The position numbers and the translations under genes are program-made. Positions 1-64,000 of a stretch of DNA of 64,000 nucleotides are shown in pieces. Origin of the DNA: Niveispirillum irakense DSM 11586 (GTDB lineage: Bacteria; Pseudomonadota; Alphaproteobacteria; Azospirillales; Azospirillaceae); assembly GCF_000429645.1 (NCBI RefSeq), contig NZ_AUCG01000023.1:248001-312000 (forward strand), in the 5' to 3' direction. The notes under the pieces are model-generated. The model had not been told where the DNA came from and made no database searches. It saw only the letters and a list, made by a program, of their open reading frames with translations. Each line of letters starts with the position of its first letter. Positions within the stretch are counted from its first letter, which is position 1.

Positions 1-1
1 C

Positions 2-343
2 GAAGCCGGTGCCGATATCCTGTTCCCCGAAGCGCTGACCTCTGACGAAGAGGCGCGCATCGTCACCGCCTCTCTCGACAAGCCCTTCATGGCCAATATG
101 GCTGATGGCGGCCTGACCCCGATCCGTGATGCCAAGACCCTGGAAGGGCTGGGCTACTCACTGGCCATTTTCCCGTCCATGACCAGCCTCGTGGCCGCTG
201 CGGCCATGGAGAAGTCCTTGACGCATCTGAAAAATACGGGGGAGAGCCAGACGGCCGACATCCCGATGTTCGACTTCAAGGAATTCTGCTCCCTGATCGG
301 GTTCGAGGATGTCTGGGCCTTCGATAAGAAGTGGGCCCGCTGA
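2..343 (+). CDS. Isocitrate lyase/PEP mutase family protein, C-terminal part
   Basis: The last 113 codons of a gene that begins before the window. The visible start reads EAGADILFPEAL, followed by LDKPFMANMADGG and LGYSLAIFPS, the usual C-terminal half of the isocitrate lyase/phosphoenolpyruvate phosphonomutase superfamily (PrpB, 2,3-dimethylmalate lyase, carboxyphosphonoenolpyruvate phosphonomutase). Members make or break a C-C or P-C bond next to a carboxylate in a TIM barrel. The active-site KKCGH-type loop lies upstream and is not visible, so the reaction cannot be assigned. It is followed after 115 bases by a co-directional IclR regulator, which suggests that it belongs to the catabolic cluster. 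A lyase role late in a ring- or acid-degradation route is inference. Confidence 0.85.
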   Translation, partial: EAGADILFPEALTSDEEARIVTASLDKPFMANMADGGLTPIRDAKTLEGLGYSLAIFPSMTSLVAAAAMEKSLTHLKNTGESQTADIPMFDFKEFCSLIGFEDVWAFDKKWAR

Positions 344-458
344 TCTTTCCTGACCGTCTGTCCAGCAGGCGGATAGGGCAACATCGTTTCTGCGACCGGC
401 ATCCCCCATCTTGGCACCATCCCTTTGTCATATCCGACTGTCGGGGAAGGGGCTGTAA

Positions 459-1256
459 ATGGAAAAAGGGGTGCCGATCCGGGCCATCAGTCGGGCGATT
501 GCGGCGTTGAAAGCGATCAACCGCCAAGGCTCCCTGACCATGATGGAAATTGCGCGGGCGGCGGAGGTGCCATACCCCACTGCCTGTCGTCTGGTCCAGA
601 CCCTGGTCTATGAAGGGCTGGTGGAGCAGGAGCCGGATCGCAAACGCTATCGCCCGACGGCTCTGGTGCAGTCCCTGGCCTATGGGTTCCAGGATGATGA
701 CCGGCTGGTGGAGGTGGCGCGACCGCATATCATCTCCCTGACGCGGCGCATCGGCTGGCCCATCTCCATCGCATCACGGGTGGGGCGCAACATGATGTTG
801 CGCGACAGTACCCATGCCAATACGGCCCTGACCTTCGAGCGTTACTATCCGGGCTTCACCCTGCCGGTGCTGGATAGCGCATCGGGCAAGCTCTCCATGG
901 CCTACACGGCGGACGAGGAGCGGGAGACCCTGCTGCGCTGGATGAAAGTGTCACAGGAAGTGGACCCGGAATATCTGAAGGCTGCCCGCGCTGGATTGAA
1001 CGTGGAGCGTATCCGATCGCAAGGCTATGCGGTCCAGGGGCGCAATCACCATAACCTGACGCCGGGGAAGACGGCATCCGTTGCTGTGCCCATTTTCCTG
1101 AGCGGCCATTTCAAGGCGGCAATGACGATGATCTTCTTCGCCTCCGCCATGAATGTAGAAGCGGCATTGGATCGTTATCTTGACGACCTGAAAGGAACGG
1201 CAGAAACGATCAGTGCGGAGTTGACCCAGGTGGCGGCGCAGCGGCCAACCACCTGA
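459..1256 (+). CDS. IclR family transcriptional regulator
   Basis: A 265-residue DNA-binding regulator. Residues about 8-70 form the IclR winged helix-turn-helix (SRAIAALKAINRQGSLTMME, then AEVPYPTACRLVQTLVYEGL), and the rest is the IclR effector-binding domain, ending in a helix typical of the family. The start has a purine-rich ribosome site (GGGGAAGGGG) a few bases upstream. IclR proteins usually sit beside the catabolic operon they control and respond to an aromatic or organic-acid effector. Here candidates are the cytochrome/monooxygenase operon at 2.8-6.1 kb and the large minus-strand cluster. The N-terminus (MEK, then P and RA) resembles that of the second IclR at 26.4-27.3 kb. The target site is not proven. 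Confidence 0.93.
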   Translation: MEKGVPIRAISRAIAALKAINRQGSLTMMEIARAAEVPYPTACRLVQTLVYEGLVEQEPDRKRYRPTALVQSLAYGFQDDDRLVEVARPHIISLTRRIGWPISIASRVGRNMMLRDSTHANTALTFERYYPGFTLPVLDSASGKLSMAYTADEERETLLRWMKVSQEVDPEYLKAARAGLNVERIRSQGYAVQGRNHHNLTPGKTASVAVPIFLSGHFKAAMTMIFFASAMNVEAALDRYLDDLKGTAETISAELTQVAAQRPTT

Positions 1257-1270
1257 ACCAACCGGTCCCG

Positions 1271-2494
1271 TTACCGGGCTTGCGCTGTCAGTTTCACCGG
1301 CTGTTTCAACCCGCCCAGCAGCAGGTTAGGCAGCCGGCTATTGTCCCAATCCACATCCTTGGGCGGGTTGGGGCCCATGCGCAGCACGATCAGGCCGGCG
1401 GCGCGGGAAATCTGCACCGTCTGGTTACCATTGCCATCGAACATGAACAGGTCTTTGTCCAGATAAGGCTGGCTGTGCAGCACCTGCGGTCCGGGAGCCC
1501 CCGGCGCCCCGAAACCGCGCCGGTCCTGATAGGGGCCGGCGACCCACAGGCCAAGACCGTAATGCGGATTCTGCGCCGTTGCCGTGGCCATTTCCTGAAC
1601 ATAACCCTCCGGCAGCAGGCGCTTGCCGTTGACTACGCCATCATCCAGCAGCAGCCGGGCCATATGCAGCCAGGACCGGGCCGGCAGCATCATGCAGCAG
1701 CCGGAATGGGCCAGCCCCTCGGGCCGGTTGATCCAGACTTCTCCACCCGGTGCCCCGACCGGGGACAGCAATTCAGTGCCGACAAACTCTGCATAGCGTC
1801 GGCCGGTCGCCCGTTCGATCACCACGGCGATCAGCTCCGATGTCGCGTTGGAATAGCCGTAGCGCGTCCCCGGCTCGTGGGTCAGCGGATAATCCTGGAT
1901 GATATAGGTACCGTGATCGCTGGAGAGATAGGCCAGGTTCCAGGGGCTTGCCGGGTCGGGACTGAAACCCTGCTCCAGGAAACCGGTACGCATATCCAGC
2001 AGATGGCGAAGCTTCATCGCCGCCTTGGGCGTGCCCTGCCACTCGGTGATGTAATCAGCAACGCTCTGATCCAGGGATTTGATATGGCCCATCTGGATGG
2101 CGCGACCGATGACCATGGCCGTCATGGGCTTGGACAGGGATTTGGAGGCCAGCGGCGTATCAGCGGCAGCGCCGTTGAAATAGGCTTCATCCTGGATACG
2201 GCCATCATGCCAGACGATGAAGGCTTCCGCCTTGCTTGCCTCGGCATAGGCCCGGGCGGCGTCCAGGGCTTCCTGTTTGATGCTGCGCTGGGCAGGGGTC
2301 GCGACAGGAAGGGCACTGGCGCCAGCGCCGGCTACTTTCTCGCGTGGCTGATAAAGGGCATCCAGCGATCCGCCGGCCAAGGCACCGGTCAGGATGGAAA
2401 GGCGTTCCTGATAGGTCTTATCCGCTTCCGGTCCCGCCCAGGCGGCACCGGTCAGTGCGATGAAACTGGTCAACAAGATCGAAACGCGCCGCAT
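1271..2494 (-). CDS. Beta-lactamase-family serine hydrolase, exported
   Basis: A 407-residue protein of the class C beta-lactamase/penicillin-binding fold (esterase EstB, 6-aminohexanoate-dimer hydrolase NylB relatives). An N-terminal signal peptide ends near AAWA at residue 20. The catalytic Ser-x-x-Lys is SLSK at residues 119-122, followed by Pro, and the second motif is YSN in GTRYGYSNATSE. Such enzymes cleave small esters or amides with the SxxK serine and are usually not antibiotic resistance factors. ATG at 2494 follows a GGAG box, and I prefer it to a TTG two codons upstream. The gene is convergent with the IclR gene and divergent from the cytochrome operon, sharing a 294-base promoter region. 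The substrate is unknown. Confidence 0.88.
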   Translation of the reverse strand: MRRVSILLTSFIALTGAAWAGPEADKTYQERLSILTGALAGGSLDALYQPREKVAGAGASALPVATPAQRSIKQEALDAARAYAEASKAEAFIVWHDGRIQDEAYFNGAAADTPLASKSLSKPMTAMVIGRAIQMGHIKSLDQSVADYITEWQGTPKAAMKLRHLLDMRTGFLEQGFSPDPASPWNLAYLSSDHGTYIIQDYPLTHEPGTRYGYSNATSELIAVVIERATGRRYAEFVGTELLSPVGAPGGEVWINRPEGLAHSGCCMMLPARSWLHMARLLLDDGVVNGKRLLPEGYVQEMATATAQNPHYGLGLWVAGPYQDRRGFGAPGAPGPQVLHSQPYLDKDLFMFDGNGNQTVQISRAAGLIVLRMGPNPPKDVDWDNSRLPNLLLGGLKQPVKLTAQAR

Positions 2495-2788
2495 CCCCAA
2501 TTCTCCATCCCTGTTTTATTTCGGAAGTAAAAAGGCCGCGGAAATGACAGAGCAAATCCGCGGCCAGTTTTCGGGAACCATAAATGCCTACGACTTGGAT
2601 GCCCCTCGTCGCCTGATCACCATACGAATATGTCCGGACGACTGACAGGTGCCCAGCCTTTGATATCCACTGTGTGGCCAGATCGGGTGGCCTGTATCGA
2701 CCATGATGTCCCCCTGCCGCCAAATAGCATCGTGTCCGGCCCCAAAGGGTCCGACCCAGATGTTCGGTTTTATTGGAGCAGTTCAACC
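2495..2788. promoter_or_regulatory. Divergent promoter region with TGTCCGGAC site
   Basis: Non-coding DNA between the serine hydrolase and the cytochrome c operon. It contains TGTCCGGAC at 2631-2639, nine of ten bases of a perfect palindrome that recurs at 6259 and 18658. It would be a natural operator for either diverging gene. No convincing -35/-10 pair was identified by eye. Confidence 0.4.
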
Positions 2789-3202
2789 ATGGCTTCCGTC
2801 GGGACGAAATTCGCCAAGCTTGCCATCCGCAGCCTCACTCCGGCCCTGCTGGTTACCCTATTGGCAGGTAGTTTCCAGGCGGCCATGGCCCAGGCGGTAC
2901 CCGATAAGGGGGAGCGGTTGTTCCTGCGATGCCGCACCTGCCATGAGGTGGCAGCCGGCAAGCCCAATAAGGTCGGTCCAAACCTGCACGGCTTCTGGGG
3001 GCAGAAGGCCGGGCATGTTGAGCAGTTCAAATATTCCGACGCCATGCGTGAAAGCAGCGTCGTGTGGAACGAAGAGACAATGGATGCCTGGCTGACGCGC
3101 CCGACATCGTTGATCAGCGGCACGACCATGGCTTTTGTCGGCATCCCCGACAAGGCCGACCGTGACGCGCTGATCGCGTATCTGCGCCGGGTCACCAACT
3201 GA
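2789..3202 (+). CDS. Class I c-type cytochrome, periplasmic
   Basis: A 137-residue small cytochrome c. An N-terminal hydrophobic signal ending AAMAQA (to about residue 36) sends it to the periplasm. The haem attachment site CRTCH is at residues 48-52, followed by the family motif GPNLHGFWGQKAG, and Met114 in GTTMAFVGI is the likely axial ligand. It ends in a typical amphipathic helix (DRDALIAYLRRV). I chose ATG 2789 because a GGAG box and a signal peptide fit it; longer in-frame starts would add an unlikely leader. It is the first gene of a four-gene operon and probably accepts electrons from an oxidising step of the pathway. The partner is not shown by the sequence. Confidence 0.92.
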   Translation: MASVGTKFAKLAIRSLTPALLVTLLAGSFQAAMAQAVPDKGERLFLRCRTCHEVAAGKPNKVGPNLHGFWGQKAGHVEQFKYSDAMRESSVVWNEETMDAWLTRPTSLISGTTMAFVGIPDKADRDALIAYLRRVTN

Positions 3203-3233
3203 CATCCCCGATATAAATAGAAAGGTTCAACCC

Positions 3234-4427
3234 ATGATCCGAACGCAGGTGGTGATCGCCGGCGCCGGCCCCGTTGGCACGGTCGCCGCATATTATCTGG
3301 CCCGCCAGGGCATCGACGTGCTGGTGCTGGAGGCGGGGGCTGACTGCGCGCAGGATCTGCGGGCGTCCACGTTCCATCCGCCCACGCTGGAAATGCTGGA
3401 CGAACTGGAAATCACCCCCTTCCTGCTGGACAAGGGGTTGAAGGCGCCGATCTATCATTATCGCGACCGCCGCACGGGGCAGGTGGTGGATTTTGATCTG
3501 GGTGAACTGGCAGATATCACCCGCTATCCCTATCGCCTGCAGTGCGAGCAGTATCATCTGGCCCGCGCCCTGGCGGAAAAGCTGGAAGCCCATCCCAAGG
3601 CAGAAGTACGCTTCAACAGTCGTCTGGTTTATGTAAACCAAGATGATACCGGTGTCGATCTGGCGTTCGAGACGCCTTATGCGATCGAGAAAGTCCGCGC
3701 CGACTGGTTGATCGGCGCCGATGGCGCCAACTCCGCCGTGCGCAAATGGTCGGGCATCGGGTTTGAAGGCTTCACCTATCCGGAGAAGTTCCTCTGCCTG
3801 TCGACAGAGGAACCGCTGGAAGATTACTTCCCCAATCTGGCCCATGTGAATTATGTGGCCGATCCGGAGGAGTGGCTTGTTCTGCTGCGCGTGCCGTCGG
3901 TCTGGCGCATCCTGCTGCCGGCCGATCCGGAATCCTCCGATGCGCAGCTTGTGTCCGACGAAAATCGCGACCGGGTGTTCCAGCGTCTGATCGGCAAGAC
4001 CGGCATCAAGACCCACCATCGCACCATCTACCGTATGCACCAGCGGGTGGCACAACGCTTCCGCGAGGGTCGTGCCTTGTTGGTTGGCGACAGCGCGCAT
4101 CTGAACAACCCGCTGGGCGGCTTCGGCATGAATAGCGGCATCCATGATGCCTATAATCTCTGCCAGCGCCTGACCCGGGTGATCAAGCAGGGTGAGGATC
4201 ACGGCACGCTGGACCAGTTCAGCCGTCAGCGCAGCGGGGCGGCCCGCAGTTTTGTGCAGGCGCAGACGATCCAGACCATGGAGATGATGAAGGAAGGCCA
4301 TGCCAGCGCGCAGGAGAAGCGGCGCGACGAGCTGATGGCCACCCGTAATGATCCGGAAAAGCGCCGCCAGTTCCTGCTGCGTCAGGCCATGTTCCAGAGC
4401 CTTGCCGACGCCGCCGCCATCGACTGA
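3234..4427 (+). CDS. FAD-dependent monooxygenase (PHBH/MhpA-like)
   Basis: A 397-residue class A flavoprotein hydroxylase. The ADP-binding Rossmann motif is GAGPVG at residues 10-15, the second FAD/NADPH signature is GADGANSAVR at 161-170, and the ribityl-binding GD motif is GDSAHLNNPLGGFGMN at 285-300. This set is typical of p-hydroxybenzoate hydroxylase and 3-(3-hydroxyphenyl)propionate hydroxylase relatives, which hydroxylate aromatic rings with NAD(P)H and O2. It is shorter than MhpA and lacks the C-terminal thioredoxin-like domain. It lies 31 bases after the cytochrome gene and 28 before the racemase-like gene, so it is co-transcribed. Ring hydroxylation fits the context, but the substrate is not known. 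Confidence 0.9.
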   Translation: MIRTQVVIAGAGPVGTVAAYYLARQGIDVLVLEAGADCAQDLRASTFHPPTLEMLDELEITPFLLDKGLKAPIYHYRDRRTGQVVDFDLGELADITRYPYRLQCEQYHLARALAEKLEAHPKAEVRFNSRLVYVNQDDTGVDLAFETPYAIEKVRADWLIGADGANSAVRKWSGIGFEGFTYPEKFLCLSTEEPLEDYFPNLAHVNYVADPEEWLVLLRVPSVWRILLPADPESSDAQLVSDENRDRVFQRLIGKTGIKTHHRTIYRMHQRVAQRFREGRALLVGDSAHLNNPLGGFGMNSGIHDAYNLCQRLTRVIKQGEDHGTLDQFSRQRSGAARSFVQAQTIQTMEMMKEGHASAQEKRRDELMATRNDPEKRRQFLLRQAMFQSLADAAAID

Positions 4428-4455
4428 CCCATTCCCATCCGTGGAAGGATAGACC

Positions 4456-5214
4456 ATGCAGAGCGAAGCCAAGGACAGTCGCGGTTGGCGCAAGCTGTTC
4501 GGCGTGCTGGGGCCCAGCACCAACACGACGGTGCAGCCTGATTTCGACGATATGCGTCCGGCGGGCGTGACCAACCATTACAGCCGCATCATTGTGTCCA
4601 ACGCCCAGGCGATCAGCAATGAGAGCTTCCTGGCCGGCACGCAGGAAATCGCCAACAATACGGTTGATGCCGTTAAATCGGTCATGACCTGCAATCCCGA
4701 TTATCTGGTCATGGGCATGTCCGCCATCACTTTCTATGGTGGTGCGGAAGGGGCGGCCAAGTTCCGCCGCCAGATCCGGGAAATCAGCGGGGTTTATCTT
4801 TCCACCGGCTCGGAATCGCTGGCTGCTGCCATCGCCGCTTATGGCGGCGTGAAGAAGGTGGCGTTCGTGTCGCCCTATTACCCGGTGGCGAACGAGCATG
4901 TCCGGAATTTCCTGTCCGATTATGGGTATGAGACGGTGCGCGACGTGCCGCTGCAATGCCCGTCCTGGACTTCCATCGCCCAGGTCGGTACCGACCGGCT
5001 GCGCGAGGTGCTGAAGCAGTTGGATGGCGACGATGTGGATGCCATCCTGCAGGTCGGCACCAACCTGTCGATGGTGAAACTGGCGGCAGCGGCGGAGATG
5101 TGGTTGGGCAAGCCCGTCATCGCCATCAACACTGCCACCTATTGGCACGCCCTGCGCGCCAACGGTATCCAGGACAAGGTCTACGGCTTCGGCCGCCTGC
5201 TGGAGGAATTCTGA
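4456..5214 (+). CDS. Asp/Glu racemase-superfamily protein lacking both catalytic cysteines
   Basis: A 252-residue protein resembling maleate isomerase and arylmalonate decarboxylase. Fold landmarks are FGVLGPSTNTTVQPDF near the N-terminus, PDYLVMGMSA at 81-90, KKVAFVSPYYPVANEHV, and VGTNLSMVKLAAAAE followed by GKPVIAINTATYWHALR. In the family, catalytic cysteines sit in the CTS-type turn and in the SCTNL turn. Here those positions are Met88 and Gly201, and the only two cysteines (79 and 168) lie elsewhere. Arylmalonate decarboxylase keeps one of the two, so this is more extreme. A purine-rich GGAAGG box precedes the ATG. The gene overlaps functionally with an adjacent PuuE-like deacetylase three bases downstream. 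Isomerase or decarboxylase activity should not be assumed. Confidence 0.85.
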   Translation: MQSEAKDSRGWRKLFGVLGPSTNTTVQPDFDDMRPAGVTNHYSRIIVSNAQAISNESFLAGTQEIANNTVDAVKSVMTCNPDYLVMGMSAITFYGGAEGAAKFRRQIREISGVYLSTGSESLAAAIAAYGGVKKVAFVSPYYPVANEHVRNFLSDYGYETVRDVPLQCPSWTSIAQVGTDRLREVLKQLDGDDVDAILQVGTNLSMVKLAAAAEMWLGKPVIAINTATYWHALRANGIQDKVYGFGRLLEEF

Positions 5215-5217
5215 TCC

Positions 5218-6126
5218 ATGCTGAGCTATGATTATGTGCCGATGCCCAAGCGCGGCCCGCTGCGCTGGCCCGATGGCAAGAAGGTCGCGCTGATCCTGAC
5301 CTTCAACCTGGAAACCTGGGACCTGACCAAGGACACGGACAAGCCATACTATGCCGGCGGTCCGGCCATCCTGCCCGATGTGCTGCCCGGCGACACGCCC
5401 GACTTCCCCAATTTCACCTGGCGTGAATATGGCCAGCGCGTCGGCATCTGGCGGCTGTATGACCTGTTCGATGAAATGGGCGTGAAGGCAAGCTGCACCA
5501 CCAACGCCGTCACGTTTGAACGCCGCAAGGCGATGGTCGATGCCTGCCTGGAGCGCGGCTGGGAGTTGCTGGCCCATAATTACGAACAGGGCGAGCTGCT
5601 GACCAATTTCGCCAAGGACCCGGTGAAGGAACGCGATGTCATCCTGCGTTCCATTGAAATGTATGAGCGACATGTCGGCCGCCGCCCGGTGGGCTGGCTG
5701 TCTTCATCGCTCCGGGGCACGTTGAACACGGCGGGCATCCTGGCTGAACAGGGCTTCCTGTTCTATTGCGACATCATGAATGATGATCAGCCCTATCCTT
5801 TGCAGACGGAAAACGGGCCTTTGCTCTCGGTGCCCTATTCCAACGAGATCAATGATTTCACGCTGCTGACCCGCCGTAACCTGACCACCGATGCTTTCCG
5901 CGATACCTTGATCGAGGAATTGTCGGTGTTGCGCCAGGAAGGGGCGAAAACCGCCAAGCTGATGAATGTGGGCCTGCACCCCCATGTCACCGGGCGCGCC
6001 TACCGTATCCGCGGCCTGCGCGAGTTCCTGGAATATGCGAAGAGCCTGGACGATGTCTGGTGGCCAACGCGTGAGGAATTGGCCCGCTGGTATCTGGCCA
6101 ACAGTGAAGGCCATATACCGGCGTAA
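5218..6126 (+). CDS. Polysaccharide deacetylase-family protein, PuuE (allantoinase)-like
   Basis: A 302-residue NodB-fold hydrolase of the PuuE branch rather than a carbohydrate deacetylase. Matches to that branch include KVALILTFNLETWD at the N-terminus, WELLAHNYEQGE in the place of the metal-binding histidine motif, RRPVGWLSSSLRGTLNT, a FYCDIMNDDQPYP segment followed by a PYSNEINDF segment, and MNVGLHPHVTGRAYRIRGL near the end. PuuE-type enzymes hydrolyse C-N bonds in cyclic ureides or related ring compounds in the cytoplasm. There is no signal peptide. The gene is coupled to the previous one (three-base gap, GGAGG inside the upstream gene) and is last in the operon, followed by a terminator. 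The exact substrate is unknown. Confidence 0.85.
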   Translation: MLSYDYVPMPKRGPLRWPDGKKVALILTFNLETWDLTKDTDKPYYAGGPAILPDVLPGDTPDFPNFTWREYGQRVGIWRLYDLFDEMGVKASCTTNAVTFERRKAMVDACLERGWELLAHNYEQGELLTNFAKDPVKERDVILRSIEMYERHVGRRPVGWLSSSLRGTLNTAGILAEQGFLFYCDIMNDDQPYPLQTENGPLLSVPYSNEINDFTLLTRRNLTTDAFRDTLIEELSVLRQEGAKTAKLMNVGLHPHVTGRAYRIRGLREFLEYAKSLDDVWWPTREELARWYLANSEGHIPA

Positions 6127-6153
6127 GCCGCCGGTAAAACTGGGGGAATGGAA

Positions 6154-6190
6154 AGCCGGGCGCGGGGGAAGCGCCCGGCTTTTTCTTTTT
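6154..6190 (+). terminator. Intrinsic terminator after the monooxygenase operon
   Basis: A perfect ten-base-pair GC stem, AGCCGGGCGC at 6154-6163 and GCGCCCGGCT at 6171-6180, with a seven-base loop. A T-rich tract (TTTTCTTTTT) follows at once. It ends the 2789-6126 operon. Confidence 0.9.
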
Positions 6191-6475
6191 CGCAAACAAG
6201 CCGCGTTCGACAAATTGTCCGCCGTGGACACCGGACACAGTGTCCGACATGTCCGCTGTGTCCGGACACCCCATGACCAGGCCCGGCGGACACATCAATT
6301 CCTTTAAATCCAAGGAAATCCCGGTTGGCACAAAACCTGCTGAAGGGAGACTTGGCAGTGGCACTGCACACAGGCGTCTGTTCTGTGCCCACGGGGTCAT
6401 GCAGGCCCCACGCCCCTTCTGTCCGGTGCGTGAGAGCGGGGATGATGATGAAGCTAAGCCGTCGGTTCTGGTCCC
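6191..6475. promoter_or_regulatory. Regulatory region with seven TGTCCG/CGGACA hexamers
   Basis: Non-coding. TGTCCG occurs at 6216, 6241, 6250 and 6259, and CGGACA at 6232, 6263 and 6287. They form a 15-base near-palindrome at 6232-6246 (CGGACAC, A, GTGTCCG) and a perfect 12-base palindrome GTGTCCGGACAC at 6258-6269. This arrangement suggests cooperative binding of a dimeric regulator about 200 bases upstream of the next gene. The rest of the stretch, to 6475, shows nothing recognisable; no clear ribosome site precedes the ATG at 6476. Confidence 0.6.
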
Positions 6476-8077
6476 ATGATTAGGGCACAAAAGCGCCGGA
6501 TTGAAAGCCGCCAGTTCTGGGCCGCCCCCTGGGCGGGGAACCCGGCTATCAATCTACGGCCCCGCTCCCTGATGTCCGGTGCGTCCGATAGCGGGACGCA
6601 GGAGAAGACCATCCCCTTTTCTTCCCTGAATGTGATTCCGCACGCCGTTTTCTCTGATTTGTCGCCGGCCGAGCGGTTGATGTTTGCCGGCCTGCAGGGG
6701 CTGGCCAGCCTGGGCGCAAACCCGATTTACTGCATCGCCGACAATTTCAAGAATATCCCTTTTTACCCCATGGCCTCGCATCAGTGGTTGCAGGATATCG
6801 ATCTGCCGCGGGATTATCTGCCCGAGCCCTGGCTGCTGCTGGAGCGCTATCCCGAAATCCAGGGCTATATCCTGTGCGACATCGCCAATCATCCTGAATC
6901 GGTCAATATCGCTACCTCCCTGGCTGGCATCCTGCAGGCATTACCCGTCGATATTTCGTTGCAGGGACCGATGAACCGGCTGGGATATGAGCAGGTGGCC
7001 GATGTCCGGGGCTGGCAGTTCTGCGATTTCCTGGGGCAATATTGGTCCGCCATCAACCCGGAAATGGCCGTTGAATTAAGCCCCTCCCAGCTCTGGGGTA
7101 TCCGCGATTTCGCGGTGGCCAACGGGGCTGTGGTGATGCATGGCGCCGATCAGCGGAACATGCTGCTGCCCTTGCTGAATGCGCCGGCCGCCATCTATGG
7201 CGGTAGCCCGATGAACTGCCTGGACAAGAAGAATTTTGTTCAGTCGATCGCCACCCATGGGGCCTATCACATCCCGTCCGAAACGGCCTTCAACCTGTCC
7301 ACCCTGGGAGGGCTGGATGTTGATCCCATACCCGTGCCGGTGATCCCTGGCCCGCCCTCTGAACCGACATCAGGCGCAGATGCCAGGACGGATATCCATG
7401 TCGCCTTTGTCCTGTCGGATGGCGATGATCTGCAATGGCTGTTGAACCGGGGCGACCATGATGCCTGGTGGGGCAGCCCGTCACGCGGGGCAATTCCCTT
7501 AGGCTGGACATTTTCCCCCGCCTTGTACCGGCTGGCGCCCACGGTCTGGAATTATTATATCGATACCATGACAGCGCAGGATGAAATCATCTGTGGCGCG
7601 TCCGGCATCGGCTATTGCTTTGAGGATATTGCGTTCAACGAAGGCTTCAAGGAGTTCCTGTCCCAGACCGACGAGTTCATGGCGGAGGCCGGCATCGACC
7701 TGGTTGAGGTCTTCGGCAATAAATTCCCCGACAAACCTTATCTACAGGGTTATACGAAGCAACCTTCGGTAAAGGGTGTCCTTTACACATCCTATTCGCC
7801 CTGGGTGGTGCCGCTGACGACATCGCCTTTATCTTGCAATGGCAAGGCAATCATTCCGGCTAGCATCAATCTCAGCGGCAATGTCACACAGGTGGTGCAC
7901 CAGATACTGGGCACAGGGCCAGGGCCCGCCCAGTACCTGATCCATGTGAACGCCTGGGGGAATGATTGCCGACCGCTGGAAATGGTGCAGGCAGTCTATG
8001 ATCTGATCAAGGATAAGGTGACAGTCGTTAAACCTTCCGCCTTGTGCGCCATTGCGGCAGGAGAATTAGGGGTGTGA
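6476..8077 (+). CDS. GxGYxYP-domain protein (putative glycoside hydrolase-like)
   Basis: A 533-residue protein resembling the GxGYxYP family, defined by a C-terminal domain of putative glycoside hydrolase fold. FVLSDGDDLQWLLN at about 311-324 is the characteristic acidic motif, and GASGIGYCFE at 374-383 is the family signature with Cys-Phe-Glu where Tyr-x-Tyr-Pro is usual. The N-terminal half (60-270) has the matching unknown domain, with repeated LGYEQ, NPEMAVELSP and AIYGG segments. I see no signal peptide at this start, although relatives are commonly exported. Another in-frame ATG lies at 6572. No good ribosome site precedes either one, so the start is uncertain. The enzymatic activity of the family is not established. 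Confidence 0.7.
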   Translation: MIRAQKRRIESRQFWAAPWAGNPAINLRPRSLMSGASDSGTQEKTIPFSSLNVIPHAVFSDLSPAERLMFAGLQGLASLGANPIYCIADNFKNIPFYPMASHQWLQDIDLPRDYLPEPWLLLERYPEIQGYILCDIANHPESVNIATSLAGILQALPVDISLQGPMNRLGYEQVADVRGWQFCDFLGQYWSAINPEMAVELSPSQLWGIRDFAVANGAVVMHGADQRNMLLPLLNAPAAIYGGSPMNCLDKKNFVQSIATHGAYHIPSETAFNLSTLGGLDVDPIPVPVIPGPPSEPTSGADARTDIHVAFVLSDGDDLQWLLNRGDHDAWWGSPSRGAIPLGWTFSPALYRLAPTVWNYYIDTMTAQDEIICGASGIGYCFEDIAFNEGFKEFLSQTDEFMAEAGIDLVEVFGNKFPDKPYLQGYTKQPSVKGVLYTSYSPWVVPLTTSPLSCNGKAIIPASINLSGNVTQVVHQILGTGPGPAQYLIHVNAWGNDCRPLEMVQAVYDLIKDKVTVVKPSALCAIAAGELGV

Positions 8078-8115
8078 AGGTATGGCGCCCAAGGGTCCCT
8101 AAATGAGGGCCGGGA

Positions 8116-9492
8116 TCAAGGCGCCACCCCCGCCGGTTTGGCAAAAGCCGGGCTCCGCCCGCCTAAGGTATAGAACCAGATGAAACCGGCATTGCACAGG
8201 AACAGCAGTGTCGGGATCAATACATAACCCGCATAAAGAGCGGTGATGGCACTATCAGGCTGTTGAACCAGCGCCCCGTTGCGGGTGGGTACATATTGCG
8301 CCATGTTCAGCAGAATGCCGACCAGGGCAACGCCGATAGCGAAGGCCGCCTTCTCGATCACTGCCATGATGCTGGACAGCAGCCCTTCGCGACGCAGGCC
8401 TGTCAGGTGGCGGTCATGGGCCAGGGCGTCGGCCAGCATGGATATGGATAGCAGGATCATACCGCCAGCGCCGATGCCGGCACCGATCCCACGCAGGATC
8501 AGGCCCGTCACACTGACGCCGCCAGGGCCGACCAGCAGCCAGCTCAACGCTGCCAGGGACATCAGGGCGATGCCGATCAGATAAGCGTTGCGCTTGCCCA
8601 TCCGCCGTTCCATCCACAGCCAGCCCGGCATGGACAGACCACAGGCAATATTCTGGGCCAGAGCAAGCTGAACCTGCCCGGCATAGCCGAGATTAAGCAC
8701 ATTCAGCATGAAAAGCAGGCTGGTGGTGGCAAGGCTTGCAAAGGCCAGAAACTGGCAGACCTTGGCCGCCATCAGCAGGCAGAAGGGCCGGTTTTTCAGC
8801 ACGGTCTTCCAGTCACCGCCCTGCAACGGTGCGACATGGGCAGGGTCCACGCCCACCACCGGCGCCCTGGCCGTGCCGAAGAAGGACAAGATCATGGTGG
8901 TGCCGATCACCAGCGCGATCACCCAGCCCATCACCATATAGCCTTCCGCCCCGCCCCCGCTGCGGGAGATCAGTGCCGCCGTGCCCGCCATGGCCAGGAT
9001 CTGCCCTAGTGAGACAAAGATTGTCCGGAAGGACAACAGGCGCGACCGTTCATAGGGCGAGGCCGTCATTTCCGATGGCATCGCCATATAGGGCACGTTG
9101 AACAGGGAATAGCCGGTGGAATAGATGATCAATGCCAGCAGCATATAGATCATCAGCGCCGTGTCCCCCATCTCCGGTGCTGTGAAGATCATCAGGAAGG
9201 AGAGGGCGGAAACCAATCCACCCGCCAGCAGGAAAGGCCGGCGGCGGCCCCAGCGGCTGCGGGTCCGGTCGCTCATCATGCCGATGACGATATCGGCAAA
9301 GGCGTCATAGAGCTTGGAGGCCATCAGCAGATAGCCGGCCAGTTCCGTGCTTTTACCCAGCACTGTCGACATATAGGCCGGGAAATAGGCGGTGACGGCA
9401 TTCAGCATGATCGACACGCCGATGGTGCCGACACCGAAGCCCAGACAGACCTTCAAGGGCAGGCGATCATGACCCGCGTCACTGCTGCTCAT
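8116..9492 (-). CDS. GPH-type (MelB-like) MFS transporter
   Basis: A 458-residue inner-membrane carrier with about 12 hydrophobic helices. The N-terminal sequence (LPLKVCLGFGVGTIGVSIM, then LAGYLLMASKLYDAFADIVIG and MMSDRTRSRWGRRRPFLL) is the signature of the glycoside-pentoside-hexuronide:cation symporter group, which imports sugars, glucuronides or other organic acids with Na+ or H+. It is the last gene of a seven-gene operon, overlapping the upstream hydrolase gene by four bases (ATGA). Its position suggests that it brings the pathway substrate across the inner membrane after TonB-dependent uptake. The substrate is not deducible from sequence. It is convergent with the GxGYxYP gene, with 38 bases between the stops. 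Confidence 0.9.
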   Translation of the reverse strand: MSSSDAGHDRLPLKVCLGFGVGTIGVSIMLNAVTAYFPAYMSTVLGKSTELAGYLLMASKLYDAFADIVIGMMSDRTRSRWGRRRPFLLAGGLVSALSFLMIFTAPEMGDTALMIYMLLALIIYSTGYSLFNVPYMAMPSEMTASPYERSRLLSFRTIFVSLGQILAMAGTAALISRSGGGAEGYMVMGWVIALVIGTTMILSFFGTARAPVVGVDPAHVAPLQGGDWKTVLKNRPFCLLMAAKVCQFLAFASLATTSLLFMLNVLNLGYAGQVQLALAQNIACGLSMPGWLWMERRMGKRNAYLIGIALMSLAALSWLLVGPGGVSVTGLILRGIGAGIGAGGMILLSISMLADALAHDRHLTGLRREGLLSSIMAVIEKAAFAIGVALVGILLNMAQYVPTRNGALVQQPDSAITALYAGYVLIPTLLFLCNAGFIWFYTLGGRSPAFAKPAGVAP

Positions 9493-10337
9493 GCGCCGGT
9501 TCCTTCCAGGAAGGCGATGATGGCCTTGGCCTTGCTGTCCGGGTCCGGCCCGACGGCGGCGACATGGCCTTGTTTCAGCCGGGCGGCCGCGTCATCCACG
9601 GCGGCGTTCAGCACCGCCAGTTCGCGTTCCGCCTTCAGCAACAGAACCGGGCAGGTGATCTGCGCCATCCGCTCCAGCGGCCGGTAACGGAAAGCGGCCA
9701 GGTAGGGCAGGGCGTAGCTGTCCAATGCCTTCAGCACATCCAGGGCGGCATCGTGCAGCACGCGGGCCGGCGGCATGTGGCCGGGCAGGCGATGTTCCGG
9801 ATCGCGCATGAAATGCGGGAAATACAGCGCCTGATCACGGATGAAATGGAAGGCCCAAAGGAACTGCGCGCCGTAATCGTCCGGCTCTTTGGTGGGCGCG
9901 TAATGGGCCAGGATCGACTGGCGCGTCTCCTCGTCATATTCCTTGATCCCGTCCAGAACCGCATGACGTACCCGGCCCGGTGCCATGGCTGCCAGTTCAC
10001 AGGCCGTGCGGGCGCCGGTATGGCTGCCATAGACATCGAACTCCCCGATCCCCATGGCATCGGCCAGACGCAGGATGCTGTCGGCAAAATAGGGAATGTC
10101 CGGGTCCGCGACGGCTGGAACGGGGGAATCCCCGTTGCCCAGCGTGTCGGGCGCGATCACGTTGCGCCCGGACGGCGCGATGCCCCGCATCAGCGGTTCC
10201 ATCCAGCGCGAGGAGGTGGGCGAGGCATGGAGCAGGAAAAGCGGCGGCTTGGCCGCATTCTCCACCATGATCTGGCGCAGATGCACCTGCCCCTCGGCGA
10301 TGCGCACAAAGGCGCGGTCGATGGTCATGTTTGTCAT
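9489..10337 (-). CDS. Alpha/beta hydrolase with histidine at the nucleophile elbow
   Basis: A 282-residue cytoplasmic alpha/beta-hydrolase. The oxyanion segment is FLLHASPTSSRWMEP at about 34-48, and the strand-elbow-helix motif is VYGSHTGA with G104-S105-H106-T107-G108. The third position of a canonical G-x-S-x-G elbow is the nucleophile; here it is His106, not Ser, Cys or Asp. Other landmarks (PVLLLKAERE and the C-terminal region) are conventional. The related hydrolase at 14868 has the same feature, so it is unlikely to be a sequence error. It overlaps both neighbours by four bases within the operon. Either catalysis uses another residue, or the fold serves another reaction such as a non-hydrolytic lyase. 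Confidence 0.88.
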   Translation of the reverse strand: MTNMTIDRAFVRIAEGQVHLRQIMVENAAKPPLFLLHASPTSSRWMEPLMRGIAPSGRNVIAPDTLGNGDSPVPAVADPDIPYFADSILRLADAMGIGEFDVYGSHTGARTACELAAMAPGRVRHAVLDGIKEYDEETRQSILAHYAPTKEPDDYGAQFLWAFHFIRDQALYFPHFMRDPEHRLPGHMPPARVLHDAALDVLKALDSYALPYLAAFRYRPLERMAQITCPVLLLKAERELAVLNAAVDDAAARLKQGHVAAVGPDPDSKAKAIIAFLEGTGA

Positions 10338-11620
10338 GCCCCGGCCCCCACTGCCAGATGATCGCGCAATGTCGTGCCCTGATACTGCCGGCGCAGCAGG
10401 CCGCGCGCCTGCAGCAGCGGCACCACATGGGCGCAGAACAGTTCCAGTTCCGTCGGCATATATCCGGGCTGCAGGGTGAAGCCATCACAGGCCCCGGCAT
10501 CAATCCAGGTCTCCATCCGGTCAGCTAACTGGTCCGGCGTGCCGACGAAGATGGCATGCCCACGCGGTTTGCGGGCATAGGCACGGCAGAAATCGGCAAT
10601 GCTCTGCCCGCTCTCGGCTGCTGGTGCCAGCATGCGGCGCACATCGCCGGCCGGGAATTCACATTCAGCGCAGATCTGTTCCAGGGGGAAGGGGCCTTCG
10701 GCCGGATGCCGGGTCAGATCATAGCCGATGGATTCACTCAGATACTCAATACACAGCCCGTCATCGGCCAGTTCCAGCATCAGCGCATGCTTGCGCTGTG
10801 CCTCCTCCTCCGTGCTGCCCAGGATGAAGGCGAGACCGGGCATGATCAGGATGCCATCCGGATCACGCCCAAAACCGCGTGCCCGTTCACGGATATCGTC
10901 ACGATAATCGCGACCGGCCTCTATCGTCGGGGCCGGGCAGAAAATGGCTTCCGCCGTTTGCGCGGCGAAATTGCGCCCATCGGGCGACTGGCCTGCCTGC
11001 ACCAGTACGGGCCGGTATTGCGGCGCGGTGGGGAAATCCAGTGTGCCGTCAATATCGAACCAGCGGTTATGCAGACCGGCCTGACGATGTGGATCATCCA
11101 TGCCCGCCGCATCGCGCCAGAACACTTCCGCTGCATCTACGAAAGCCTTGGCCCGGTCATAGCGCAGGGATTTTTCCAGCAGGTCCGGAGCACCGAAATT
11201 CCAGGGCGAATTGGGATGGACCGTGGTGACGATGTTCCAGCCGGCACGGCCCTGGCTGACCATGTTCAGGGCTGCAAACTTTGCCGCCACCTCCGCCGGC
11301 TCATTATAGGTGGTGGAAACGGTGGCAACCAACCCGACATGCCGGGTTACCCCCGCCATCACCGACAGCAGGGTGAACGGGTCAAGGGTCGGGATAGCCA
11401 GCCGGCTTGGTGTACGGCCAGCGGCATCGCGCCCCTGCAACTGGTCACCAAAGACAATGGCATCGAAACAGGCATCATCGACCAGCCGCGCGACATGCTC
11501 GTAATATTCACGCTGGAACACGGCGCGCGGCGAGGCATCGGGCGCGCGCCAGCCGCCGGGGAAAAAGCCGATACCCTGCAGAAAAGCCCAGAGATGCAAT
11601 CTACCATTCTCGCGTGACAT
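10334..11620 (-). CDS. FMN-dependent luciferase-like monooxygenase, NtaA/DszA family
   Basis: A 428-residue flavin monooxygenase of the bacterial luciferase superfamily, closest in pattern to nitrilotriacetate monooxygenase component A and DszA. Seen motifs are LHLWAFLQGIGFFPGGWR at the N-terminus, HVARLVDDACFDAIVFGDQL, TRHVGLVATVSTTYNEP, and GRAGWNIVTT with NFG downstream. PQYRPVLVQAGQSPDGRNFAAQ follows the usual RYFDVDG-type region. It needs reduced FMN from a separate reductase; none is recognised in the window. Members break C-N or C-S bonds by hydroxylation. It overlaps the downstream hydrolase by four bases and shares one base with the second luciferase-like gene, which implies stoichiometric expression. 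Confidence 0.93.
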   Translation of the reverse strand: MSRENGRLHLWAFLQGIGFFPGGWRAPDASPRAVFQREYYEHVARLVDDACFDAIVFGDQLQGRDAAGRTPSRLAIPTLDPFTLLSVMAGVTRHVGLVATVSTTYNEPAEVAAKFAALNMVSQGRAGWNIVTTVHPNSPWNFGAPDLLEKSLRYDRAKAFVDAAEVFWRDAAGMDDPHRQAGLHNRWFDIDGTLDFPTAPQYRPVLVQAGQSPDGRNFAAQTAEAIFCPAPTIEAGRDYRDDIRERARGFGRDPDGILIMPGLAFILGSTEEEAQRKHALMLELADDGLCIEYLSESIGYDLTRHPAEGPFPLEQICAECEFPAGDVRRMLAPAAESGQSIADFCRAYARKPRGHAIFVGTPDQLADRMETWIDAGACDGFTLQPGYMPTELELFCAHVVPLLQARGLLRRQYQGTTLRDHLAVGAGA

Positions 11621-12507
11621 CAGGCGGCACCCTTCTGCGAATGGGGGTTGATAGGACGGCGCAAGCCCAGACGCTCACGCGCGGTGGCACCGAGATAAGG
11701 CGGGGGAACGACCCAACTGCGGAGCGATTCCAGCATATCCAGCGCATTCGCCCCCATCAGGTGCAGTCCGTCGGCCTTACCGTCACGCACCAGCCCCAGG
11801 CTGGCATCCAGTGTTTCCACCGTCACCTTGACCAGCCGCACTGCACCCTTGTCGGCCTGTGCCAGCCGGTCGGGGCTGGCCAGCACCACATCCGCCGCCA
11901 CGCCGCTGTGCAGCAGGTCATCCAGATCGCGCAGCAGCAGGGGATAACCCTGCGGGGGACGGGCCGCGTTCAGTGGTCCCATCGTGGTGAAATAGGGGCC
12001 GCGATAATCGACACGGCGCACCTTGGCACTATCCAGATAGGCACCGCTTCCCGGATTGATGATCAGGGCATCCTGGTCCCAACTGTCCCACAGGGCGCGG
12101 GTGGCGCGGATGAAATCCGCGTACTTCGCCGGCTGTTCTGCGGACGCCAAGCGGTAGCCGGCACCATAGGCGTTATCAAAACGCTCTCCCCCTGCCAGCA
12201 GTGGCATCCAGGCGGCCCGCCCGGAAGAAAGGAAATCCGCTGCCGATAAGGCGCGCGCGATATGGAAGGGCACGGAATGCAATGCCGGGATGGCAGCGGC
12301 GACCACCGGCGTGACCAGCCGGCCGGTAATCCAGGGCAGTGTCACCACCGCTTCCACCCGCCCCGGTGCCAGTCGTCCTTTGGACAACTCCCGTGCCAGG
12401 ATGACGAAATCGGCCTTGGCCTTCTCGATCCGGTCGGTCTGCCGGACCAAACCGGCAAACCCATTCTTGTCCCCATCCGGGACATCAATGCTGATCGACA
12501 GATACAT
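11620..12507 (-). CDS. Short, divergent luciferase-like monooxygenase homologue
   Basis: A 295-residue relative of the preceding enzyme, about 130 residues shorter. It keeps FHIARALSAADFLSSGRAAW (family FxxARxxAxLDxLSxGRAGW), RALWDSWDQDALI, DYRGPYF and GPLNAARPPQGYPLLL, which fix the family. The conserved GRAGWNxVTS loop reads GRAAWMPLLAG, and the segment after PPQG is curtailed, so FMN binding is doubtful. It may be an inactive partner of the 428-residue enzyme, like a LuxB subunit, or a degenerate copy kept by chance. The ATG has a GAGGC box just upstream. The open reading frame is intact, and the close coupling with its neighbour argues for function. Confidence 0.8.
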   Translation of the reverse strand: MYLSISIDVPDGDKNGFAGLVRQTDRIEKAKADFVILARELSKGRLAPGRVEAVVTLPWITGRLVTPVVAAAIPALHSVPFHIARALSAADFLSSGRAAWMPLLAGGERFDNAYGAGYRLASAEQPAKYADFIRATRALWDSWDQDALIINPGSGAYLDSAKVRRVDYRGPYFTTMGPLNAARPPQGYPLLLRDLDDLLHSGVAADVVLASPDRLAQADKGAVRLVKVTVETLDASLGLVRDGKADGLHLMGANALDMLESLRSWVVPPPYLGATARERLGLRRPINPHSQKGAA

Positions 12508-12516
12508 GGGGATGCC

Positions 12517-13824
12517 TCAAATCGTGATGACATGTTTGCCCAAGGGGTGGATCGGCGCTGCGCCGTCGCGGGTAATCACCACCAGATCCTCGATATGGAC
12601 GGAGCCGCCGATACCGGTATCCAAGGAGGGGCAATCGACGCTGAGGATCATGTTCTCCTCCAGCAGCAGATCGTTCTTGCCGTAGAACCCGCCCCGCATT
12701 TCCCCCGGCTCGTCCGTGTGCATCAGCCCCACACTGTGAGGGCCGAACGTGACAAGGCCGGCGGCACCGGTTTTGCGCAATGTCTCCATCCCGATGCGGG
12801 TGACGTCAGAGAAGCGCAGGCCGGGGCGCAACTGATCGCGGATCGCCTTCCATCCCGCCTCCGCCGCCTGGGCAGCACGACGGGCGGCGGGATTCGGCTC
12901 TCCGACAAAGACGGTACGGGCATAATCACCATGGTAATGCTGAAAATGCCCGACCCCATCGAAGAACAGGGATTGTCCGTCGCGTACCCGGTCGTCGCCG
13001 GGCAAGTCGGAGGAGACGCGGTCGATGGTCATGAACACAGCGCGGTTGCCGCGTATCGCACTTTCCTGGGCGAACAGCGATCGCAGGTCGCGGTAGCTGG
13101 CACCGGCTCGCACCTTGCCGATGACGGCATTGACGGCCGCGGCATTGGCTTCGGCCCCCCGGCGCATCAATGCCAGTTCCAGCGGTGATTTCACCACCCG
13201 TATCCAGCGCAGCAGATTGTCCGCTGGGGTCAGGCGGCCGGGCCGTTGATGATGATCGCAGACCAGCCGCGTGATCTCGTGATCATAAGCGATACAGCCT
13301 TGCCACAGGCCCATGTCACGCAAGGCCCGGACCAGGGCGCCCCCAGCATCGGCGAAAATGGCGCGCTGTGCGATGGCGGTATCGGTTAGAATCTGCCGCC
13401 GCACTTCCACCCCCGACAGCGGGGCTGCACCCTTATCCGCAAAGAAGCCGGTAAAGGCGGGAACCTGCCGGACCTCCCCCCCATCACCGGCATCCTGGAA
13501 CAGGTAACTGGCCAACCACTCCCGGGGTCCGCCATCGGCGAAGGTGTAGTAATAGATAAAATGCGAAGTGACGATGGCCGGCGCCAGATCCGGGTTGCGG
13601 GACAGGATGGCGAAGCTGGTCGGTGGCTGCCCCTGCCGGGTGATGCCGATCTGTGGCCAATAGCCCAACAGATGGAACACGTTCAGCGGATCACCCAGTA
13701 CCAGACCATTCACCCCGAACCGGTCCATGACTTCATAGGCGCGGGGCAGGTTGATCGGCCCGCCCGCCCGCAACCCGGTGAACAGTTCCTCGTCATGCGC
13801 CTTCAGTGCGGCATGGTCATCCAT
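12517..13824 (-). CDS. M24 family metallopeptidase (creatinase/Xaa-Pro aminopeptidase-like)
   Basis: A 435-residue pita-bread-fold protein. An N-terminal creatinase-type domain (about 30-190) is followed by the catalytic domain. Metal-ligand positions appear as Asp289 (LFFDG), Asp300 (HGDYARTVFVG), a histidine near 363 (FGPHSVGLMH) and Glu412 (HIEDLVVI). The position usually occupied by Glu in the FxxEP motif is Asp397 (LSVDCPS). Members remove N-terminal residues before proline, or cleave C-N bonds in small molecules such as creatine. The N-terminal domain and operon context favour a small-molecule role, but that is inference. The next gene downstream starts nine bases after this stop. Confidence 0.87.
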   Translation of the reverse strand: MDDHAALKAHDEELFTGLRAGGPINLPRAYEVMDRFGVNGLVLGDPLNVFHLLGYWPQIGITRQGQPPTSFAILSRNPDLAPAIVTSHFIYYYTFADGGPREWLASYLFQDAGDGGEVRQVPAFTGFFADKGAAPLSGVEVRRQILTDTAIAQRAIFADAGGALVRALRDMGLWQGCIAYDHEITRLVCDHHQRPGRLTPADNLLRWIRVVKSPLELALMRRGAEANAAAVNAVIGKVRAGASYRDLRSLFAQESAIRGNRAVFMTIDRVSSDLPGDDRVRDGQSLFFDGVGHFQHYHGDYARTVFVGEPNPAARRAAQAAEAGWKAIRDQLRPGLRFSDVTRIGMETLRKTGAAGLVTFGPHSVGLMHTDEPGEMRGGFYGKNDLLLEENMILSVDCPSLDTGIGGSVHIEDLVVITRDGAAPIHPLGKHVITI

Positions 13825-13851
13825 AGGCTAAGCTCCGGCGCATCGGGGGCG

Positions 13852-14871
13852 TTACAGCAGCCCCAGTGGACGGGCGCGCGACTTGATATAATCGCCCAGC
13901 CAATCCAGGTTACGGAAGCGCAGCGTGCCACGCCCGACGGCGGCAGAGGATTCCGCCATGCCGGCAAGAAGGCGGAAGGCCTTGGTCATCAAGAATAATT
14001 CGCCATGACGCTTTTCATCGTCGGTGAAGGGGCGCACGCTTTCATAGCCACGCTCAAACGCCGTGCCGTAATCCGGGGAGAAGCCATAGAACAGGTTGCC
14101 CCAGACGAAATTCTTCACGTCTTGCATCAGGTAATCTTCACCCGTGCCATCAAAATCCAGCAGGGTGATGCGACCGGTTTCGTCGACATGGACATTGCTG
14201 GAATGGAAATCGCAATGGCAGATGCCCATCGGCACATTCTCTGCCCTTATATCCATCAGGCGCTGCGCCAGCCTTTCACAGATGATGGCATAGTCACGCA
14301 AGTCGTCCGGCCGGTCATATACGAAGTCCAGCAGGGCTGGCACCGTCACCTTGAAACGAACGACATTATCCATGGCGAAGGGGCGGTCACCCTGATAATC
14401 GAGCCCGTGCAGATGCATCCGCGCAAACTGGGCGCCGATCTTCTCCGCCATCGGGATGTCCATCTGGTCGGTGAATTTCTTGCCTGGCGCCCATTCGTAA
14501 AGGGCCAGGGCGCGCGGCCCTTCCGGGGAATCCAGCTTGAAGTAAAGCGCCCCATCCCTGGTGCGGACACCAGCAGAGGCGGGGAAACCCTGGCTGCGCA
14601 GATAATCCAGGAAATTCAGTTCGGTAGCGACCTCGTCCACGCCGCGATAGGTCTTCCGCCAGACGCGCAGGGCAAACCGTTCCTGTGATCCCTGAACCAG
14701 ATAGACATCGTTCATCCCGCGATAGAGCAGGAAGGCGGTGACCGGCCCCACGATGGGATAGCGCTTTGCCACCTCCGACGCCAGGAAGGCCGGTTCCATG
14801 ACCGAATGCGATATCCTGGCCATGGGCAGGATATCACTGGAAGGCGTGATGTGGGCGGGGGCGTTCATCAT
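13852..14871 (-). CDS. Aminoglycoside phosphotransferase-family small-molecule kinase
   Basis: A 339-residue APH/choline-kinase-fold kinase, of the homoserine-kinase-II-like type. The catalytic loop is H219-C-D221 with Asn226 (CHCDFHSSNV), and the second metal-binding Asp motif is LLDFDGTG at 237-244. An N-terminal lobe, with LRVWRK giving the ATP lysine region, precedes them. It transfers a phosphate from ATP to a hydroxyl of a small metabolite. In a catabolic operon the likely purpose is to trap or activate an imported substrate. A strong AGGAGC box lies six bases before the ATG. It overlaps the upstream hydrolase by four bases. There is nothing to indicate antibiotic resistance. Confidence 0.87.
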   Translation of the reverse strand: MMNAPAHITPSSDILPMARISHSVMEPAFLASEVAKRYPIVGPVTAFLLYRGMNDVYLVQGSQERFALRVWRKTYRGVDEVATELNFLDYLRSQGFPASAGVRTRDGALYFKLDSPEGPRALALYEWAPGKKFTDQMDIPMAEKIGAQFARMHLHGLDYQGDRPFAMDNVVRFKVTVPALLDFVYDRPDDLRDYAIICERLAQRLMDIRAENVPMGICHCDFHSSNVHVDETGRITLLDFDGTGEDYLMQDVKNFVWGNLFYGFSPDYGTAFERGYESVRPFTDDEKRHGELFLMTKAFRLLAGMAESSAAVGRGTLRFRNLDWLGDYIKSRARPLGLL

Positions 14872-15719
14872 AGGCTCCTGGAAACGGGCAGATCAAAAAA
14901 GTCGCGCAGATGGGCAGCGATGCCTGCAACGGCATCAGGAAGGTCGAAAATGTCCCGGTTGAAATCCGGCATTTCGACAATGCGATGGTTCGGGATCAGG
15001 TGCGCCGCTGCGACGGATTGGCGCCAGATATCCTCGTGCGGCTGCAACAGCAATGTTGGCTGGTTCAGAAGCGGCAGGCGGTTTTCATATTCGAAACCCC
15101 AGACACCGAGATAGGCCCAGTGCATATGGTCAAGCGCTGCCAGCTTGTCGTACCAGGCCCGCGCCGCATGGGAAAGGCCAACCCCGGCTGTCCGCACCTT
15201 GACCACATAATCCCAAAGGGCCTTGGCTGTGGCGAGAATATGCGTGCCATCCTCATCAAGGCCGGGAGTTTCCTGGGCTTGTCGCAACCGTTCCGCCCGT
15301 TCCTGCGGATCGCGCATGGGCAGCCCGGTCAAAGCGAGGTGCCGGATCAGGCCGGGGCGCAGCAAGGCCGCTTCAACCGCCACCAAAGCGCCGGTGTGGA
15401 AACCATAGACATCGCAGCCCATCGCCTCGTTCACGCCCAGGTCGGGCAAGGTGCGCACAAGTTGTTCCGCGTAACCTTTGATGCCAAGCGGCGCCTGGGG
15501 CGGGTCGGACTGCCCGTAACCCGGCATGTCCAACGCGATCACCAGACGGTCGTATCCCATCACCCGCATCAACCCTTCATATTCAAGGGAGGAGGCGGGG
15601 TTCTGGTGGAACAGGACCAGGGGCCGTTTTGCCCCGATTCCATCAGCCGGGCCCGCCCGGCGATAATGGATCTGCCGGCCGGGCCCCCCGATATAAGCGC
15701 GGAAAATGGGCACGGTCAT
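14868..15719 (-). CDS. Alpha/beta hydrolase with GFHTG elbow
   Basis: A 283-residue alpha/beta-hydrolase, paralogue of the one at 9489. The oxyanion segment is LVLFHQNPASSLEYEG, DMPGYGQSDPP marks the family strand, and the elbow is VYGFHTGA with His108 where Ser is normal. Repetition of the same change in two proteins of one operon suggests a functional subfamily. I place the start at 15719 because AAGG lies upstream and MTVPIFRAYIGG fits the fold; a longer in-frame start at 15800 has no ribosome site. It is the first of seven overlapping genes and lies 149 bases downstream of the TonB receptor, so both may share one transcript. Confidence 0.86.
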   Translation of the reverse strand: MTVPIFRAYIGGPGRQIHYRRAGPADGIGAKRPLVLFHQNPASSLEYEGLMRVMGYDRLVIALDMPGYGQSDPPQAPLGIKGYAEQLVRTLPDLGVNEAMGCDVYGFHTGALVAVEAALLRPGLIRHLALTGLPMRDPQERAERLRQAQETPGLDEDGTHILATAKALWDYVVKVRTAGVGLSHAARAWYDKLAALDHMHWAYLGVWGFEYENRLPLLNQPTLLLQPHEDIWRQSVAAAHLIPNHRIVEMPDFNRDIFDLPDAVAGIAAHLRDFFDLPVSRSL

Positions 15720-15821
15720 GGACGGTTTGCCTTCAGGGATTGACACGCCACAAGGCGGGGTAAGGGAAAAAGGGCGGATGGCCACCGAGGGGAAAGCCAC
15801 CCGCCAGAAGGTGAGAGGGAA

Positions 15822-15850
15822 GGGCGGCCCTGAAACACGGGGAGCCGCCC
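15822..15850 (-). terminator. Weak hairpin after the TonB receptor
   Basis: GGGCGGC at 15822-15828 and GCCGCCC at 15844-15850 form a seven-base stem with a 15-base loop. On the minus strand only TTCCCTCT follows, so termination would be partial. It may attenuate, rather than stop, transcription from the receptor into the hydrolase operon. Confidence 0.35.
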
Positions 15851-15868
15851 GCCTCCCGACCGGGAGCG

Positions 15869-18418
15869 TTAGAAGCTGTATTTCATCTGCAAACCCATGG
15901 TGCGCCGTTCGGGAAGACCGACAACCAGGGCAGACAGATAGGTCGTGTAAGCAAAATTGTTGGTGAAGACGAACTGGTCGTTAATCGAGGTGTAGCGCTG
16001 GGTATCGAACAGATTGTTGACGAACAGATCGATCGATACCGGCCCCTGGCTGGCGCCCATCCGCACATTCACCATATGCAGATCGGGCGTTTTCACCACA
16101 TTGGCCGCATTCGACCAGACGCCGGATTTGAAGCTGTAATCAGCGCGGGCAAACCATGCCCCATCGAAGGATTCCCCGAAATCGCCGCTATATTGCAGGC
16201 CGGCGCTGGCGGAATATTTCGACGTATTCGGCATCTCCTTGCCGCTGAAATCGAAGATACCGGTCAACTGGCTGACCTGGGCGGCGCGGTAATCCTTGAT
16301 CTTGGTGTCGGTGATGGCACCGGCAAAGTTCATCCGCACATTGCCCAGTAACTGGTAGTTGCCATCCAGTTCCAGACCTTTGATATCGACGCTGCCGCTA
16401 TTGATATAGCCGGTCACGATCTGCGCGGCATTGGTATCGGGATCGACCAGCGGGAAAGAGCTTTGGTTGATCTGGTTGCGCCACTGGGCGAAATAGCCAT
16501 CAAGGGCGAACTGCATACGGCCGTTGAACAACCGGCCTTTCATGCCGATTTCGTAATTGGTCACCTTTTCCGGTTCAATGCCGATCTGCAGGCCACCGGC
16601 CGCGGCAGCGCGCTGTGCGGCAGCGGTGGCGGTCAGGAAGCTGGTGTTGAACCGGGCCGGATTCACACCCTTGGCATAGGATGCGTAGACCATCACATCA
16701 TCGTTCAAGTCATACTGCGCGATGAAACGCGGCATGAAATTCTTGAAATCCTCGCTCAGCAGCAGGGAGCCACCGGGATAAAAGCCGGCTGGCAGGAAGA
16801 CGCTGGTCGTGGCCGTGTAGCCGGTCGGCTGGGCATAGGCGTAAAGCTTGTCAACCTGGTAGCGGCCTTCGGCGCTGAAGCTGAGATCGTCCAGCACCTG
16901 ATAGGTAATGCCATAAAAGGCACTGATCGTCCGGGACCGCGTCTTGCCATTGGCGTTGAAGAATACCGTCGTTCCAAGGGCGCCGTTACCACCGCCATTG
17001 CCGCTGATGGTCTCAGCATTCATATAATTGGCGCCGGTGATAAAGCGGAGCGCACCACCGCCATCATAGCCCAAGCGCAGTTCGTGGGAATAATCCTTGC
17101 TCTTGCGCTCGACCAGGAACGGATAATCGAAGTAACTGCGGGCACCGGCGGGAACGGAGCCAAAGCCATTATTGGCAATGGAGATATCGCCATAATTATC
17201 CAGATCGACCAGGGCGCTGTAGCGCTCATGGTTGGTGCCACCCAGATAGGAGACGGTGAAATCGGTATCCGGAATTTCGTAATCAGCCGTGATATGGCCA
17301 TGGGTATAGCGGCGCACCAGACCATATCCCTGCACACCATCAGAGGGGGAGATGAAGCGGTTCCGCGACTGAGCCAGGAAGTTCTTGATATAGCTGTCGT
17401 TAATGGAGGTCATCGACGGGCTTTGGCCGGGGATAAGCTTCGGTGCCGTACCGCAGAAGAACGGATTCATCCGCACCTGTCCCGCCCCCTGCACAGCGGA
17501 GGTGGAGCCGGTCAGGGTGCAGTTTGACTGACTTTGCAGAACGACCTGCCCATTGGCGTTCGTCACCGTATAGGCGGGGATGAAACCCTGCGCGGACGGG
17601 CCATCCTCATCTTCCGACAACAGGCCGAAGGCCTTGATGGTCAACCCTTCGATGGGCTTGGCGACCAGCAGCAAGGTGCCGCTGGTGGTTTCCTGGTCGC
17701 CCAGGGTTTCGCTGTTATTGAAGCCGTTCTTATAAGAACCATCCTTGGAGAAGCGGTTGCCACTGGCGCGGAAGGTCAGCTTATCCCCCAGGATCGGGCC
17801 TTCAACATCGGCACGGATGCGGTAATTATCGCGGGTGCCGATCATGCCGGTAACATTGCCGCCAAACTCGTCACCCGGTTCCTTGTTCACCACATTGACG
17901 GCACCGGCGAAGGTATTGCGGCCGAAATAGGCGCTCTGAGGCCCTTTCAAAACCTCGATCCGCGCCGGATCAGAGATATTGTTGACCGCCGTGGCCGACG
18001 CGACAGGCACGCCATCAATAAAAGTGGCGACCGTGGCCACATCAGGGGCAGACGGGCTGAAGCCGCGAATGATGATCTGCTGGAAGGAACGGTCGTTGCG
18101 GCCGGCCTGATTGTTGGAGACATTCACGCCGGGGGAGAAGGTGCCGATATCGGCGACGGATACGATGCCGCGCTGTTCGATCGCCTCGCTGGTCAGAACG
18201 CTGACAGCCACCGGGGTCTTCAGCATGTCTTCCGCACGCTTACGCGCGGTGACGATGATTTCCTCCAGCACAAAACTGTCACCGCCATCAGCCGACCCGC
18301 CGGCTGTCTGGCCCGATGCACCCCCGACAAGGCAGAGTGCAGTCGTCATGGCAATAAGGGAAACCGCACCGAAGCGCATACCCAAACCCGTAACAGGGTG
18401 AACTGCCCCAGTCCTCAT
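15869..18418 (-). CDS. TonB-dependent outer-membrane receptor
   Basis: An 849-residue receptor. A signal peptide covers about residues 1-40, LEEIIVTARKR is the TonB box, then comes the plug (RSFQQIIIRGFSPSAPDVATV, FIDGVPVASATAVN, LKGPQSAYFGRNTFAGAV) and a 22-strand barrel ending in aromatic MKYSF. Such receptors import scarce, large or poorly diffusing substrates using the proton motive force. AGGAGG lies seven bases before the ATG. It is upstream of, and co-directional with, the seven-gene hydrolase/monooxygenase operon. It resembles the receptor at 35839 in the plug and much of the barrel, so the two are paralogues. The 376-base region upstream carries operator-like repeats. The ligand is unknown. 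Confidence 0.95.
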   Translation of the reverse strand: MRTGAVHPVTGLGMRFGAVSLIAMTTALCLVGGASGQTAGGSADGGDSFVLEEIIVTARKRAEDMLKTPVAVSVLTSEAIEQRGIVSVADIGTFSPGVNVSNNQAGRNDRSFQQIIIRGFSPSAPDVATVATFIDGVPVASATAVNNISDPARIEVLKGPQSAYFGRNTFAGAVNVVNKEPGDEFGGNVTGMIGTRDNYRIRADVEGPILGDKLTFRASGNRFSKDGSYKNGFNNSETLGDQETTSGTLLLVAKPIEGLTIKAFGLLSEDEDGPSAQGFIPAYTVTNANGQVVLQSQSNCTLTGSTSAVQGAGQVRMNPFFCGTAPKLIPGQSPSMTSINDSYIKNFLAQSRNRFISPSDGVQGYGLVRRYTHGHITADYEIPDTDFTVSYLGGTNHERYSALVDLDNYGDISIANNGFGSVPAGARSYFDYPFLVERKSKDYSHELRLGYDGGGALRFITGANYMNAETISGNGGGNGALGTTVFFNANGKTRSRTISAFYGITYQVLDDLSFSAEGRYQVDKLYAYAQPTGYTATTSVFLPAGFYPGGSLLLSEDFKNFMPRFIAQYDLNDDVMVYASYAKGVNPARFNTSFLTATAAAQRAAAAGGLQIGIEPEKVTNYEIGMKGRLFNGRMQFALDGYFAQWRNQINQSSFPLVDPDTNAAQIVTGYINSGSVDIKGLELDGNYQLLGNVRMNFAGAITDTKIKDYRAAQVSQLTGIFDFSGKEMPNTSKYSASAGLQYSGDFGESFDGAWFARADYSFKSGVWSNAANVVKTPDLHMVNVRMGASQGPVSIDLFVNNLFDTQRYTSINDQFVFTNNFAYTTYLSALVVGLPERRTMGLQMKYSF

Positions 18419-18794
18419 AAGAACCTCCTGTTCAGCATAGATATTTTATTTTTTGGAAAGTCTCTGGCACGCGCCGTAAGCGATGCCTGTACCCGGATCG
18501 CTTTTGGTTTTTCTGGCGCTCTACTGCTGCCGAAACCTTGTTGACGATTAACTGTTTCGGTGTGCGTCGCAATAATCTGGTGAGGCTTGTCCGTCAGGTG
18601 GAGGCATCCCTTTCTTAAGGATGCCCAGGCATCAATCATCGCCAATAATAAAAGTTTTGTCCGGACATATTTTTGTTGCGACGCAAAAATCCTCTGTAGC
18701 CTGGTCGTGAAGACAGGCTGCTTAATCTCCGTATCGCAGGGATGATTGCGTCAAGCGGGTGACGGAAGCCCGCCGGCACCCGCTTGATGCCTAA
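18419..18794. promoter_or_regulatory. Receptor promoter region with several operator-like repeats
   Basis: Non-coding, between a methyltransferase and the TonB receptor. It holds a perfect TGTCCGGACA palindrome at 18658-18667 next to TTGCGACGCAA at 18676-18686. An inverted copy of the latter core, TGCGTCGCAA, lies at 18563-18572. A perfect inverted repeat, TCAAGCGGGTG at 18751-18761 and CACCCGCTTGA at 18777-18787, sits 8 bases after the methyltransferase stop and may help end that transcript, although no T tract follows it. The two motif types could serve two regulators. No sure -10/-35 was assigned. Confidence 0.5.
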
Positions 18795-19982
18795 TCAATG
18801 GGTGCTGGGATGTTTCACAGCGGAACACACGTACCAGCTTCCCAGCAGGGTACGGCCTTCCGGGTCACCCTCGGTGAAGAAGTCATCGCGATTGGCGTGG
18901 GCCTGCGCCACACCCTTGCGATAGCCGACCAGCACATCACCGGCATTGAAGCCGGCATCGACGGAGACTTTCACATAATCCACCCGGCTGAGGGCGGCCA
19001 TGAAGGGCTCGTTATTGTAATGGGCCTCAAAATCGCAGCGCATCTGCTCCCACAGGCCCAGATGCTCCTGCCGGGGCGGCACCTCGACATGCACCATGAT
19101 CCCGCCAGGCCGCAACAACCGGTGGCATTCGGCGAAGATGTTGCGCATGGCCTTGGCCGATGTTTCGTGCAGCAGCGCGGATGAGGTGATCAGGTCGAAA
19201 CTGCCATCGGCAAAATTGGTGCGCTCGGCATTCTGCTGGCTGAAATGGATAGTCTGGCCCATCGCTTCCGCCCGCGCATGCCCATAGCGGAGCATCGGTG
19301 CGCCGACATCAATGGCGTGGATTTCGGCGTTGGGGAAGGCTGCGGCAATGGCGCAGGTACTGTGCCCCACCGAACAGCCCAAATCCAGGATACGTTTTGG
19401 CGCGAAATCGGGGTGGAAGTCCTTGATATGCGCCACCAGGGTCTGGCCCCGCCCATCATTGCGCCAACCGCCATTCAGGTTGCGCAGATAGGTGGAAGCA
19501 AACCGATCATACAACGCCCCGGCCCGGAAATCCGTGTCGGCCGTATCGACATGGTAGCTGCCGGGCATACGATGATGGTCGAACGCTTCGATATAGCGCG
19601 GGATGGGCAGGGTAGGGTCCAGTGTCAGCGAACCACGTGGCGTCTGCGCCTGGCTGTCGATCGCGGCGGCCAGATCGGCATATTGCCGGTCTATGCTGGC
19701 ACCCAGGCTGCGCCAGATCTGATCCTGATAGAAAAAGCTGAGCGAGAGCCAATATTGGTGAAAAGGCTCCTCCTCCAGGGCGTCCCGCATCTGGGCGCTG
19801 GATTTCGGCTTGGTGCCGGTCCTGGCCTCGATCTCCGGCACGATCACCTCATTGACCAAACGCTTATCCAGCGGGTCGATATTCTGGATCGTCCAGAGCC
19901 GCATGGCCAGGAAGTGATCTTCCATCGCCTGTTCATCATGGGTGGCCTGGGGCATGACGGCATGCCCGAAATGTTCTGCCAT
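18795..19982 (-). CDS. SAM-dependent methyltransferase with extra N-terminal domain (copy 1)
   Basis: A 395-residue protein. The C-terminal half is a class I methyltransferase: motif I is RILDLGCSVGHST, motif II holds the acidic ribose ligand in AIDVGAPMLRYG, then FSQQNAERTNFADGSFDLI and LLRPGGIMVHVEV. Residues 1-190 are not a known methyltransferase part; they contain the block PRGSLTLDP, then P-YI, then H-MPG, which also occurs in the paralogue at 24780. It is expressed after a small coiled-coil-like gene, 27 bases upstream, an arrangement repeated in the other copy. It probably methylates a metabolite of the imported substrate; the acceptor is unknown. A good AAGGAG site precedes the ATG. 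Confidence 0.87.
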   Translation of the reverse strand: MAEHFGHAVMPQATHDEQAMEDHFLAMRLWTIQNIDPLDKRLVNEVIVPEIEARTGTKPKSSAQMRDALEEEPFHQYWLSLSFFYQDQIWRSLGASIDRQYADLAAAIDSQAQTPRGSLTLDPTLPIPRYIEAFDHHRMPGSYHVDTADTDFRAGALYDRFASTYLRNLNGGWRNDGRGQTLVAHIKDFHPDFAPKRILDLGCSVGHSTCAIAAAFPNAEIHAIDVGAPMLRYGHARAEAMGQTIHFSQQNAERTNFADGSFDLITSSALLHETSAKAMRNIFAECHRLLRPGGIMVHVEVPPRQEHLGLWEQMRCDFEAHYNNEPFMAALSRVDYVKVSVDAGFNAGDVLVGYRKGVAQAHANRDDFFTEGDPEGRTLLGSWYVCSAVKHPSTH

Positions 19983-20009
19983 TTTCTCAAGCTCCTTCCG
20001 CTTTCAGGA

Positions 20010-20366
20010 TCAGTCGGTTGTCACGTCGGACAGCACGCCATCATAATCGCGCTGTTCCTTCAGGGCCGCCGGCAGCAGCTTGTCGCGCCCAACCCCCAGC
20101 ACCCGGTCGTACATCAGGTGTCGATAGACCGTGCGGTACTTCTTGGCGCCGGCATCGGGACGGTAATCATCCACGTCCGCCGGGCCATGGAGGCCGCGGG
20201 CAGCCAACAGCCTTTCATTGGCATCAAGCCGGTCGCGCAATACCGCCACCTCGCCCAGCAGCGCCAGCACCATGCCGGTCAATGCATCAGTGGTCGCGTC
20301 CTTGAAGATGACCGGCTGACTGCCGACCGAACGGCTGACCCGGTCCAGATTTTTTCTTGCCTGCAT
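20010..20366 (-). CDS. Small conserved protein paired with methyltransferase (copy 1)
   Basis: An acid/base-rich 118-residue protein I cannot assign to a named family. Residues about 35-60 (MVLALLGEVAVLRDRLDANE) form a strongly heptad-like helix, followed by RLLAARGLHGPADVDDYRPD and MYDR. The protein at 25928 has the same pattern: a helix with SEV-I-LR-RLDA-ERLL-A, then VD-F-PD and a downstream Met. Both are immediately upstream of a methyltransferase of the same unusual two-part type. A helical partner that assembles or docks the methyltransferase is a reasonable guess. No signal peptide or membrane segment is visible. GAGAGA lies near the start codon. Confidence 0.75.
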   Translation of the reverse strand: MQARKNLDRVSRSVGSQPVIFKDATTDALTGMVLALLGEVAVLRDRLDANERLLAARGLHGPADVDDYRPDAGAKKYRTVYRHLMYDRVLGVGRDKLLPAALKEQRDYDGVLSDVTTD

Positions 20367-20420
20367 CTCTCTTTCCCTTCAGATCCCTGGTGAGCCACAT
20401 CGAACCAGCGATCCCGTCAG

Positions 20421-21014
20421 CTATTTCGTTGCGGCGCTGTCAGGCACGCTGAAACGGATCAAGGTTCCGGTGCGTCGCTGGATATCCTTCTTATCCAGGT
20501 CCGGTCCGTTGGCTTCTTCCGTCAGCGCATCACGCTGGTGCAGGTCGTACCCGGTCTGGGTGGAGAGCAGCACGATCAGGTCGGTACCTTCCTCCAGCGC
20601 AAAAGGAAATTCGTGCCATGTTCCCAGATGCAGGGCGAAGCCGGCACTGCCATCGAACAGGAAAGCACGCACCTGCGTCAGATCCGGCATCTCGCCTTCC
20701 GACGGCGGCGCCATCACAGCGATGAAGGGCTTGCCACCCAGCGGAATGAAAGTTTGCGTATGTTGGAAATGCCGCTCCATATAGCGGACTTCCATGGGGC
20801 GCGGATCCACAGTTGCCAATGGCACGGCCACGGGATGTTCACAGGTGAACGCGACCGGGTAACGCATGGTGACGCGCCCCTTGTAGAAATCCACAGGCAC
20901 CGCCTTGGCACCGGCGGCACGGCCCAGGATATGACCGAAGGGGGCCAGGGCCTCCGGTGTGGCCGGCTCCACCGGCAGATCAAGAATGGCAACTACCGTC
21001 TTATCGTTGTCCAT
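20421..21014 (-). CDS. Ureidoglycolate lyase (AllA)-like protein
   Basis: A 197-residue cupin-like protein matching the ureidoglycolate lyase/hydrolase family. Landmarks are the N-terminal LAPFGHILG (AllA: FAPFGDVI), HFQHTQTFIPLGGKPFIAVMAPP, and HLGTWHEFPFAL in the place of the AllA GTWH motif. AllA splits ureidoglycolate into glyoxylate and urea. At 197 residues it is slightly longer than the usual 160-170, with extra C-terminal sequence (DKKDIQRRTGTLIRF). It lies between an MFS carrier and the small protein gene, with short gaps of 51 and 54 bases. It could be a catabolic lyase acting on a ureide-like or acyl product; allantoin catabolism genes are otherwise absent here. Confidence 0.82.
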   Translation of the reverse strand: MDNDKTVVAILDLPVEPATPEALAPFGHILGRAAGAKAVPVDFYKGRVTMRYPVAFTCEHPVAVPLATVDPRPMEVRYMERHFQHTQTFIPLGGKPFIAVMAPPSEGEMPDLTQVRAFLFDGSAGFALHLGTWHEFPFALEEGTDLIVLLSTQTGYDLHQRDALTEEANGPDLDKKDIQRRTGTLIRFSVPDSAATK

Positions 21015-21065
21015 GGTTTGAAACCTCTGGTCTGGAAAGGGTCCGGACGGGGTTGGGGCGATGCC

Positions 21066-22466
21066 TCATCGGTAGGGGCCGACACGCGCCCCTTCAGTCG
21101 CCATCATCAGGCTGGCGGCCTCCCCCTGTTCACGCCGCTGGCGCAGCATGGCCCGGCGGGACAGGGCGAACAGGGCGACACCGCAAAGCAGCGAGGGGAT
21201 CACCACCAGCATGATCGAATAGCCAACCATGGCCGGTTCGCCGAACAGGTGGTCGGTGGCAAGCGCGATCAACATCGGCCCCAGCGTGGCGCCGATCAAT
21301 GTGTTCACCAACCCGCTGAGCGCCACGGCACTGCCCCGCATGCCCGCTGGTACGATCGATTGGATCGTGGCGAAGGTCGTGGTGCCCAGCACGGCGAAGA
21401 CAGCGCTGCTGGAAGCCACCAGGAACATGGCGAAGACCGGACCTCCCGCCAGTACCGCCAGGGCGGAAGGGATGGCGATGAAGGGGGCCATGATCAGGAT
21501 GTTGAACTTCGCCATCGTCACGGAACGCCGGGCGAAATAATCAATCATGATGCCTCCGATCATCGGCCCCATGATGGAAAAGCCCATGGAGAAGGGACCA
21601 AGCCAGGTGCCGATCATGGCCGGCGTTGCCTCAAAGGCGCGGGTCAGCATGGCCGGCGCCCAGCCAGCAGCGCCATAGGCTGCCAGGAAGCAGAAAGCGA
21701 AACCGAGATAGAGCGGGGCGAAGACACCAATATTGCGGCGCAGAAACCCTATCTTTTCCGCGAGCGTAATGGTTTCCGTCTGACCATTCTGGCCGCCACG
21801 GGGCGGTTCCCGGGTCGACAGCATCAAGACGGAAACGAACAGACCCAGCAGGCCGCAGCCGATGAACGCGACACGCCAGGGCGCTGCACTTTCCAGATAA
21901 GGAATGCCCTGGAACCGGCCCTCTGCTGCGGCGGCCATGATAAAACTGGTCAGGGAAATGGCGAGCCCGTTTGCGACCGCCTGTCCAGTCAGGAACAGGC
22001 TGAGCGGTTTGCCCCGTTTATGCGGGGGGAAAAGATCCGCGATCAGGGATACTGCTGCCGGGCCCAATGCAGCTTCGCCCAACCCGACCAGCAGCCGCGA
22101 CAGGAACATCTCGCCGAAAGAGGAAGCGAAGCCACCGCCGACCGTGGCCAGGCTCCAGACCGTGATACCGACAGTGACCAGCATCCGGCGGGAAACACGG
22201 TCAGCCACCAGCCCCAGCGGAATGCCGACCGTTGCATAAAACAGCCCGAAGGCCAGACCCTGCAGCAGGCTGATCTGAAGATCAACCAGCCCCAGATCAT
22301 GGCGCATCGGATCGACAACGATATTGATGATCGCGCGATCAATAATGGAGACAATCGCCGCCAGGAACAGGATGGCAACCGTCCACCATGCTGACCTGGC
22401 AGTGGGATACCCGGTGGTGGCGGGGGAGGGGCCGGACGCCGTGTCACTTGTGATGCTGGCAACCAT
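21066..22466 (-). CDS. MFS transporter, Spinster-like
   Basis: A 466-residue inner-membrane protein with 12 hydrophobic segments. The first helix is TVAILFLAAIVSIIDRAIINIVVDP, the cytoplasmic loop motif is GLVADRVSRRMLV, and LVGLGEAALGPAAVSLIADLFPPHKRG is typical of the Spinster-like/organic anion MFS subfamily. I use the ATG at 22466; a GTG one codon upstream is also possible, and no good ribosome site is visible for either. It is the first gene of the small block carrier-AllA-like-small protein-methyltransferase and probably imports the same substrate family. The direction of transport and substrate cannot be read from sequence. Confidence 0.9.
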   Translation of the reverse strand: MVASITSDTASGPSPATTGYPTARSAWWTVAILFLAAIVSIIDRAIINIVVDPMRHDLGLVDLQISLLQGLAFGLFYATVGIPLGLVADRVSRRMLVTVGITVWSLATVGGGFASSFGEMFLSRLLVGLGEAALGPAAVSLIADLFPPHKRGKPLSLFLTGQAVANGLAISLTSFIMAAAAEGRFQGIPYLESAAPWRVAFIGCGLLGLFVSVLMLSTREPPRGGQNGQTETITLAEKIGFLRRNIGVFAPLYLGFAFCFLAAYGAAGWAPAMLTRAFEATPAMIGTWLGPFSMGFSIMGPMIGGIMIDYFARRSVTMAKFNILIMAPFIAIPSALAVLAGGPVFAMFLVASSSAVFAVLGTTTFATIQSIVPAGMRGSAVALSGLVNTLIGATLGPMLIALATDHLFGEPAMVGYSIMLVVIPSLLCGVALFALSRRAMLRQRREQGEAASLMMATEGARVGPYR

Positions 22467-22576
22467 CACATACCCACGGATGCATCTGGTGTCGCACGAT
22501 TTGCCATGACACCCACAGAGTCTATCCTGTTCATGAGATACCCGTCCTTTTTAAGGTGTTGTGCCTTGACCCTGTT

Positions 22577-22607
22577 TTTCGCCTTGGTGATTTGTTTTGT
22601 GGCGAAA
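22577..22607. promoter_or_regulatory. Inverted repeat TTTCGCC-N17-GGCGAAA upstream of MFS gene
   Basis: TTTCGCC at 22577-22583 and GGCGAAA at 22601-22607 are perfect inverse complements, 17 bases apart and about 110 bases upstream of the MFS start. This could be an operator half-site pair. No other evidence supports it. Confidence 0.3.
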
Positions 22608-22684
22608 TCTTATCTTTGGCGGGTGCGGGCTTGCCCGTTCCGCTTTGCCTTGTCCACCTGCTGGAGGGTGGCGTGGAAGTGGCT

Positions 22685-23680
22685 TCAGGGGACCGTTTCT
22701 TCAGGCAGGCCTTTCAGAAAGGTCCGGATATCGGCCGCAAACTGGTCCGGAATTTCCCACATCGGCCAGTGGCCGACATTGGGATAGCGGATCAATGTCA
22801 TGCTGGTGGCCTGGGTGAAGCGCTGGACGGAAGCATCAGCACCTTGTGCGATCACCGTATCCTCTTCCGGCCACTGCAACAGCACAGGCACGCGCACATG
22901 TTCAGCCATGGCGCCGACATCCATCGTCTGGAAAAGATCAACATTGGATTTCAGATAGGCCTGCTGGTTGGTGATGGCGCCCGGCAGATTGGCCATGTCG
23001 TACATCATCTGCACCATGTAAGAGGGCACCTCCCAGCCATGATGACCCGTATCCTGTAGAACCAATTGATAAAAATAGCGTGCATGGTAATCCGGCAGCC
23101 ATTTGTTGTGGAGCGGGATCAACTGGCGCAGTCGCCAATCGACCTTTCGGGTCTGGCTGGGCCGGATCAGCGGCAATACGGAAAAGGCCATGGCCCGGAT
23201 GCGGGCCGGATTGTCGATATTGAGCTGTAGGCCGACATTGCAGCCGTTGGACGTGGCAATCACCACCACATGATCGACTGCCAGCTCATCCAGAACCCGC
23301 CCCACCAACCGGGCGGCTTCAGCCGTCGTGTAGCCCTTGGGGTTCGGGCCACTCAGCCCATAGGGCGGCCAATCGACCCGGATCACGGTATAATCCGTTT
23401 TCAGCCGTTCGGCCGTCGGGTCCCATTCATGCAGATTGACCCCGGTGCCGTGCAGCATCAGCAGGGCCGGTCCCTGGCCCTCCACCCGTACATGCATGGG
23501 CACGCCATCCACTTCAATGAAGCGGGAGGGGGGCTGGGCATAGCGGGCGATCATCGCGTCGCGGTCAGTGGCAAGCCAACCCAATTTTGCCGGTATGAAC
23601 CAGGCCAGGAAGGATACAGCCAGCAGGAGGAGAAGGGCACATAGCCCCATCGCGGTCTTGCGCATGGTCATTGTTTCCAT
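22685..23680 (-). CDS. Membrane-anchored alpha/beta hydrolase
   Basis: A 331-residue alpha/beta-hydrolase with an N-terminal hydrophobic helix (GLCALLLLLAVSFLAWFIP, about 8-26) that makes it a membrane-anchored periplasmic enzyme or a lipoprotein-like export signal. The oxyanion loop is LLMLHGTGVNLHEWDP, and the elbow is VIATSNGCN with Ser as nucleophile in A-T-S-N-G. Catalytic Asp (QWPEED) and His (NVGHWPM) follow in the normal order. In contrast to the two operon hydrolases near 9.5 and 14.9 kb, this looks catalytically complete. The start at 23680 follows a GGTGGGAA stretch. It follows another hydrolase and methyltransferase on the same strand. An ester or lactone substrate is likely but unproven. 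Confidence 0.88.
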   Translation of the reverse strand: METMTMRKTAMGLCALLLLLAVSFLAWFIPAKLGWLATDRDAMIARYAQPPSRFIEVDGVPMHVRVEGQGPALLMLHGTGVNLHEWDPTAERLKTDYTVIRVDWPPYGLSGPNPKGYTTAEAARLVGRVLDELAVDHVVVIATSNGCNVGLQLNIDNPARIRAMAFSVLPLIRPSQTRKVDWRLRQLIPLHNKWLPDYHARYFYQLVLQDTGHHGWEVPSYMVQMMYDMANLPGAITNQQAYLKSNVDLFQTMDVGAMAEHVRVPVLLQWPEEDTVIAQGADASVQRFTQATSMTLIRYPNVGHWPMWEIPDQFAADIRTFLKGLPEETVP

Positions 23681-23788
23681 TTCCCACCCGGGGCTGGAGG
23701 CATCGGACAAAGCGCTGCCTTTCCGGCACGCTATTGCGCGCCGGGGGACATAACGGATGGATACCGGTTCCCGGTGGGGAGAAGGGGA

Positions 23789-24775
23789 TCAGTGATCCCG
23801 GTTCAGATAAGCATGGACCAGATCGGCCACTTGTTCAGGCGATTCCAGCGCCGGGAAATGCCCAACACTGTCCATGCGGATGATGGAGCGGCTTTCCGCA
23901 TTTTCCAGATAATCAAAAAGGGCGGTGCCGGCTGCGGGGGGCAGAACCACATCACGCTGGCCCCATAAGATCAGGACCGGTGCCCTCACCGCCTTCAGCC
24001 GCGCCATCGTCGTCTCTTTATTGGCGCTCAACGCATAAAGCGCCCGGGGGTTCGGCTCTGGTGGGCGCAGGTTTATTTTATGATAATAATCAATAATTTC
24101 CGGGGTCAGCCGTTTCACGTCACCATACAGATAGGGAAGATAGACTTCCCAATAGCGGCGGTCGCGATAGCCGATCTTCTGCGCCCGTGCCACCTCTGCA
24201 TCTAAGGCCGCCGTCGTCGGTATCTTGGCTTCCGCCACGGAATTTGCCGGTGCATTGGCCAGGATCAGGCTGGTAACGCGCTGCGGATATGTCGCGGCAA
24301 AATAATAAGCCAGGGTGCCGCCGCTGCTGGTGCCGAACAGTGCTGCCTTTTCAACACCCAGCTTGTCCAGCAATCCGGCGACGAAGGCTTCCGGCGGTGT
24401 GCCGCTTTTCGCCACCGCATCGCTGACAGGTCCGGACAGGCCGGTAGGGGGGTGATCATAGCGGATGATACGGTAATGATCCTTCAGCCGTGCGACCACC
24501 CCGTCCCAGGAATTCAAAGTGCTGCTGGACCCGTGCAGCAGCACCAGCACCGGCCCCTTGCCCTCGTCGCGATAGCGGATTTCAACCCCATGAATGGTGG
24601 CGTAATGGTCGTCTGCGGCGCCATAACGCTGCCGCAGTTCGGCCAGGTTGATCTCTACCGGCGCGGCTTCCTGCGCCAGGGCCGGGCTTGTTAGCGGCAG
24701 GCTGGCACTTGCTGCCAGCAGGGCGCCGGCCAACAGCAAGGACGCCCCCCGGCGGGACATAGGATTCGTTTTCAT
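23789..24775 (-). CDS. Exported alpha/beta hydrolase
   Basis: A 328-residue secreted or periplasmic hydrolase. The N-terminal signal (MSRRGASLLLAGALLAA, ending SPALA near residue 34) carries a twin-arginine-like SRRG. The oxyanion loop is LVLLHGSSSTLNSWDG, and the nucleophile elbow is LFGTSSGGT with Ser. Asp (ILWGQRDVVLP) and His (DSVGHFPAL) complete the triad. The start at 24775 was chosen because it gives a signal peptide and lies four bases after the upstream methyltransferase stop, with GGCAAGG upstream; the longer open frame overlaps the methyltransferase. With the neighbouring hydrolase at 22685, it provides two Ser hydrolases close to the membrane. Confidence 0.88.
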   Translation of the reverse strand: MKTNPMSRRGASLLLAGALLAASASLPLTSPALAQEAAPVEINLAELRQRYGAADDHYATIHGVEIRYRDEGKGPVLVLLHGSSSTLNSWDGVVARLKDHYRIIRYDHPPTGLSGPVSDAVAKSGTPPEAFVAGLLDKLGVEKAALFGTSSGGTLAYYFAATYPQRVTSLILANAPANSVAEAKIPTTAALDAEVARAQKIGYRDRRYWEVYLPYLYGDVKRLTPEIIDYYHKINLRPPEPNPRALYALSANKETTMARLKAVRAPVLILWGQRDVVLPPAAGTALFDYLENAESRSIIRMDSVGHFPALESPEQVADLVHAYLNRDH

Positions 24776-24779
24776 CAGA

Positions 24780-25931
24780 TCAAACCTTGCCGGAAGTGAC
24801 GAACCAGGAGCGGAAGACGCCGTCGGACGTGTCACCAAATTTCTTCGGTGCAGTGCGGGCGTTAAAGGCGGTGGCCTGATAGCCGGTACGGACATCCGTG
24901 AAACCGGCGGCTCGCATCAATTGCCCGTAATCGACGGACAGGGCACCGCGCCAGTTCGGTTCATTATTGTACTGGGCCTCCAGTTCGGCCGACAATTCCT
25001 GCCAAAGATCCCCGAACGTGTGCAGCAGCGGCACTTCCAGATGGATCGCCATCCCCCCTGGCCGCAGCAAACGCCGGCTTTCCGCCAGGATGTTTACCAG
25101 CGCCTCGGGAGAGGTTTCATGCAGCGTGGCGCAGCTATAGACGACATCGAACGAAGCGTCGGCGAAGCTGGTCTTCTCCGCATTCTGGCGGGAAAAATGG
25201 ATGGCGGCTCCCAGATGCTCAGCCCGGGCATGGGCATAGCGCAGCATGGAACCGCCGACATCGATGCCATGTACCTCCGCCTGCGGGAAACATTGGGCGG
25301 CTGGCACCGTGCTGGTGCCGATGCCACAGCCCATATCCAGGATGCGCGCGGGTTCCAGGTCGGGCGCGATGGTCAGCAGATGCGCCATCGCGGTCTGGCC
25401 ACGCAGATCGTTCAGCATCCCGCCATTGCGGCCCAACATATAAACGGCACCGCCCCGATCCATGACCGCACCCTGTAAAAGGGAGCCATCATCATAGGCA
25501 TTGCCACCGGGCATCAGATGGATATCGCCATGGGTGATATAGGCGGGCGCCTTGAAATCCGGATCAATGGTCAGGGACCCTTTGGGATTTTCAATCCTGG
25601 CCAGAGCCTCCAGTTCATCCGCCTGCCGCTCCACACAATCCTCAACCGCCGCCCAAAGCTGGCGTTGGGTTTCCCGCTTCAAGCTGAGCCAGGTCTTGAA
25701 GCTTTCCACTTCCTCCATCTGCCCCCGCAGGGCGGCGACAGGATCATTCGTGGACTGAGGTGGGATGGTCGCTTCCAGCCGGGTGGCGATCTGCTGCTGC
25801 ACCGGCTCCAGCGTCTGGGCCACAAACAGCTTGAGATCACGGACAAAAAGCTGTTCCACCAACTCATCATGCGTCGGCAGGGCGATCATGGAATGGGCTT
25901 GGGCCGCGCGGGCTTCGACAATGCCGCTCAT
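24780..25931 (-). CDS. SAM-dependent methyltransferase with extra N-terminal domain (copy 2)
   Basis: A 383-residue paralogue of the protein at 18795. Motif I is RILDMGCGIGTST, then HGIDVGGSMLRYAHARAE, FSRQNAEKTSFADASFDVV and LLRPGGMAIHLEVPL. The N-terminal half (1-180) shares the block PKGSLTIDP, P-YI, D-H-MPG and GRNGG with NDLRGQT. The pair looks clearly related but not recently duplicated. Its start overlaps the stop of the upstream small protein gene by four bases (ATGA), so translation is coupled. Acceptor unknown; small-molecule O- or C-methylation is a guess. It is followed by the exported hydrolase gene four bases later. Confidence 0.88.
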   Translation of the reverse strand: MSGIVEARAAQAHSMIALPTHDELVEQLFVRDLKLFVAQTLEPVQQQIATRLEATIPPQSTNDPVAALRGQMEEVESFKTWLSLKRETQRQLWAAVEDCVERQADELEALARIENPKGSLTIDPDFKAPAYITHGDIHLMPGGNAYDDGSLLQGAVMDRGGAVYMLGRNGGMLNDLRGQTAMAHLLTIAPDLEPARILDMGCGIGTSTVPAAQCFPQAEVHGIDVGGSMLRYAHARAEHLGAAIHFSRQNAEKTSFADASFDVVYSCATLHETSPEALVNILAESRRLLRPGGMAIHLEVPLLHTFGDLWQELSAELEAQYNNEPNWRGALSVDYGQLMRAAGFTDVRTGYQATAFNARTAPKKFGDTSDGVFRSWFVTSGKV

Positions 25932-26263
25932 AATTGTGTCTCCGGATCGGCCGGTTGAGACAGGACCGCCAGATCGGCCAGGGCCGCCTCCTGCAGGGGG
26001 CGGAAGATTTTGTTCATGCTGTGCAGACGCATATGTTCGCGCGCCTGCTGTGCCGCCGGGTCGGGGGAGAAGGTATCGACCGCGTGGGGGGAGAAGATAT
26101 TGGCGGCGATCAGCAGCCGCTCGCAGGCATCCAGGCGAGCACGCAGGATGGTCACCTCCGACGCCAGAGAGACGATCATCGCCAGATTTTGCTCATCATG
26201 GGCGCTGCGGCCAGGAATAGCATCCAGCCGTTTGGGGGTGCGGGGAAGACGTTGTGCCGTCAT
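25928..26263 (-). CDS. Small conserved protein paired with methyltransferase (copy 2)
   Basis: A 111-residue protein related to the one at 20010. The helix AMIVSLASEVTILRARLDAC (residues about 28-47) followed by ERLLIAANIFSPHAVDTFSPD is the shared core. There is no signal peptide, membrane helix or metal motif. An ideal GGAGG site lies eight bases before the ATG. The stop overlaps the start of the methyltransferase gene by four bases. The shared pattern in two copies is the main reason to think it is a real functional partner. I do not recognise a named family. Confidence 0.78.
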   Translation of the reverse strand: MTAQRLPRTPKRLDAIPGRSAHDEQNLAMIVSLASEVTILRARLDACERLLIAANIFSPHAVDTFSPDPAAQQAREHMRLHSMNKIFRPLQEAALADLAVLSQPADPETQL

Positions 26264-26418
26264 GCAAACCTCCGGGAAACTCTGATTTTCCGGACGGGAT
26301 TAACGCCCATCCCCTGGCCCGTCCCGGCGAGGATTTTAGGGAAATCCACAGAGTGGAGGGTCCGACGGAAAAACATGGTGAACAGCGCATGCCGGTCTTT
26401 CCAGTCGCAATCGGGTGC

Positions 26419-27252
26419 TCAATGCTCCACGCGCCGTTCCAGCGTCCAGTCCCAACGATCCACCGGCAATTCCAGGGCGTTGGACTGTTTCCATTCCTTG
26501 TGCGCTTCACCGATGGCATGGGCGGCCTCCCGCATGATCGGCAGGCTTTGCACGACGAAGGTGCTTTCATTGACGGCTTTGTCCATGAAGCGCATGCCCA
26601 GACACCCCAGCAGATGAGTGCCGCTGAAAATCGGCACCGCTGCCGCTGACTCGCCGCGATATTGGCGGAGCGCAATGGCATAGCCGCCAGCCCGCACACC
26701 TTCCAGCGTCTTTTCGATCAAGTCACGCTGCCGGCCCGCTCCTTCCATGTCGGCACCCAGCCCCAGCGCAATATCCAACAAGGCGGAACGCTGCGGCGGT
26801 GGGCTGAAGGCCAGAAAGGCGCGACCGGAGGCGCTGCGCAGGATCGACACCTGCACGCCGGCATTATAGCGCTCCAGCGCAAGGGGGCTTTGCTTATCGG
26901 TATTGCAGCGAACCAGCATCATGTGGCTGCGGTTGGTACTGATGGAAACCGGCCAGATCATCTTCCGACCCAGGTCGGCAAGGATGGGCTGTGCGACCTC
27001 GCCAATCCAGGCCTCGTCGTCATATCCATCTGACAGGCTCCGCACCAGCACCGTCAACCGGTAACGTTCGCCAGCACCATCACGGGTGACATAACCCGCC
27101 GAACACAGCGTTTCCAACACCCGATAGGTGGTGGTTCGCGGCAAATCGATGGCATTTGAAACATCGGAGATGGTACCGCCATAACGGCTGCTCAGCACCT
27201 GAAGAACATCCAGGACGCGAAGCATCGCGCGCACAGGCTTGACTTTCTCCAT
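26419..27252 (-). CDS. IclR family transcriptional regulator
   Basis: A 277-residue IclR regulator. The winged helix-turn-helix is MLRVLDVLQVLSSRYGGTIS and SNAIDLPRTTTYRVLETLCS (residues about 10-60), followed by the effector domain (MIWPVSISTNRSHMMLV, LALERYNAGVQVSILRSASGRAFL). The ATG at 27252 has an AGGAGG site seven bases upstream; an upstream in-frame start is less likely. It is placed between the second TonB receptor and the small protein/methyltransferase copy 2, all on the same strand, and is a good candidate for controlling that block. Effector and operator are unknown, although the TGTCCGGACA palindrome is a candidate. Confidence 0.93.
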   Translation of the reverse strand: MEKVKPVRAMLRVLDVLQVLSSRYGGTISDVSNAIDLPRTTTYRVLETLCSAGYVTRDGAGERYRLTVLVRSLSDGYDDEAWIGEVAQPILADLGRKMIWPVSISTNRSHMMLVRCNTDKQSPLALERYNAGVQVSILRSASGRAFLAFSPPPQRSALLDIALGLGADMEGAGRQRDLIEKTLEGVRAGGYAIALRQYRGESAAAVPIFSGTHLLGCLGMRFMDKAVNESTFVVQSLPIMREAAHAIGEAHKEWKQSNALELPVDRWDWTLERRVEH

Positions 27253-27412
27253 ACCCAGCCTCCTGACGTGCAAACTATTTCCTTACCAACCCATGATGAT
27301 CGCGGATAGCAGGGTAGCGTCCAGGATAAAATAGTCTGTCCACCAGATGGAGGGTCAATGTAAAAGACGGTAAATATGCTTGTAGGGAAAAGGCTTACCC
27401 TTAAGCGCGCAT

Positions 27413-27444
27413 AAAAAACCCCACCCCGCAATAGCGGGATGGGG
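27413..27444 (-). terminator. Intrinsic terminator after TonB receptor 2
   Basis: On the minus strand the stem runs from 27444 to 27434 and 27429 to 27419 (11 bases with one mismatch, loop of four), with a T6 run (A-run at 27413-27418 on the plus strand) right after. It lies 37 bases beyond the receptor stop. Confidence 0.85.
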
Positions 27445-27480
27445 TGCGGCGAACGTGTTTTTGGAACACGGAAAGGAAGG

Positions 27481-29688
27481 TCAGAACCTGTAGCCGGCGG
27501 TCAGCGTCCAGGTCCGGGGTTCGGCCACGGCGATAGCGCTGTTGCTGGGGGCAGTGGTGAAATAGGATTCATTGGTCAGGTTCTTGCCCGCCAATGTCAG
27601 GCTCCAGCTATCATTGTCGGAGACCAGGGCCACGGAGCCGTTCACCAATCCAACCATGTCGGTTTTGATCAGATTAGCGACCGTGGAATAATAATCATCC
27701 TGGTACTGATAGCTGGCGGACAGGCGCAGACGGGCCTGATCCTGCCAGAAACGTGGTGTTTCATAGGTGAAGCCGGTCTGCAGGCTCCAGGGGGACACCA
27801 GCGGCAGGTGCTTGGCCCCCGATGTCGCACTGTCAGACAGCGGGTTCTTGGATTTGTACGTGTTGTCCATCACGCTGAGATTGGCGAAAAGATCCAGCCC
27901 TTCCGCCGCTTTCAGCGTCAATTCCAGTTCAGCCCCGTCAACCCGTGCATTGCCGATATTGCGGATGGCGTAAGAGCCGGCGGCCACCTGCTCCGTCTGC
28001 TGCAGATCGTACAGATCATTGCGGAAGACGGACAGGTTGGCGCGCAACCGGCCTTGCAGCATCGTCGCCTTCAAACCACCTTCATAGGCCCACACGGTCT
28101 GCGGATCATAGACGGTGCCAAACACCACCGGGCTGGCCACGGCCAGACCGTTGAAGCCGCCGGCCTTGAACCCGCGGGACACGGTGGCATAAGCAAACAG
28201 ATCGTCATTCAGCTTATAATCGACACCGATTTTCGGTGACCATGAACTGAAGCTGGGCCGGCGCACCACGGGCACCAGTTGCGGGGTGGGGCCGGGGGCG
28301 AAAGGCAGATAATCCTGGATGGTGCCATCCAGCTTCTTCTTGTCCTTCGTGTAGCGCAGGCCACCGGTCAGGGACAGGCGATCATCAATCGCGTAGGTGC
28401 CCTGGACGAAGGCTGCGTAACTGTCCGTGGTGCTATCGATGGTCTGCGGCAGGACCGGCAGGGAGAAACCGGGGCCCAGCACCAGAACATCATTCAGCAC
28501 CTGGAAATTCTCTTCCCGGAAATAATACAGTCCGGTGATCCAGTTGAACTTGCCATCGAGCCCATCACCCTGGAACTGGATTTCCTGGCTGTACTGGTCG
28601 GTCTGGCTGTCGCCTTCGCGCACCAGGCCGTTGGGCCGGTAACTGCCGCCGGGATCGCGGATACCCCCCGACAGGTCGAAGGTGAACCCGTCATCGGTGC
28701 CGACAAAAGCGGAGATGGACCGGACCGTCACATCACCCCATTCTGCCGTGATATCCAGGGATACGGCGGTCTGGTTGGTATAGCCATCCGGGTCCGTCGT
28801 GGACAGGCTGACATAGCGTGAACCGGCACGCGGAATGGCGTCCTTGGTGGAGACGGCATTTGCGGCCTGGGTGGGATAGGTGCCGGCCCAGGTGACCGGG
28901 ATCAGGTTGGCGGGGCCGTCATTATCATCTGTGGTGCGGGTGACAGTCAGCGTCGCCTTCAGCCCTTCGCGACCGTAGAAATGCAGCTTGCCGCGCAAAG
29001 CCATGCTGCGCTGGCCGAACACATCCTTGTCCAGCGCCTCGTTATAAACATAACCATCCTGGTCGCGGAACATTGCCGACAGGGAGATACCCAGCGCGTC
29101 GTCGATCAGGTCGCCACCGAAGGAGGCGGAGGCCTGATACTGGTTATAGGAACCGATACCGGCGGAAACTTCGGCCCATTCATCCTCCCCTGGCGTGCGG
29201 GTGACAACCTTCACCGCACCAGAGAAGGAATTACGGCCGTAGAGCGTGCCCTGCGGTCCGCGCAGCACCTCGATCCGCTCAATATCCGCCAGTTCCAGGT
29301 TGGAACCGGCAAGGCGACCGCGATAGACATCATCCACATAAAAGGCGACGGCGGATTCAGACGTGACGAGGCCGCCGGATTGCTCCGACCCGCCCCGCAA
29401 ACCGACCTGCAGGGTGGAGCGGCTGGCAGTTACGGGCATCAGGGTGAGGCCCGGCACAATGGCGGAAAGGTCTTCAGCGGTGGTGATCTGCAGGTCACCC
29501 AACGCTTCCGGCGTCAGTGCCGTTACCGCGACAGCGGTTGTCTGCAGCGATTGCTCCCGACGCTGGGCGGTGACGATGATCTCGTCCAGCATCAGGCTAT
29601 TGTCGCTTTGTGCCAGGGCAGAGGTTGCCGTGCCGGCCAGCAGGGTGGCCACCAGCAGGGAGCGGCAGGTATTGTAGGTGCGAACCAT
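27481..29688 (-). CDS. TonB-dependent outer-membrane receptor
   Basis: A 735-residue receptor. The signal peptide ends SALAQ, the TonB box is LDEIIVTAQRR, the plug has VQVGLRGG-like and AFYVDDVYRGR segments, LRGPQGTLYGRNSFSGAV, and the C-terminus is TAGYRF. It belongs to a different branch from receptors 15869 and 35839, closer to iron-siderophore/FecA-like and sugar-type receptors; the ligand is not inferable. The start at 29688 was chosen because the longer open frame would run into the preceding aldehyde dehydrogenase and has no signal peptide. It lies 41 bases downstream of that gene and so is probably co-transcribed. Confidence 0.95.
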   Translation of the reverse strand: MVRTYNTCRSLLVATLLAGTATSALAQSDNSLMLDEIIVTAQRREQSLQTTAVAVTALTPEALGDLQITTAEDLSAIVPGLTLMPVTASRSTLQVGLRGGSEQSGGLVTSESAVAFYVDDVYRGRLAGSNLELADIERIEVLRGPQGTLYGRNSFSGAVKVVTRTPGEDEWAEVSAGIGSYNQYQASASFGGDLIDDALGISLSAMFRDQDGYVYNEALDKDVFGQRSMALRGKLHFYGREGLKATLTVTRTTDDNDGPANLIPVTWAGTYPTQAANAVSTKDAIPRAGSRYVSLSTTDPDGYTNQTAVSLDITAEWGDVTVRSISAFVGTDDGFTFDLSGGIRDPGGSYRPNGLVREGDSQTDQYSQEIQFQGDGLDGKFNWITGLYYFREENFQVLNDVLVLGPGFSLPVLPQTIDSTTDSYAAFVQGTYAIDDRLSLTGGLRYTKDKKKLDGTIQDYLPFAPGPTPQLVPVVRRPSFSSWSPKIGVDYKLNDDLFAYATVSRGFKAGGFNGLAVASPVVFGTVYDPQTVWAYEGGLKATMLQGRLRANLSVFRNDLYDLQQTEQVAAGSYAIRNIGNARVDGAELELTLKAAEGLDLFANLSVMDNTYKSKNPLSDSATSGAKHLPLVSPWSLQTGFTYETPRFWQDQARLRLSASYQYQDDYYSTVANLIKTDMVGLVNGSVALVSDNDSWSLTLAGKNLTNESYFTTAPSNSAIAVAEPRTWTLTAGYRF

Positions 29689-29729
29689 GGAAATGCAGTC
29701 CTTGTCGATCAGGGTACAATACCGGCCGG

Positions 29730-31238
29730 TCAAACGACCATGCAGACGGTTTTCAGTTCGAGATAATTCTCGATGGCGCCGACGCCGCTTTCGCGGCCCC
29801 AGCCGGACGCCTTGAAGCCCCCGATCGGCAGGGCGACATCCCAGAAGGAATGGCAATTGACCCACACAGTCCCCGCCCGGATATCCGAGGACAGACGATG
29901 GGCGGCGGACAGGTCATTGGTCCAGACACTGGCAGCCAGACCAAACTCGGTATCATTGGCGGCGGCCACAACCTCGGCCACATCGTCAAACGGGGCGACG
30001 ACAACGACGGGACCGAACACTTCCTCGCATACGATACGGGATTTCGGATCGGCACCGGTGATGACCGTCGGTTCGATAAAGGTGCCGGCAGGGCCCTTCT
30101 GGCCACCACCGGCAACCAGCGTCGCGCCATCAGCCACGGCCCCGTCAATATAGGCTTTTACCCGATCCGCCTGCCGACGGCTGACCAGCGGCCCCATCTG
30201 GGTTTCCGTGTCCAGCCCGTGGCCCATGCGGATATTGCGGGCAATATCCGCCACGCCCTGCACCACCTTGTCGAAGATGGAGCGATGGACATAAAGGCGG
30301 GAACCCGCGACACAGACCTGCCCACCATTGAAGAAGATGGCGTTGGCGGCACCGGCGATGGCGGCATCCAGATCAGCATCCGGCATGATGATGACGGGCG
30401 ATTTGCCGCCCAGTTCCAGCGTCACTTTTTTCAGATTGCCCTTGGCACCGTCCAGGATGGCGCGACCGGTGACGGTGGAGCCGGTGAAGGCAACCTTGTC
30501 CACATCCGGATGGGCGGACAGGGCCGCACCCGCGACCGAACCCAGGCCGGTGATGACATTGACGACACCAGCCGGCACGCCGGCTTCCACAATCAGTTCC
30601 GCCAGACGCAAAGCCGTCAGGGAAGTCTCCTCCGCCGGCTTCAGCACGACCGTGCAGCCAGCGGCCAGCGCCGGGGCCAGCTTCATGGCGTGCATGATGA
30701 GGGGGGAGTTCCACGGCGTGATCGCCGCCACCACGCCCACCGGCTCCTTCGTCGTGAAGGCCTGGATACGCTTGCCCGCCGGTTGATAATTGATGGAAGA
30801 GGGGATCGTGTCGCCCGCCACCTTCGTGCAAAGCCCCGCGAAGAAACGGAATTGCTCCGCCGCCATGGGGATTTCCGCCCAACGGCCAACATAAAGCGCC
30901 TTGCCCTGATCCAGGGTTTCCAGTTCCGACAACTCATCAATATGGGCGTCGATCAGGTCCGCAATCCGCCAGAGCAGGCGGGCACGCAGGGCCGGCGTCA
31001 TGGAACGCCATTCACCATCGTCAAACGCCTTGCGGGCAGCGGCAACGGCGCGGTCCACATCGCCGGCATCAGCCGCCGCGATTTCTGCGATGGTTTCCCC
31101 GGTGGCGGGGTTGAGGGTCGGCAGATAGGTGCCGGCGGCCGGTGCCACCCACTCGCCATTGATCAGCAGACGATGGCGGGTACGCTTCAACCATTCGCGT
31201 GTGGCTGGCTGTGCGGGTGCCAGATTATCAATCTTCAT
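29730..31238 (-). CDS. NAD(P)-dependent aldehyde dehydrogenase
   Basis: A 502-residue aldehyde dehydrogenase. The cofactor-binding strand WNSPLIMHAMKLAPALAAGC, the FTGSTVTGR loop, the general-base glutamate in TLELGGKSP and the catalytic cysteine in FFNGGQVCVAGSR are all present. Length and motif order match betaine-aldehyde/vanillin/phenylacetaldehyde-type dehydrogenases, which oxidise aldehydes to acids in the cytoplasm. The ATG at 31238 is preceded by GGGAG; an upstream start is possible. It is the first gene of the long minus-strand cluster. The substrate cannot be assigned more closely. Confidence 0.95.
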   Translation of the reverse strand: MKIDNLAPAQPATREWLKRTRHRLLINGEWVAPAAGTYLPTLNPATGETIAEIAAADAGDVDRAVAAARKAFDDGEWRSMTPALRARLLWRIADLIDAHIDELSELETLDQGKALYVGRWAEIPMAAEQFRFFAGLCTKVAGDTIPSSINYQPAGKRIQAFTTKEPVGVVAAITPWNSPLIMHAMKLAPALAAGCTVVLKPAEETSLTALRLAELIVEAGVPAGVVNVITGLGSVAGAALSAHPDVDKVAFTGSTVTGRAILDGAKGNLKKVTLELGGKSPVIIMPDADLDAAIAGAANAIFFNGGQVCVAGSRLYVHRSIFDKVVQGVADIARNIRMGHGLDTETQMGPLVSRRQADRVKAYIDGAVADGATLVAGGGQKGPAGTFIEPTVITGADPKSRIVCEEVFGPVVVVAPFDDVAEVVAAANDTEFGLAASVWTNDLSAAHRLSSDIRAGTVWVNCHSFWDVALPIGGFKASGWGRESGVGAIENYLELKTVCMVV

Positions 31239-31470
31239 TTCCCAACGCTCCCATGTTCTGGACATCGCCTTTGCCGGCGGTTCTGGGGGCTAATTGTGGG
31301 TAAGGAAACGCGTGATGGCAGAAACCTTTCACTGTTTATCCGCTGTGTGGCGATGGACGCCCGCTTCCCGTTGATTTGTATGATCATTAATAGCCGACTG
31401 CCCTTTGATACTTGACCACCAGCCGGACAGGTCATCCCTGTGCGTTGGAGCCGGTTTCTTACGACTGTCA

Positions 31471-31487
31471 GGTTGAAAACTTCAACC
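31471..31487. promoter_or_regulatory. GGTTGAA-AAC-TTCAACC palindrome upstream of GH3 gene
   Basis: A perfect seven-base inverted repeat with a three-base centre, 41 bases before the GH3 start. Its size and position suit an operator. The rest of the 290 bases between the divergent aldehyde dehydrogenase and GH3 genes (31239-31528) holds nothing I can identify. Confidence 0.5.
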
Positions 31488-31528
31488 AACGCGCAGTTGC
31501 CCTATCGAATTATTCAAGGGGATTGGTC

Positions 31529-33736
31529 ATGACAAAGAACCGGGTTCTGAAGCCCGTGCTTGCCGCTGGTCTTTACGCGGGAAGCCTCGCCTGTTCCACC
31601 CTTGCCATCCAGGCGGCGGAAGGGTGGCGAAACCCGGCCTTGTCGCCGGATGAGCGCGCCCGCCTGCTGGATGCCGAACTGACGCTGGATGAGCGGATCG
31701 GCCTGCTGCATGGCCCGATGGCGCTGACCTTCCCCGGCGGCCCCCCGATCCCGGAAGGGTCGGTCGGTGGTGCCGGCTTTATCCCCGGCGTGCCGCGTCT
31801 GGGCATCCCGGCGCTGAAGGAAACCGACGCCAGCCTGGGCGTGACCAATCCGGGAGAGGTGCGCCCCGGCGACACTGCCACAGCATTGCCGGCCAGCCTG
31901 GCCCTGGCGGCCAGCTTTAACGCCAAGCTGGCTTATGATGGCGGGGCGATGATCGCCAAGGAGGCGGCGGCCAAGGGCTTCAACGTCTTGCTGGCCGGTG
32001 GCGTCAATCTGGCGCGCGATCCGCGCAATGGCCGCAATTTCGAATATCTGGGTGAAGATCCGCTGCTGGCGGGTGTGCTGGGCGGGGAAAGCATCCGCGG
32101 CATCCAGGGCCAGAACATCATCTCCACCGTCAAGCATTTCAGCCTGAACGGGCAGGAGACCGGGCGCTTCTACGCCAATTCCGTTATCGAGGAGGCGGCC
32201 CACCGGGAGAGCGACCTGCTCGCCTTCCAGATCGCGATCGAACGGGGCAATCCCGGCTCCGTCATGTGCGCCTATAATCTGGTGAATGGCGATTATTCCT
32301 GCGGCAATGACCATTTGCTGAATGGCGTGCTGAAGGGCGATTGGGGCTATAAGGGCTGGGTCATGTCCGACTGGGGCGCGGTCCATGCCATGGATTATGC
32401 CGTCAAGGGTCTGGACCAGCAGTCGGGCGAACAGTTGGATCAACAGGTCTGGTTCGGGGAGCCGCTGAAGCAGGCTGCCCTGGCCGGTACCGTCCCGGCG
32501 GCACGCTTGTCAGACATGTCACAGCGCATCCTCCGGTCGATGTTCGCGGCGGGCCTGTTCGATGGCAAGCCGGTGAAGCCAGCCATTGATAATGATGCCC
32601 ATGCTGCCATTGCCAAGCAGGTGGCGGATGAAGGGATCGTGCTGCTGACCAACAAGGGCATCCTGCCCCTGGCGGCGGGGGCGCGGAAGATCGTGGTGAT
32701 TGGCGGGCAGGCCGATGCTGGCGTGCTGTCCGGGGCCGGTTCCTCCCAGGTCACAAGCCATGGCGGCAACCCCCGCATGGTGCCGGTGGGCGGCGATGGC
32801 CCGATGGCCATGTGGGGCCGTCAGACCTTCCACAATTCCTCACCGCTGAAGGCCCTGCGCGCGGCCTTGCCGGAGGCCACCATCACCTTCCAGGATGGGC
32901 GTTACCCGGCCGAAGCAGCGGCGGCGGCCAAGAATGCCGATATCGCCATCGTCTTCGCCACCCAATGGATGGCGGAAGCGCTGGATGCCTATGACCTGTC
33001 CTTGCCCCAGGGCCAGGATGCGCTGATCGAAGCGGTGGCGGCAGCGAACCCCAATGCCATCGTCGTGCTGCAAACCGGCGGCCCGGTGCTGATGCCGTGG
33101 AAGGACAAGGTGGGGGCAGTCGTTTCCGCCTGGTACAGCGGGCAGAAGGGCGGTGAGTCCATTGCTGACGTGCTGACCGGCAAGGTCAACCCGTCAGGCC
33201 ATTTGCCGGTCACCTTCCCGACCAGCCTGGACCAATATCCGCGCCGTGATCTGCCGGGCTGGGGCCTGCCCAAGAAGCAGCAATTCGATGTGGTCTATGA
33301 TGAAGGGGCGGATGTTGGCTACCGCCGTTACGCCGCCCTGGGGATGGAGCCCCTGTTCCCCTTCGGTTACGGCCTGTCCTACACCAGCTTTTCCTATGAC
33401 AAGCTGCGGGTGAAAGGTGGCGACACGCTGACCGTCAGCTTCGAGGTGGTGAATACGGGCAAGGTCGCCGGCAAGGACGTGCCGCAGGTCTATCTCTCCG
33501 GCGCCGATGGCAAGAAGCTGCAACGCCTGATCGGGTTCGAGAAGGTGGATCTGGCACCGGGTGAGCGCAAGACGGTGACCATCAAGGCCGATCGCCGCCT
33601 GTTGGCGGATTTTGATGCCAGCGCCCGGCAATGGCGTATTGGCGGCGGCAGTTATGAGGTCACGGTCGGCCCCGACGCCGCGACCGCGGCGTTGACCGGT
33701 AAGGCCCGTGTCGGGCGTCAGACAATCAAGCCGTAA
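31529..33736 (+). CDS. Glycoside hydrolase family 3 beta-glycosidase
   Basis: A 735-residue exported glycosidase. The signal region ends near AIQAA (residue 30). The GH3 N-terminal TIM barrel shows VKHF at 201-204 and the nucleophile Asp281 in VMSDWGAVH, then the alpha/beta sandwich and a C-terminal fibronectin-type III-like domain (SFEVVNTGKVAGKDVPQVYLS). These enzymes release terminal beta-glucose or beta-xylose from oligosaccharides. I start at 31529 because it gives a signal peptide and has AAGGGGA seven bases upstream. The neighbouring CE1-like esterase and TonB receptor point to plant polysaccharide breakdown. The palindrome at 31471 may regulate it. Confidence 0.95.
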   Translation: MTKNRVLKPVLAAGLYAGSLACSTLAIQAAEGWRNPALSPDERARLLDAELTLDERIGLLHGPMALTFPGGPPIPEGSVGGAGFIPGVPRLGIPALKETDASLGVTNPGEVRPGDTATALPASLALAASFNAKLAYDGGAMIAKEAAAKGFNVLLAGGVNLARDPRNGRNFEYLGEDPLLAGVLGGESIRGIQGQNIISTVKHFSLNGQETGRFYANSVIEEAAHRESDLLAFQIAIERGNPGSVMCAYNLVNGDYSCGNDHLLNGVLKGDWGYKGWVMSDWGAVHAMDYAVKGLDQQSGEQLDQQVWFGEPLKQAALAGTVPAARLSDMSQRILRSMFAAGLFDGKPVKPAIDNDAHAAIAKQVADEGIVLLTNKGILPLAAGARKIVVIGGQADAGVLSGAGSSQVTSHGGNPRMVPVGGDGPMAMWGRQTFHNSSPLKALRAALPEATITFQDGRYPAEAAAAAKNADIAIVFATQWMAEALDAYDLSLPQGQDALIEAVAAANPNAIVVLQTGGPVLMPWKDKVGAVVSAWYSGQKGGESIADVLTGKVNPSGHLPVTFPTSLDQYPRRDLPGWGLPKKQQFDVVYDEGADVGYRRYAALGMEPLFPFGYGLSYTSFSYDKLRVKGGDTLTVSFEVVNTGKVAGKDVPQVYLSGADGKKLQRLIGFEKVDLAPGERKTVTIKADRRLLADFDASARQWRIGGGSYEVTVGPDAATAALTGKARVGRQTIKP

Positions 33737-33785
33737 AAGTGATGCCCCTGTCCGGTCCGGCAAAGACCGGGCAGGGGGGCAAACG

Positions 33786-33820
33786 AAAGGGCCGGGGGAG
33801 CGATCCGCCGGCCCTTTTTT
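33786..33820 (+). terminator. Intrinsic terminator after GH3 gene
   Basis: AAAGGGCCGG at 33786-33795 pairs with CCGGCCCTTT at 33808-33817, and the T run continues to 33820. It also separates this gene from the convergent isochorismatase-family gene. Confidence 0.88.
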
Positions 33821-33844
33821 GCTGTTCTGCTGTGCTGATCAAAG

Positions 33845-34483
33845 TCAGCTTTGCAAGGCGGCCAACTGTGTCGTCGCCTCTGCCAGCGAAATCACGTCGG
33901 CATATTTGGCGTTGAGGTCGAACAGGTTCGCCTCATGCACGCGGGCATCCCGGTCGCCTACCGCCTCGCGCACCACCAGCGGCACGAAGCCATGCTGGCA
34001 GGCATCCAGCGCCGAGGCGCGGACACAGCCGGACGTGGACAGACCCGCGATCAACAGTGTGTCGATGCCGCTGGAGGCCAGGGTGGAAGCGAGCGAGGTG
34101 CCAAAAAACGCGCTGGCATATTGTTTGGAGATGACGGGTTCGCCTTCCTGCGGTTCCAGCCCATCGGCAAAGGCAGCCCATTGCGGATATTTGTCCCGTT
34201 CAAAACAGGTCAACGCCTTGACCTTGCGAAAGAAGACGCCGCCATCAACCCCGCCCGGCGTATAGACGACATTGGTGTGGATCACCGGAATGCCGGCAGC
34301 GCGGGCGGCCCGCAGCAGGGTGGCCGCATCGTCGCGGGCTTGCTCCACCCCGGCATAGAGCGGGCAATCCTTTTCCAGATAGGCCTTCACGAAATCGATG
34401 ATCAGCAGGGCAGGGCGCTTGCCCCAGCCCAGACGATTGCCGAAACCGGCTTGTGCATAATCGGCATTCAGATCGGTGGCCAT
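33845..34483 (-). CDS. Isochorismatase-family cysteine hydrolase
   Basis: A 212-residue cytoplasmic hydrolase with the catalytic triad Asp30 (ALLIIDF), Lys120 (VISKQYASAFFGT) and Cys153 (LSTSGCVRAS). The pattern resembles N-carbamoylsarcosine amidohydrolase, maleamate amidase and nicotinamidase relatives, which cleave amides through a cysteine thioester. No signal peptide. AAGGA lies eight bases before the ATG. The gene is convergent with GH3 and precedes the esterase gene in opposite order, so its job may be unrelated to sugar breakdown. Its amide-hydrolase chemistry would suit the C-N-rich region 1 and 2 clusters, but that is inference. Confidence 0.92.
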   Translation of the reverse strand: MATDLNADYAQAGFGNRLGWGKRPALLIIDFVKAYLEKDCPLYAGVEQARDDAATLLRAARAAGIPVIHTNVVYTPGGVDGGVFFRKVKALTCFERDKYPQWAAFADGLEPQEGEPVISKQYASAFFGTSLASTLASSGIDTLLIAGLSTSGCVRASALDACQHGFVPLVVREAVGDRDARVHEANLFDLNAKYADVISLAEATTQLAALQS

Positions 34484-34506
34484 ATCGCGTGATCCTTACA
34501 GCAGTC

Positions 34507-34549
34507 GAAAACAAAACGACCTTCCCCGATAGCCTACGGGGAAGGTCGT
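34507..34549 (-). terminator. Intrinsic terminator after the esterase gene
   Basis: ACGACCTTCCCC at 34516-34527 pairs perfectly with GGGGAAGGTCGT at 34538-34549, loop of ten. On the minus strand a T-rich run (TTTGTTTT) follows, so it ends transcription of the esterase gene. Confidence 0.88.
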
Positions 34550-34576
34550 GCCTTTAATCTTGATGTGCGCTGACCG

Positions 34577-35755
34577 TCAGTTGAACAGCAGCGGCGCTAT
34601 CTGTTCCAGATAGGCACGCCAGTTGATCCAGGTGTGGCCGCCTTCGCTTTCAACATAGGTGTACTGGATCCCGTAATCGGACAGGAGCTGCCGGAAAGGC
34701 GGCGCCATCTGCATGACGAAATCCTCCTTGCCAATGGCGTAGAAGACCAGACCGCCAGCCTTGGCGCGGGCCTTCAGGTTGGCATCATTGACCTTGCGGT
34801 AATTCGCCGTCTGTTCCGCCGACAACATGCCGATGGAGAAGACGCCGATGGAGCCGAACACATCCGGCCGGGGCAGGCCGAACTGGATCGTATGTGCGCC
34901 GCCCATCGACAGGCCGACCATGGCCCGGGTCTTGGCCGCCGCCTGGGTACGGAAATGCTTGTCGATGAAGGGGATCAGATCCTTGTGCAGATCATTACCG
35001 AAATCGGTATTTTCCATGCCCTGCACGCCTTCACGCGCCGGCGTGTGGCCATAGGGCATGACGATGATCATCGGCTTGACCTTACCCGCCGCGATCAGGT
35101 TATCCAGGATGTAATTGGCATTGCCTTTCATGGTCCAGGAATCGTCGCTGTCGCTATAGCCATGGACCAGATAAAGGACCGGGAAACGATCCTTGCCCCC
35201 GGCCTCATAGCCCGGTGGGGTATAGACATGGGCGCGGCGCAGGATGCCCAGGCTGGCAGAAGGATATTCCACCATGGAAACAACACCATGCGGGACATCA
35301 GCCTTATAGAACTGGTTGGATTTGCCATCGCCCGGTAATTGCACGATGGACTGCACCCCACCCAAGGCTTCGGCAAAGCGGGTGCCGCGCGGATCCGCGA
35401 TACGCAGGCCGTCAACCTTGAACACATAGGTATAGACGCCGGGATCAACCGCACCGCTGGTGGTCACCGACCAGTAATCATCAGCATCCTTGGTCATCGG
35501 CAGGCCGGGCGGCTTGCCATCCATCCCGGTTGGCACGCTGTTCATTTCCTGCGGCAGGACGATAACGTCCTTGGCATCTTTCGCGCAGAGACGGAAGGTG
35601 ACGCGACCGTCGGCCAGATGTTCCACAGACTGATATTCCAGCGGCGGCTGGAAGAAGGTCCGTTCCTCGCATTTTGCTTGTGCGGCCTGTGCGGGCAGGG
35701 TCGCCAGAACCAGCGGCATGGCCGCAAGAAGGGCGGGCAAAAAAAGCTGACGCAT
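34577..35755 (-). CDS. Exported CE1/feruloyl esterase-like hydrolase
   Basis: A 392-residue secreted esterase. The signal ends PAQAAQA (about residue 27). Residues 40-150 look like an N-terminal carbohydrate-binding-like beta domain, followed by an esterase D/feruloyl esterase-type hydrolase: FPVLYLVHGYSDSDDSW at 191-207, the nucleophile Ser283 in GLSMGG, and His374 in EGGHTW. The family removes acetyl or feruloyl groups from plant xylans or hydrolyses related esters. AGGAGC lies six bases before the ATG. It lies just downstream of the TonB receptor at 35839 and across from GH3, together forming a small polysaccharide-utilisation set. Confidence 0.9.
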   Translation of the reverse strand: MRQLFLPALLAAMPLVLATLPAQAAQAKCEERTFFQPPLEYQSVEHLADGRVTFRLCAKDAKDVIVLPQEMNSVPTGMDGKPPGLPMTKDADDYWSVTTSGAVDPGVYTYVFKVDGLRIADPRGTRFAEALGGVQSIVQLPGDGKSNQFYKADVPHGVVSMVEYPSASLGILRRAHVYTPPGYEAGGKDRFPVLYLVHGYSDSDDSWTMKGNANYILDNLIAAGKVKPMIIVMPYGHTPAREGVQGMENTDFGNDLHKDLIPFIDKHFRTQAAAKTRAMVGLSMGGAHTIQFGLPRPDVFGSIGVFSIGMLSAEQTANYRKVNDANLKARAKAGGLVFYAIGKEDFVMQMAPPFRQLLSDYGIQYTYVESEGGHTWINWRAYLEQIAPLLFN

Positions 35756-35793
35756 GAACGCTCCTGAAGGGCGGTGACGTGGCCGGAAACGAA

Positions 35794-35829
35794 CATGCCC
35801 ACGGGGACAGCCTTGTCCCTGTGGGCATG
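35794..35829 (-). terminator. Strong hairpin after TonB receptor 3
   Basis: CATGCCCACGGGGACA at 35794-35809 and TGTCCCTGTGGGCATG at 35814-35829 form a 16-base stem with one mismatch and a four-base loop. On the minus strand TTCGTTTCC follows. It separates the receptor from the esterase gene. Confidence 0.8.
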
Positions 35830-35838
35830 CAATTAACC

Positions 35839-38319
35839 TCAGAACTTGTACTTGGCCTGGACACCCAGGGTACGCCCGTCACGCAGACCGACATTCAACG
35901 TCGAATAGGTGAAGGAGGGGGCCGCTGTGAACAGGATGTTATTGTTGACCGACGTGTAGCGACGGCTGTCGAACAGATTGTTGGCAAACACATCCACGGA
36001 CACGGCGCCAACTGTGACACCGGCGCGGGTATTGAAGATATGGCTTTCCTTGGTCTTGACCACATTGGCCACATCCGACCAGACGCCGGACTTGTAGTTA
36101 TAATCAAGGCGCGCGAACCAGGTAGCATCGCCCCCGACATCAAGATCGCCGTTCAGCAGAATGCCACCGGCAGCCGAATATTTCGACGTTGACGGCAACT
36201 CGTTACCAGAGAAGTCGCTGCTGCCGACCAGGAAGGTAACCAGCGGCGCATCATAATCCTTGATCTTGCTGTCGTTGTACGCACCGGCAGCCGTCAGGGT
36301 GACCATGTTGGTCAAGCGGAAGGAGCCATCGAACTCCAGGCCCTTCATGTCGGAATTGCCGCTATTGATGGTACCGAACACGCTGCCGAAACCACCGGTA
36401 TCCGTCACGAAAGTCTGGATGACCTGGTTCAACTGATCACGCCACTGCGAATAATAGGCCGCAAAAGTGTAGCGCAGGCGGTTATTGATGCCGGTGCCTT
36501 TCAGACCCAGTTCGTAGGTCGTAACCTTTTCCGGGCTGACAAACAGGTCAATCCCCAGGCTCTTGGCGACGGTCGCGGTCTGACCGGTATAGGTGACAAC
36601 GCCAGAATTCAGCGACGCCGGGTTAACGCCCTTGGCCACGGAGGCATAGGTCATGACATTATCCGACCAATCGTACTGAACGATCAGACGGGGCAGGAAG
36701 TTCTTATAGGTCTGCTCTGCCAGTTTCGATCCGGCTTCATAGGTGCCGGCGGGCACGAAGGTGCTGTCGGTCACCACGATATCGGTCAGCGGCGAGATGT
36801 AAGCGTAGAGCTTATCGATCTGGTAGCGGCCTTCGACGCTGGCGGTCAGCTTATCCGTGATGTTGTAAGTGACACCAAAGAACGCGCCATAGGTCTTGGA
36901 TTCCGTTTTGCCGGACGGGGTGACCTCATCATTCAGGATGATATTGTCCAGCGTATCAACGGTCCGCTTGCCATTGGCGCTGAGATAGGACATGCCGGCG
37001 ACGAAGCTGAGCGCCTCACCGTCATTGTAGCTGGTGCGGAGTTCCTGGGAAAAATCCTTGGAAATGTTCTCCACCAGATAGGCCGAGCTGAAATAGGAGC
37101 GCAGGCCGTTGGTGGGGGTATAATTCGGGTTGGCAATGCCGGAGCTGTCGTAATTGCCAATGTCGGACAGCGAACCCCATTCCTCGTGGTTGATACCGGT
37201 CAGGGAGCTGATGGTGAAGTTCGTGTCCGGAATATCGTAATCCACGACCAGATGGGCATGGCGGTAATCACGGACAAGACCATAGCTGTCAACGCCGTCA
37301 TCCGGGTCGATCAGGCGGTTGGTGGTGACCGCCAGCGCATTGCGCACGAAGCTGTCGACATTATAGTTGCCGGCGGGCGTCGTGGCGGGCAGGGACGGGA
37401 CCGTCCCGCACATGAACGGATTGAAACCGCCAAGGGTGCAGTTCGACTGTCCGGGCACAACGACGCGACCCGTGCTGTCGGTGACAGGAATGGCGCTGAT
37501 CAGCCCCAAGGCGGCAGGGCCGTCCTTGTCGTGGGAGATGAGGCCGAAGGCCTTGATGGTCAGGTTTTCCGTCGGCGTCGCCACCAACAGAAGGTTGGCG
37601 TTGCGTGACGACTGGTCACCCAGGGTCATGGACGGGTTGGCCTGGTTCTTATAGGTGCCGTCCTTGGCATTATAGTCACCGGCGATACGGAAGGACAGCT
37701 TGTCCTCAATGATCGGGCCTTCCAGATCGGCTTGAACGCGACGGGCGTTGCGGGTGCCGATCATGGTGGTGAGGCTGCCGCCGAATTCGCCGCTCGGCTC
37801 CTTGTTCACAACATTGAGAGCGCCGGCGAAAGTATTGCGACCAAAATACGCCGATTGCGGGCCACGCAGCAACTCAATGCGTTCCGGGCTGGACACGCTC
37901 ATCACCGCCGTGGGGGAGGAGACGGGAACGCCGTCGATGAAGGTAGCAACCGGCGTGCTGTCGGTTGTGGCCGGCGTGAAGCCGCGCAGGATCAACTGCT
38001 GGAAGGAGCGGTCGCCACGACCACTGGAATTATTGTTGATGTTAAAGCCAGGGGTTTGTTCCGACAGGTTCTGAACAGAAGTAATCCCCCGCTGCTCCAC
38101 CTCCTGCGCTGAGACGGCGGTAACGGAAACCGGCGTCTTCATAATATTCTCAGCGCGCTTACGCGCCGTAACGATGATTTCCTCCAGTTGGAGCGTATCA
38201 CCTTTCTCGGCTTCACCCTCCTGGGCGAAGGCCGGTGCGCCGCTCATCGTTGCCCCAAGCGCGATCATGAGCGCGAGTGAGGAAACAGACATTTTACCGT
38301 TGAGCTTTACATGATTCAT
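35839..38319 (-). CDS. TonB-dependent outer-membrane receptor
   Basis: An 826-residue receptor. The signal peptide ends APAFAQ, the TonB box is LEEIIVTARKR, the plug includes RSFQQLILRGF, FIDGVPV and LRGPQSAYFGRNTFAGAL, and the last residues are VQAKYKF. The plug closely matches that of the receptor at 15869 (same TARKRAE...MKTPV and GPQSAYFGRNTFAGA core), so they are paralogues. I set the start at 38319, where a GGGAG box lies seven bases upstream. Gene context (esterase, GH3) suggests oligosaccharide uptake, but the close match with a receptor in a different cluster leaves the ligand open. Confidence 0.95.
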   Translation of the reverse strand: MNHVKLNGKMSVSSLALMIALGATMSGAPAFAQEGEAEKGDTLQLEEIIVTARKRAENIMKTPVSVTAVSAQEVEQRGITSVQNLSEQTPGFNINNNSSGRGDRSFQQLILRGFTPATTDSTPVATFIDGVPVSSPTAVMSVSSPERIELLRGPQSAYFGRNTFAGALNVVNKEPSGEFGGSLTTMIGTRNARRVQADLEGPIIEDKLSFRIAGDYNAKDGTYKNQANPSMTLGDQSSRNANLLLVATPTENLTIKAFGLISHDKDGPAALGLISAIPVTDSTGRVVVPGQSNCTLGGFNPFMCGTVPSLPATTPAGNYNVDSFVRNALAVTTNRLIDPDDGVDSYGLVRDYRHAHLVVDYDIPDTNFTISSLTGINHEEWGSLSDIGNYDSSGIANPNYTPTNGLRSYFSSAYLVENISKDFSQELRTSYNDGEALSFVAGMSYLSANGKRTVDTLDNIILNDEVTPSGKTESKTYGAFFGVTYNITDKLTASVEGRYQIDKLYAYISPLTDIVVTDSTFVPAGTYEAGSKLAEQTYKNFLPRLIVQYDWSDNVMTYASVAKGVNPASLNSGVVTYTGQTATVAKSLGIDLFVSPEKVTTYELGLKGTGINNRLRYTFAAYYSQWRDQLNQVIQTFVTDTGGFGSVFGTINSGNSDMKGLEFDGSFRLTNMVTLTAAGAYNDSKIKDYDAPLVTFLVGSSDFSGNELPSTSKYSAAGGILLNGDLDVGGDATWFARLDYNYKSGVWSDVANVVKTKESHIFNTRAGVTVGAVSVDVFANNLFDSRRYTSVNNNILFTAAPSFTYSTLNVGLRDGRTLGVQAKYKF

Positions 38320-38816
38320 TATTGTCTCCCGGTCCAAAATTGACGTTTGTATTTAAACGCAGCCCTTGTCCTGCGTTTCCGCCATAGCTCCGCACTTCCT
38401 GGATTGTCATCCAGGTGTAGTGATCCCTCAGTCTGCACTGGAGCTTCTAGGATCGTTTAGTTGGGTGGATGATGGGTTTTGACAGAAAATCACTCAAGCG
38501 CATCTAAGCCGTTGTCCGACACACGGTCAAAATTCCTGTAATGTCATATAAAATGGGCGATATCAGCGACCATAGCGAAAGTAAAGTTATGTAAAGAACT
38601 GTAATTTAATATTAAAAATAATATGTTGCATCTGATAATGGGTATTTTTATATCGAAGTAAACATTTTTTAATCTATAATTATAGGATCGCGCGCTGGTC
38701 GTCAGCTTGTTGTCAAAAATCTATTGGTATCTGCTATCCCAAGTGCTTACGGGCGACCGCCCGTCCTGATGGCAATGGGGGAGAGTCTCCTGGAGGATTG
38801 ATCCTCGACCAGACTA
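38320..38816. other. Non-coding AT-rich region upstream of receptor 3
   Basis: About 500 bases with no gene. From 38520 to 38700 the sequence is strikingly AT-rich: 38581-38640 holds only 12 G or C among 60 bases, while the neighbouring genes are near 60 percent. It is next to an IS30-type remnant. The 38.34-38.5 kb part may hold the receptor promoter. The rest looks like acquired or silencer-bound DNA. No repeat or RNA gene was identified. Confidence 0.6.
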
Positions 38817-39086
38817 CTACTGGGGAGACCAGCCAGCCCGCAACCGGCCCCGTCGCCGCCAGCGACCGGCCATCGCTTTGGCCATCATGCAGTAATAGCC
38901 CTGGTAATCGTTGCCGAACCGATCCCGGAAACGCGTATGGTAAAAGTTGCGGTTGATCTGACGATGGATCGTCCCGCGATGCCGGCCAAGCCGCGCTGCG
39001 ATCTCCCGAACCGGGATCAACGCCTGGAACGTCTCGTCAATCACGCGCTGTTCCGCCAAACTTAGGTGCGAATAGTTCTCTCCCAT
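38817..39086 (-). pseudogene. IS30-family transposase, N-terminal remnant
   Basis: An 89-residue fragment. MGENYSHLSLAEQRVIDETF and then VREIAARLGRHRGTIHRQINRN are the helix-turn-helix of IS30 transposases, which normally run to about 320-380 residues with a DDE domain. Only the DNA-binding part and a short tail are present before a TAG. The catalytic acidic residues are lost, so the element is dead. An intact frame upstream of the ATG (15 more codons) is possible. Confidence 0.85.
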
Positions 39087-39120
39087 GGCAGCTTCCATTG
39101 CTAACCATCTGATTATAAAA

Positions 39121-39148
39121 GAGAGTCGCACTTCAAAATAGAATCCAC
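39121..39148 (-). repeat. Possible terminal inverted repeat of the IS30 element
   Basis: Read on the minus strand this begins GTGGATTCTATTTTGAAG and continues into GTGCGACTCTC, just upstream of the transposase start, where IS30-family ends lie. I found no matching inverted copy near 38750-38816, which fits a truncated element. Confidence 0.35.
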
Positions 39149-39197
39149 CGCCCCACAGATTTTAGATTGAGAAGTTATCTTATGGAAACTATAAGTA

Positions 39198-40094
39198 TCA
39201 CCCAACGACCGCCAACCGCGCCCGGCCAGCCTTACTGCCATTGGCGCGGCCCAGTTGTTGGCTGATCCAGCCGCCGATCCGTGCCACTTCATCCAGGTCC
39301 GCGCCGGTGGACAGGCCCAGCCCGTCGAACAGATAAAGCAGTTCTTCCGTCGCGACATTGCCGCTGGCGCCCTTGGCATAAGGGCATCCACCCAGTCCAG
39401 CGACGGCGCTGTCCATCACCGTTACGCCCTGGTCCAGACAGGCCAGGATGTTGGCGACGGCCTGACCATAGGTGTCGTGGAAATGCAGGGCCAGTTTGGC
39501 AACTGGCACATCCAATGCCACCCGCCGCAGCATGGCCGCCGCTTTGGCCGGCGTACCGACACCGATCGTATCGCCCAGGCTGATCTCGTAACACCCGATC
39601 TCAACCAGCGCTGCTGCCATTTCAGCCACTTTTCCAGCATCCACCGCCCCCTCATAGGGACAGCCCAACACGCAGGAGACATAGCCCCGCACTTTTATGC
39701 CCGCTGCCAAGGCCCGCGCCGCAACCGGGCGGAACCGGTCCAGGCTTTCAGCGATGGTGCAATTGATATTGCGCTGACTGAAAGATTCTGACGCCGCCCC
39801 AAACACGGCGATTTCCCGCGCGCCCGCGGCCATGGCGGCATCTAAGCCCTTCTCATTCGGCACCAGTACCGGATAGCTGACGCCGGATACGGGTGAAATT
39901 TCAGTCAGCAATTCTGCACTGCCGGCCATCTGCGGCACCCATTTGGGGGAAACGAAAGCCCCCGCCTCCACCGTCTTCAAGCCAGTACGGGCCAGCCGGT
40001 CCACCAGGTCCACCTTGGTGGCCAGGGGAACAATGACGGGTTCATTTTGCAGGCCGTCGCGGGGGCCAACCTCGACAATACGGATATCCGCCAT
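39198..40094 (-). CDS. mvaB: Hydroxymethylglutaryl-CoA lyase
   Basis: A 298-residue TIM-barrel lyase. IVEVGPRDGLQNE at the N-terminus is the metal/substrate site of the DRE-TIM superfamily; EAGAFVSPKWVPQMAG, GCPYEG, LHFHDTYGQAVAN and the catalytic cysteine in GLGGCPYAKGASGN follow. The enzyme splits HMG-CoA to acetyl-CoA and acetoacetate in leucine breakdown. AGGGAGG lies eight bases before the ATG, so the start is firm. No other leucine-degradation gene is adjacent here. It starts the segment that returns to normal composition after the IS30 remnant. Confidence 0.95.
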   Translation of the reverse strand: MADIRIVEVGPRDGLQNEPVIVPLATKVDLVDRLARTGLKTVEAGAFVSPKWVPQMAGSAELLTEISPVSGVSYPVLVPNEKGLDAAMAAGAREIAVFGAASESFSQRNINCTIAESLDRFRPVAARALAAGIKVRGYVSCVLGCPYEGAVDAGKVAEMAAALVEIGCYEISLGDTIGVGTPAKAAAMLRRVALDVPVAKLALHFHDTYGQAVANILACLDQGVTVMDSAVAGLGGCPYAKGASGNVATEELLYLFDGLGLSTGADLDEVARIGGWISQQLGRANGSKAGRARLAVVG

Positions 40095-40206
40095 TGCTTC
40101 CTCCCTTGTGGGACGCCTGCTGGCACCCCTTATATTTATCGGGATAATAGGTCAGCAATACTGACTTAGCCAAGGGTCTTTAACATCGGCGTGGCAGATT
40201 TTCTGC

Positions 40207-41325
40207 TTATAGAGCCCGGTTAGTGCCCTGCGTGGTATCGGCCAGCATTTCCAGAGCTTCCGCAACCCCGTCCACATCGCCAACGGGTACGCGGATATAG
40301 GTCTGGCCCGGCTTTGCGCCGTCGCGGCAGATCAGGTCGACATCGGACTGGTCAGACCCGATATACAGCACAGCCTTGCCCGACGCGATGCAGCCATAGG
40401 TCTTGGACGGAATGACATAGCCGACGAAACCGTTGCGCAATGTGATCAGGTGAGCATCGGGTGTGACCAGCAACCGGCCCAGATCGCCAAACGGTACCGG
40501 CTGCCCGCGCACAACGGGCAAGCCTTCGGCTTTCAACCGCTCTTCCACATGGGTGGCGCCGACACCGATGGCATTCAGCCATAGGCCAACCCGCCCGCTG
40601 CCCTGGCGGTGATGGCGAATATAGGCGTTGATGAACGTATCCGTTTCATGTGCCACACCCCAATTACCGGAATAAAGCAACACGACCTTGCCGGCCAGTT
40701 CAGCCGGGATCGGCAAAGGCTGTTCTGCCCCCGTCAGTTCGACCGGCGGCGGATCCCGTTTCAGAACGATATTTTCAGGCGGAATGCCATAAGATTGAAG
40801 CAGCCGGCGTTGATCCTCCCCCGATGCTTCGAACCGCTGGACCCGACGGCGCAGCCACAGGGTCAGTTTCAGGAAGGCATTTAAAGCCGCAGAAGGCTGG
40901 CGGCGCGAAGCGATCATACATTCCGGATGAAAATCCGCGATCCGGTAGATCAGTTCCTTCTGCAATATAAGGTTCAGCGGCACGAGATAATGCAGAAGGA
41001 AGGGCGGCGACCCGGTGAACAATATCTGGTCCGACGCTTTCAGATAGGACCAGGCCGCACGGATCAACGCCATATTGGTCCGCGCAGTCCAGATGAGGCG
41101 ACGCGCCAGATTGGCCCGGTCCAGCGGCGGGGCCGCCAGCCGCAGGACACGAAGCAGACCCTGCCCGATTTTTTCCTCCTCCAGCCGGGTGTCGCCGGAG
41201 GTAAGGCCGACCAACGTCACCTCATAGCCCTGCGCCGCCCGCTCCCGGCAGGAAAGCAGGGCATATTGGCCAACGGCGCCAAAATCGGGCGGCAACCAAT
41301 CACACAGATACACAAGACGGGGCAT
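40207..41325 (-). CDS. Glycosyltransferase, GT4-like
   Basis: A 372-residue glycosyltransferase of GT-B fold. The N-terminal Rossmann-like domain begins RLVYLCDWLPPDFGAVGQYA; VVLLYSGNWGVAHETDTFINA is the second-domain start; GFVGYVIPSKTYGCIASGKAVLYIG contains the family E/K-rich nucleotide-sugar binding area, although a typical EX7E motif is not clear. These enzymes build polysaccharide or glycolipid. I use the ATG at 41325 because the domain starts there, though no strong ribosome site precedes it; upstream in-frame ATGs exist. There is no other polysaccharide gene beside it. Confidence 0.85.
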   Translation of the reverse strand: MPRLVYLCDWLPPDFGAVGQYALLSCRERAAQGYEVTLVGLTSGDTRLEEEKIGQGLLRVLRLAAPPLDRANLARRLIWTARTNMALIRAAWSYLKASDQILFTGSPPFLLHYLVPLNLILQKELIYRIADFHPECMIASRRQPSAALNAFLKLTLWLRRRVQRFEASGEDQRRLLQSYGIPPENIVLKRDPPPVELTGAEQPLPIPAELAGKVVLLYSGNWGVAHETDTFINAYIRHHRQGSGRVGLWLNAIGVGATHVEERLKAEGLPVVRGQPVPFGDLGRLLVTPDAHLITLRNGFVGYVIPSKTYGCIASGKAVLYIGSDQSDVDLICRDGAKPGQTYIRVPVGDVDGVAEALEMLADTTQGTNRAL

Positions 41326-41406
41326 TTGAACCTGTTGGCCGGTAAAGCGAGCCGGCATTGACCGGGAAGCGGCACGGCCTGTCAATATGGCAGGCCGTAA
41401 CAGTCG

Positions 41407-43074
41407 CTATCCATGGTGAATGTCATGTGCGGTCTTCTTTGCGCGGATCAGATCGGCCGCCAGGGTTACCTGGTCCCGCCGATGGCGGATACCCAGCCCA
41501 TGCAGCACGCCCATGGGCTGGCGCTGCACACCGGACAAAACGATATGGGCGCCGCGCCGGCGGGCACGGTTGATCGCGGTCATCACCGCTTCCGCCCCCG
41601 TGGCATCCAGCAGGGGCACCGCCGCCATGTCCAGGATCAATACCTTCGGCGCCCCCCCGGCCCGTTCCAGCACATCGGCAAGTTTACGGGCGGCCCCAAA
41701 AAACATCGGTCCGTCGATACGATATAAAACCGTGTCCGGCGGCAGGCCGGCAGCGGCATCGGGTTCCTCGTCCGTGACACTCACCGTTTCCGACATGCGG
41801 TGCATGAACAGCAGAGCTGCCAGCACCACGCCCACCTCAATCGCCACGGTCAGGTCGATCAGGATGGTCAGCAGGAAGGTGGTGACCAGCACCAGCCGGT
41901 CCCCCATCGGCGCGACGCGAAGCTGATGGGCGAAGCGGCCGGCATCGCTCATGTTCCAGGCTACCACCACCAGAACCGAGGCCAGCACCGCCAGCGGCAC
42001 ATAGGCTGCCAGCCCGCTGAAGGCCAGCATGAACAGCAGCAGGAAAACCGCATGCAGCATGCCCGAAACAGGGCTGCGGGCGCCGGAACGGATATTGGTG
42101 ACCGTGCGAGCAATGGCGCCAGTGGCCGGCAGCCCGCCAAACAGCGGCGACGCGATATTGGCAACACCCTGGGCCAACAATTCCGCATTGGGGCGGTGGC
42201 GCCGCCCGGTCATGCCATCGGCCACCACGGCGGAAAGCAGCGATTCAACCCCAGCCAGGAAGGCGATGGTCAGGGCGCTGGGCAGCAGCACCCGCAACTT
42301 TTCCAATGACACATCGGGAAAGGCCGGCATGGGGAGATGATCCGGGATACCACCGAACCGGGACCCGATGGTTTCCACCCCCAATCCCGTCAGCGGTACC
42401 AGCACCGATGCCAGGACGACAGCGACCAGGAAGGCCGGTATCTTGGGCGCCCAACGCCGGATTGCCAGGATCAGCGCCAGCCCGCCCAGCCCGATCAGGG
42501 CCGCCGGTCCCACCGTATCCCGTGCCTGCCAGAAGGCAGGCCATTTTCCTAAGAAATCCGCAGGCACATCAGCCATAGATAGGCCCAACAGATCCTTGAT
42601 CTGGCTGGAAAAAATAATGACAGCAATGCCAGCGGTGAAACCGGTCACCACCGGTTCCGGGATATATTTGATCCATTGCCCCATGCGGGTGACGGCGGCA
42701 ATGACCAGGATAATACCTGCCATCAGCGTGGCCAGCAGCAACCCGTCATAGCCATGGCGGGCAATGACATCAAAAACGACAACGACGAAGGCCCCGGTCG
42801 GTCCGCCAATCTGCACCCGGCTGCCGCCTAGGGCGGAGATGATAAAGCCGGCCACCACCGCCGTGATCAGGCCCTTATCCGGCGTCGTACCACTGGCAAT
42901 CGCCAGGGCCATGGCCAGCGGCAGGGCCACGATGGCCACCGTCAGACCCGCCAGCGCATCATGGCGCAGGGCGGACAGGCCATAACCTTCCCGCAGACAG
43001 GTAACGAGTTTCGGCAGCAATTCCCGCCACAACGGCGTGACCGTGGGGGATGATGGTGTAATGGGTGCGGACAT
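41407..43074 (-). CDS. SulP-family anion transporter with STAS domain
   Basis: A 555-residue SLC26/SulP carrier. About 11-14 hydrophobic segments cover residues 25-430 (AGLTVAIVALPLAMALAIASGTTPDKGLITAVVAG; KGLITAVVAGFIISALGGSRVQIGGPTGAF is the family signature). A C-terminal STAS domain follows from about 450 (TVLYRIDGPMFFGAARKLADVLERAGGAPKVLILDM). It moves sulfate, bicarbonate or a similar anion across the inner membrane. The ATG is at 43074, but the ribosome site is weak. It follows PhoD with a 90-base gap. The anion cannot be told from sequence. Confidence 0.93.
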   Translation of the reverse strand: MSAPITPSSPTVTPLWRELLPKLVTCLREGYGLSALRHDALAGLTVAIVALPLAMALAIASGTTPDKGLITAVVAGFIISALGGSRVQIGGPTGAFVVVVFDVIARHGYDGLLLATLMAGIILVIAAVTRMGQWIKYIPEPVVTGFTAGIAVIIFSSQIKDLLGLSMADVPADFLGKWPAFWQARDTVGPAALIGLGGLALILAIRRWAPKIPAFLVAVVLASVLVPLTGLGVETIGSRFGGIPDHLPMPAFPDVSLEKLRVLLPSALTIAFLAGVESLLSAVVADGMTGRRHRPNAELLAQGVANIASPLFGGLPATGAIARTVTNIRSGARSPVSGMLHAVFLLLFMLAFSGLAAYVPLAVLASVLVVVAWNMSDAGRFAHQLRVAPMGDRLVLVTTFLLTILIDLTVAIEVGVVLAALLFMHRMSETVSVTDEEPDAAAGLPPDTVLYRIDGPMFFGAARKLADVLERAGGAPKVLILDMAAVPLLDATGAEAVMTAINRARRRGAHIVLSGVQRQPMGVLHGLGIRHRRDQVTLAADLIRAKKTAHDIHHG

Positions 43075-43163
43075 GAAGGACGCCTATGGGAAACAGGCCC
43101 TGGAGGAAACCCATCAAGGGTCGCCGCCAGGGCCCGATGCCGTCAAGTCCCCTGCCCCGCGTA

Positions 43164-45266
43164 TCAGACGAGCGGGAAAGGCTTTTCACCCGTGATTTCA
43201 GGCTCTGCCATGGCCGGTTTGGCATGACGGCCCCAGGGCGCCACGGTGAAGCGCGCGGTGCGGCGGATCGGCGCGCCGTCCTTGCCATATTGGTGCTTGG
43301 CTGTTTCCACCGTCACCAGTTCGGCAACCAAACCATTACCATCTGCCGTCAGCAGGCCATAACCGTTGCTGTCCGTATCGACATAACGCAGATGGCGGTT
43401 CTGCTGCGGGTTGTCAGCGGCAAGGGCGGTGGCGATATCGCCGCTTTTCGCCAGGGCCATGGCGGCGCGCGTGCCGTGCCGCAGGGTCAGGTTGAAAGCG
43501 GGCAGCATCTCCCCCGGCTTGCCAAACCGGTCGCCATCGGCGGCCACCAGCGGCCGTAACGGGCTATCCGGCTTCAGATACCCCGCGAAGGAACGGAAAA
43601 CCGGCGTGGAACTGATGCCCGTGACGCTGAATTCCACGGCCACCGGCGTGGGGGACGGGGCGTCATAATCATCATTGATCAACCCGGCGAAGCTCTGGTG
43701 ATGGTCGCCGGACAGGCTGACGACATTGCCCACACCCCGGTCTCGCAGATAGGTCATCAACTCCCGCCGCTCGGCCGGGAAACCGTCCCAGGCGTCGGCC
43801 GTCAGCACCAGCGTGGTCGCTTTCGGGTCAATCGCCCCCATATCCAGGCGCATGGGCAGGAACGGGACCGATGTCGCCAGCAGCTTCCAGGTGGCGTTGC
43901 TGACGGTCAGCGTCTGCTTCAGCCACTCCTTCTGCGTCGGGCCCAGCAGGGTACCGGCGGGATGGTCTTTGCGCGGGTTGGGGATCTGCTTGTCACCCAG
44001 CGGGATCATGGCGGGCGGATTGCCACCATTGGCCGTGCGTCCGGCATCCATCAGGGCCACCAGCGATTGGGGCAGCATATAGGTCGCCTGCCCCGTCATG
44101 GCCATGGCCAACTCATCCGGGATGGCATGGTCAGAGCGATAGGAGCGGGTATCGGTCAGCACCAGATCAACATGCCGGCCAAACCGCAGGGAGCGGTAGA
44201 TCGTCATGGAGCCAATGGCCGCCAGATTATTCGGCTCCTGCAACAACGACGCATCATCAACGGGGGCGTTGCGGGCATCGATATCAATGATTTCCGCCGG
44301 GGCAAAATCCTTCGCCGCCGGGGCGACCCCTTCCATGCCCGGCGTACCGGTCAACAGGGCCGGGATATATTCAAACCATGCCTGATTGGCCGCCAGCTTG
44401 CCCGACGGCAGGGACCGGCCTTCAGGCGTGAAGGTGACGATGGTCTGCCAGTAATCATTCACGAATTCGTGATCGTCCCAGATGGAGACGAAGGGGAAGC
44501 GGGCGCGCGCTTCCCGATAATCCGGATCGGACAGATAGGCCCGGTAAAGCTGCCGGAAATCAGCGAGATTCAAGGCATGGCGGGCGGCCCCCCATTTCGT
44601 GTCACCACCACCGGACGGCAGGGCGGGCAAAGCGCGCTTTGCATTGCCATAGCCGACAGTCTCGTAAATCTGATCCCCCAGATGCAGGACGAAATCGATC
44701 CTGTCGCCGGGGGCCGCCTTCTCATCCTGCCGGATCAGCGTGCGGTAGGCGCCATAGAACCCATCTTCAAAATTCTGGCAGGACACAAAGGCCAGCTTCA
44801 CCCGCCGGTCGGCATTGGGCAGCGGGGCCGTGCGGGTGCGACCCGTCAGGGTGCCAACGCTGCCATCCTCCGCGATGAAGCGGTAATGATAGGTCCAGTC
44901 CGGCTTCAGCCCATCGACCAGCACGCGCACCGTATGGTCACGGTCGGCATTGGCGGACAGGCTGCGTTCCACCACCACGCGGGTGAAATCCGGTGTTTCG
45001 GCCATTTGCAGGGTCAAACGCACCTGATCGGGTGTTTGTCTTTCGCGGGCTTCCACCCGCGTCCAAAGCATGATGCCGCCGGGCTGGGGATCAGCAGACG
45101 CCAACCCTTGCGGGAAATGAAACCGACCCCGACCGGCGGCGGCGATGGCAGTGGCGGGGATGAAGCCGGTGGTGGCCGTGGTGGCCACAATGGCGCCCGC
45201 CGCAAGCATCCGTTCCAGGAAGGAACGACGGTTCAGATCGGTGCTGGTTTTCAGATTATCGAACAT
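43164..45266 (-). CDS. phoD: PhoD-type alkaline phosphatase/phosphodiesterase
   Basis: A 700-residue exported phosphatase. The N-terminal twin-arginine signal is DLNRRSFLERML followed by a hydrophobic stretch ending in ATTGFIPATAIAAA. The PhoD N-terminal domain and metallophosphatase follow: FVSCQNFEDGFYG, HLGDQIYE, WDDHEFVNDYW and LSGDHHQSFAG, giving Fe3+/Ca2+ ligands. It releases phosphate from mono- and diesters in the periplasm or outside. GGGAG lies close upstream of the ATG. It is 15 bases downstream of the TonB receptor at 45282, so the two are probably one transcript for scavenging an organic phosphate. Pho-box was not identified by eye. Confidence 0.95.
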   Translation of the reverse strand: MFDNLKTSTDLNRRSFLERMLAAGAIVATTATTGFIPATAIAAAGRGRFHFPQGLASADPQPGGIMLWTRVEARERQTPDQVRLTLQMAETPDFTRVVVERSLSANADRDHTVRVLVDGLKPDWTYHYRFIAEDGSVGTLTGRTRTAPLPNADRRVKLAFVSCQNFEDGFYGAYRTLIRQDEKAAPGDRIDFVLHLGDQIYETVGYGNAKRALPALPSGGGDTKWGAARHALNLADFRQLYRAYLSDPDYREARARFPFVSIWDDHEFVNDYWQTIVTFTPEGRSLPSGKLAANQAWFEYIPALLTGTPGMEGVAPAAKDFAPAEIIDIDARNAPVDDASLLQEPNNLAAIGSMTIYRSLRFGRHVDLVLTDTRSYRSDHAIPDELAMAMTGQATYMLPQSLVALMDAGRTANGGNPPAMIPLGDKQIPNPRKDHPAGTLLGPTQKEWLKQTLTVSNATWKLLATSVPFLPMRLDMGAIDPKATTLVLTADAWDGFPAERRELMTYLRDRGVGNVVSLSGDHHQSFAGLINDDYDAPSPTPVAVEFSVTGISSTPVFRSFAGYLKPDSPLRPLVAADGDRFGKPGEMLPAFNLTLRHGTRAAMALAKSGDIATALAADNPQQNRHLRYVDTDSNGYGLLTADGNGLVAELVTVETAKHQYGKDGAPIRRTARFTVAPWGRHAKPAMAEPEITGEKPFPLV

Positions 45267-45281
45267 GATGGCCTCTCCCGA

Positions 45282-47555
45282 TCAGAACCGCACCGACACT
45301 TCCACGCCATAGAAGCGCGGCGGTCCGGCAATGAAGGTGGGCAGGCCGAAAGCGCCGCCAGTGTTACCGGCGTCGATCAGATATTCCCGATCAAACAGGT
45401 TCTGGGCATAGGCGGTAACGGTCCAGCTTCCATCCGCCGCGCGCAGGCCGGCGCGGAGATTGGCCGTGCCATAGGCGCCCTGGCTGATGGCGGGAAGGTT
45501 CGTTTCCTCAAAATAGACCCGTGATTTCCAGGAGAAGGTGGGGGTCAGGAACATGTCGACGCCTGATCCGCCCAGCGGCTGGACAAACTGCGCGCCCAGC
45601 GAAACACTGTGCTTGGGCGTCAGGCGGAAGGTATTGCCGGCCAGGTTCTGCGGGTTGCCGTTGGAGTCCGTGTCATCGAACTCGGCATGGATGTAACCGT
45701 AATTAGCGAAGAAGGAGAGCCAGTCCGCCGCCTGGACATTGACGGCAGCTTCCATGCCATAGGCGGTCGCCGTGCCACTATCCACCACCACGGCAATGGG
45801 CGAGCCATCGGGCCGGGTGGAGGTCTGGAAATTGCTGTAATCGTAATAGAAGGCAGAACCTTCAAGCTGCACCCGGTCGTCCAGCAGGCTGGTCTTGCCA
45901 CCGGCCTCATAGCTCCAGACAATCTCGTTCTTCAGCGTATTGGACGCCGATGCCGTGACCTGTACCACGGCCGGGCGACGACCACGCGACACGCTGGCAT
46001 AAAGCAGCGCATTCTCCGCCGGCTTGTAGCTGGCGACGAAGCGACCGACCACACTGTCGAAATCCCCTTCCCGCTCCTTGCGGGCGACATTGCCAAACTG
46101 GCTGCCCAAAAGGCTCGCGGCACGATCAACCCATTGCTCAAAAGCCGATTCCTGCTTTTCATGGGTGTAGCGCAGGCCGGCGGTGAGCGAGAATTCCGGC
46201 GTGATATTATAGGTACCGTCGGCAAAAACATCGTAGGCCGTATTGGTCCCGTAATTGGTGAATTCTGCCTCCGCGAAAGTGCGCAGCGGCATCAGCCCAC
46301 CGGGGAAAGCGGGATTGGGCAGCGCCGCCACGCCGGGATTGACCGCACCATTGGGCAGGATCGGCGGACCGGCAATGGCCGCCAGCGCCGGAACGGTCAA
46401 CAGCGCCAGCGACCGCTCATTGGTGCGCAGTGGAACAAGCTGATAGCCCTTTTCACGGAAATAGCTGGCACCGACAAAGCCCTGGAACCGGTCACCATCA
46501 TCATAATTCAGGCGCAGTTCCTGGCTCCATTGCTTGGAATGGGCCTGTTCCCCGAATTCCAGCAGATAGGCCTGGGTGCCGTCCGCGTCGAACTCTTCGT
46601 TGGTGTCAAACTTGCGATAACCGGTGATGGCGGTCAGGTTCAGGCTGTCTGACAGCCGGTATTCAGCCGTGAGGTTGACGTTGAACAGCTCACGATCCAC
46701 CCCCAGCTCGTCGCCACGGTTGAGCTGGGCCGGTTCAAACGGGCTGATCGACCCGCCGGCAGGGGCAAAACGGTTATTCTTGAAGGAGGTGCCGGTATAA
46801 TCATCCTTCTGGTAATTGACGATGCCGGTGAGGGTGAAATCCTCTGACCCTTCGAGCAGCACCGAACCGCGCAGCGCCTGAACACCGATCCCGTTCAGGT
46901 CTTCCTTGGTGCCCGGTGCCAGATTTTCCACATATCCATCACGCTGCCGGCTGATGCCGGCAAGGCGGATGGCGGCCTTTTCGGACAGCGGTGCATTCAC
47001 CACCGCTTCATAGGTCTGCTGGCCGTAATCACCGATCGCAACGCGGCCGGAACCGCCCATGCGGTCCAGTTCCGGCTTGGCGGAGATGATATGGACGGCG
47101 CCGATCTGGGCACCGCGACCGAACAGCGTGCCCTGCGGCCCCTTCAGCACTTCCACCCGTTCGATATCGAAAAGCTCCACCACGGCGCCGCGCGCCCGGC
47201 TGGCGGGAACGCCATCGACAAAGACGGAGACGCGGGCTTCCTGCTGGGCAGAACCATTATCCGAGGTGATGCCCCGGATCACATATCCAGGATTATTAGG
47301 GCTTTGGAGCTGGATTTGAAGACCGGGCACGAAGTCCGACAGGGTGCTCAATTCCGTCAAACCCAGATCAACCAGCTTGTCGCCGCTGAAAGCGGTGAGG
47401 GAGATCGGGACATCCTGTGCGCTCTGGGCCCGCTTCTGGGCCGTCACCACAATCTCTTCCAGCACCACCTGCGCCTGGATGGCGGGTGCCTGCAAAATAG
47501 CGGTGATCCCGGCAATGCCGGCCAGCAGCCATCCGCGCAGCCCGATACGATCCAT
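45282..47555 (-). CDS. TonB-dependent outer-membrane receptor
   Basis: A 757-residue receptor. The signal ends AIQAQ, the TonB box is LEEIVVTAQKR, the plug has GYVIRGITSDNG, VFVDGVPASRARGAV and LKGPQGTLFGRGAQIGAV, and the barrel ends VEVSVRF. AAAGGGGA lies six bases before the ATG at 47555. The phosphatase gene 15 bases downstream suggests import of a phosphorylated ligand or of its carrier complex. Divergent from the ROK regulator, with 276 bases between them. It is a fourth, distinct receptor and not close to the paralogous pair at 15869 and 35839. Confidence 0.94.
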   Translation of the reverse strand: MDRIGLRGWLLAGIAGITAILQAPAIQAQVVLEEIVVTAQKRAQSAQDVPISLTAFSGDKLVDLGLTELSTLSDFVPGLQIQLQSPNNPGYVIRGITSDNGSAQQEARVSVFVDGVPASRARGAVVELFDIERVEVLKGPQGTLFGRGAQIGAVHIISAKPELDRMGGSGRVAIGDYGQQTYEAVVNAPLSEKAAIRLAGISRQRDGYVENLAPGTKEDLNGIGVQALRGSVLLEGSEDFTLTGIVNYQKDDYTGTSFKNNRFAPAGGSISPFEPAQLNRGDELGVDRELFNVNLTAEYRLSDSLNLTAITGYRKFDTNEEFDADGTQAYLLEFGEQAHSKQWSQELRLNYDDGDRFQGFVGASYFREKGYQLVPLRTNERSLALLTVPALAAIAGPPILPNGAVNPGVAALPNPAFPGGLMPLRTFAEAEFTNYGTNTAYDVFADGTYNITPEFSLTAGLRYTHEKQESAFEQWVDRAASLLGSQFGNVARKEREGDFDSVVGRFVASYKPAENALLYASVSRGRRPAVVQVTASASNTLKNEIVWSYEAGGKTSLLDDRVQLEGSAFYYDYSNFQTSTRPDGSPIAVVVDSGTATAYGMEAAVNVQAADWLSFFANYGYIHAEFDDTDSNGNPQNLAGNTFRLTPKHSVSLGAQFVQPLGGSGVDMFLTPTFSWKSRVYFEETNLPAISQGAYGTANLRAGLRAADGSWTVTAYAQNLFDREYLIDAGNTGGAFGLPTFIAGPPRFYGVEVSVRF

Positions 47556-47831
47556 AACATTCCCCTTTTGCTTAACCGGCGGGGACATGTTTCCCGTCCA
47601 CCACCCATGGGCGGCAGGATATGGGACGGCGTTACAGCGTCATGATGGGCGGGTTAAACTATTATTTCCAATCGGATACAGCTTTGCGCACAGAGGCGTG
47701 GCTGCTGGCCGGACACAGCCTGGATGCCGTGCGGCCAGAGCGGAAAACAATAACCAAAACAATGATTGTGCCGATTGCTTTACCACTGTAATCGAAGAAT
47801 TACTCTCCGGTGTCCAGGATCGACCTTCGCG

Positions 47832-49064
47832 ATGCAATCCTATAATCCACCGCGTCTTGCCGACATGCACCCTTCCCTGGGGGCCAGCCTGTCGGGCACC
47901 AATCTGGAACGGGCGGGGGATCATAATCAGCGGGTGACCTTGCAGGCCATCCGGGTCAGCGGCCCCGTCACCCGCGCCGATCTGGCGGAAATCACGGGGC
48001 TGACGGCACCGGCCATCGCCAATATCACCAAACGGCTGCTGAAAGACGGGCTGATCCTGGAAGCCGGCCGGTTGACGGGGCAACGCGGGCAACCAGCCAT
48101 GAAGCTGGCGATCAACCCGGATGGCTGCTTTTCTGTCGGGCTGAATATTGACCGCGACCACGTTACCCTGGTGGTGCTGGATCTCATGGGACAGGTGCGC
48201 GCCCGCGCTTCCCATGAGGTGCAATTCGCCCTGCCGGGCACCGTCACGGCATTTTTCCAGAAAGAGCTAGAGGCCATTCTGGCGGAAGGCGATATCAAGG
48301 CTGACCGGGTCATCGGCATCGGCGTCGCCCTGCCCGACGATCTGGGCCGGATTTCCCTGCCCAATCAACCAGCGGGATATGAGGCCTGGAACAATACCGA
48401 TATTGCCGATCTGGTTGGGGGGCTGCTGCCTGTCCCCGTATATCTGGAGAATGACGCGTCAGCCGCAGCGCTGGGGGAATTACAGTTCGGGCATGGGCTG
48501 CATCATCCCAGCTTTGTTTATATCCTGATCAGCCGGGGGCTTGGCGGGGGGCTGGTGATTGATGGTCATTATTACCGCGGCGCCGATGGCCGCAGCGGTG
48601 AAATCGGCTTTATGCCCATTCGCCCAACCACGCCGGACAGGCCGATCCGTACCTTGCAGGATGCTGTCTCCCTCTCTGCCCTGTTCGCCTTCCTGCAGGC
48701 GCGGGGCTGCCCGCTGGATCGGCCGGACCAACTGGCGGGTTTAGATGCGGACGGCCGCGCCATCGTCCGGGAATGGATCGACCAGGCCGCCGATCATCTG
48801 ATCGATCCCATGCTGGCCATCAGTTGCCTGATCAACCCCGAGGCGGTGTTCCTGGGGGGACGGCTGCCGGTCGATATTGTCGATGCCCTGTGCAACGCGC
48901 TGAACCGGCGGCTGGATGGTTTCGCCGGCATGGTGCCAACGATGGCGCCGGTACAGCGGGCAGCCATGGCCGCCGATGCCCCAGCCGTGGGGGCCGCCAT
49001 TCTGCCCTTCAACCACCGTTTGCTGCCCTCCCAAAGCGTATTGAGGAAAACGGCGGAGGAATAA
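47832..49064 (+). CDS. ROK-family transcriptional repressor (NagC/XylR-type)
   Basis: A 410-residue regulator. An N-terminal winged helix-turn-helix (RVTLQAIRVSGPVTRADLAE, then ITGLTAPAIANITKRLLKDG; residues about 30-75) precedes a ROK sugar-kinase-like domain with ENDASAAALGELQFG and ISRGLGGGLVIDGHYYRGAD. The kinase-like part binds a sugar effector. I chose the ATG at 47832; a longer in-frame start is possible and no ribosome site stands out. It heads the hexose cassette with the ROK fructokinase and AGE epimerase and probably represses it. The zinc-binding motif seen in the next gene is not apparent here. Confidence 0.9.
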   Translation: MQSYNPPRLADMHPSLGASLSGTNLERAGDHNQRVTLQAIRVSGPVTRADLAEITGLTAPAIANITKRLLKDGLILEAGRLTGQRGQPAMKLAINPDGCFSVGLNIDRDHVTLVVLDLMGQVRARASHEVQFALPGTVTAFFQKELEAILAEGDIKADRVIGIGVALPDDLGRISLPNQPAGYEAWNNTDIADLVGGLLPVPVYLENDASAAALGELQFGHGLHHPSFVYILISRGLGGGLVIDGHYYRGADGRSGEIGFMPIRPTTPDRPIRTLQDAVSLSALFAFLQARGCPLDRPDQLAGLDADGRAIVREWIDQAADHLIDPMLAISCLINPEAVFLGGRLPVDIVDALCNALNRRLDGFAGMVPTMAPVQRAAMAADAPAVGAAILPFNHRLLPSQSVLRKTAEE

Positions 49065-49179
49065 GCGACGCGGGGTGCGATTAAATATTTCAATTTTCTT
49101 ATTTCATTCTGGTTGGTAATGTGGGCTCGCAATCCGGCTTTGGCTGGCAGTCCTCCCTTTCAGGTTTCAGCGTGCGGGT

Positions 49180-50076
49180 ATGACGATCAGGATCGGTGTT
49201 GATTTCGGTGGAACCAAGATTGAGGCGGCGGCCCTGGACAGCGCCGGTAACTTCCTCGCCCGCATCCGAACGGCCAATCCGGGCAGCTATGATGCCGCCA
49301 TTGAGTGCGTGCGCGACCTGATCGGACGGGTAGAGCAGGAAGTGGGCGGAAAGGGCTCGATCGGCATCGGCGTTCCGGGGTCTATTTCCCCACGCAGCGG
49401 ATTGATGCGCAACGCCAATTCCACCTACCTGAATGGCCGCACTTTCCGCGAGGATCTGTCCGCTGCCCTGGGCCGGGATGTGCGCATGGCCAATGATGCC
49501 AATTGCCTTGCCCTGTCCGAAGTTGTTGATGGCGCCGCTGCCGGCGCCAAGGTTGCCTTTGCCATCATCATCGGCACGGGTTGCGGTGGTGGTCTGGTCG
49601 TGGATGGCAAGCTGGTGGAAGGGGCGAACGGCATTGGCGGGGAATGGGGCCATATCCCCCTGCCCTGGCCCAACCCGGATGAATTACCCGGAACGGAATG
49701 CTGGTGTGGCCAGCGCAACTGCCTGGAAACCTGGGTTTCCGGCACCGGCCTGCAGCGCGATTTTGCAGCCGTCAATGGCGCCAGCCTGGATGGCGGTGCC
49801 ATCATTACCGGCGCCCGGGCTGGTGAGCCCGCCGCAGCCGCAGCACTGGACCGCTATATTGACCGGCTGGGCCGTGCCATGGCGCTGATCTGTAATATCC
49901 TCGATCCGGATGTCTTCGTGCTGGGCGGTGGCCTCTCCAATGTGGAGGAACTGTATCAGCGTCTGCCCGATGCCATCCGCCCCTATGTTTTCTCAGATAT
50001 GTGGGAAGCGCGCATCGTTCCTGCACGCTGGGGTGACAGTTCCGGCGTGCGCGGTGCCGCATGCCTGTGGCAATGA
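49180..50076 (+). CDS. ROK-family fructokinase
   Basis: A 298-residue sugar kinase. VDFGGTKIE at 7-15 binds ATP phosphate, the catalytic base is Asp106 in MANDAN, IIGTGCGGGLVVDGK follows, and the zinc site GHIPLPWPN with CWCGQRNC (His158, Cys174, Cys176, Cys181) matches E. coli Mak and related fructokinases. It phosphorylates fructose at C6 in the cytoplasm. It overlaps the following gene's upstream region, with AGE epimerase starting 20 bases after its stop. A role in mannose or fructose use, together with its neighbours, is a sound inference. The start at 49180 lacks a clear ribosome site. Confidence 0.93.
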   Translation: MTIRIGVDFGGTKIEAAALDSAGNFLARIRTANPGSYDAAIECVRDLIGRVEQEVGGKGSIGIGVPGSISPRSGLMRNANSTYLNGRTFREDLSAALGRDVRMANDANCLALSEVVDGAAAGAKVAFAIIIGTGCGGGLVVDGKLVEGANGIGGEWGHIPLPWPNPDELPGTECWCGQRNCLETWVSGTGLQRDFAAVNGASLDGGAIITGARAGEPAAAAALDRYIDRLGRAMALICNILDPDVFVLGGGLSNVEELYQRLPDAIRPYVFSDMWEARIVPARWGDSSGVRGAACLWQ

Positions 50077-50096
50077 CAGGCGGCAGGAGAAAAACC

Positions 50097-51245
50097 ATGC
50101 ATGATGCCAAGATGAACGCCGCCACCCTTCGCGACAGCCTGAAGGATTGGGCACTGAACAGCGCCTTCCCGCTCTGGTGGGATCGGGGTTACGACCATGA
50201 ACAGGGTGGCTTCCACGAGAAGCTGGCACTGGATGGAAACCCGGTCTCTGCTCCCCGGCGTGCCCGCGTTCAGCCGCGCCAGATTTATTGCTACACAGTG
50301 GCAGCCTCCATGGGCTGGGACGGCCCGGCTGAAAAGATCATTCGTCTGGGGCTTGACCTCTATCAGACCCGTTATCGCCGGCCTGACGGCCTGTTCCGCG
50401 CCCTGGTCAGTGCGGGTGGCGAGGTTCTGGATAACAATGTCACGCTTTATGATCAGGCCTTTGCGCTGCTGGCACTGGCGACGGCGGGTGAAGCGCTGGG
50501 CGTGGTGGAACAGCACGAGCAGCAGGCCCTGGCATTGCTGGCCGCGTTGCATACAGAGCTGCGCCACCCGGTCGCCGGCTTCCTGGAGCCGGGCGGCGAT
50601 CACCGCCAGCAATCCAACCCGCACATGCACCTGTTCGAAGCCGCCCAAGCGTGGGAACAGGTGGGCACCGCCCCCGCCTGGGCCGCCCTGGTCGATGAGA
50701 TTGCCGATATGGCATTGACCCGCTTCATCGACCCGGTATCGGGGGGCCTGCGGGAGTTCTTCGATGCGCAATGGCAGCCGGCAGCCGGCACAGATGGCCG
50801 GATCGTGGAGCCCGGCCACCAGTTCGAATGGGCTTGGCTGCTGATGCGCTGGGGACAGCGGCGCAACCATTCCGGTGCGATCAAAGCCGCCCTGCGGTTG
50901 GTGGAGATCGGGGAGCGGCACGGTGTTGATCCGGCCCGCAATGTCGCCTGCAACAGTCTGCTGGATGATTTCAGCATCCATGACAACAGCGCCCGCCTCT
51001 GGCCCCAGACGGAACGCATCAAGGCCGGTGCCCTGGCAGCGGAAATCACGGGCGAGGCTGACTATTGGCGCATCGCCGCCGATGGTGCGGCCGGCCTGCT
51101 TCGGTATCTGGATACGACGGTTCCCGGCCTCTGGTTCGACCGGATGCAGGCCGACGGGGCCTTGGTGGAGGAACCGTCACCCGCCAGCAGCTTCTATCAT
51201 ATTGTCTGCGCCATCGCGGAGCTGGACCGGGCGCTGGGACAGTAA
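50097..51245 (+). CDS. AGE-family epimerase/isomerase (mannose isomerase-like)
   Basis: A 382-residue alpha/alpha-barrel enzyme of the N-acylglucosamine 2-epimerase family. The active-site signature DRGYDHEQGGFHEKL, then RRARVQPRQIYCYT, the histidine in NPHMHLFEAA, GHQFEWAWL and the C-terminal SFYHIVCAIAEL fit aldose-ketose isomerases such as YihS or mannose isomerase. AGGAG lies nine bases before the ATG. Mannose to fructose here and fructose to fructose 6-phosphate by the neighbouring kinase would be a complete two-step route, under control of the ROK repressor. An epimerase acting on N-acyl sugar remains an alternative. Confidence 0.88.
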   Translation: MHDAKMNAATLRDSLKDWALNSAFPLWWDRGYDHEQGGFHEKLALDGNPVSAPRRARVQPRQIYCYTVAASMGWDGPAEKIIRLGLDLYQTRYRRPDGLFRALVSAGGEVLDNNVTLYDQAFALLALATAGEALGVVEQHEQQALALLAALHTELRHPVAGFLEPGGDHRQQSNPHMHLFEAAQAWEQVGTAPAWAALVDEIADMALTRFIDPVSGGLREFFDAQWQPAAGTDGRIVEPGHQFEWAWLLMRWGQRRNHSGAIKAALRLVEIGERHGVDPARNVACNSLLDDFSIHDNSARLWPQTERIKAGALAAEITGEADYWRIAADGAAGLLRYLDTTVPGLWFDRMQADGALVEEPSPASSFYHIVCAIAELDRALGQ

Positions 51246-51270
51246 GGAACAGCCTGGCCGGGACCACCCC

Positions 51271-52113
51271 TCAGCGGGTGGCCCGGCCGGCTGTCGTTGC
51301 ATCGGTATCAATCACAATTTCAACCCGGCGATTTTCCGCCCGGTGCAGCGGATCATCCGTCAATGGACGGCTGTCGGCATAACCGGCCGCCGCCATGCGC
51401 TGCGCCGGCAGGCCCAGGGCCTGCAGCACGCGAACCACCGCTGCCGCCCGTGCGGCAGACAATTCCCAATTGGATGGGAAGCGCACGGTATTGATGGCCT
51501 GATCGTCACTATGCCCTTCCACCGTGATGGAGCCGGGCAGGCCCTGCAGGCTGGGGGCCAGACGCCGCAGCAGGTCAACCGCTTCCGGCTGTAGCGTGGC
51601 GGATGCGGAGGGGAACAGGATACGGTCCCGGACAACGATGGCAATTTTCTGATCCGAGACATTGATATCCACGTCGCGGGGCAGGCCCGCCGCTTCAAGC
51701 TTTTCCAGCCACGCCTGCGCTGTTGGCGACAGCGTTTTCTCCCTTCCTCTATCATCGGGCTGATCATCTCCACCCGGTGGCGGTGACGTATCCGCGCCAG
51801 CGGACAGCAGCGATGGTATGGTAGCGGGAATCGCGACCAGCGAGGCCGGCGCCTGGGCCAGCGCCTGCTGGGCCGCCGTGGTTGCGGCCCGTTCCTTGTC
51901 ATCCACCACCGACAAGCGGCCTTCCATACCAAGAATGGCCAGCATGCCGAGGAACACGGTCATCAACAAGGTGACCATATCCATGTAACTGATAACCCAT
52001 TCCTCCGATTCTTCCTGATGTTCGGACGGGCGTACGCTGTTGCGCCAATTGGGCGGCGGGCGGCGCGGATAGGGGGAGCCGTCTGGCGTCAGACGTTCGC
52101 GATCACCGTTCAC
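51271..52113 (-). CDS. motB: MotB-type stator protein
   Basis: A 280-residue flagellar-motor-type protein. A single membrane helix (YMDMVTLLMTVFLGMLAILGM, about 43-63) carries the essential ion-binding Asp45. The long linker and OmpA-like peptidoglycan-binding domain follow, with FPSASATLQPEAVDLLRRL, TVEGHSDDQAINT and AENRRVEIVID. It begins with GTG at 52113, overlapping the end of motA by 11 bases, with GAGGTGAG upstream. It anchors the stator to peptidoglycan and couples ion flow to rotation. No other motility gene is nearby, so it may be an accessory stator. Confidence 0.9.
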   Translation of the reverse strand: MNGDRERLTPDGSPYPRRPPPNWRNSVRPSEHQEESEEWVISYMDMVTLLMTVFLGMLAILGMEGRLSVVDDKERAATTAAQQALAQAPASLVAIPATIPSLLSAGADTSPPPGGDDQPDDRGREKTLSPTAQAWLEKLEAAGLPRDVDINVSDQKIAIVVRDRILFPSASATLQPEAVDLLRRLAPSLQGLPGSITVEGHSDDQAINTVRFPSNWELSAARAAAVVRVLQALGLPAQRMAAAGYADSRPLTDDPLHRAENRRVEIVIDTDATTAGRATR

Positions 52114-52897
52114 CGCTCACCTCATCGCGCGCATCCAGAAGATAGCTCTGCAATGTATCCTGGATGACAGATGGGGAGCGGCCAAGATGGGCCAGCACGA
52201 TCCCTTCCAGCAGCAGGTTCAGGTTCGCCACCCGTTCCGTCGTTCGCTGTTCCAGCTTGATCGCCAGGGGCTTGAACATCAGGTTGGCCAGGATCAGGCC
52301 GTAGAGCGTGGCCAGCATGGCCACCGCCATGCTTGACCCGATCAGGCCGATATCACCGGCACCTAACTGCTTCAACATGCCCACCATCCCGGCCAGTGTG
52401 CCCAGCAGCCCGAAGGCCGGCGCAAAGGAGGCCAGCACACGGAAGAAGCGGGATTGCCCCTGCTCCAGTTCCACCAGCTTCTGGATGCGCCAGTTCATCA
52501 CATTCATCAGATCGTCCAGGGTCGCGCCATCCACCACCATCTGCAGCCCCAGCCGCAAAAAGGGGCTGGAAACCTTGCGCGCCTTCTCATCCGCTGCCTG
52601 GACCTGCCGGGCATAAAGTAGTTTGGACACTTCCACCAAATGCGCCACATCCGCTTCCACCCCATTATTATGGCGGAAGATGGAGGCGACGGCGGAGAGG
52701 GCAGCCGTGATCTCCGCCCAACTGAAGGCCAACAAGGCCACGCAGATCACGCCGCCCACGACGATGATCAAGCCCTCCTGATTATAGAAGAAGCGGGCAT
52801 CGCCACCTGCATGGGCGACAAAGACAAGAAGAAGGATGGTGGTGACGACGCCTAGAAGGCTGGTAATGACAAGGCCGGAACGGCGGGGTGCAGGCAT
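52103..52897 (-). CDS. motA: MotA/PomA-type stator protein
   Basis: A 264-residue MotA-type protein with four membrane segments (ITSLLGVVTTILLLVFVAH; LIIVVGGVICVALLAF; FAPAFGLLGTLAGMVGMLKQL; MAVAMLATLYGLILANLMFKPL). FAPAFGLLGTLAGMVGML is the shared MotA/TolQ/ExbB signature, but the long cytoplasmic loop (residues about 60-165) identifies MotA. Similarity to PomA is an impression from the GAGDIGLIGSSMAV segment, so the ion is not settled. It is upstream of motB, and the pair is convergent with nothing else. It begins with ATG 52897; the ribosome site is weak. Confidence 0.9.
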   Translation of the reverse strand: MPAPRRSGLVITSLLGVVTTILLLVFVAHAGGDARFFYNQEGLIIVVGGVICVALLAFSWAEITAALSAVASIFRHNNGVEADVAHLVEVSKLLYARQVQAADEKARKVSSPFLRLGLQMVVDGATLDDLMNVMNWRIQKLVELEQGQSRFFRVLASFAPAFGLLGTLAGMVGMLKQLGAGDIGLIGSSMAVAMLATLYGLILANLMFKPLAIKLEQRTTERVANLNLLLEGIVLAHLGRSPSVIQDTLQSYLLDARDEVSGER

Positions 52898-53017
52898 GGC
52901 GGTCGCGATCAGGGCAATGGACTGGATGATGAAGCGTGCGTCACTTCATCATTGCCCGCAATGACCCTTATCAATCCGCCCTCCTCCCGGCGCATCGGTG
53001 CCCCCACAGAAGCCTAT

Positions 53018-53046
53018 TTGACAGGCGCACCCTTATCCCCTATACC
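53018..53046 (+). promoter_or_regulatory. Sigma-70 promoter for rpsD
   Basis: A perfect TTGACA at 53018-53023, 17 bases to TATACC at 53041-53046. It lies about 140 bases upstream of rpsD, leaving room for a leader. The 52898-53184 stretch otherwise holds nothing I recognise. Confidence 0.75.
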
Positions 53047-53184
53047 CCGCCCATTCCTGGGAAGGCGGGTGCCGACTGTTCGGCGCCCCGTCTCCGTTTT
53101 TGTCTTTTCCAACCGGGTGGGACAAAGGGCGGGGAACTACCGGGACAACAAGCCGCCGATCATGGCGGTGCTGTGGAGTTTGTT

Positions 53185-53799
53185 ATGAGCAAGCGTCAAG
53201 AAGCCAAGTATAAGATTGATCGCCGCTTGGGCGTGAACCTGTGGGGCCGCGCCAAGTCCCCGGTCAACAAGCGTGAATATGGCCCCGGCCAGCACGGTCA
53301 GCGCCGCAAGAAGCCGTCCGATTACGGCCTGCAGCTGATGGCAAAGCAGAAGCTGAAGGGCTATTACGGCAATATCGGCGAGAAGCAGTTCCGCAAGCTG
53401 TACCAGGAAGCCGTTCGTCGTAAGGGCGATTCGGGCGAGAACCTGATCCAGTTGCTGGAGCGTCGTCTGGACGCCGTCGTCTACCGCATGAAGTTTGCGC
53501 CGACCCCGTTCGCCTCTCGCCAGATCATCAACCATGGTCACATCCTGGTGAATGGCAAGCGCCTGAACATCCCCTCCTACCAGGTCAAGGACAATGACGT
53601 GGTGGAAGTGCGGGCCAAGGCCAAGAACTTCGCCATCATCATGGAAGCCATCCAGTCCGGCGAGCGTGACTTCCCGGATTACGTGACCGTCGATACCGGC
53701 GCTTTCAAGGGCACGTTCCTGCGCGCTCCGGGCCTGTCGGACGTTCCGTACCCGACCCAGATGGAACCGAACCTGGTGGTCGAGTTCTACTCCCGCTAA
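53185..53799 (+). CDS. rpsD: 30S ribosomal protein S4
   Basis: A 204-residue S4. It begins [20 protein letters not shown] and has the S4 RNA-binding domain with [34 protein letters not shown] and [10 protein letters not shown]. The C-terminus is VVEFYSR. It binds 16S rRNA early in 30S assembly. ATG 53185 is preceded by a TGGAG box; a longer in-frame leader that begins near 52936 lacks S4 similarity and is rejected. It has its own promoter upstream and terminator downstream. It has no ribosomal neighbours here. Confidence 0.98.
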
Positions 53800-53827
53800 G
53801 GATCGGGCCTTCGGGCTTGGCAAATCG

Positions 53828-53857
53828 GGCCGCATCCTCCGGGATGCGGCCTTTTTT
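53828..53857 (+). terminator. Intrinsic terminator after rpsD
   Basis: GGCCGCATCC at 53828-53837 pairs perfectly with GGATGCGGCC at 53842-53851, four-base loop, followed by six T. It lies 28 bases after the stop. Confidence 0.92.
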
Positions 53858-54003
53858 GTGCCCCTCTCATATTGTCCTGAAAAATGGGACAAATAGTCCT
53901 AATTTATGCAGATTGTTGCAGGAAGGGGCCGGGAGTAATTTTTCTTTCAGAGACGAACAACGGGCCGGCCAACAGCGCCGCCCTTTCTGAAAGGAGAGTA
54001 ATC

Positions 54004-54450
54004 ATGATCGGCTTCAGCAAATATATCGACTTCGTACCCGTTATCGGCCGGGTCATGCTGTCAGCCATTTTCCTGACCAGCGGGCTGGGCAAGATCGTAG
54101 CCTGGGATGCCAGCCTCGGCTATGTCGCCAGCGCCGGCATCGCCCTGCCCTCTGGTCTGCTGCTCGGTGCCGCGGTGCTGACAGAGGTCGTCGGCGGAGC
54201 GATGGTTCTGTTGGGGTTCCAGGCCCGTCTGGCCGCATTGGCCCTGGCTCTGTTCAGCGTCGTGACCGGTGTGCTGTTCCATAATTACTGGGCGTTGGCC
54301 GATGCGCAGGCCGCCTATATCCAGCAGATCATGTTCTGGAAAAATATCGCCATGGCTGGCGGCTTCTTGCAGGTGGTGGCATTCGGCGCCGGCCCGTTTG
54401 CCCTGGACAATAGTGAACCCGCCGAGGTCGACCACCGCGTCGCGGCCTGA
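54004..54450 (+). CDS. DoxX-family membrane protein
   Basis: A 148-residue protein with four hydrophobic helices: RVMLSAIFLTSGLGKIVAW, LLLGAAVLTEVVGGAMVLLG, ALALALFSVVTGVLFHNYW and MAGGFLQVVAFGAGPFAL. Family motifs are LTSGLGKI at the N-terminus and FWKNIAMAGGFLQV near the C-terminus. DoxX proteins are inner-membrane proteins of varied, mostly unclear function, some tied to redox or thiol stress. AAAGGAGAG lies seven bases before the ATG. It lies between rpsD and the convergent grxD gene. Confidence 0.92.
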   Translation: MIGFSKYIDFVPVIGRVMLSAIFLTSGLGKIVAWDASLGYVASAGIALPSGLLLGAAVLTEVVGGAMVLLGFQARLAALALALFSVVTGVLFHNYWALADAQAAYIQQIMFWKNIAMAGGFLQVVAFGAGPFALDNSEPAEVDHRVAA

Positions 54451-54474
54451 TCGACAAGGCCGGCAAGCATGAAT

Positions 54475-54507
54475 GAAAAAGGCCGCCCCGATCCGGGACG
54501 GCCTTTT
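54475..54507. terminator. Bidirectional terminator between doxX and grxD
   Basis: AAAAAGGCCG at 54476-54485 pairs with CGGCCTTTT at 54499-54507, around GC-rich loop. A-rich on one side and T-rich on the other, it can stop both convergent transcripts. Confidence 0.85.
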
Positions 54508-54531
54508 CACTTGAGCAATACCTGAAGCGGA

Positions 54532-54870
54532 TCAGGCAGCGTCCTGGAAGGCGACGCCCTTGTCGCGCAGGAGATCCTGCAGCTCGCCAGCCTCGTACAT
54601 TTCGCGTACGATATCGCAACCGCCGACGAACTCACCCTTCACATAAAGCTGGGGGATGGTCGGCCAGTTGGTGAATTCCTTGATGCCCTGGCGCAGGGCT
54701 GGATCGACCAGGATGTCGATGCCCTTGAACTTGACACCCAACTGGCTCAACACCTGCACAACAGCGGCAGAGAAGCCGCACTGCGGGAACACCGGGGTCC
54801 CCTTCATATACAGCACGACGTCATTGTCGGCGAGGTCGCGCTTGATGCGCTCGGCAACCGTCTGGTCCAT
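54532..54870 (-). CDS. grxD: Monothiol glutaredoxin
   Basis: A 112-residue Grx4-type protein with Cys31 in the CGFS motif (FPQCGFS) and WPTIPQLYVKGEFVGGCDI, the glutathione-binding site. Such proteins carry or repair [2Fe-2S] clusters, frequently in a complex with BolA. AGGAAAG lies several bases before the ATG. BolA lies 107 bases upstream on the same strand, so the usual BolA-Grx pair is retained. No feature is odd. Confidence 0.97.
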   Translation of the reverse strand: MDQTVAERIKRDLADNDVVLYMKGTPVFPQCGFSAAVVQVLSQLGVKFKGIDILVDPALRQGIKEFTNWPTIPQLYVKGEFVGGCDIVREMYEAGELQDLLRDKGVAFQDAA

Positions 54871-54977
54871 CTTTCACACTTTCCTAAAAGCCGTCTCGCC
54901 CACCGGGCGTGCGACACATCCCGCTACATATAGCGCCGATCCCCGCTCTGGAACAGGGGATCATCGTGGAGTGCTGA

Positions 54978-55217
54978 TCAGGCGTCCTTGGGCACCGATG
55001 TGGTCAGCATCAGCGCGTGCAATTCGCCACCCATCCGGCCTTTCAAGGCTGCGTAGACCATCTGGTGCTGGGCAACACGGGTCTTGCCCTTGAAGGCGGG
55101 GGTTTCGACATAGGCGGCGTAATGGTCGCCATCGCCGCGCAGATCATCGATACGCACCACGGCATCGGGGAACGCCTCGCGGATCAGGGACTCGATCTCG
55201 GATGCCTGCATCGCCAT
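54978..55217 (-). CDS. bolA: BolA-family protein
   Basis: A 79-residue BolA/IbaG-type protein with a conserved RVAQHQMVYAALKGRMGGELHAL helix-loop-strand including the cluster-binding His. It pairs with monothiol glutaredoxin to bind or sense Fe-S clusters. ATG 55217 is preceded by GAGGAAAAG; another ATG two codons further is possible. It lies 73 bases after purL and before grxD, in an order common in alphaproteobacteria. Confidence 0.95.
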   Translation of the reverse strand: MAMQASEIESLIREAFPDAVVRIDDLRGDGDHYAAYVETPAFKGKTRVAQHQMVYAALKGRMGGELHALMLTTSVPKDA

Positions 55218-55290
55218 GGGCTTTTCCTCTCTCAAAACGGGGATTTACCGGTGGGACGCATCGGGCAGACGCTTCCCACCGGCAATAGAC

Positions 55291-57519
55291 TTACCCCAGC
55301 TTGCCGTCCATATAGGCTGGCAGCCAGCTCTCATTGGCTTCCACCAGGGCCGCCACAGAGATGGCGTGCCCGCCGGGGGCGGTCAAGCTGTCGCCACCCA
55401 CGGTGCCGATACGGGTCAGGGTGACGCCGGCCTCGGCTGCCTTGGTTTCCACAGCCTCTACATCCGACGGCTTCACCGTCAGCACATACCGGCCCTGATC
55501 CTCGCCAAACAGCTCGGCAATGTGCCAGCCATCCAGCCCGGCCAGATCGGCGCCCTTGCCCGAAGCCATGGCCATTTCGGCGAGCGCCACCTGCAGGCCG
55601 CCATCCGACACGTCATGCGACGCGGTGATCAGGCCGGCCTGAATGGCCTCACGCACGAAGGTGCCGTGGCGCTTTTCGGCTTCCAGGTCCACCGCCGGGG
55701 CGGGGCCGGCTTCCAGGCCCAGGATTTCGCGCAAATAGAGGCTCTGGCCCAGATGGCCCTCGGTCTCACCGACCAGCAGAATGACGTCACCATCATTCTT
55801 GAAGCCCAGACCGACCGCCTTGTGGCCATCGGCCAGCAGGCCGACGCCGCCCACGGTCGGGGTCGGCAGAATGCCTTCGCCATTCGTCTCGTTGTAGAGC
55901 GAGACATTGCCGGAAACGACGGGATAATCCAGCACCCGGCAGGCTTCCGCCATACCTTCCACGCAGCCGGCGAACTGGCCCATGATGCGGGGCTTTTCCG
56001 GGTTGCCGAAATTCATGTTGTCGGTGATGGCCAGCGGCAGCGCGCCCACGGCGGACACGTTGCGATAGCTTTCCGCCACCGCCTGACGACCACCCTGCAC
56101 CGGATCGGCGAAGCAGTAACGCGGCGTCACGTCAGACGACATGGCCAGCGCCTTGTTGGTGCCATGCACACGGACCACGGCGGCATCGGACTGGCCGGAC
56201 AGGAAGCGGGTATCAGCACCCACCTGGCTGTCATATTGCTGCCAGATCCAGCGCTTGGAGGCCAGATCGGGGCAAGCAACCAGCTTGGCCAGGATGTCGG
56301 CCAACGACAGGTCGGACGGCCACAGGGCAGATTCGTCCAGGTCCAGGGCCGGCTGCGCCGGCGTCGGCTCCGTCGGGCGATGATAGAGCGGGGCCGCATC
56401 GAACAGCGGGGCCAGTTCCAGATCGCAGTAAGTCTGGCCGTGCATCTTCAGCACGAAATGGCCGGTATCGGTCAGATGGCCGATGACGGCGAAATCCAGC
56501 TCCCACTTTTCGAAAATGGCGCGGGCCTTGTCCTCGCTGCCGGGCTTCAGCACCATGAGCATACGCTCCTGGCTTTCCGACAGCATGATCTCGTAAGGGG
56601 TCATGCCCACTTCGCGCTGCGGCACCTTTTCCAGATGCAGCTCGATGCCCAGACCGCCCTTGCCGGCCATTTCGACCGACGAAGACGTCAGACCGGCGGC
56701 ACCCATGTCCTGAATGGACTGGATGGCGTCGGTGTTCATCAGTTCCAGGCAAGCTTCGATCAGCAGCTTTTCGGTGAACGGGTCGCCCACCTGCACCGTC
56801 GGGCGCTTGGCCTCGCTATCCTCGGTGAATTCCGCCGAGGACATGGTGGCGCCGTGGATACCGTCGCGGCCGGTCTTCGAACCGACATAGACGACGGGGT
56901 TACCAATGCCGGCGGCCTTGGAATAGAAAATCTTGTCCTGATCGGCGATGCCCACGGTCATGGCATTGACCAGGCAATTGCCATTATAGGCCTTGTGGAA
57001 ATTGGTCTCGCCACCCACGGTGGGCACGCCGACGCAATTGCCATAATGGCCGATACCCGACACCACGCCGGCGACCAGCTGGCGGGTCTTGGGGTGGGAC
57101 GGCTCACCAAAACGCAGGGCGTTCAGGTTGGCGATGGGACGCGCCCCCATGGTGAAGACGTCGCGCAGAATGCCGCCCACCCCCGTCGCCGCACCCTGGA
57201 ACGGTTCAATGTAGCTGGGGTGGTTATGGCTTTCCATCTTGAAGATGGCAGCCTGATTGTCACCAATATCGATGACGCCGGCATTTTCGCCCGGACCGCA
57301 GATCACCCAGGGGGCCGTGGTCGGGAACTTCTTCAGCCAGACGCGGGACGACTTGTAGGAGCAATGCTCCGACCACATCACCGAATAGATGCCCAGCTCG
57401 GTGAAAGTCGGCTTGCGACCGACAATCTCCAGCAGGCGGGCATATTCGTCCGCCTTGATGCCATGCTCGGCGGCCAGCGCCTCAGTGACCTCGGGTTCTT
57501 TCCAGGACGTGGCGCTCAC
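55291..57519 (-). CDS. purL: Phosphoribosylformylglycinamidine synthase, PurL subunit
   Basis: A 742-residue ATP-dependent synthase for the fourth purine step: FGAR + glutamine + ATP gives FGAM. The ADP-binding lid and catalytic site show [34 protein letters not shown], and the second-half counterpart [11 protein letters not shown]. Length agrees with the small PurL type that works with PurQ and PurS. It starts with GTG, overlapping the purQ stop by four bases. BolA and grxD follow on the same strand. Confidence 0.98.
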
Positions 57520-58205
57520 GACAGGCTCTCCACCAGGCTATCGAAGAAGGCACGGCCATCGGTATTGCCATGCAGCGGATCAAAGGCGCGTTCGGGATGC
57601 GGCATCATGCCCAGCACATTGCGCTCTGCATTGAAAATGCCGGCAATGTTGTTGGTGGCGCCGTTGGGGTTGGCCTGATCGGCAGCCTGACCCGGCAATG
57701 CTGTATAGCGGAACGCCACCAGCCCTTCACCTTCCAGGCGCTTCAACGTCTCCTCATCGGCGACGTAATTGCCTTCACCATGACCGACCGGAATGCCGAT
57801 CACCTGGCCCTTGGCGTACTTCTTCGTGAAGTCGCTGTCGGTGCTTTCCACCGTCAGGCCCACCGTGCGGCAGACATATTTCAGCGACTTGTTGCGGATC
57901 AGCGCGCCGGGCAGCAAACCTGCCTCGGTGATGATCTGGAAGCCGTTGCAGATGCCGACAACGCGCACGCCCTTGGCGGCGCGTTCCTTCACCAGCTTCA
58001 TGATGGGTGAATGGGCGGCCATGGCGCCACAGCGCAGATAGTCGCCATAGGAGAAGCCGCCCGGTACGGCGATCACATCGACATCCGGCAGATCGGTGTC
58101 CTTGTGGAAAGCCATGTGGGGTTTACGGCCAGAGGCCTGCTCAAGCGCCACCGCGATATCACGATCGCAGTTGGAGCCGGGAAAGACGATGACGGCGGAC
58201 TTCAT
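57516..58205 (-). CDS. purQ: Phosphoribosylformylglycinamidine synthase, PurQ subunit
   Basis: A 229-residue class I glutamine amidotransferase that supplies ammonia to PurL. The nucleophile elbow is [11 protein letters not shown] (Cys), and the His-Glu pair is GMMPHPERA. It starts with ATG 58205 and ends in a four-base overlap with purL. The companion subunit gene purS and purC, usual upstream partners, are not present upstream; a two-component system gene lies there instead. Confidence 0.97.
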
Positions 58206-58389
58206 CCCGCGGGACCCGTTCCTGGAGGTGGAGGGAAGGGCGGAGAACCGTCAGCGGGACGGCGCCCCCGATGCGCGGCGGAACCTACTTCCGCTTTCCA
58301 TCCAATGCAAGGACCGCCGCCCCCTGCCCGCCCGATACCAGCCACCCGTTTGTGCAGGGCTGGAAACCATTCGCCCGCCCTGGCCGGCT

Positions 58390-59835
58390 TTATGCGGCGC
58401 GGCGGACCGATGGATGGATATCGCGCCCCGGTTCCGACAGGACCGGCAGACTGATCACGGCGTCCAGCCCGCCCCCCGGACGGTTATGTAGATGAATATC
58501 GCCACCATGGCCCCGGATCACGGATCGGGCAATGCACAGGCCAAGGCCCACGCCCCCGGTCCGGCGGTTGCGTGAGCCTTCAAGACGAACGAATGGCTCA
58601 AACACCCGTTCCATTTCGGGCACCGGGATACCCGGCCCATCATCGGACACGATGATTTCCACCTCTTGCGGCAGGCAGTTCAACCGCACCCGCGCCACGC
58701 CGCCATAAGCCACCGCATTCTCAACCAAATTACGAACAGCCCGACGCAAACTATTGGTACGGCAAACAAATGGCAGCCGAGGAGCGGGAGAAAAGATAAC
58801 GGGCTGGCCTACATCGGAAAAATCATCGCATACACTTTCCACCAGCGTGGACAGATCGGCCCTTACCGATTCCTCCCCGCCTTCCTCCCGTGTGAAGGCC
58901 AGCGTTGCCTCCACCGTGATGCGCAACTCATCCAACGTTTCCAGCATCCGGCTCTTGGGTTCCCCATCCTCCAGCAACTCAACGCGCAGGCGGAGATTGG
59001 TGATAGGGGTGCGCAGGTCATGGGACACAGCCGCCAGCATCCGGGTCCGGTCATCGACAAAACGGCGGATGCGCTCACCCATCGCGTTGAAGGCCTGGGT
59101 GGCGCGCTGCACCTCCTCGGGTGCGCTTTTCAACGGCAGGGGCGGCACCGCCTCCCCCCGACCCAACCGGTCGGCGCTGTCCGCCAAGGCCCGCAAAGGG
59201 CGCGATATGCGACGCGAAATATAAAAGGCGACCAGCGCCACCGTAACCAGTGACGCGATGACCGACCAGGTGGCCGTATCGCTCCACACATTGGGTTTCA
59301 CCATGCGTCGGTTGAGGACATTCAACCATTGTCCATCAGGCAGTTGTATGGAGAATTTCAGCCCGATTTCCACCGGGTTCAGCGCGCCCCATGGGTTATG
59401 GATCAAGCCGGGTTCGGCATTTTCCGACTTGTTCCACATTTTGAACAAAACCGCCTCGTCCGGCAGCTTCAGCAGGCTGACAAGCCTTTCCCGGCCAGCC
59501 AGCGCGGTCGGGTCCGTCGGCATGTAGCCGATGCGGACCAACGGCTTGTCCTCGATCACATAGCGGGTATCGCGACCGCCAATAACCTCCAGTACACTGG
59601 TGCGATTCTCTGCCGGCAGGCTGGACAGGACCCGGGTGGTGGCAGCCACCCGGGCAATGATCTCCTCCACATGGGTGCGGCGGACGGCCATGGCCTTTTC
59701 ATCCAGCGAGGCCGTCCAACTGGCGAATTTCGCCACCAGCACCGCGGCAATCAGCAGGAACACCATCTGGGTGAACAGGCTGCGGGGGCGCCGGACGGCT
59801 GCTTTCAGCCGGGGAAGAAGCCGCGCGGCACTCAT
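58390..59835 (-). CDS. Sensor histidine kinase, EnvZ-like
   Basis: A 481-residue membrane kinase. Helices 1 (TQMVFLLIAAVLVAKFASW, about 22-40) and 2 (WSVIASLVTVALVAFYI, about 190-206) bracket a periplasmic sensor. HAMP begins at ISRPLRALADSADRLGRGE. The H box has His272 in AAVSHDLRTPITNLRLRVE, the N box is LRRAVRNLVENAVAYGG, and G boxes are SDDGPGIP and RTGGVGLGLCIA. The gene ATG overlaps the regulator stop by four bases. Its signal is unknown; the regulator is OmpR type. Confidence 0.95.
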   Translation of the reverse strand: MSAARLLPRLKAAVRRPRSLFTQMVFLLIAAVLVAKFASWTASLDEKAMAVRRTHVEEIIARVAATTRVLSSLPAENRTSVLEVIGGRDTRYVIEDKPLVRIGYMPTDPTALAGRERLVSLLKLPDEAVLFKMWNKSENAEPGLIHNPWGALNPVEIGLKFSIQLPDGQWLNVLNRRMVKPNVWSDTATWSVIASLVTVALVAFYISRRISRPLRALADSADRLGRGEAVPPLPLKSAPEEVQRATQAFNAMGERIRRFVDDRTRMLAAVSHDLRTPITNLRLRVELLEDGEPKSRMLETLDELRITVEATLAFTREEGGEESVRADLSTLVESVCDDFSDVGQPVIFSPAPRLPFVCRTNSLRRAVRNLVENAVAYGGVARVRLNCLPQEVEIIVSDDGPGIPVPEMERVFEPFVRLEGSRNRRTGGVGLGLCIARSVIRGHGGDIHLHNRPGGGLDAVISLPVLSEPGRDIHPSVRRAA

Positions 59836-60587
59836 GATGCCGACCTGACCTCGGCAGCCAGGCAATAGCCCCCACCCCATACGGTCTTGATCAGGTTCGG
59901 ATTGCGAGAATCTGGTTCAATTTTGCGACGTAAACGACTGACTTGATTGTCAATTGACCGGTCGAAGACATCCGCCTCCCGTCCCTTGGTCAGATCCAGA
60001 AGCTGTTCACGCGACAGCACCATGTTGGGGTGGCGGACAAAGGCTTCCAGCAGGGAGAATTCTGCTGTGGAAAGGGAGACAACGATCCCGTCTTCCCCCG
60101 TCAGTTCGCGCCGGGCGAGGTCCAGTATCCAGCGGTCGAACGCCAGCCGGCTTTCCTCCCCCCGACGTTTGCCGCCGCCGACCGGCAGGCTGTGGCTGCG
60201 GCGCAGCACAGCGCGGATGCGGGCCAGCAATTCACGCGGCTCGAAAGGCTTGGTGACATAATCATCCGCCCCCATTTCCAGCCCGACGATCCGATCGGTC
60301 GGCTCCCCGATGGCAGTCAGGAAAATGACCGGCGTGTCCATCGTCTCCCTGATATGGCGGAAGAGGGACAGGCCATCCTCCCCCGGCATCATCACATCCA
60401 GCACGATCAGGTCCGCCGCACAGGCACGCAGCCGGCGCCGCGCGGCAATCGCGTCCTCGGCTGCGGTGACCCGCATTCCATGTTTTTCCAGAAAACGGCT
60501 CAACGTCTCCCGGATATCCCGGTGATCATCGACAAGGAAGATATGCGGTGTTTCGGACAGTTGCATGGCTTTGGCAGGCATTGACAT
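59832..60587 (-). CDS. OmpR-family response regulator
   Basis: A 251-residue regulator. The receiver domain has acidic residues at 20-21 (FLVDD), the phosphorylated Asp64 in LIVLDVMMPGEDG and Lys113 in VTKPFEPREL. The C-terminal winged helix contains LSTAEFSLLEAFVRHPNMVLSREQL and VDRSIDNQVSRLRRKIE. It is the partner of the kinase gene that overlaps its stop. The ATG at 60587 has no strong ribosome site; an ATG two codons later is also possible. Targets are not known. Confidence 0.95.
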   Translation of the reverse strand: MSMPAKAMQLSETPHIFLVDDHRDIRETLSRFLEKHGMRVTAAEDAIAARRRLRACAADLIVLDVMMPGEDGLSLFRHIRETMDTPVIFLTAIGEPTDRIVGLEMGADDYVTKPFEPRELLARIRAVLRRSHSLPVGGGKRRGEESRLAFDRWILDLARRELTGEDGIVVSLSTAEFSLLEAFVRHPNMVLSREQLLDLTKGREADVFDRSIDNQVSRLRRKIEPDSRNPNLIKTVWGGGYCLAAEVRSAS

Positions 60588-60704
60588 CTAACGGTCAAAA
60601 TCGCACGGGCCAGCCTGTCTGACAAAGGCGAACTGGTATCAAACTGTGTCAAGCACGGGTGCTGCGCATGCGCGGGGGCTGCGGCGGCGGGGATCGCAGC
60701 CGCT

Positions 60705-61181
60705 TCATTCAGTATCCAACAAATTATGAGCACGATGCCAATCCTCCAGGGATTGGGGCGGATAGGTGTCGTGACATGCCTCCCCCGGACGGGCGTCCAC
60801 ACGCACCCAGGGTGCCTTCGATCCCAGCATCATATGGACTGCTTCAGGTGGTTCCGGCAGGGCTGTGTCGATGGCGCTGGCAAAGGGGTGGACATAATCG
60901 GGCCATGCCGGGTCAAAAACCCACAGCGCCGAACCACAGCGGGCGCAGAAGCGCCGCTCGCCACTGCTTTCCTGACCATCGATCCGGGCATGGAACATCG
61001 TGATATGTTCCACCCCCTCCACCTCCAGCGTGTCGGCCTTAGCGCCCAGATTGATGGCGAAGCCGCCACCGCCAGCCGTCTTCCGGCAAATTGAACAGTA
61101 ACAGCGCAAATAGGGGGCGGGTGCATAGGCGGTGACGGTGAAGCGCACCGCCTTGCAATAGCAGGAACCTGTCAGGCGCAT
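60705..61181 (-). CDS. GFA-fold (glutathione-dependent formaldehyde-activating-like) protein
   Basis: A 158-residue zinc-binding protein. GSCYCKAVRF gives Cys7 and Cys9, LRCYCSICRKTAGG gives Cys27, 29 and 32, and RRFCARCGSALW gives Cys79 and Cys82, the full set of family zinc cysteines. The family is named for Gfa, but most relatives have no demonstrated formaldehyde activity. ATG 61181 follows GGGAG and corresponds to the domain start; a longer in-frame start adds a non-conserved leader. It lies between the regulator and the beta-helix protein, without clear functional linkage. Confidence 0.92.
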   Translation of the reverse strand: MRLTGSCYCKAVRFTVTAYAPAPYLRCYCSICRKTAGGGGFAINLGAKADTLEVEGVEHITMFHARIDGQESSGERRFCARCGSALWVFDPAWPDYVHPFASAIDTALPEPPEAVHMMLGSKAPWVRVDARPGEACHDTYPPQSLEDWHRAHNLLDTE

Positions 61182-61254
61182 CGTGATCTCCCAGTCCAGG
61201 TGAGCGACTCCTGCCAGAAACCCGCCCCCGGCCTGGATGGTTCCGGCAACAGCC

Positions 61255-63285
61255 TCAGGGTGACGATGCGCGCGGGCCGGCCTGGTCGATGATGCGTTGT
61301 GCTGCTGCTGGCCAGTCGCGGTCGGCAATCAGATGCGTATCCTCAATCCGCATGGCGATTTCCGGTCGCCAGCGTCCGCCGATACGGTTGGAATTGTGCC
61401 AATTACCTGTGGCGACATTATCCGCCGTGATCCCCCAGGCGAAATTCTTGCCCACGGTATTGGCGTTCAGCCAATAGCCATCTGTTTCAACGACATTGCC
61501 TTCGATCTTAATGTGCTTGCTGCCCTCATCCAGATAGATGGCGATACGGTCGGCAATGTCGAAAATATGATTGTTGCGGATCACCGTGCCGGGATTGGCC
61601 GACAGGTTGTAGATGGCGCCGCCATCGAAGAACCATTTCTTCACGCCATGGATGCGGTTGCCCGCAACCATCATGTTGCGCAGCGTGGTCGGCCCGTCGA
61701 ACACCGGATTGTGCAGATAGCCTTTCTGATTTTCGCGATAGTTGCGATTGCCGCCAGCATCATTGTAGCCCCAGCCCCACCCGATGGCGATGCCATCATA
61801 ATTGGCGTCGGAAATGTCGTTATGCAGGATGGAAGCCGTGTCGATGTATGTCGCCAGGATGGCGGCATTGTCCTTATAATCGCGGGCCACATCGGTCACG
61901 ATATTGTCGGCAATGGTGAGATTGCGGTTCACCAGCCTTGCATCGGTCGGGTGATGGGCATCCAGCCGCACACCGCCGGCCATGATCGCCCCGCCGGCAA
62001 TGACGGCGAAGCGGTTGCGCAGCACCTGCACCCCGTCAGTCGCCAGCCCCACACCCGTCAGATGGGCATTGTCATCATTGCCGATACCCAGCCCGATCTG
62101 GCCCAACTGGCTGAAGACATTGCCGCGGAAGACGATATTCTGCGCGGCCGAGACCTGCACCGCACCAGGGATCTGGTGCCATTTCTGGCGCATGCTCTCA
62201 AATTCCGGGCAGCCCCAGCCGCAATGTTCATAGGCATCCGCCGGGCGGAGGGGCGAGACCTCTTTCAGGTAGGAACCGCTCTGCTGGTTGGCATAGCCGG
62301 TGGGCAACGACGGCCCCATCCAGCTTGTATGGGAAAAGCCCAATCCCTGAAATTCCAGGTTCCGCACCGGCTGGTCCAGCGTGCCGCCAATGGCGACCAG
62401 AACCTCCAGCCGGGGCAGAACAACGCTCATCTGGTTGATATCGCCATCCTGCCAAGGCTTCACATAGAGTTTGCCGGCGGTCGGGTCGATATACCATTGG
62501 TTCTGGTTGCGATGCCACTCGCTGCGTTTGCCGAAAAATTCCGGCGCATTCACCAGAAACAGGCGGGAATGTTCCGGCATGAAGGGGCGGTTCAGCGTGT
62601 CATAGCCCCAACTGTTATTATCCCAGGCCGGCTGCTTCAGGATGATATCCCGGCCCTCGATCCGCTCCACCGGGGAATAGCGGTCGGTGAAGATGCCCGT
62701 CGCCTCAATCTCCATCCGGCCCGGTTGCCTGATATCAGCAACCCAGGCCAGTTTTGGGTTCTTCAGGGTGAAGCCCTTGGAGTTGAAGGCGATATCGTGA
62801 TGATAAATCTCAATCGCCGGCCGGTCGGCGGCCACGCCGTCGATCCAGAGCTGGCGGCTGTCCAGGCCCTTGGGCACGTCGGCGACATAGATGCCGTTCT
62901 CCGCATCGAACAGGGTCCAGCCCGTCACCTGGATGCCGCCAGACAGCATGGGCGCGGCCCGATCAGCCGCTTTCCACACCACCTTATGCGCATCCTGCCC
63001 GCCATCGGCGGCACCAAAGATCAGCGGCTTTTCCAGCCCATAGGTACCATGGGCCAGTTCAACCGTCACGTCCCGGTCGCCATTGGCGCTACGTACAGCG
63101 GCCTGTGCGCGTTCCAGGGTGCGGAAGGGTTTTGCCGCCGTTCCCGGGTCGGCATCATCGCCGCCGGGCGCCACATGGAAAGTGACGGCATCGGCTGCCA
63201 TCGCTGTGCCGACCGGCGTCAGCAGCAGACTTGCCGCCAATAGCAGGCACGACCATGGGGGTCGGGTCCGGGGTGTGGGTTTCAT
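61255..63285 (-). CDS. Exported right-handed parallel beta-helix protein
   Basis: A 676-residue secreted protein. The signal ends AMAADA near residue 30 (TRPPWSCLLLAASLLLTPV). A pectate-lyase-type N-terminus (FHVAPGGDDADPGTAAKPFRTLERAQAAV) precedes a large beta-helix with repeated NIV, NHIF, GNRI and GNVV turns at about 430-640. This is typical of polysaccharide lyases or glycosidases such as right-handed helix GH families, but no catalytic residues are certain. The ATG at 63285 follows a GGAGG box, so I prefer it to the longer start. Likely function is polysaccharide cleavage outside the cell. Substrate unknown. Confidence 0.88.
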   Translation of the reverse strand: MKPTPRTRPPWSCLLLAASLLLTPVGTAMAADAVTFHVAPGGDDADPGTAAKPFRTLERAQAAVRSANGDRDVTVELAHGTYGLEKPLIFGAADGGQDAHKVVWKAADRAAPMLSGGIQVTGWTLFDAENGIYVADVPKGLDSRQLWIDGVAADRPAIEIYHHDIAFNSKGFTLKNPKLAWVADIRQPGRMEIEATGIFTDRYSPVERIEGRDIILKQPAWDNNSWGYDTLNRPFMPEHSRLFLVNAPEFFGKRSEWHRNQNQWYIDPTAGKLYVKPWQDGDINQMSVVLPRLEVLVAIGGTLDQPVRNLEFQGLGFSHTSWMGPSLPTGYANQQSGSYLKEVSPLRPADAYEHCGWGCPEFESMRQKWHQIPGAVQVSAAQNIVFRGNVFSQLGQIGLGIGNDDNAHLTGVGLATDGVQVLRNRFAVIAGGAIMAGGVRLDAHHPTDARLVNRNLTIADNIVTDVARDYKDNAAILATYIDTASILHNDISDANYDGIAIGWGWGYNDAGGNRNYRENQKGYLHNPVFDGPTTLRNMMVAGNRIHGVKKWFFDGGAIYNLSANPGTVIRNNHIFDIADRIAIYLDEGSKHIKIEGNVVETDGYWLNANTVGKNFAWGITADNVATGNWHNSNRIGGRWRPEIAMRIEDTHLIADRDWPAAAQRIIDQAGPRASSP

Positions 63286-63350
63286 GGGGCGTCCTCCCTG
63301 TTTATTATGGGGCGGGCTGGGTGCTTTCAGGGTTATAAAAACCCAAATTT

Positions 63351-64000
63351 TCAATGCACTTGCCGCTTTTCATTAAGATTTAAGGTTAATTCTGCCCGGC
63401 CAGGCATTTCAGCCAGGATGTGGCGGGTCAGCCGTTCATAGAACTGGATGAAACCACTCACCTGTTCGTCGGTCATGGTCGTGTCGGTGGGCCGGCCTGC
63501 CGCCCGCAGCGTGCGGCGCAGGCCTTCTTCCTGTTCAATCCGCCAGTCGCGGACGATGGTGAAATTGGGGGCCGCCAGCAGGACCAGCGCGTCTATCCGG
63601 CTGAACAGACGCTGGTAATCACCAGCCAGCGCCGCATTGACATAATAACGCCAGCGCCCATCCCCATCGCGGGTCCGTTCCAAATCGTTCACGGGATCGG
63701 CCAAGGCCGCCGCCTCCTGCGGCACGGCCCCCACGCACCAGCCCTCAAACAGAACCACATCCACCGGCCCTTCAACGACAGCCGGCTCGGTCGCCCTGGT
63801 ATCCACCGCCTTGTCGAAGCGCGGCAGCGATACCGGCCCCGGTTGCGCCAGCCCATCCAGCACGGCCAGCCCCAGCGCCACATCATGCGTGCCGGGCACG
63901 CCGCGGGTCGCCAGCAGCGGATGGACAGTGCGGGCCAGATCCTGCCGCTCCGCCTTTGTCAGGTAGAGATCATCCAGGGACAGCACAGCCACGCGCAGGC
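63351..64000 (-). CDS. P-loop kinase, D-glycerate 3-kinase-like, N-terminus beyond window
   Basis: At least 216 residues visible; the frame runs open past the right edge of the window, so the P-loop is missing. LRVAVLSLDDLYLTKAERQ is the family motif after the P-loop, with the acidic pair SLDD. DVVLFEGWCVGA is the second typical strand, and NFTIVRDWRIEQEEGLRR and VSGFIQFYERLTRHIL follow. This matches plant-type glycerate kinases and the related uridine kinase-like group, which phosphorylate D-glycerate using ATP. A role in photorespiratory-type or serine metabolism is family knowledge only. The visible part appears intact. Confidence 0.85.
   Translation of the reverse strand, partial: LRVAVLSLDDLYLTKAERQDLARTVHPLLATRGVPGTHDVALGLAVLDGLAQPGPVSLPRFDKAVDTRATEPAVVEGPVDVVLFEGWCVGAVPQEAAALADPVNDLERTRDGDGRWRYYVNAALAGDYQRLFSRIDALVLLAAPNFTIVRDWRIEQEEGLRRTLRAAGRPTDTTMTDEQVSGFIQFYERLTRHILAEMPGRAELTLNLNEKRQVH

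Follow-up and report, generated by a model that had tools for sequence, protein, structure and literature searches.

Parts of the region described here, which lies in a stretch of 64,000 nucleotides from Niveispirillum irakense DSM 11586 (the window), have counterparts in several described systems. The nicotinate and maleamate pathways, with the dimethylmaleate branch that belongs to nicotinate fermentation, use an FAD monooxygenase, an isochorismatase-type amidase, a racemase of the maleate-isomerase-like family, a LeuCD-like hydratase and an alkylmalate-lyase-like protein, all of which are also represented in or beside the window; by comparison, the window adds a PuuE-like hydrolase, an AllA-like protein, an M24 protein, a kinase and a luciferase-like monooxygenase pair, and of the proteins scanned none could be recognised as a NicX-type dioxygenase. 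Alkylmalate-lyase chemistry is known of the petal death protein, and imide hydrolases of the PuuE family exist. The Rut pyrimidine pathway shares luciferase-like monooxygenase, isochorismatase-family and α/β-hydrolase proteins with this region; a Rut assignment was rejected (43.5 bits for F vs. the RutA cut-off of 498.3; 21.5 for G vs. 238.5 for RutD; and 44.7 for the isochorismatase-family protein vs. 377.95 for RutB).

The NtfO1–NtfO2 and StmO1–StmO2 pairs of streptoseomycin-type biosynthesis, as presented in PMC8027225, combine a long FMN subunit with a shorter, fast-evolving partner from an adjoining gene, like genes E and F below; those pairs serve antibiotic biosynthesis, whereas E/F belongs to a catabolic-looking proteobacterial cluster. 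Finally, clusters on Sphingomonas pJE1 and Sphingobium pTomTYG65b also contain, by annotation or blast (by annotation only for TomTYG65, L080), a G-like hydrolase, two PuuE-like proteins and an isochorismatase, together with HMG-CoA-lyase family, LeuCD, CoA transferase, TonB receptor and MFS proteins, and pJE1 has a methyltransferase with a small protein (annotation or blast), as in the X pairs below; searching a stretch of pJE1 (L071) gave no match to D, E, F or C. In the open-access literature searched we found no standard pathway that matches the set, as the earlier note on this DNA had supposed.

Gene order and extent of the conserved unit

The earlier note had described eight genes (A–H) on one strand, and all eight ORFs do lie on the minus strand over 8116–18418, with the families it had guessed confirmed by Pfam and NCBIfam profile matches. 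Its statement that most junctions are four-base overlaps does not hold: by ORF coordinates such overlaps occur at three of the seven junctions (H/G, G/F and C/B), F and E overlap by 1 base, and gaps of 9 and 27 bases separate E from D and D from C. The ORF of B opens with GTG at 15800, which leaves 68 bases to A; most orthologs align to an ATG at 15719, probably the actual start, with which the gap is 149 bases. Consensus counts for promoters (12 vs. 7.7 ± 2.6 in shuffles) and terminators (22 vs. 15.6 ± 4.0 in shuffles) show little excess.

The cassette is rare (6/82 family genomes), and when the ordered set was sought elsewhere, B–H were found in identical order in all five further family genomes that have an E ortholog. 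Outside the family, Croceicoccus and Sphingomonas show this order again, X4 (below) being inserted between C and D, and Novosphingobium gave a mixed picture: the core is present on all five megaplasmids fetched (of six carrying D at 52–53%), in rearranged order, with D-E-F-X5 together and G-H together in 5/5 and B-C-X4 together in 4/5 (absent from the stretch taken from KACC 22771). On these plasmids E was found at 34–38% in 5/5 (tblastn). A sample of 384 further genomes of the class gave no ortholog-grade match. Because the order recurs in Croceicoccus and Sphingomonas and, rearranged, in Novosphingobium, it reflects more than chance. Several of the hosts are soil- and plant-associated bacteria. 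That a gene set is conserved in two families and on large plasmids, and has no name in the open-access literature searched, makes this a pathway worth assaying; knowing the substrate would allow many 'hypothetical' genes of sphingomonads and their relatives to be annotated.

The unit as first drawn (8116–18418) proved too small: co-conserved genes on the same strand, X1–X8, extend to 26263 and belong to the conserved unit, the upstream genes in relatives being an AllA-like lyase, an MFS carrier, two hydrolases and, twice, a methyltransferase paired with a small protein. X1 (18795–19982; PF13649 etc.), class I SAM methyltransferase-like with an extra N-terminal region (84–88% in 4/5 relatives), pairs with the small protein X2 (20010–20366; 70–79% in 4/5 relatives). 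Its paralog X7 (24780–25931; 81–86% in the three relatives whose stretch reaches X7, and 71% in Sphingomonas Leaf20) pairs with the small protein X8 (25928–26263; 70–76% in three relatives), the upstream end of the block. Between the pairs lie X3 (20421–21014; PDB 2bdr, 8e-15), a member of the ureidoglycolate-lyase (AllA) family (PF04115, 76.4 bits vs. a gathering score of 23), the MFS carrier X4 (21066–22469; PF07690), and two α/β-hydrolases (PF00561), X5 (22685–23710), with what by eye is an N-terminal hydrophobic stretch, and X6 (23789–24895), whose N-terminus is by eye signal-like; X5 follows F on 5/5 Novosphingobium plasmids fetched. We excluded the regulator at 26419–27273, which has no relative in the 5.4–6.8 kb upstream of X8 in 3/3 genomes. 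Methyltransferase/small-protein pairs are an odd component within a catabolic setting. The methyltransferases fit poorly in a catabolic scheme.

The TonB-dependent receptor A (15869–18418, minus strand; PF07715 and PF00593) had been placed in one unit with the enzymes, and this stood in part. In 4/5 family relatives A shares the strand of the core and lies directly upstream of it (83% in L033, 67–69% in L035–L037); it does not in L034, which has A paralogs (52–54%) on the other strand, and in L051/L052 the strand of B has no A next to B. In the A–B gap our own script, used without a shuffle control, located a terminator-like hairpin (15773–15805, minus strand; 13 pairs, T5 tail), which recurs at the same position in the nearest relative, RU38E (13 pairs, T6), and the gaps of L035, L036 and L037 hold hairpins whose T tract is weak or absent. 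A single eight-gene transcript A–H is thus not assured, and the hairpin may uncouple the receptor from the enzyme genes. Receptor A is not tied to the core B–H.

Enzymes and carrier of the core

F (10334–11620, minus strand), an NtaA/DmoA-type FMN-dependent monooxygenase, scores 374.6 bits on TIGR03860 (cut-off 279.7) and is the probable catalytic subunit of a luciferase-like monooxygenase, with E (11620–12507, minus strand) as its probable partner subunit; E is a short luciferase-like protein (295 aa) with a weak Bac_luciferase match, reaching 97.2 bits on the same model over residues 77–192 only. The two find their closest solved structures in different chains of the NtfO1–NtfO2 complex, E in 7e36_A (4e-24) and F in 7e36_B (7e-69), with close runners-up (3sdo at 5e-22 and DszA at 8e-67); because these are almost as good, a two-subunit, heterodimeric enzyme is likely, not proven. 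E (67–70% identity within the family, 34–48% outside) diverges faster than F, as O1 does relative to O2 in NtfO1/NtfO2-type systems according to PMC8027225. The paper lists NtfO2 FMN-site residues at positions 56, 58, 101, 133, 151, 155, 203 and 222, and 7e36_B carries them at all eight, so chain B was taken as NtfO2; by eye on the alignment, F keeps five of the eight (T101, T133, Y155, Q203 and F222) and differs from NtfO2 at H151, F56 and A58. Of the genes scanned, none was recognised as encoding a flavin reductase. One odd part of the set is this probable heterodimeric luciferase-like monooxygenase, which occurs outside antibiotic biosynthesis.

Another is the presence of two α/β-hydrolase-fold proteins with a conserved His in the nucleophile's place, B (14868–15719, minus strand; GFHTG; Pfam and ortholog alignment) and G (9489–10337, minus strand; GSHTG; Pfam and alignment). 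The earlier note had called both serine-less, and rightly: His replaces the nucleophile Ser in 12/12 aligned B and G proteins and, with relatives added, in 19/19, so that neither has the Ser, Cys or Asp at the nucleophile elbow of a classical Ser-His-Asp α/β-hydrolase. The predicted structure of G has a pLDDT of 89.8, and structure searches with the G and D models gave matches at fold level only.

D (12517–13824, minus strand; PF00557) is an M24 (pita-bread) metalloenzyme, not necessarily a peptidase, in which all five metal-ligand positions, as assigned from the M24 pattern, are filled: D289, D300, H363 and E412 in 23/23 aligned proteins (L058, L061 and L068 of 25 listed relatives being left out) and D397 in 21/23, with Glu in the other two. 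Its predicted structure (pLDDT 87.8) is closest to prolidases, then to DoeA, DddP and creatinase, non-peptidase M24 enzymes that have the pita-bread fold and the five positions in common with D and differ from it at the position that is mostly Asp here. The ectoine hydrolase DoeA (52 vs. 575 and 42.4 vs. 613 bits) and the DMSP enzyme DddP (18.7 vs. 600 bits) were rejected as identities for D; C–N hydrolysis by this protein is possible. C (13852–14871, minus strand; PF01636; 80–84% identity in family relatives) is an APH-type small-molecule kinase whose closest solved structure is amicoumacin kinase (6sui, 4e-13), and H (8116–9492, minus strand; PF13347) is a GPH-type (MFS_2) inner-membrane carrier that stays below the TIGR00792 cut-off (213.9 vs. 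231.35 bits).

A biosynthetic or detoxifying role of the cluster is possible. The closest solved relatives of E and F (StmO/NtfO-type hydroxylases) and of C belong to antibiotic biology, and with two methyltransferases present the cluster might make or modify a natural product, the receptor and MFS carrier serving uptake and export, the kinase self-protection, and the methyltransferases and heterodimeric monooxygenase tailoring. We consider this improbable: about 40 window ORFs scanned with Pfam (a subset of the window's ORFs) include no NRPS, PKS or other synthase, and the presence of several hydrolases and of two inner-membrane carriers, like the catabolic neighbours, argues the opposite. 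Very improbable, in our judgement, is that a molecule resembling a siderophore or an antibiotic is detoxified or recycled by the set and not used as a source of carbon or nitrogen, a role that the TonB receptor, the closeness of C to amicoumacin kinase and a Fes/feruloyl-type esterase at 34577–35755 would suit; so many enzymes would be unnecessary for one-step resistance, and A falls below the cut-off on siderophore models (TIGR01783, 150.8 vs. 223.5).

A candidate lower pathway beside the cassette

The operon at the left of the window, on the plus strand, is probably the downstream pathway. At the window's start is the 3' end of a PrpB/2-alkylmalate-lyase-like gene (1–343; L114:2484–3344), with leuC/leuD-like genes ahead of it beyond the window's edge; PDB matches (1zlp and 3fa3) place its product in the superfamily, and on the prpB equivalog model TIGR02317 it scores 255.2 bits, below the cut-off of 354.4. 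There follow Y1 (459–1256; 71% on two Novosphingobium plasmids), an IclR-type regulator of the operon (family by eye); Y4 (3234–4427; PF01494), an FAD monooxygenase found at no less than 63% in 6/6 cassette genomes and at 60–62% on three Novosphingobium plasmids; Y5 (4456–5214; PF17645), of the Asp/Glu racemase/arylmalonate decarboxylase family (65–66% on two Novosphingobium plasmids) and below the curated cut-off of the nearest named family; and Y6 (5218–6126), a PuuE-like member of the polysaccharide-deacetylase family (PDB 3cl6, 7e-34) and candidate cyclic-imide hydrolase, which reaches 143.2 bits on the allantoinase PuuE model TIGR03212 (cut-off 424.6). Elsewhere in the window, an isochorismatase-family protein (33845–34483, minus strand; PF00857) is a candidate half-amidase with relatives on Novosphingobium plasmids L072 and L078 (55–58%) and in Sphingomonas Leaf20 (56%). 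Judged by its gene families, the operon looks like a lower pathway for a substituted maleimide.

It is conceivable that the cassette degrades something unconnected to such a pathway, the operons being chance neighbours or sharing regulation only. Five family relatives (G075, G060, G062, G063 and G064) carry the Y genes and the cassette on different contigs; Y6 orthologs occur in 13/82 family genomes, including 6/6 cassette genomes and seven without the cassette, so Y6 is not specific to it; and co-occurrence within genus g1 is uninformative (hypergeometric, 0.65). A connection is favoured by the co-occurrence within genus g11 (0.029), where 4/7 genomes have both cassette and Y6 and 3/7 neither, by a pooled value of 4.9e-6 that ignores relatedness, and by several Novosphingobium plasmids on which Y genes stand next to D-E-F or no more than about 20 kb away. 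On balance we hold a lack of connection to be unlikely, while granting it real weight.

Proposed route and substrate

What we observed is gene content, order conservation, conserved residues and co-occurrence; all reactions, the class of the substrate and the direction in which material would flow are inferred. The reading that we lean towards, if only by a little, is that the A–H region is a peripheral catabolic module in a larger island that degrades an N-heterocyclic natural product and feeds the neighbouring maleimide-type lower pathway; the catabolic role proposed in the earlier note is consistent with the gene families and neighbours. Receptor A would import the compound across the outer membrane, X5 and X6, export-like by appearance, may trim it, and the carriers X4 and H would move it into the cytoplasm, where the FMN monooxygenase F, with the non-catalytic partner E, would oxidise or open the ring. 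B, G, D, C, X3 and the pairs X1/X2 and X7/X8 would process the resulting pieces, which probably pass into the lower pathway. There the FAD monooxygenase Y4, the PuuE-like imide hydrolase Y6, the isochorismatase-type half-amidase and the racemase/isomerase-like Y5, with the LeuCD-like hydratase and the PrpB-like lyase encoded at the window's start and just left of it, would together convert a substituted maleimide to central metabolites.

A far more specific proposal, which we regard as a long shot, is that the island mineralises linear tetrapyrroles or other pyrrolic pigments (bilins, plant chlorophyll catabolites or prodiginines). Chlorophyll catabolites occur in plants. The receptor would take up the pigment, E/F and the His-type α/β-hydrolases would cleave it to fragments derived from pyrrole, which would be finished as dialkylmaleimides via imide hydrolysis, half-amide hydrolysis, hydration and alkylmalate cleavage. 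Were this so, B and G would represent undescribed chemistry of the α/β-hydrolase fold, with His replacing the nucleophile, and a pyrrolic substrate would pose the question of how these pigments are mineralised by bacteria.

A link to steroidal glycoalkaloids via Sphingobium sp. TomTYG65 was rejected, the part of PMC10653915 consulted naming glycosidases and steroid enzymes and not these genes. The locus L103:4525–8040, considered as a HyuAB oxoprolinase, turned out to encode an SNF2-type helicase.

Gene order, junctions and limits of the cluster

The stretch 8116-18418 holds eight open reading frames, all on the minus strand, which family profile searches identify as a TonB receptor (A), two alpha/beta-hydrolases (B and G), an APH kinase (C), an M24 protein (D), a short luciferase-like protein (E), an NtaA/DmoA monooxygenase (F) and a GPH carrier (H). 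Junctions within B-H are tight: three overlap by 4 bases and one by 1 base, and the other two leave gaps of 9 and 27 bases. E orthologs (67% or more) occur in 6/82 Azospirillaceae genomes, the window's own counted, and some match to E in 22/82. The gene order reported by the earlier note was read correctly: B-H keep order and orientation in all five other family genomes with an E ortholog, four of which are Azospirillum sp. RU38E, Nitrospirillum amazonense, N. iridis and Azospirillum sp. B4, though H is split in two pieces in relative L034 and A in relative L037. Judged by these comparisons, B-H is a genuine, conserved and rare module of putatively catabolic genes. A GxGYxYP-type putative glycoside hydrolase gene (6476-8077) converges on H, with 38 bases between; no relative of it was seen among the core loci compared with the window's genes.

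The same note had taken 8116-18418 as one unit, and both its limits and its membership change. Eight minus-strand genes upstream, reaching 26263, are co-conserved: X1-X5 (methyltransferase-like, small protein, AllA-like, MFS, hydrolase) precede the core in 4/5 family relatives, and X6-X8 (hydrolase, methyltransferase-like, small protein) do so in all three whose fetched stretch extends that far. A regulator at 26419-27273 is not counted as a further member: the 5.4-6.8 kb upstream of X8 showed no relative of it in the three genomes compared. The ordered core stands, and the membership of the receptor is corrected: A lies directly upstream in 4/5 relatives, L034 has other receptors instead, on the opposite strand, and a hairpin lies between A and B.

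The A-B gap folds better than its shuffles at three loci (z -2.7, -2.9 and -2.7). A hairpin script permitting loops of up to 14 bases, run without shuffle control, returned a 13-pair stem followed by five T in the window (15805-15773); the stem in Azospirillum sp. RU38E also has 13 pairs, is followed by six T and differs in part of its letters from the window's. With this script the A-B gaps of L035, L036 and L037 also gave hairpins, with a weak or absent T tract. Ten other gaps were tested alike; two gave a hairpin plus T, of which the one behind the receptor at 27481-29865 was stronger. From the gap folding and the hairpin with T, A may therefore be transcribed separately from the enzymes, or attenuated. 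The open frame of B starts at a GTG (15800) that would fall within this hairpin, but ortholog alignment favours the ATG at 15719. The hairpin behind the 27481-29865 receptor (27418-27445) is strong and terminator-like, and lies ahead of an IclR-type gene.

Distribution beyond the family

One scan of an 84,980-genome collection with D as query returned 23 loci, four of them in the family genomes already described. Croceicoccus gelatinilyticus and Sphingomonas sp. Leaf20 carry the order B-C-X4-D-E-F-G-H; the remaining 17 hold distant D relatives (27-45%), and no match to E or F was found in their fetched stretches. On plasmids, D occurs at 52-53% on six Novosphingobium records; in the five fetched, D-E-F-X5 stand together and G-H together (5/5), as do B-C-X4 (4/5), with E identity of 34-38%. 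In Novosphingobium THN1, ~50 kb separates the cassette halves, and both C and H are split in two. Sampling the class (385 genomes) gave, the window's own genome aside, weaker matches to E in five genomes and to D in four, with at most six candidates per genome scored for E and four for D; because these E matches sit in open frames of 445-578 aa, they are classed by length as single-chain relatives, not orthologs. The cassette is rare and patchy, which suggests transfer.

Unusual proteins of the core

The nucleophile elbow of both B and G carries His (12/12 orthologs, 19/19 with relatives, by alignment), and the catalytic His normally found near the end is, by eye, missing too. D retains the M24 ligand positions (four in 23/23; the fifth is D in 21 and E in 2), so metal chemistry is likely; its structure model is nearest to prolidases and also matched ectoine hydrolase, DddP and creatinase. 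The nearest solved structure for C is amicoumacin kinase (4e-13). The best solved matches of E and F are the two chains of NtfO1-NtfO2, closely followed by NTA monooxygenase and DszA. According to PMC8027225, O1 and O2 of the NtfO/StmO type form a heterodimer, and O1 proteins are less alike mutually than O2 proteins; divergence of E versus F behaves as that of O1 versus O2. W-N-x-x-T in F stands at the place of W-M-P-L-L in E (by eye), so F is likely the FMN subunit.

A putative maleimide-type pathway and related clusters

Degradation of a substituted maleimide would proceed by imide hydrolysis, half-amide hydrolysis, hydration and lyase cleavage. Left of the core, a plus-strand operon encodes, beside a regulator of IclR type, the FAD monooxygenase Y4, Y5 of the racemase family and the PuuE-like Y6, and a PrpB-like gene, preceded by LeuC- and LeuD-like genes, has its 3' end at 343; to the right, an isochorismatase gene occupies 33845-34483 and one for an HMGL-type lyase 39198-40094. 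These genes would make up the set expected for that route; several of the proteins score under the cut-offs of named families.

Y6 orthologs occur in 13/82 family genomes, all six cassette genomes among them. Pooled, the probability of this co-occurrence by chance is 4.9e-6, a value inflated by relatedness; it is 0.029 within genus g11 (both in four genomes, neither in three) and 0.65 within genus g1. In genomes G075, G060, G062, G063 and G064, cassette and Y genes are on different contigs. Parts of the lower-pathway set lie close to the core on Novosphingobium plasmids: Y4 at 60-62% on L073, L077 and L079, Y6 at 76% on L078 and L079, and Y5 on L077 and L079; none of the three was found in the fetched stretch of L072. 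The cluster likely serves uptake plus degradation, and we hold its link to N-heterocycles or maleimides with moderate confidence. Pyrrolic pigments as the substrate are a low-probability option, of high interest if true.

On pJE1, pTomTYG65b and an Antarctobacter plasmid, relatives of X1, X8 or G adjoin imide- or hydantoin-type enzymes, and at one locus of a marine-type alphaproteobacterial MAG (L069), genes resembling D, B and X1 stand together; these clusters suggest that His-type hydrolases and methyltransferases may be part of a wider set of N-compound pathways. By eye, L069 contains repeating blocks of His-type hydrolase, M24 protein, ~225-aa protein and transporter-binding protein. An X1-type methyltransferase adjoins a small protein on pJE1 (L071:25479-27067) and directly precedes a G-like hydrolase on the Antarctobacter plasmid (L075:16078-17996). 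A second cluster in the window's own genome, left of the window (G000:C7:164000-193000, L101-L103), is much like pJE1, with a PuuE-like protein, an isochorismatase, G-like proteins 555 and 565 aa long, a TonB receptor, an MFS protein, an HMGL-type lyase and a CoA transferase.

Window positions 31412-38337 hold a GH3 glycosidase, a feruloyl/Fes-type esterase and a further TonB receptor; since similar genes are clustered in N. amazonense (L113), these may be part of another peripheral module. Elsewhere on the same contig, by eye, L101 (G000:C7:148001-162000) has genes resembling a type VI secretion cluster, and L104:15-16979 (~208-225 kb) an adhesin-like open frame of 5654 aa.
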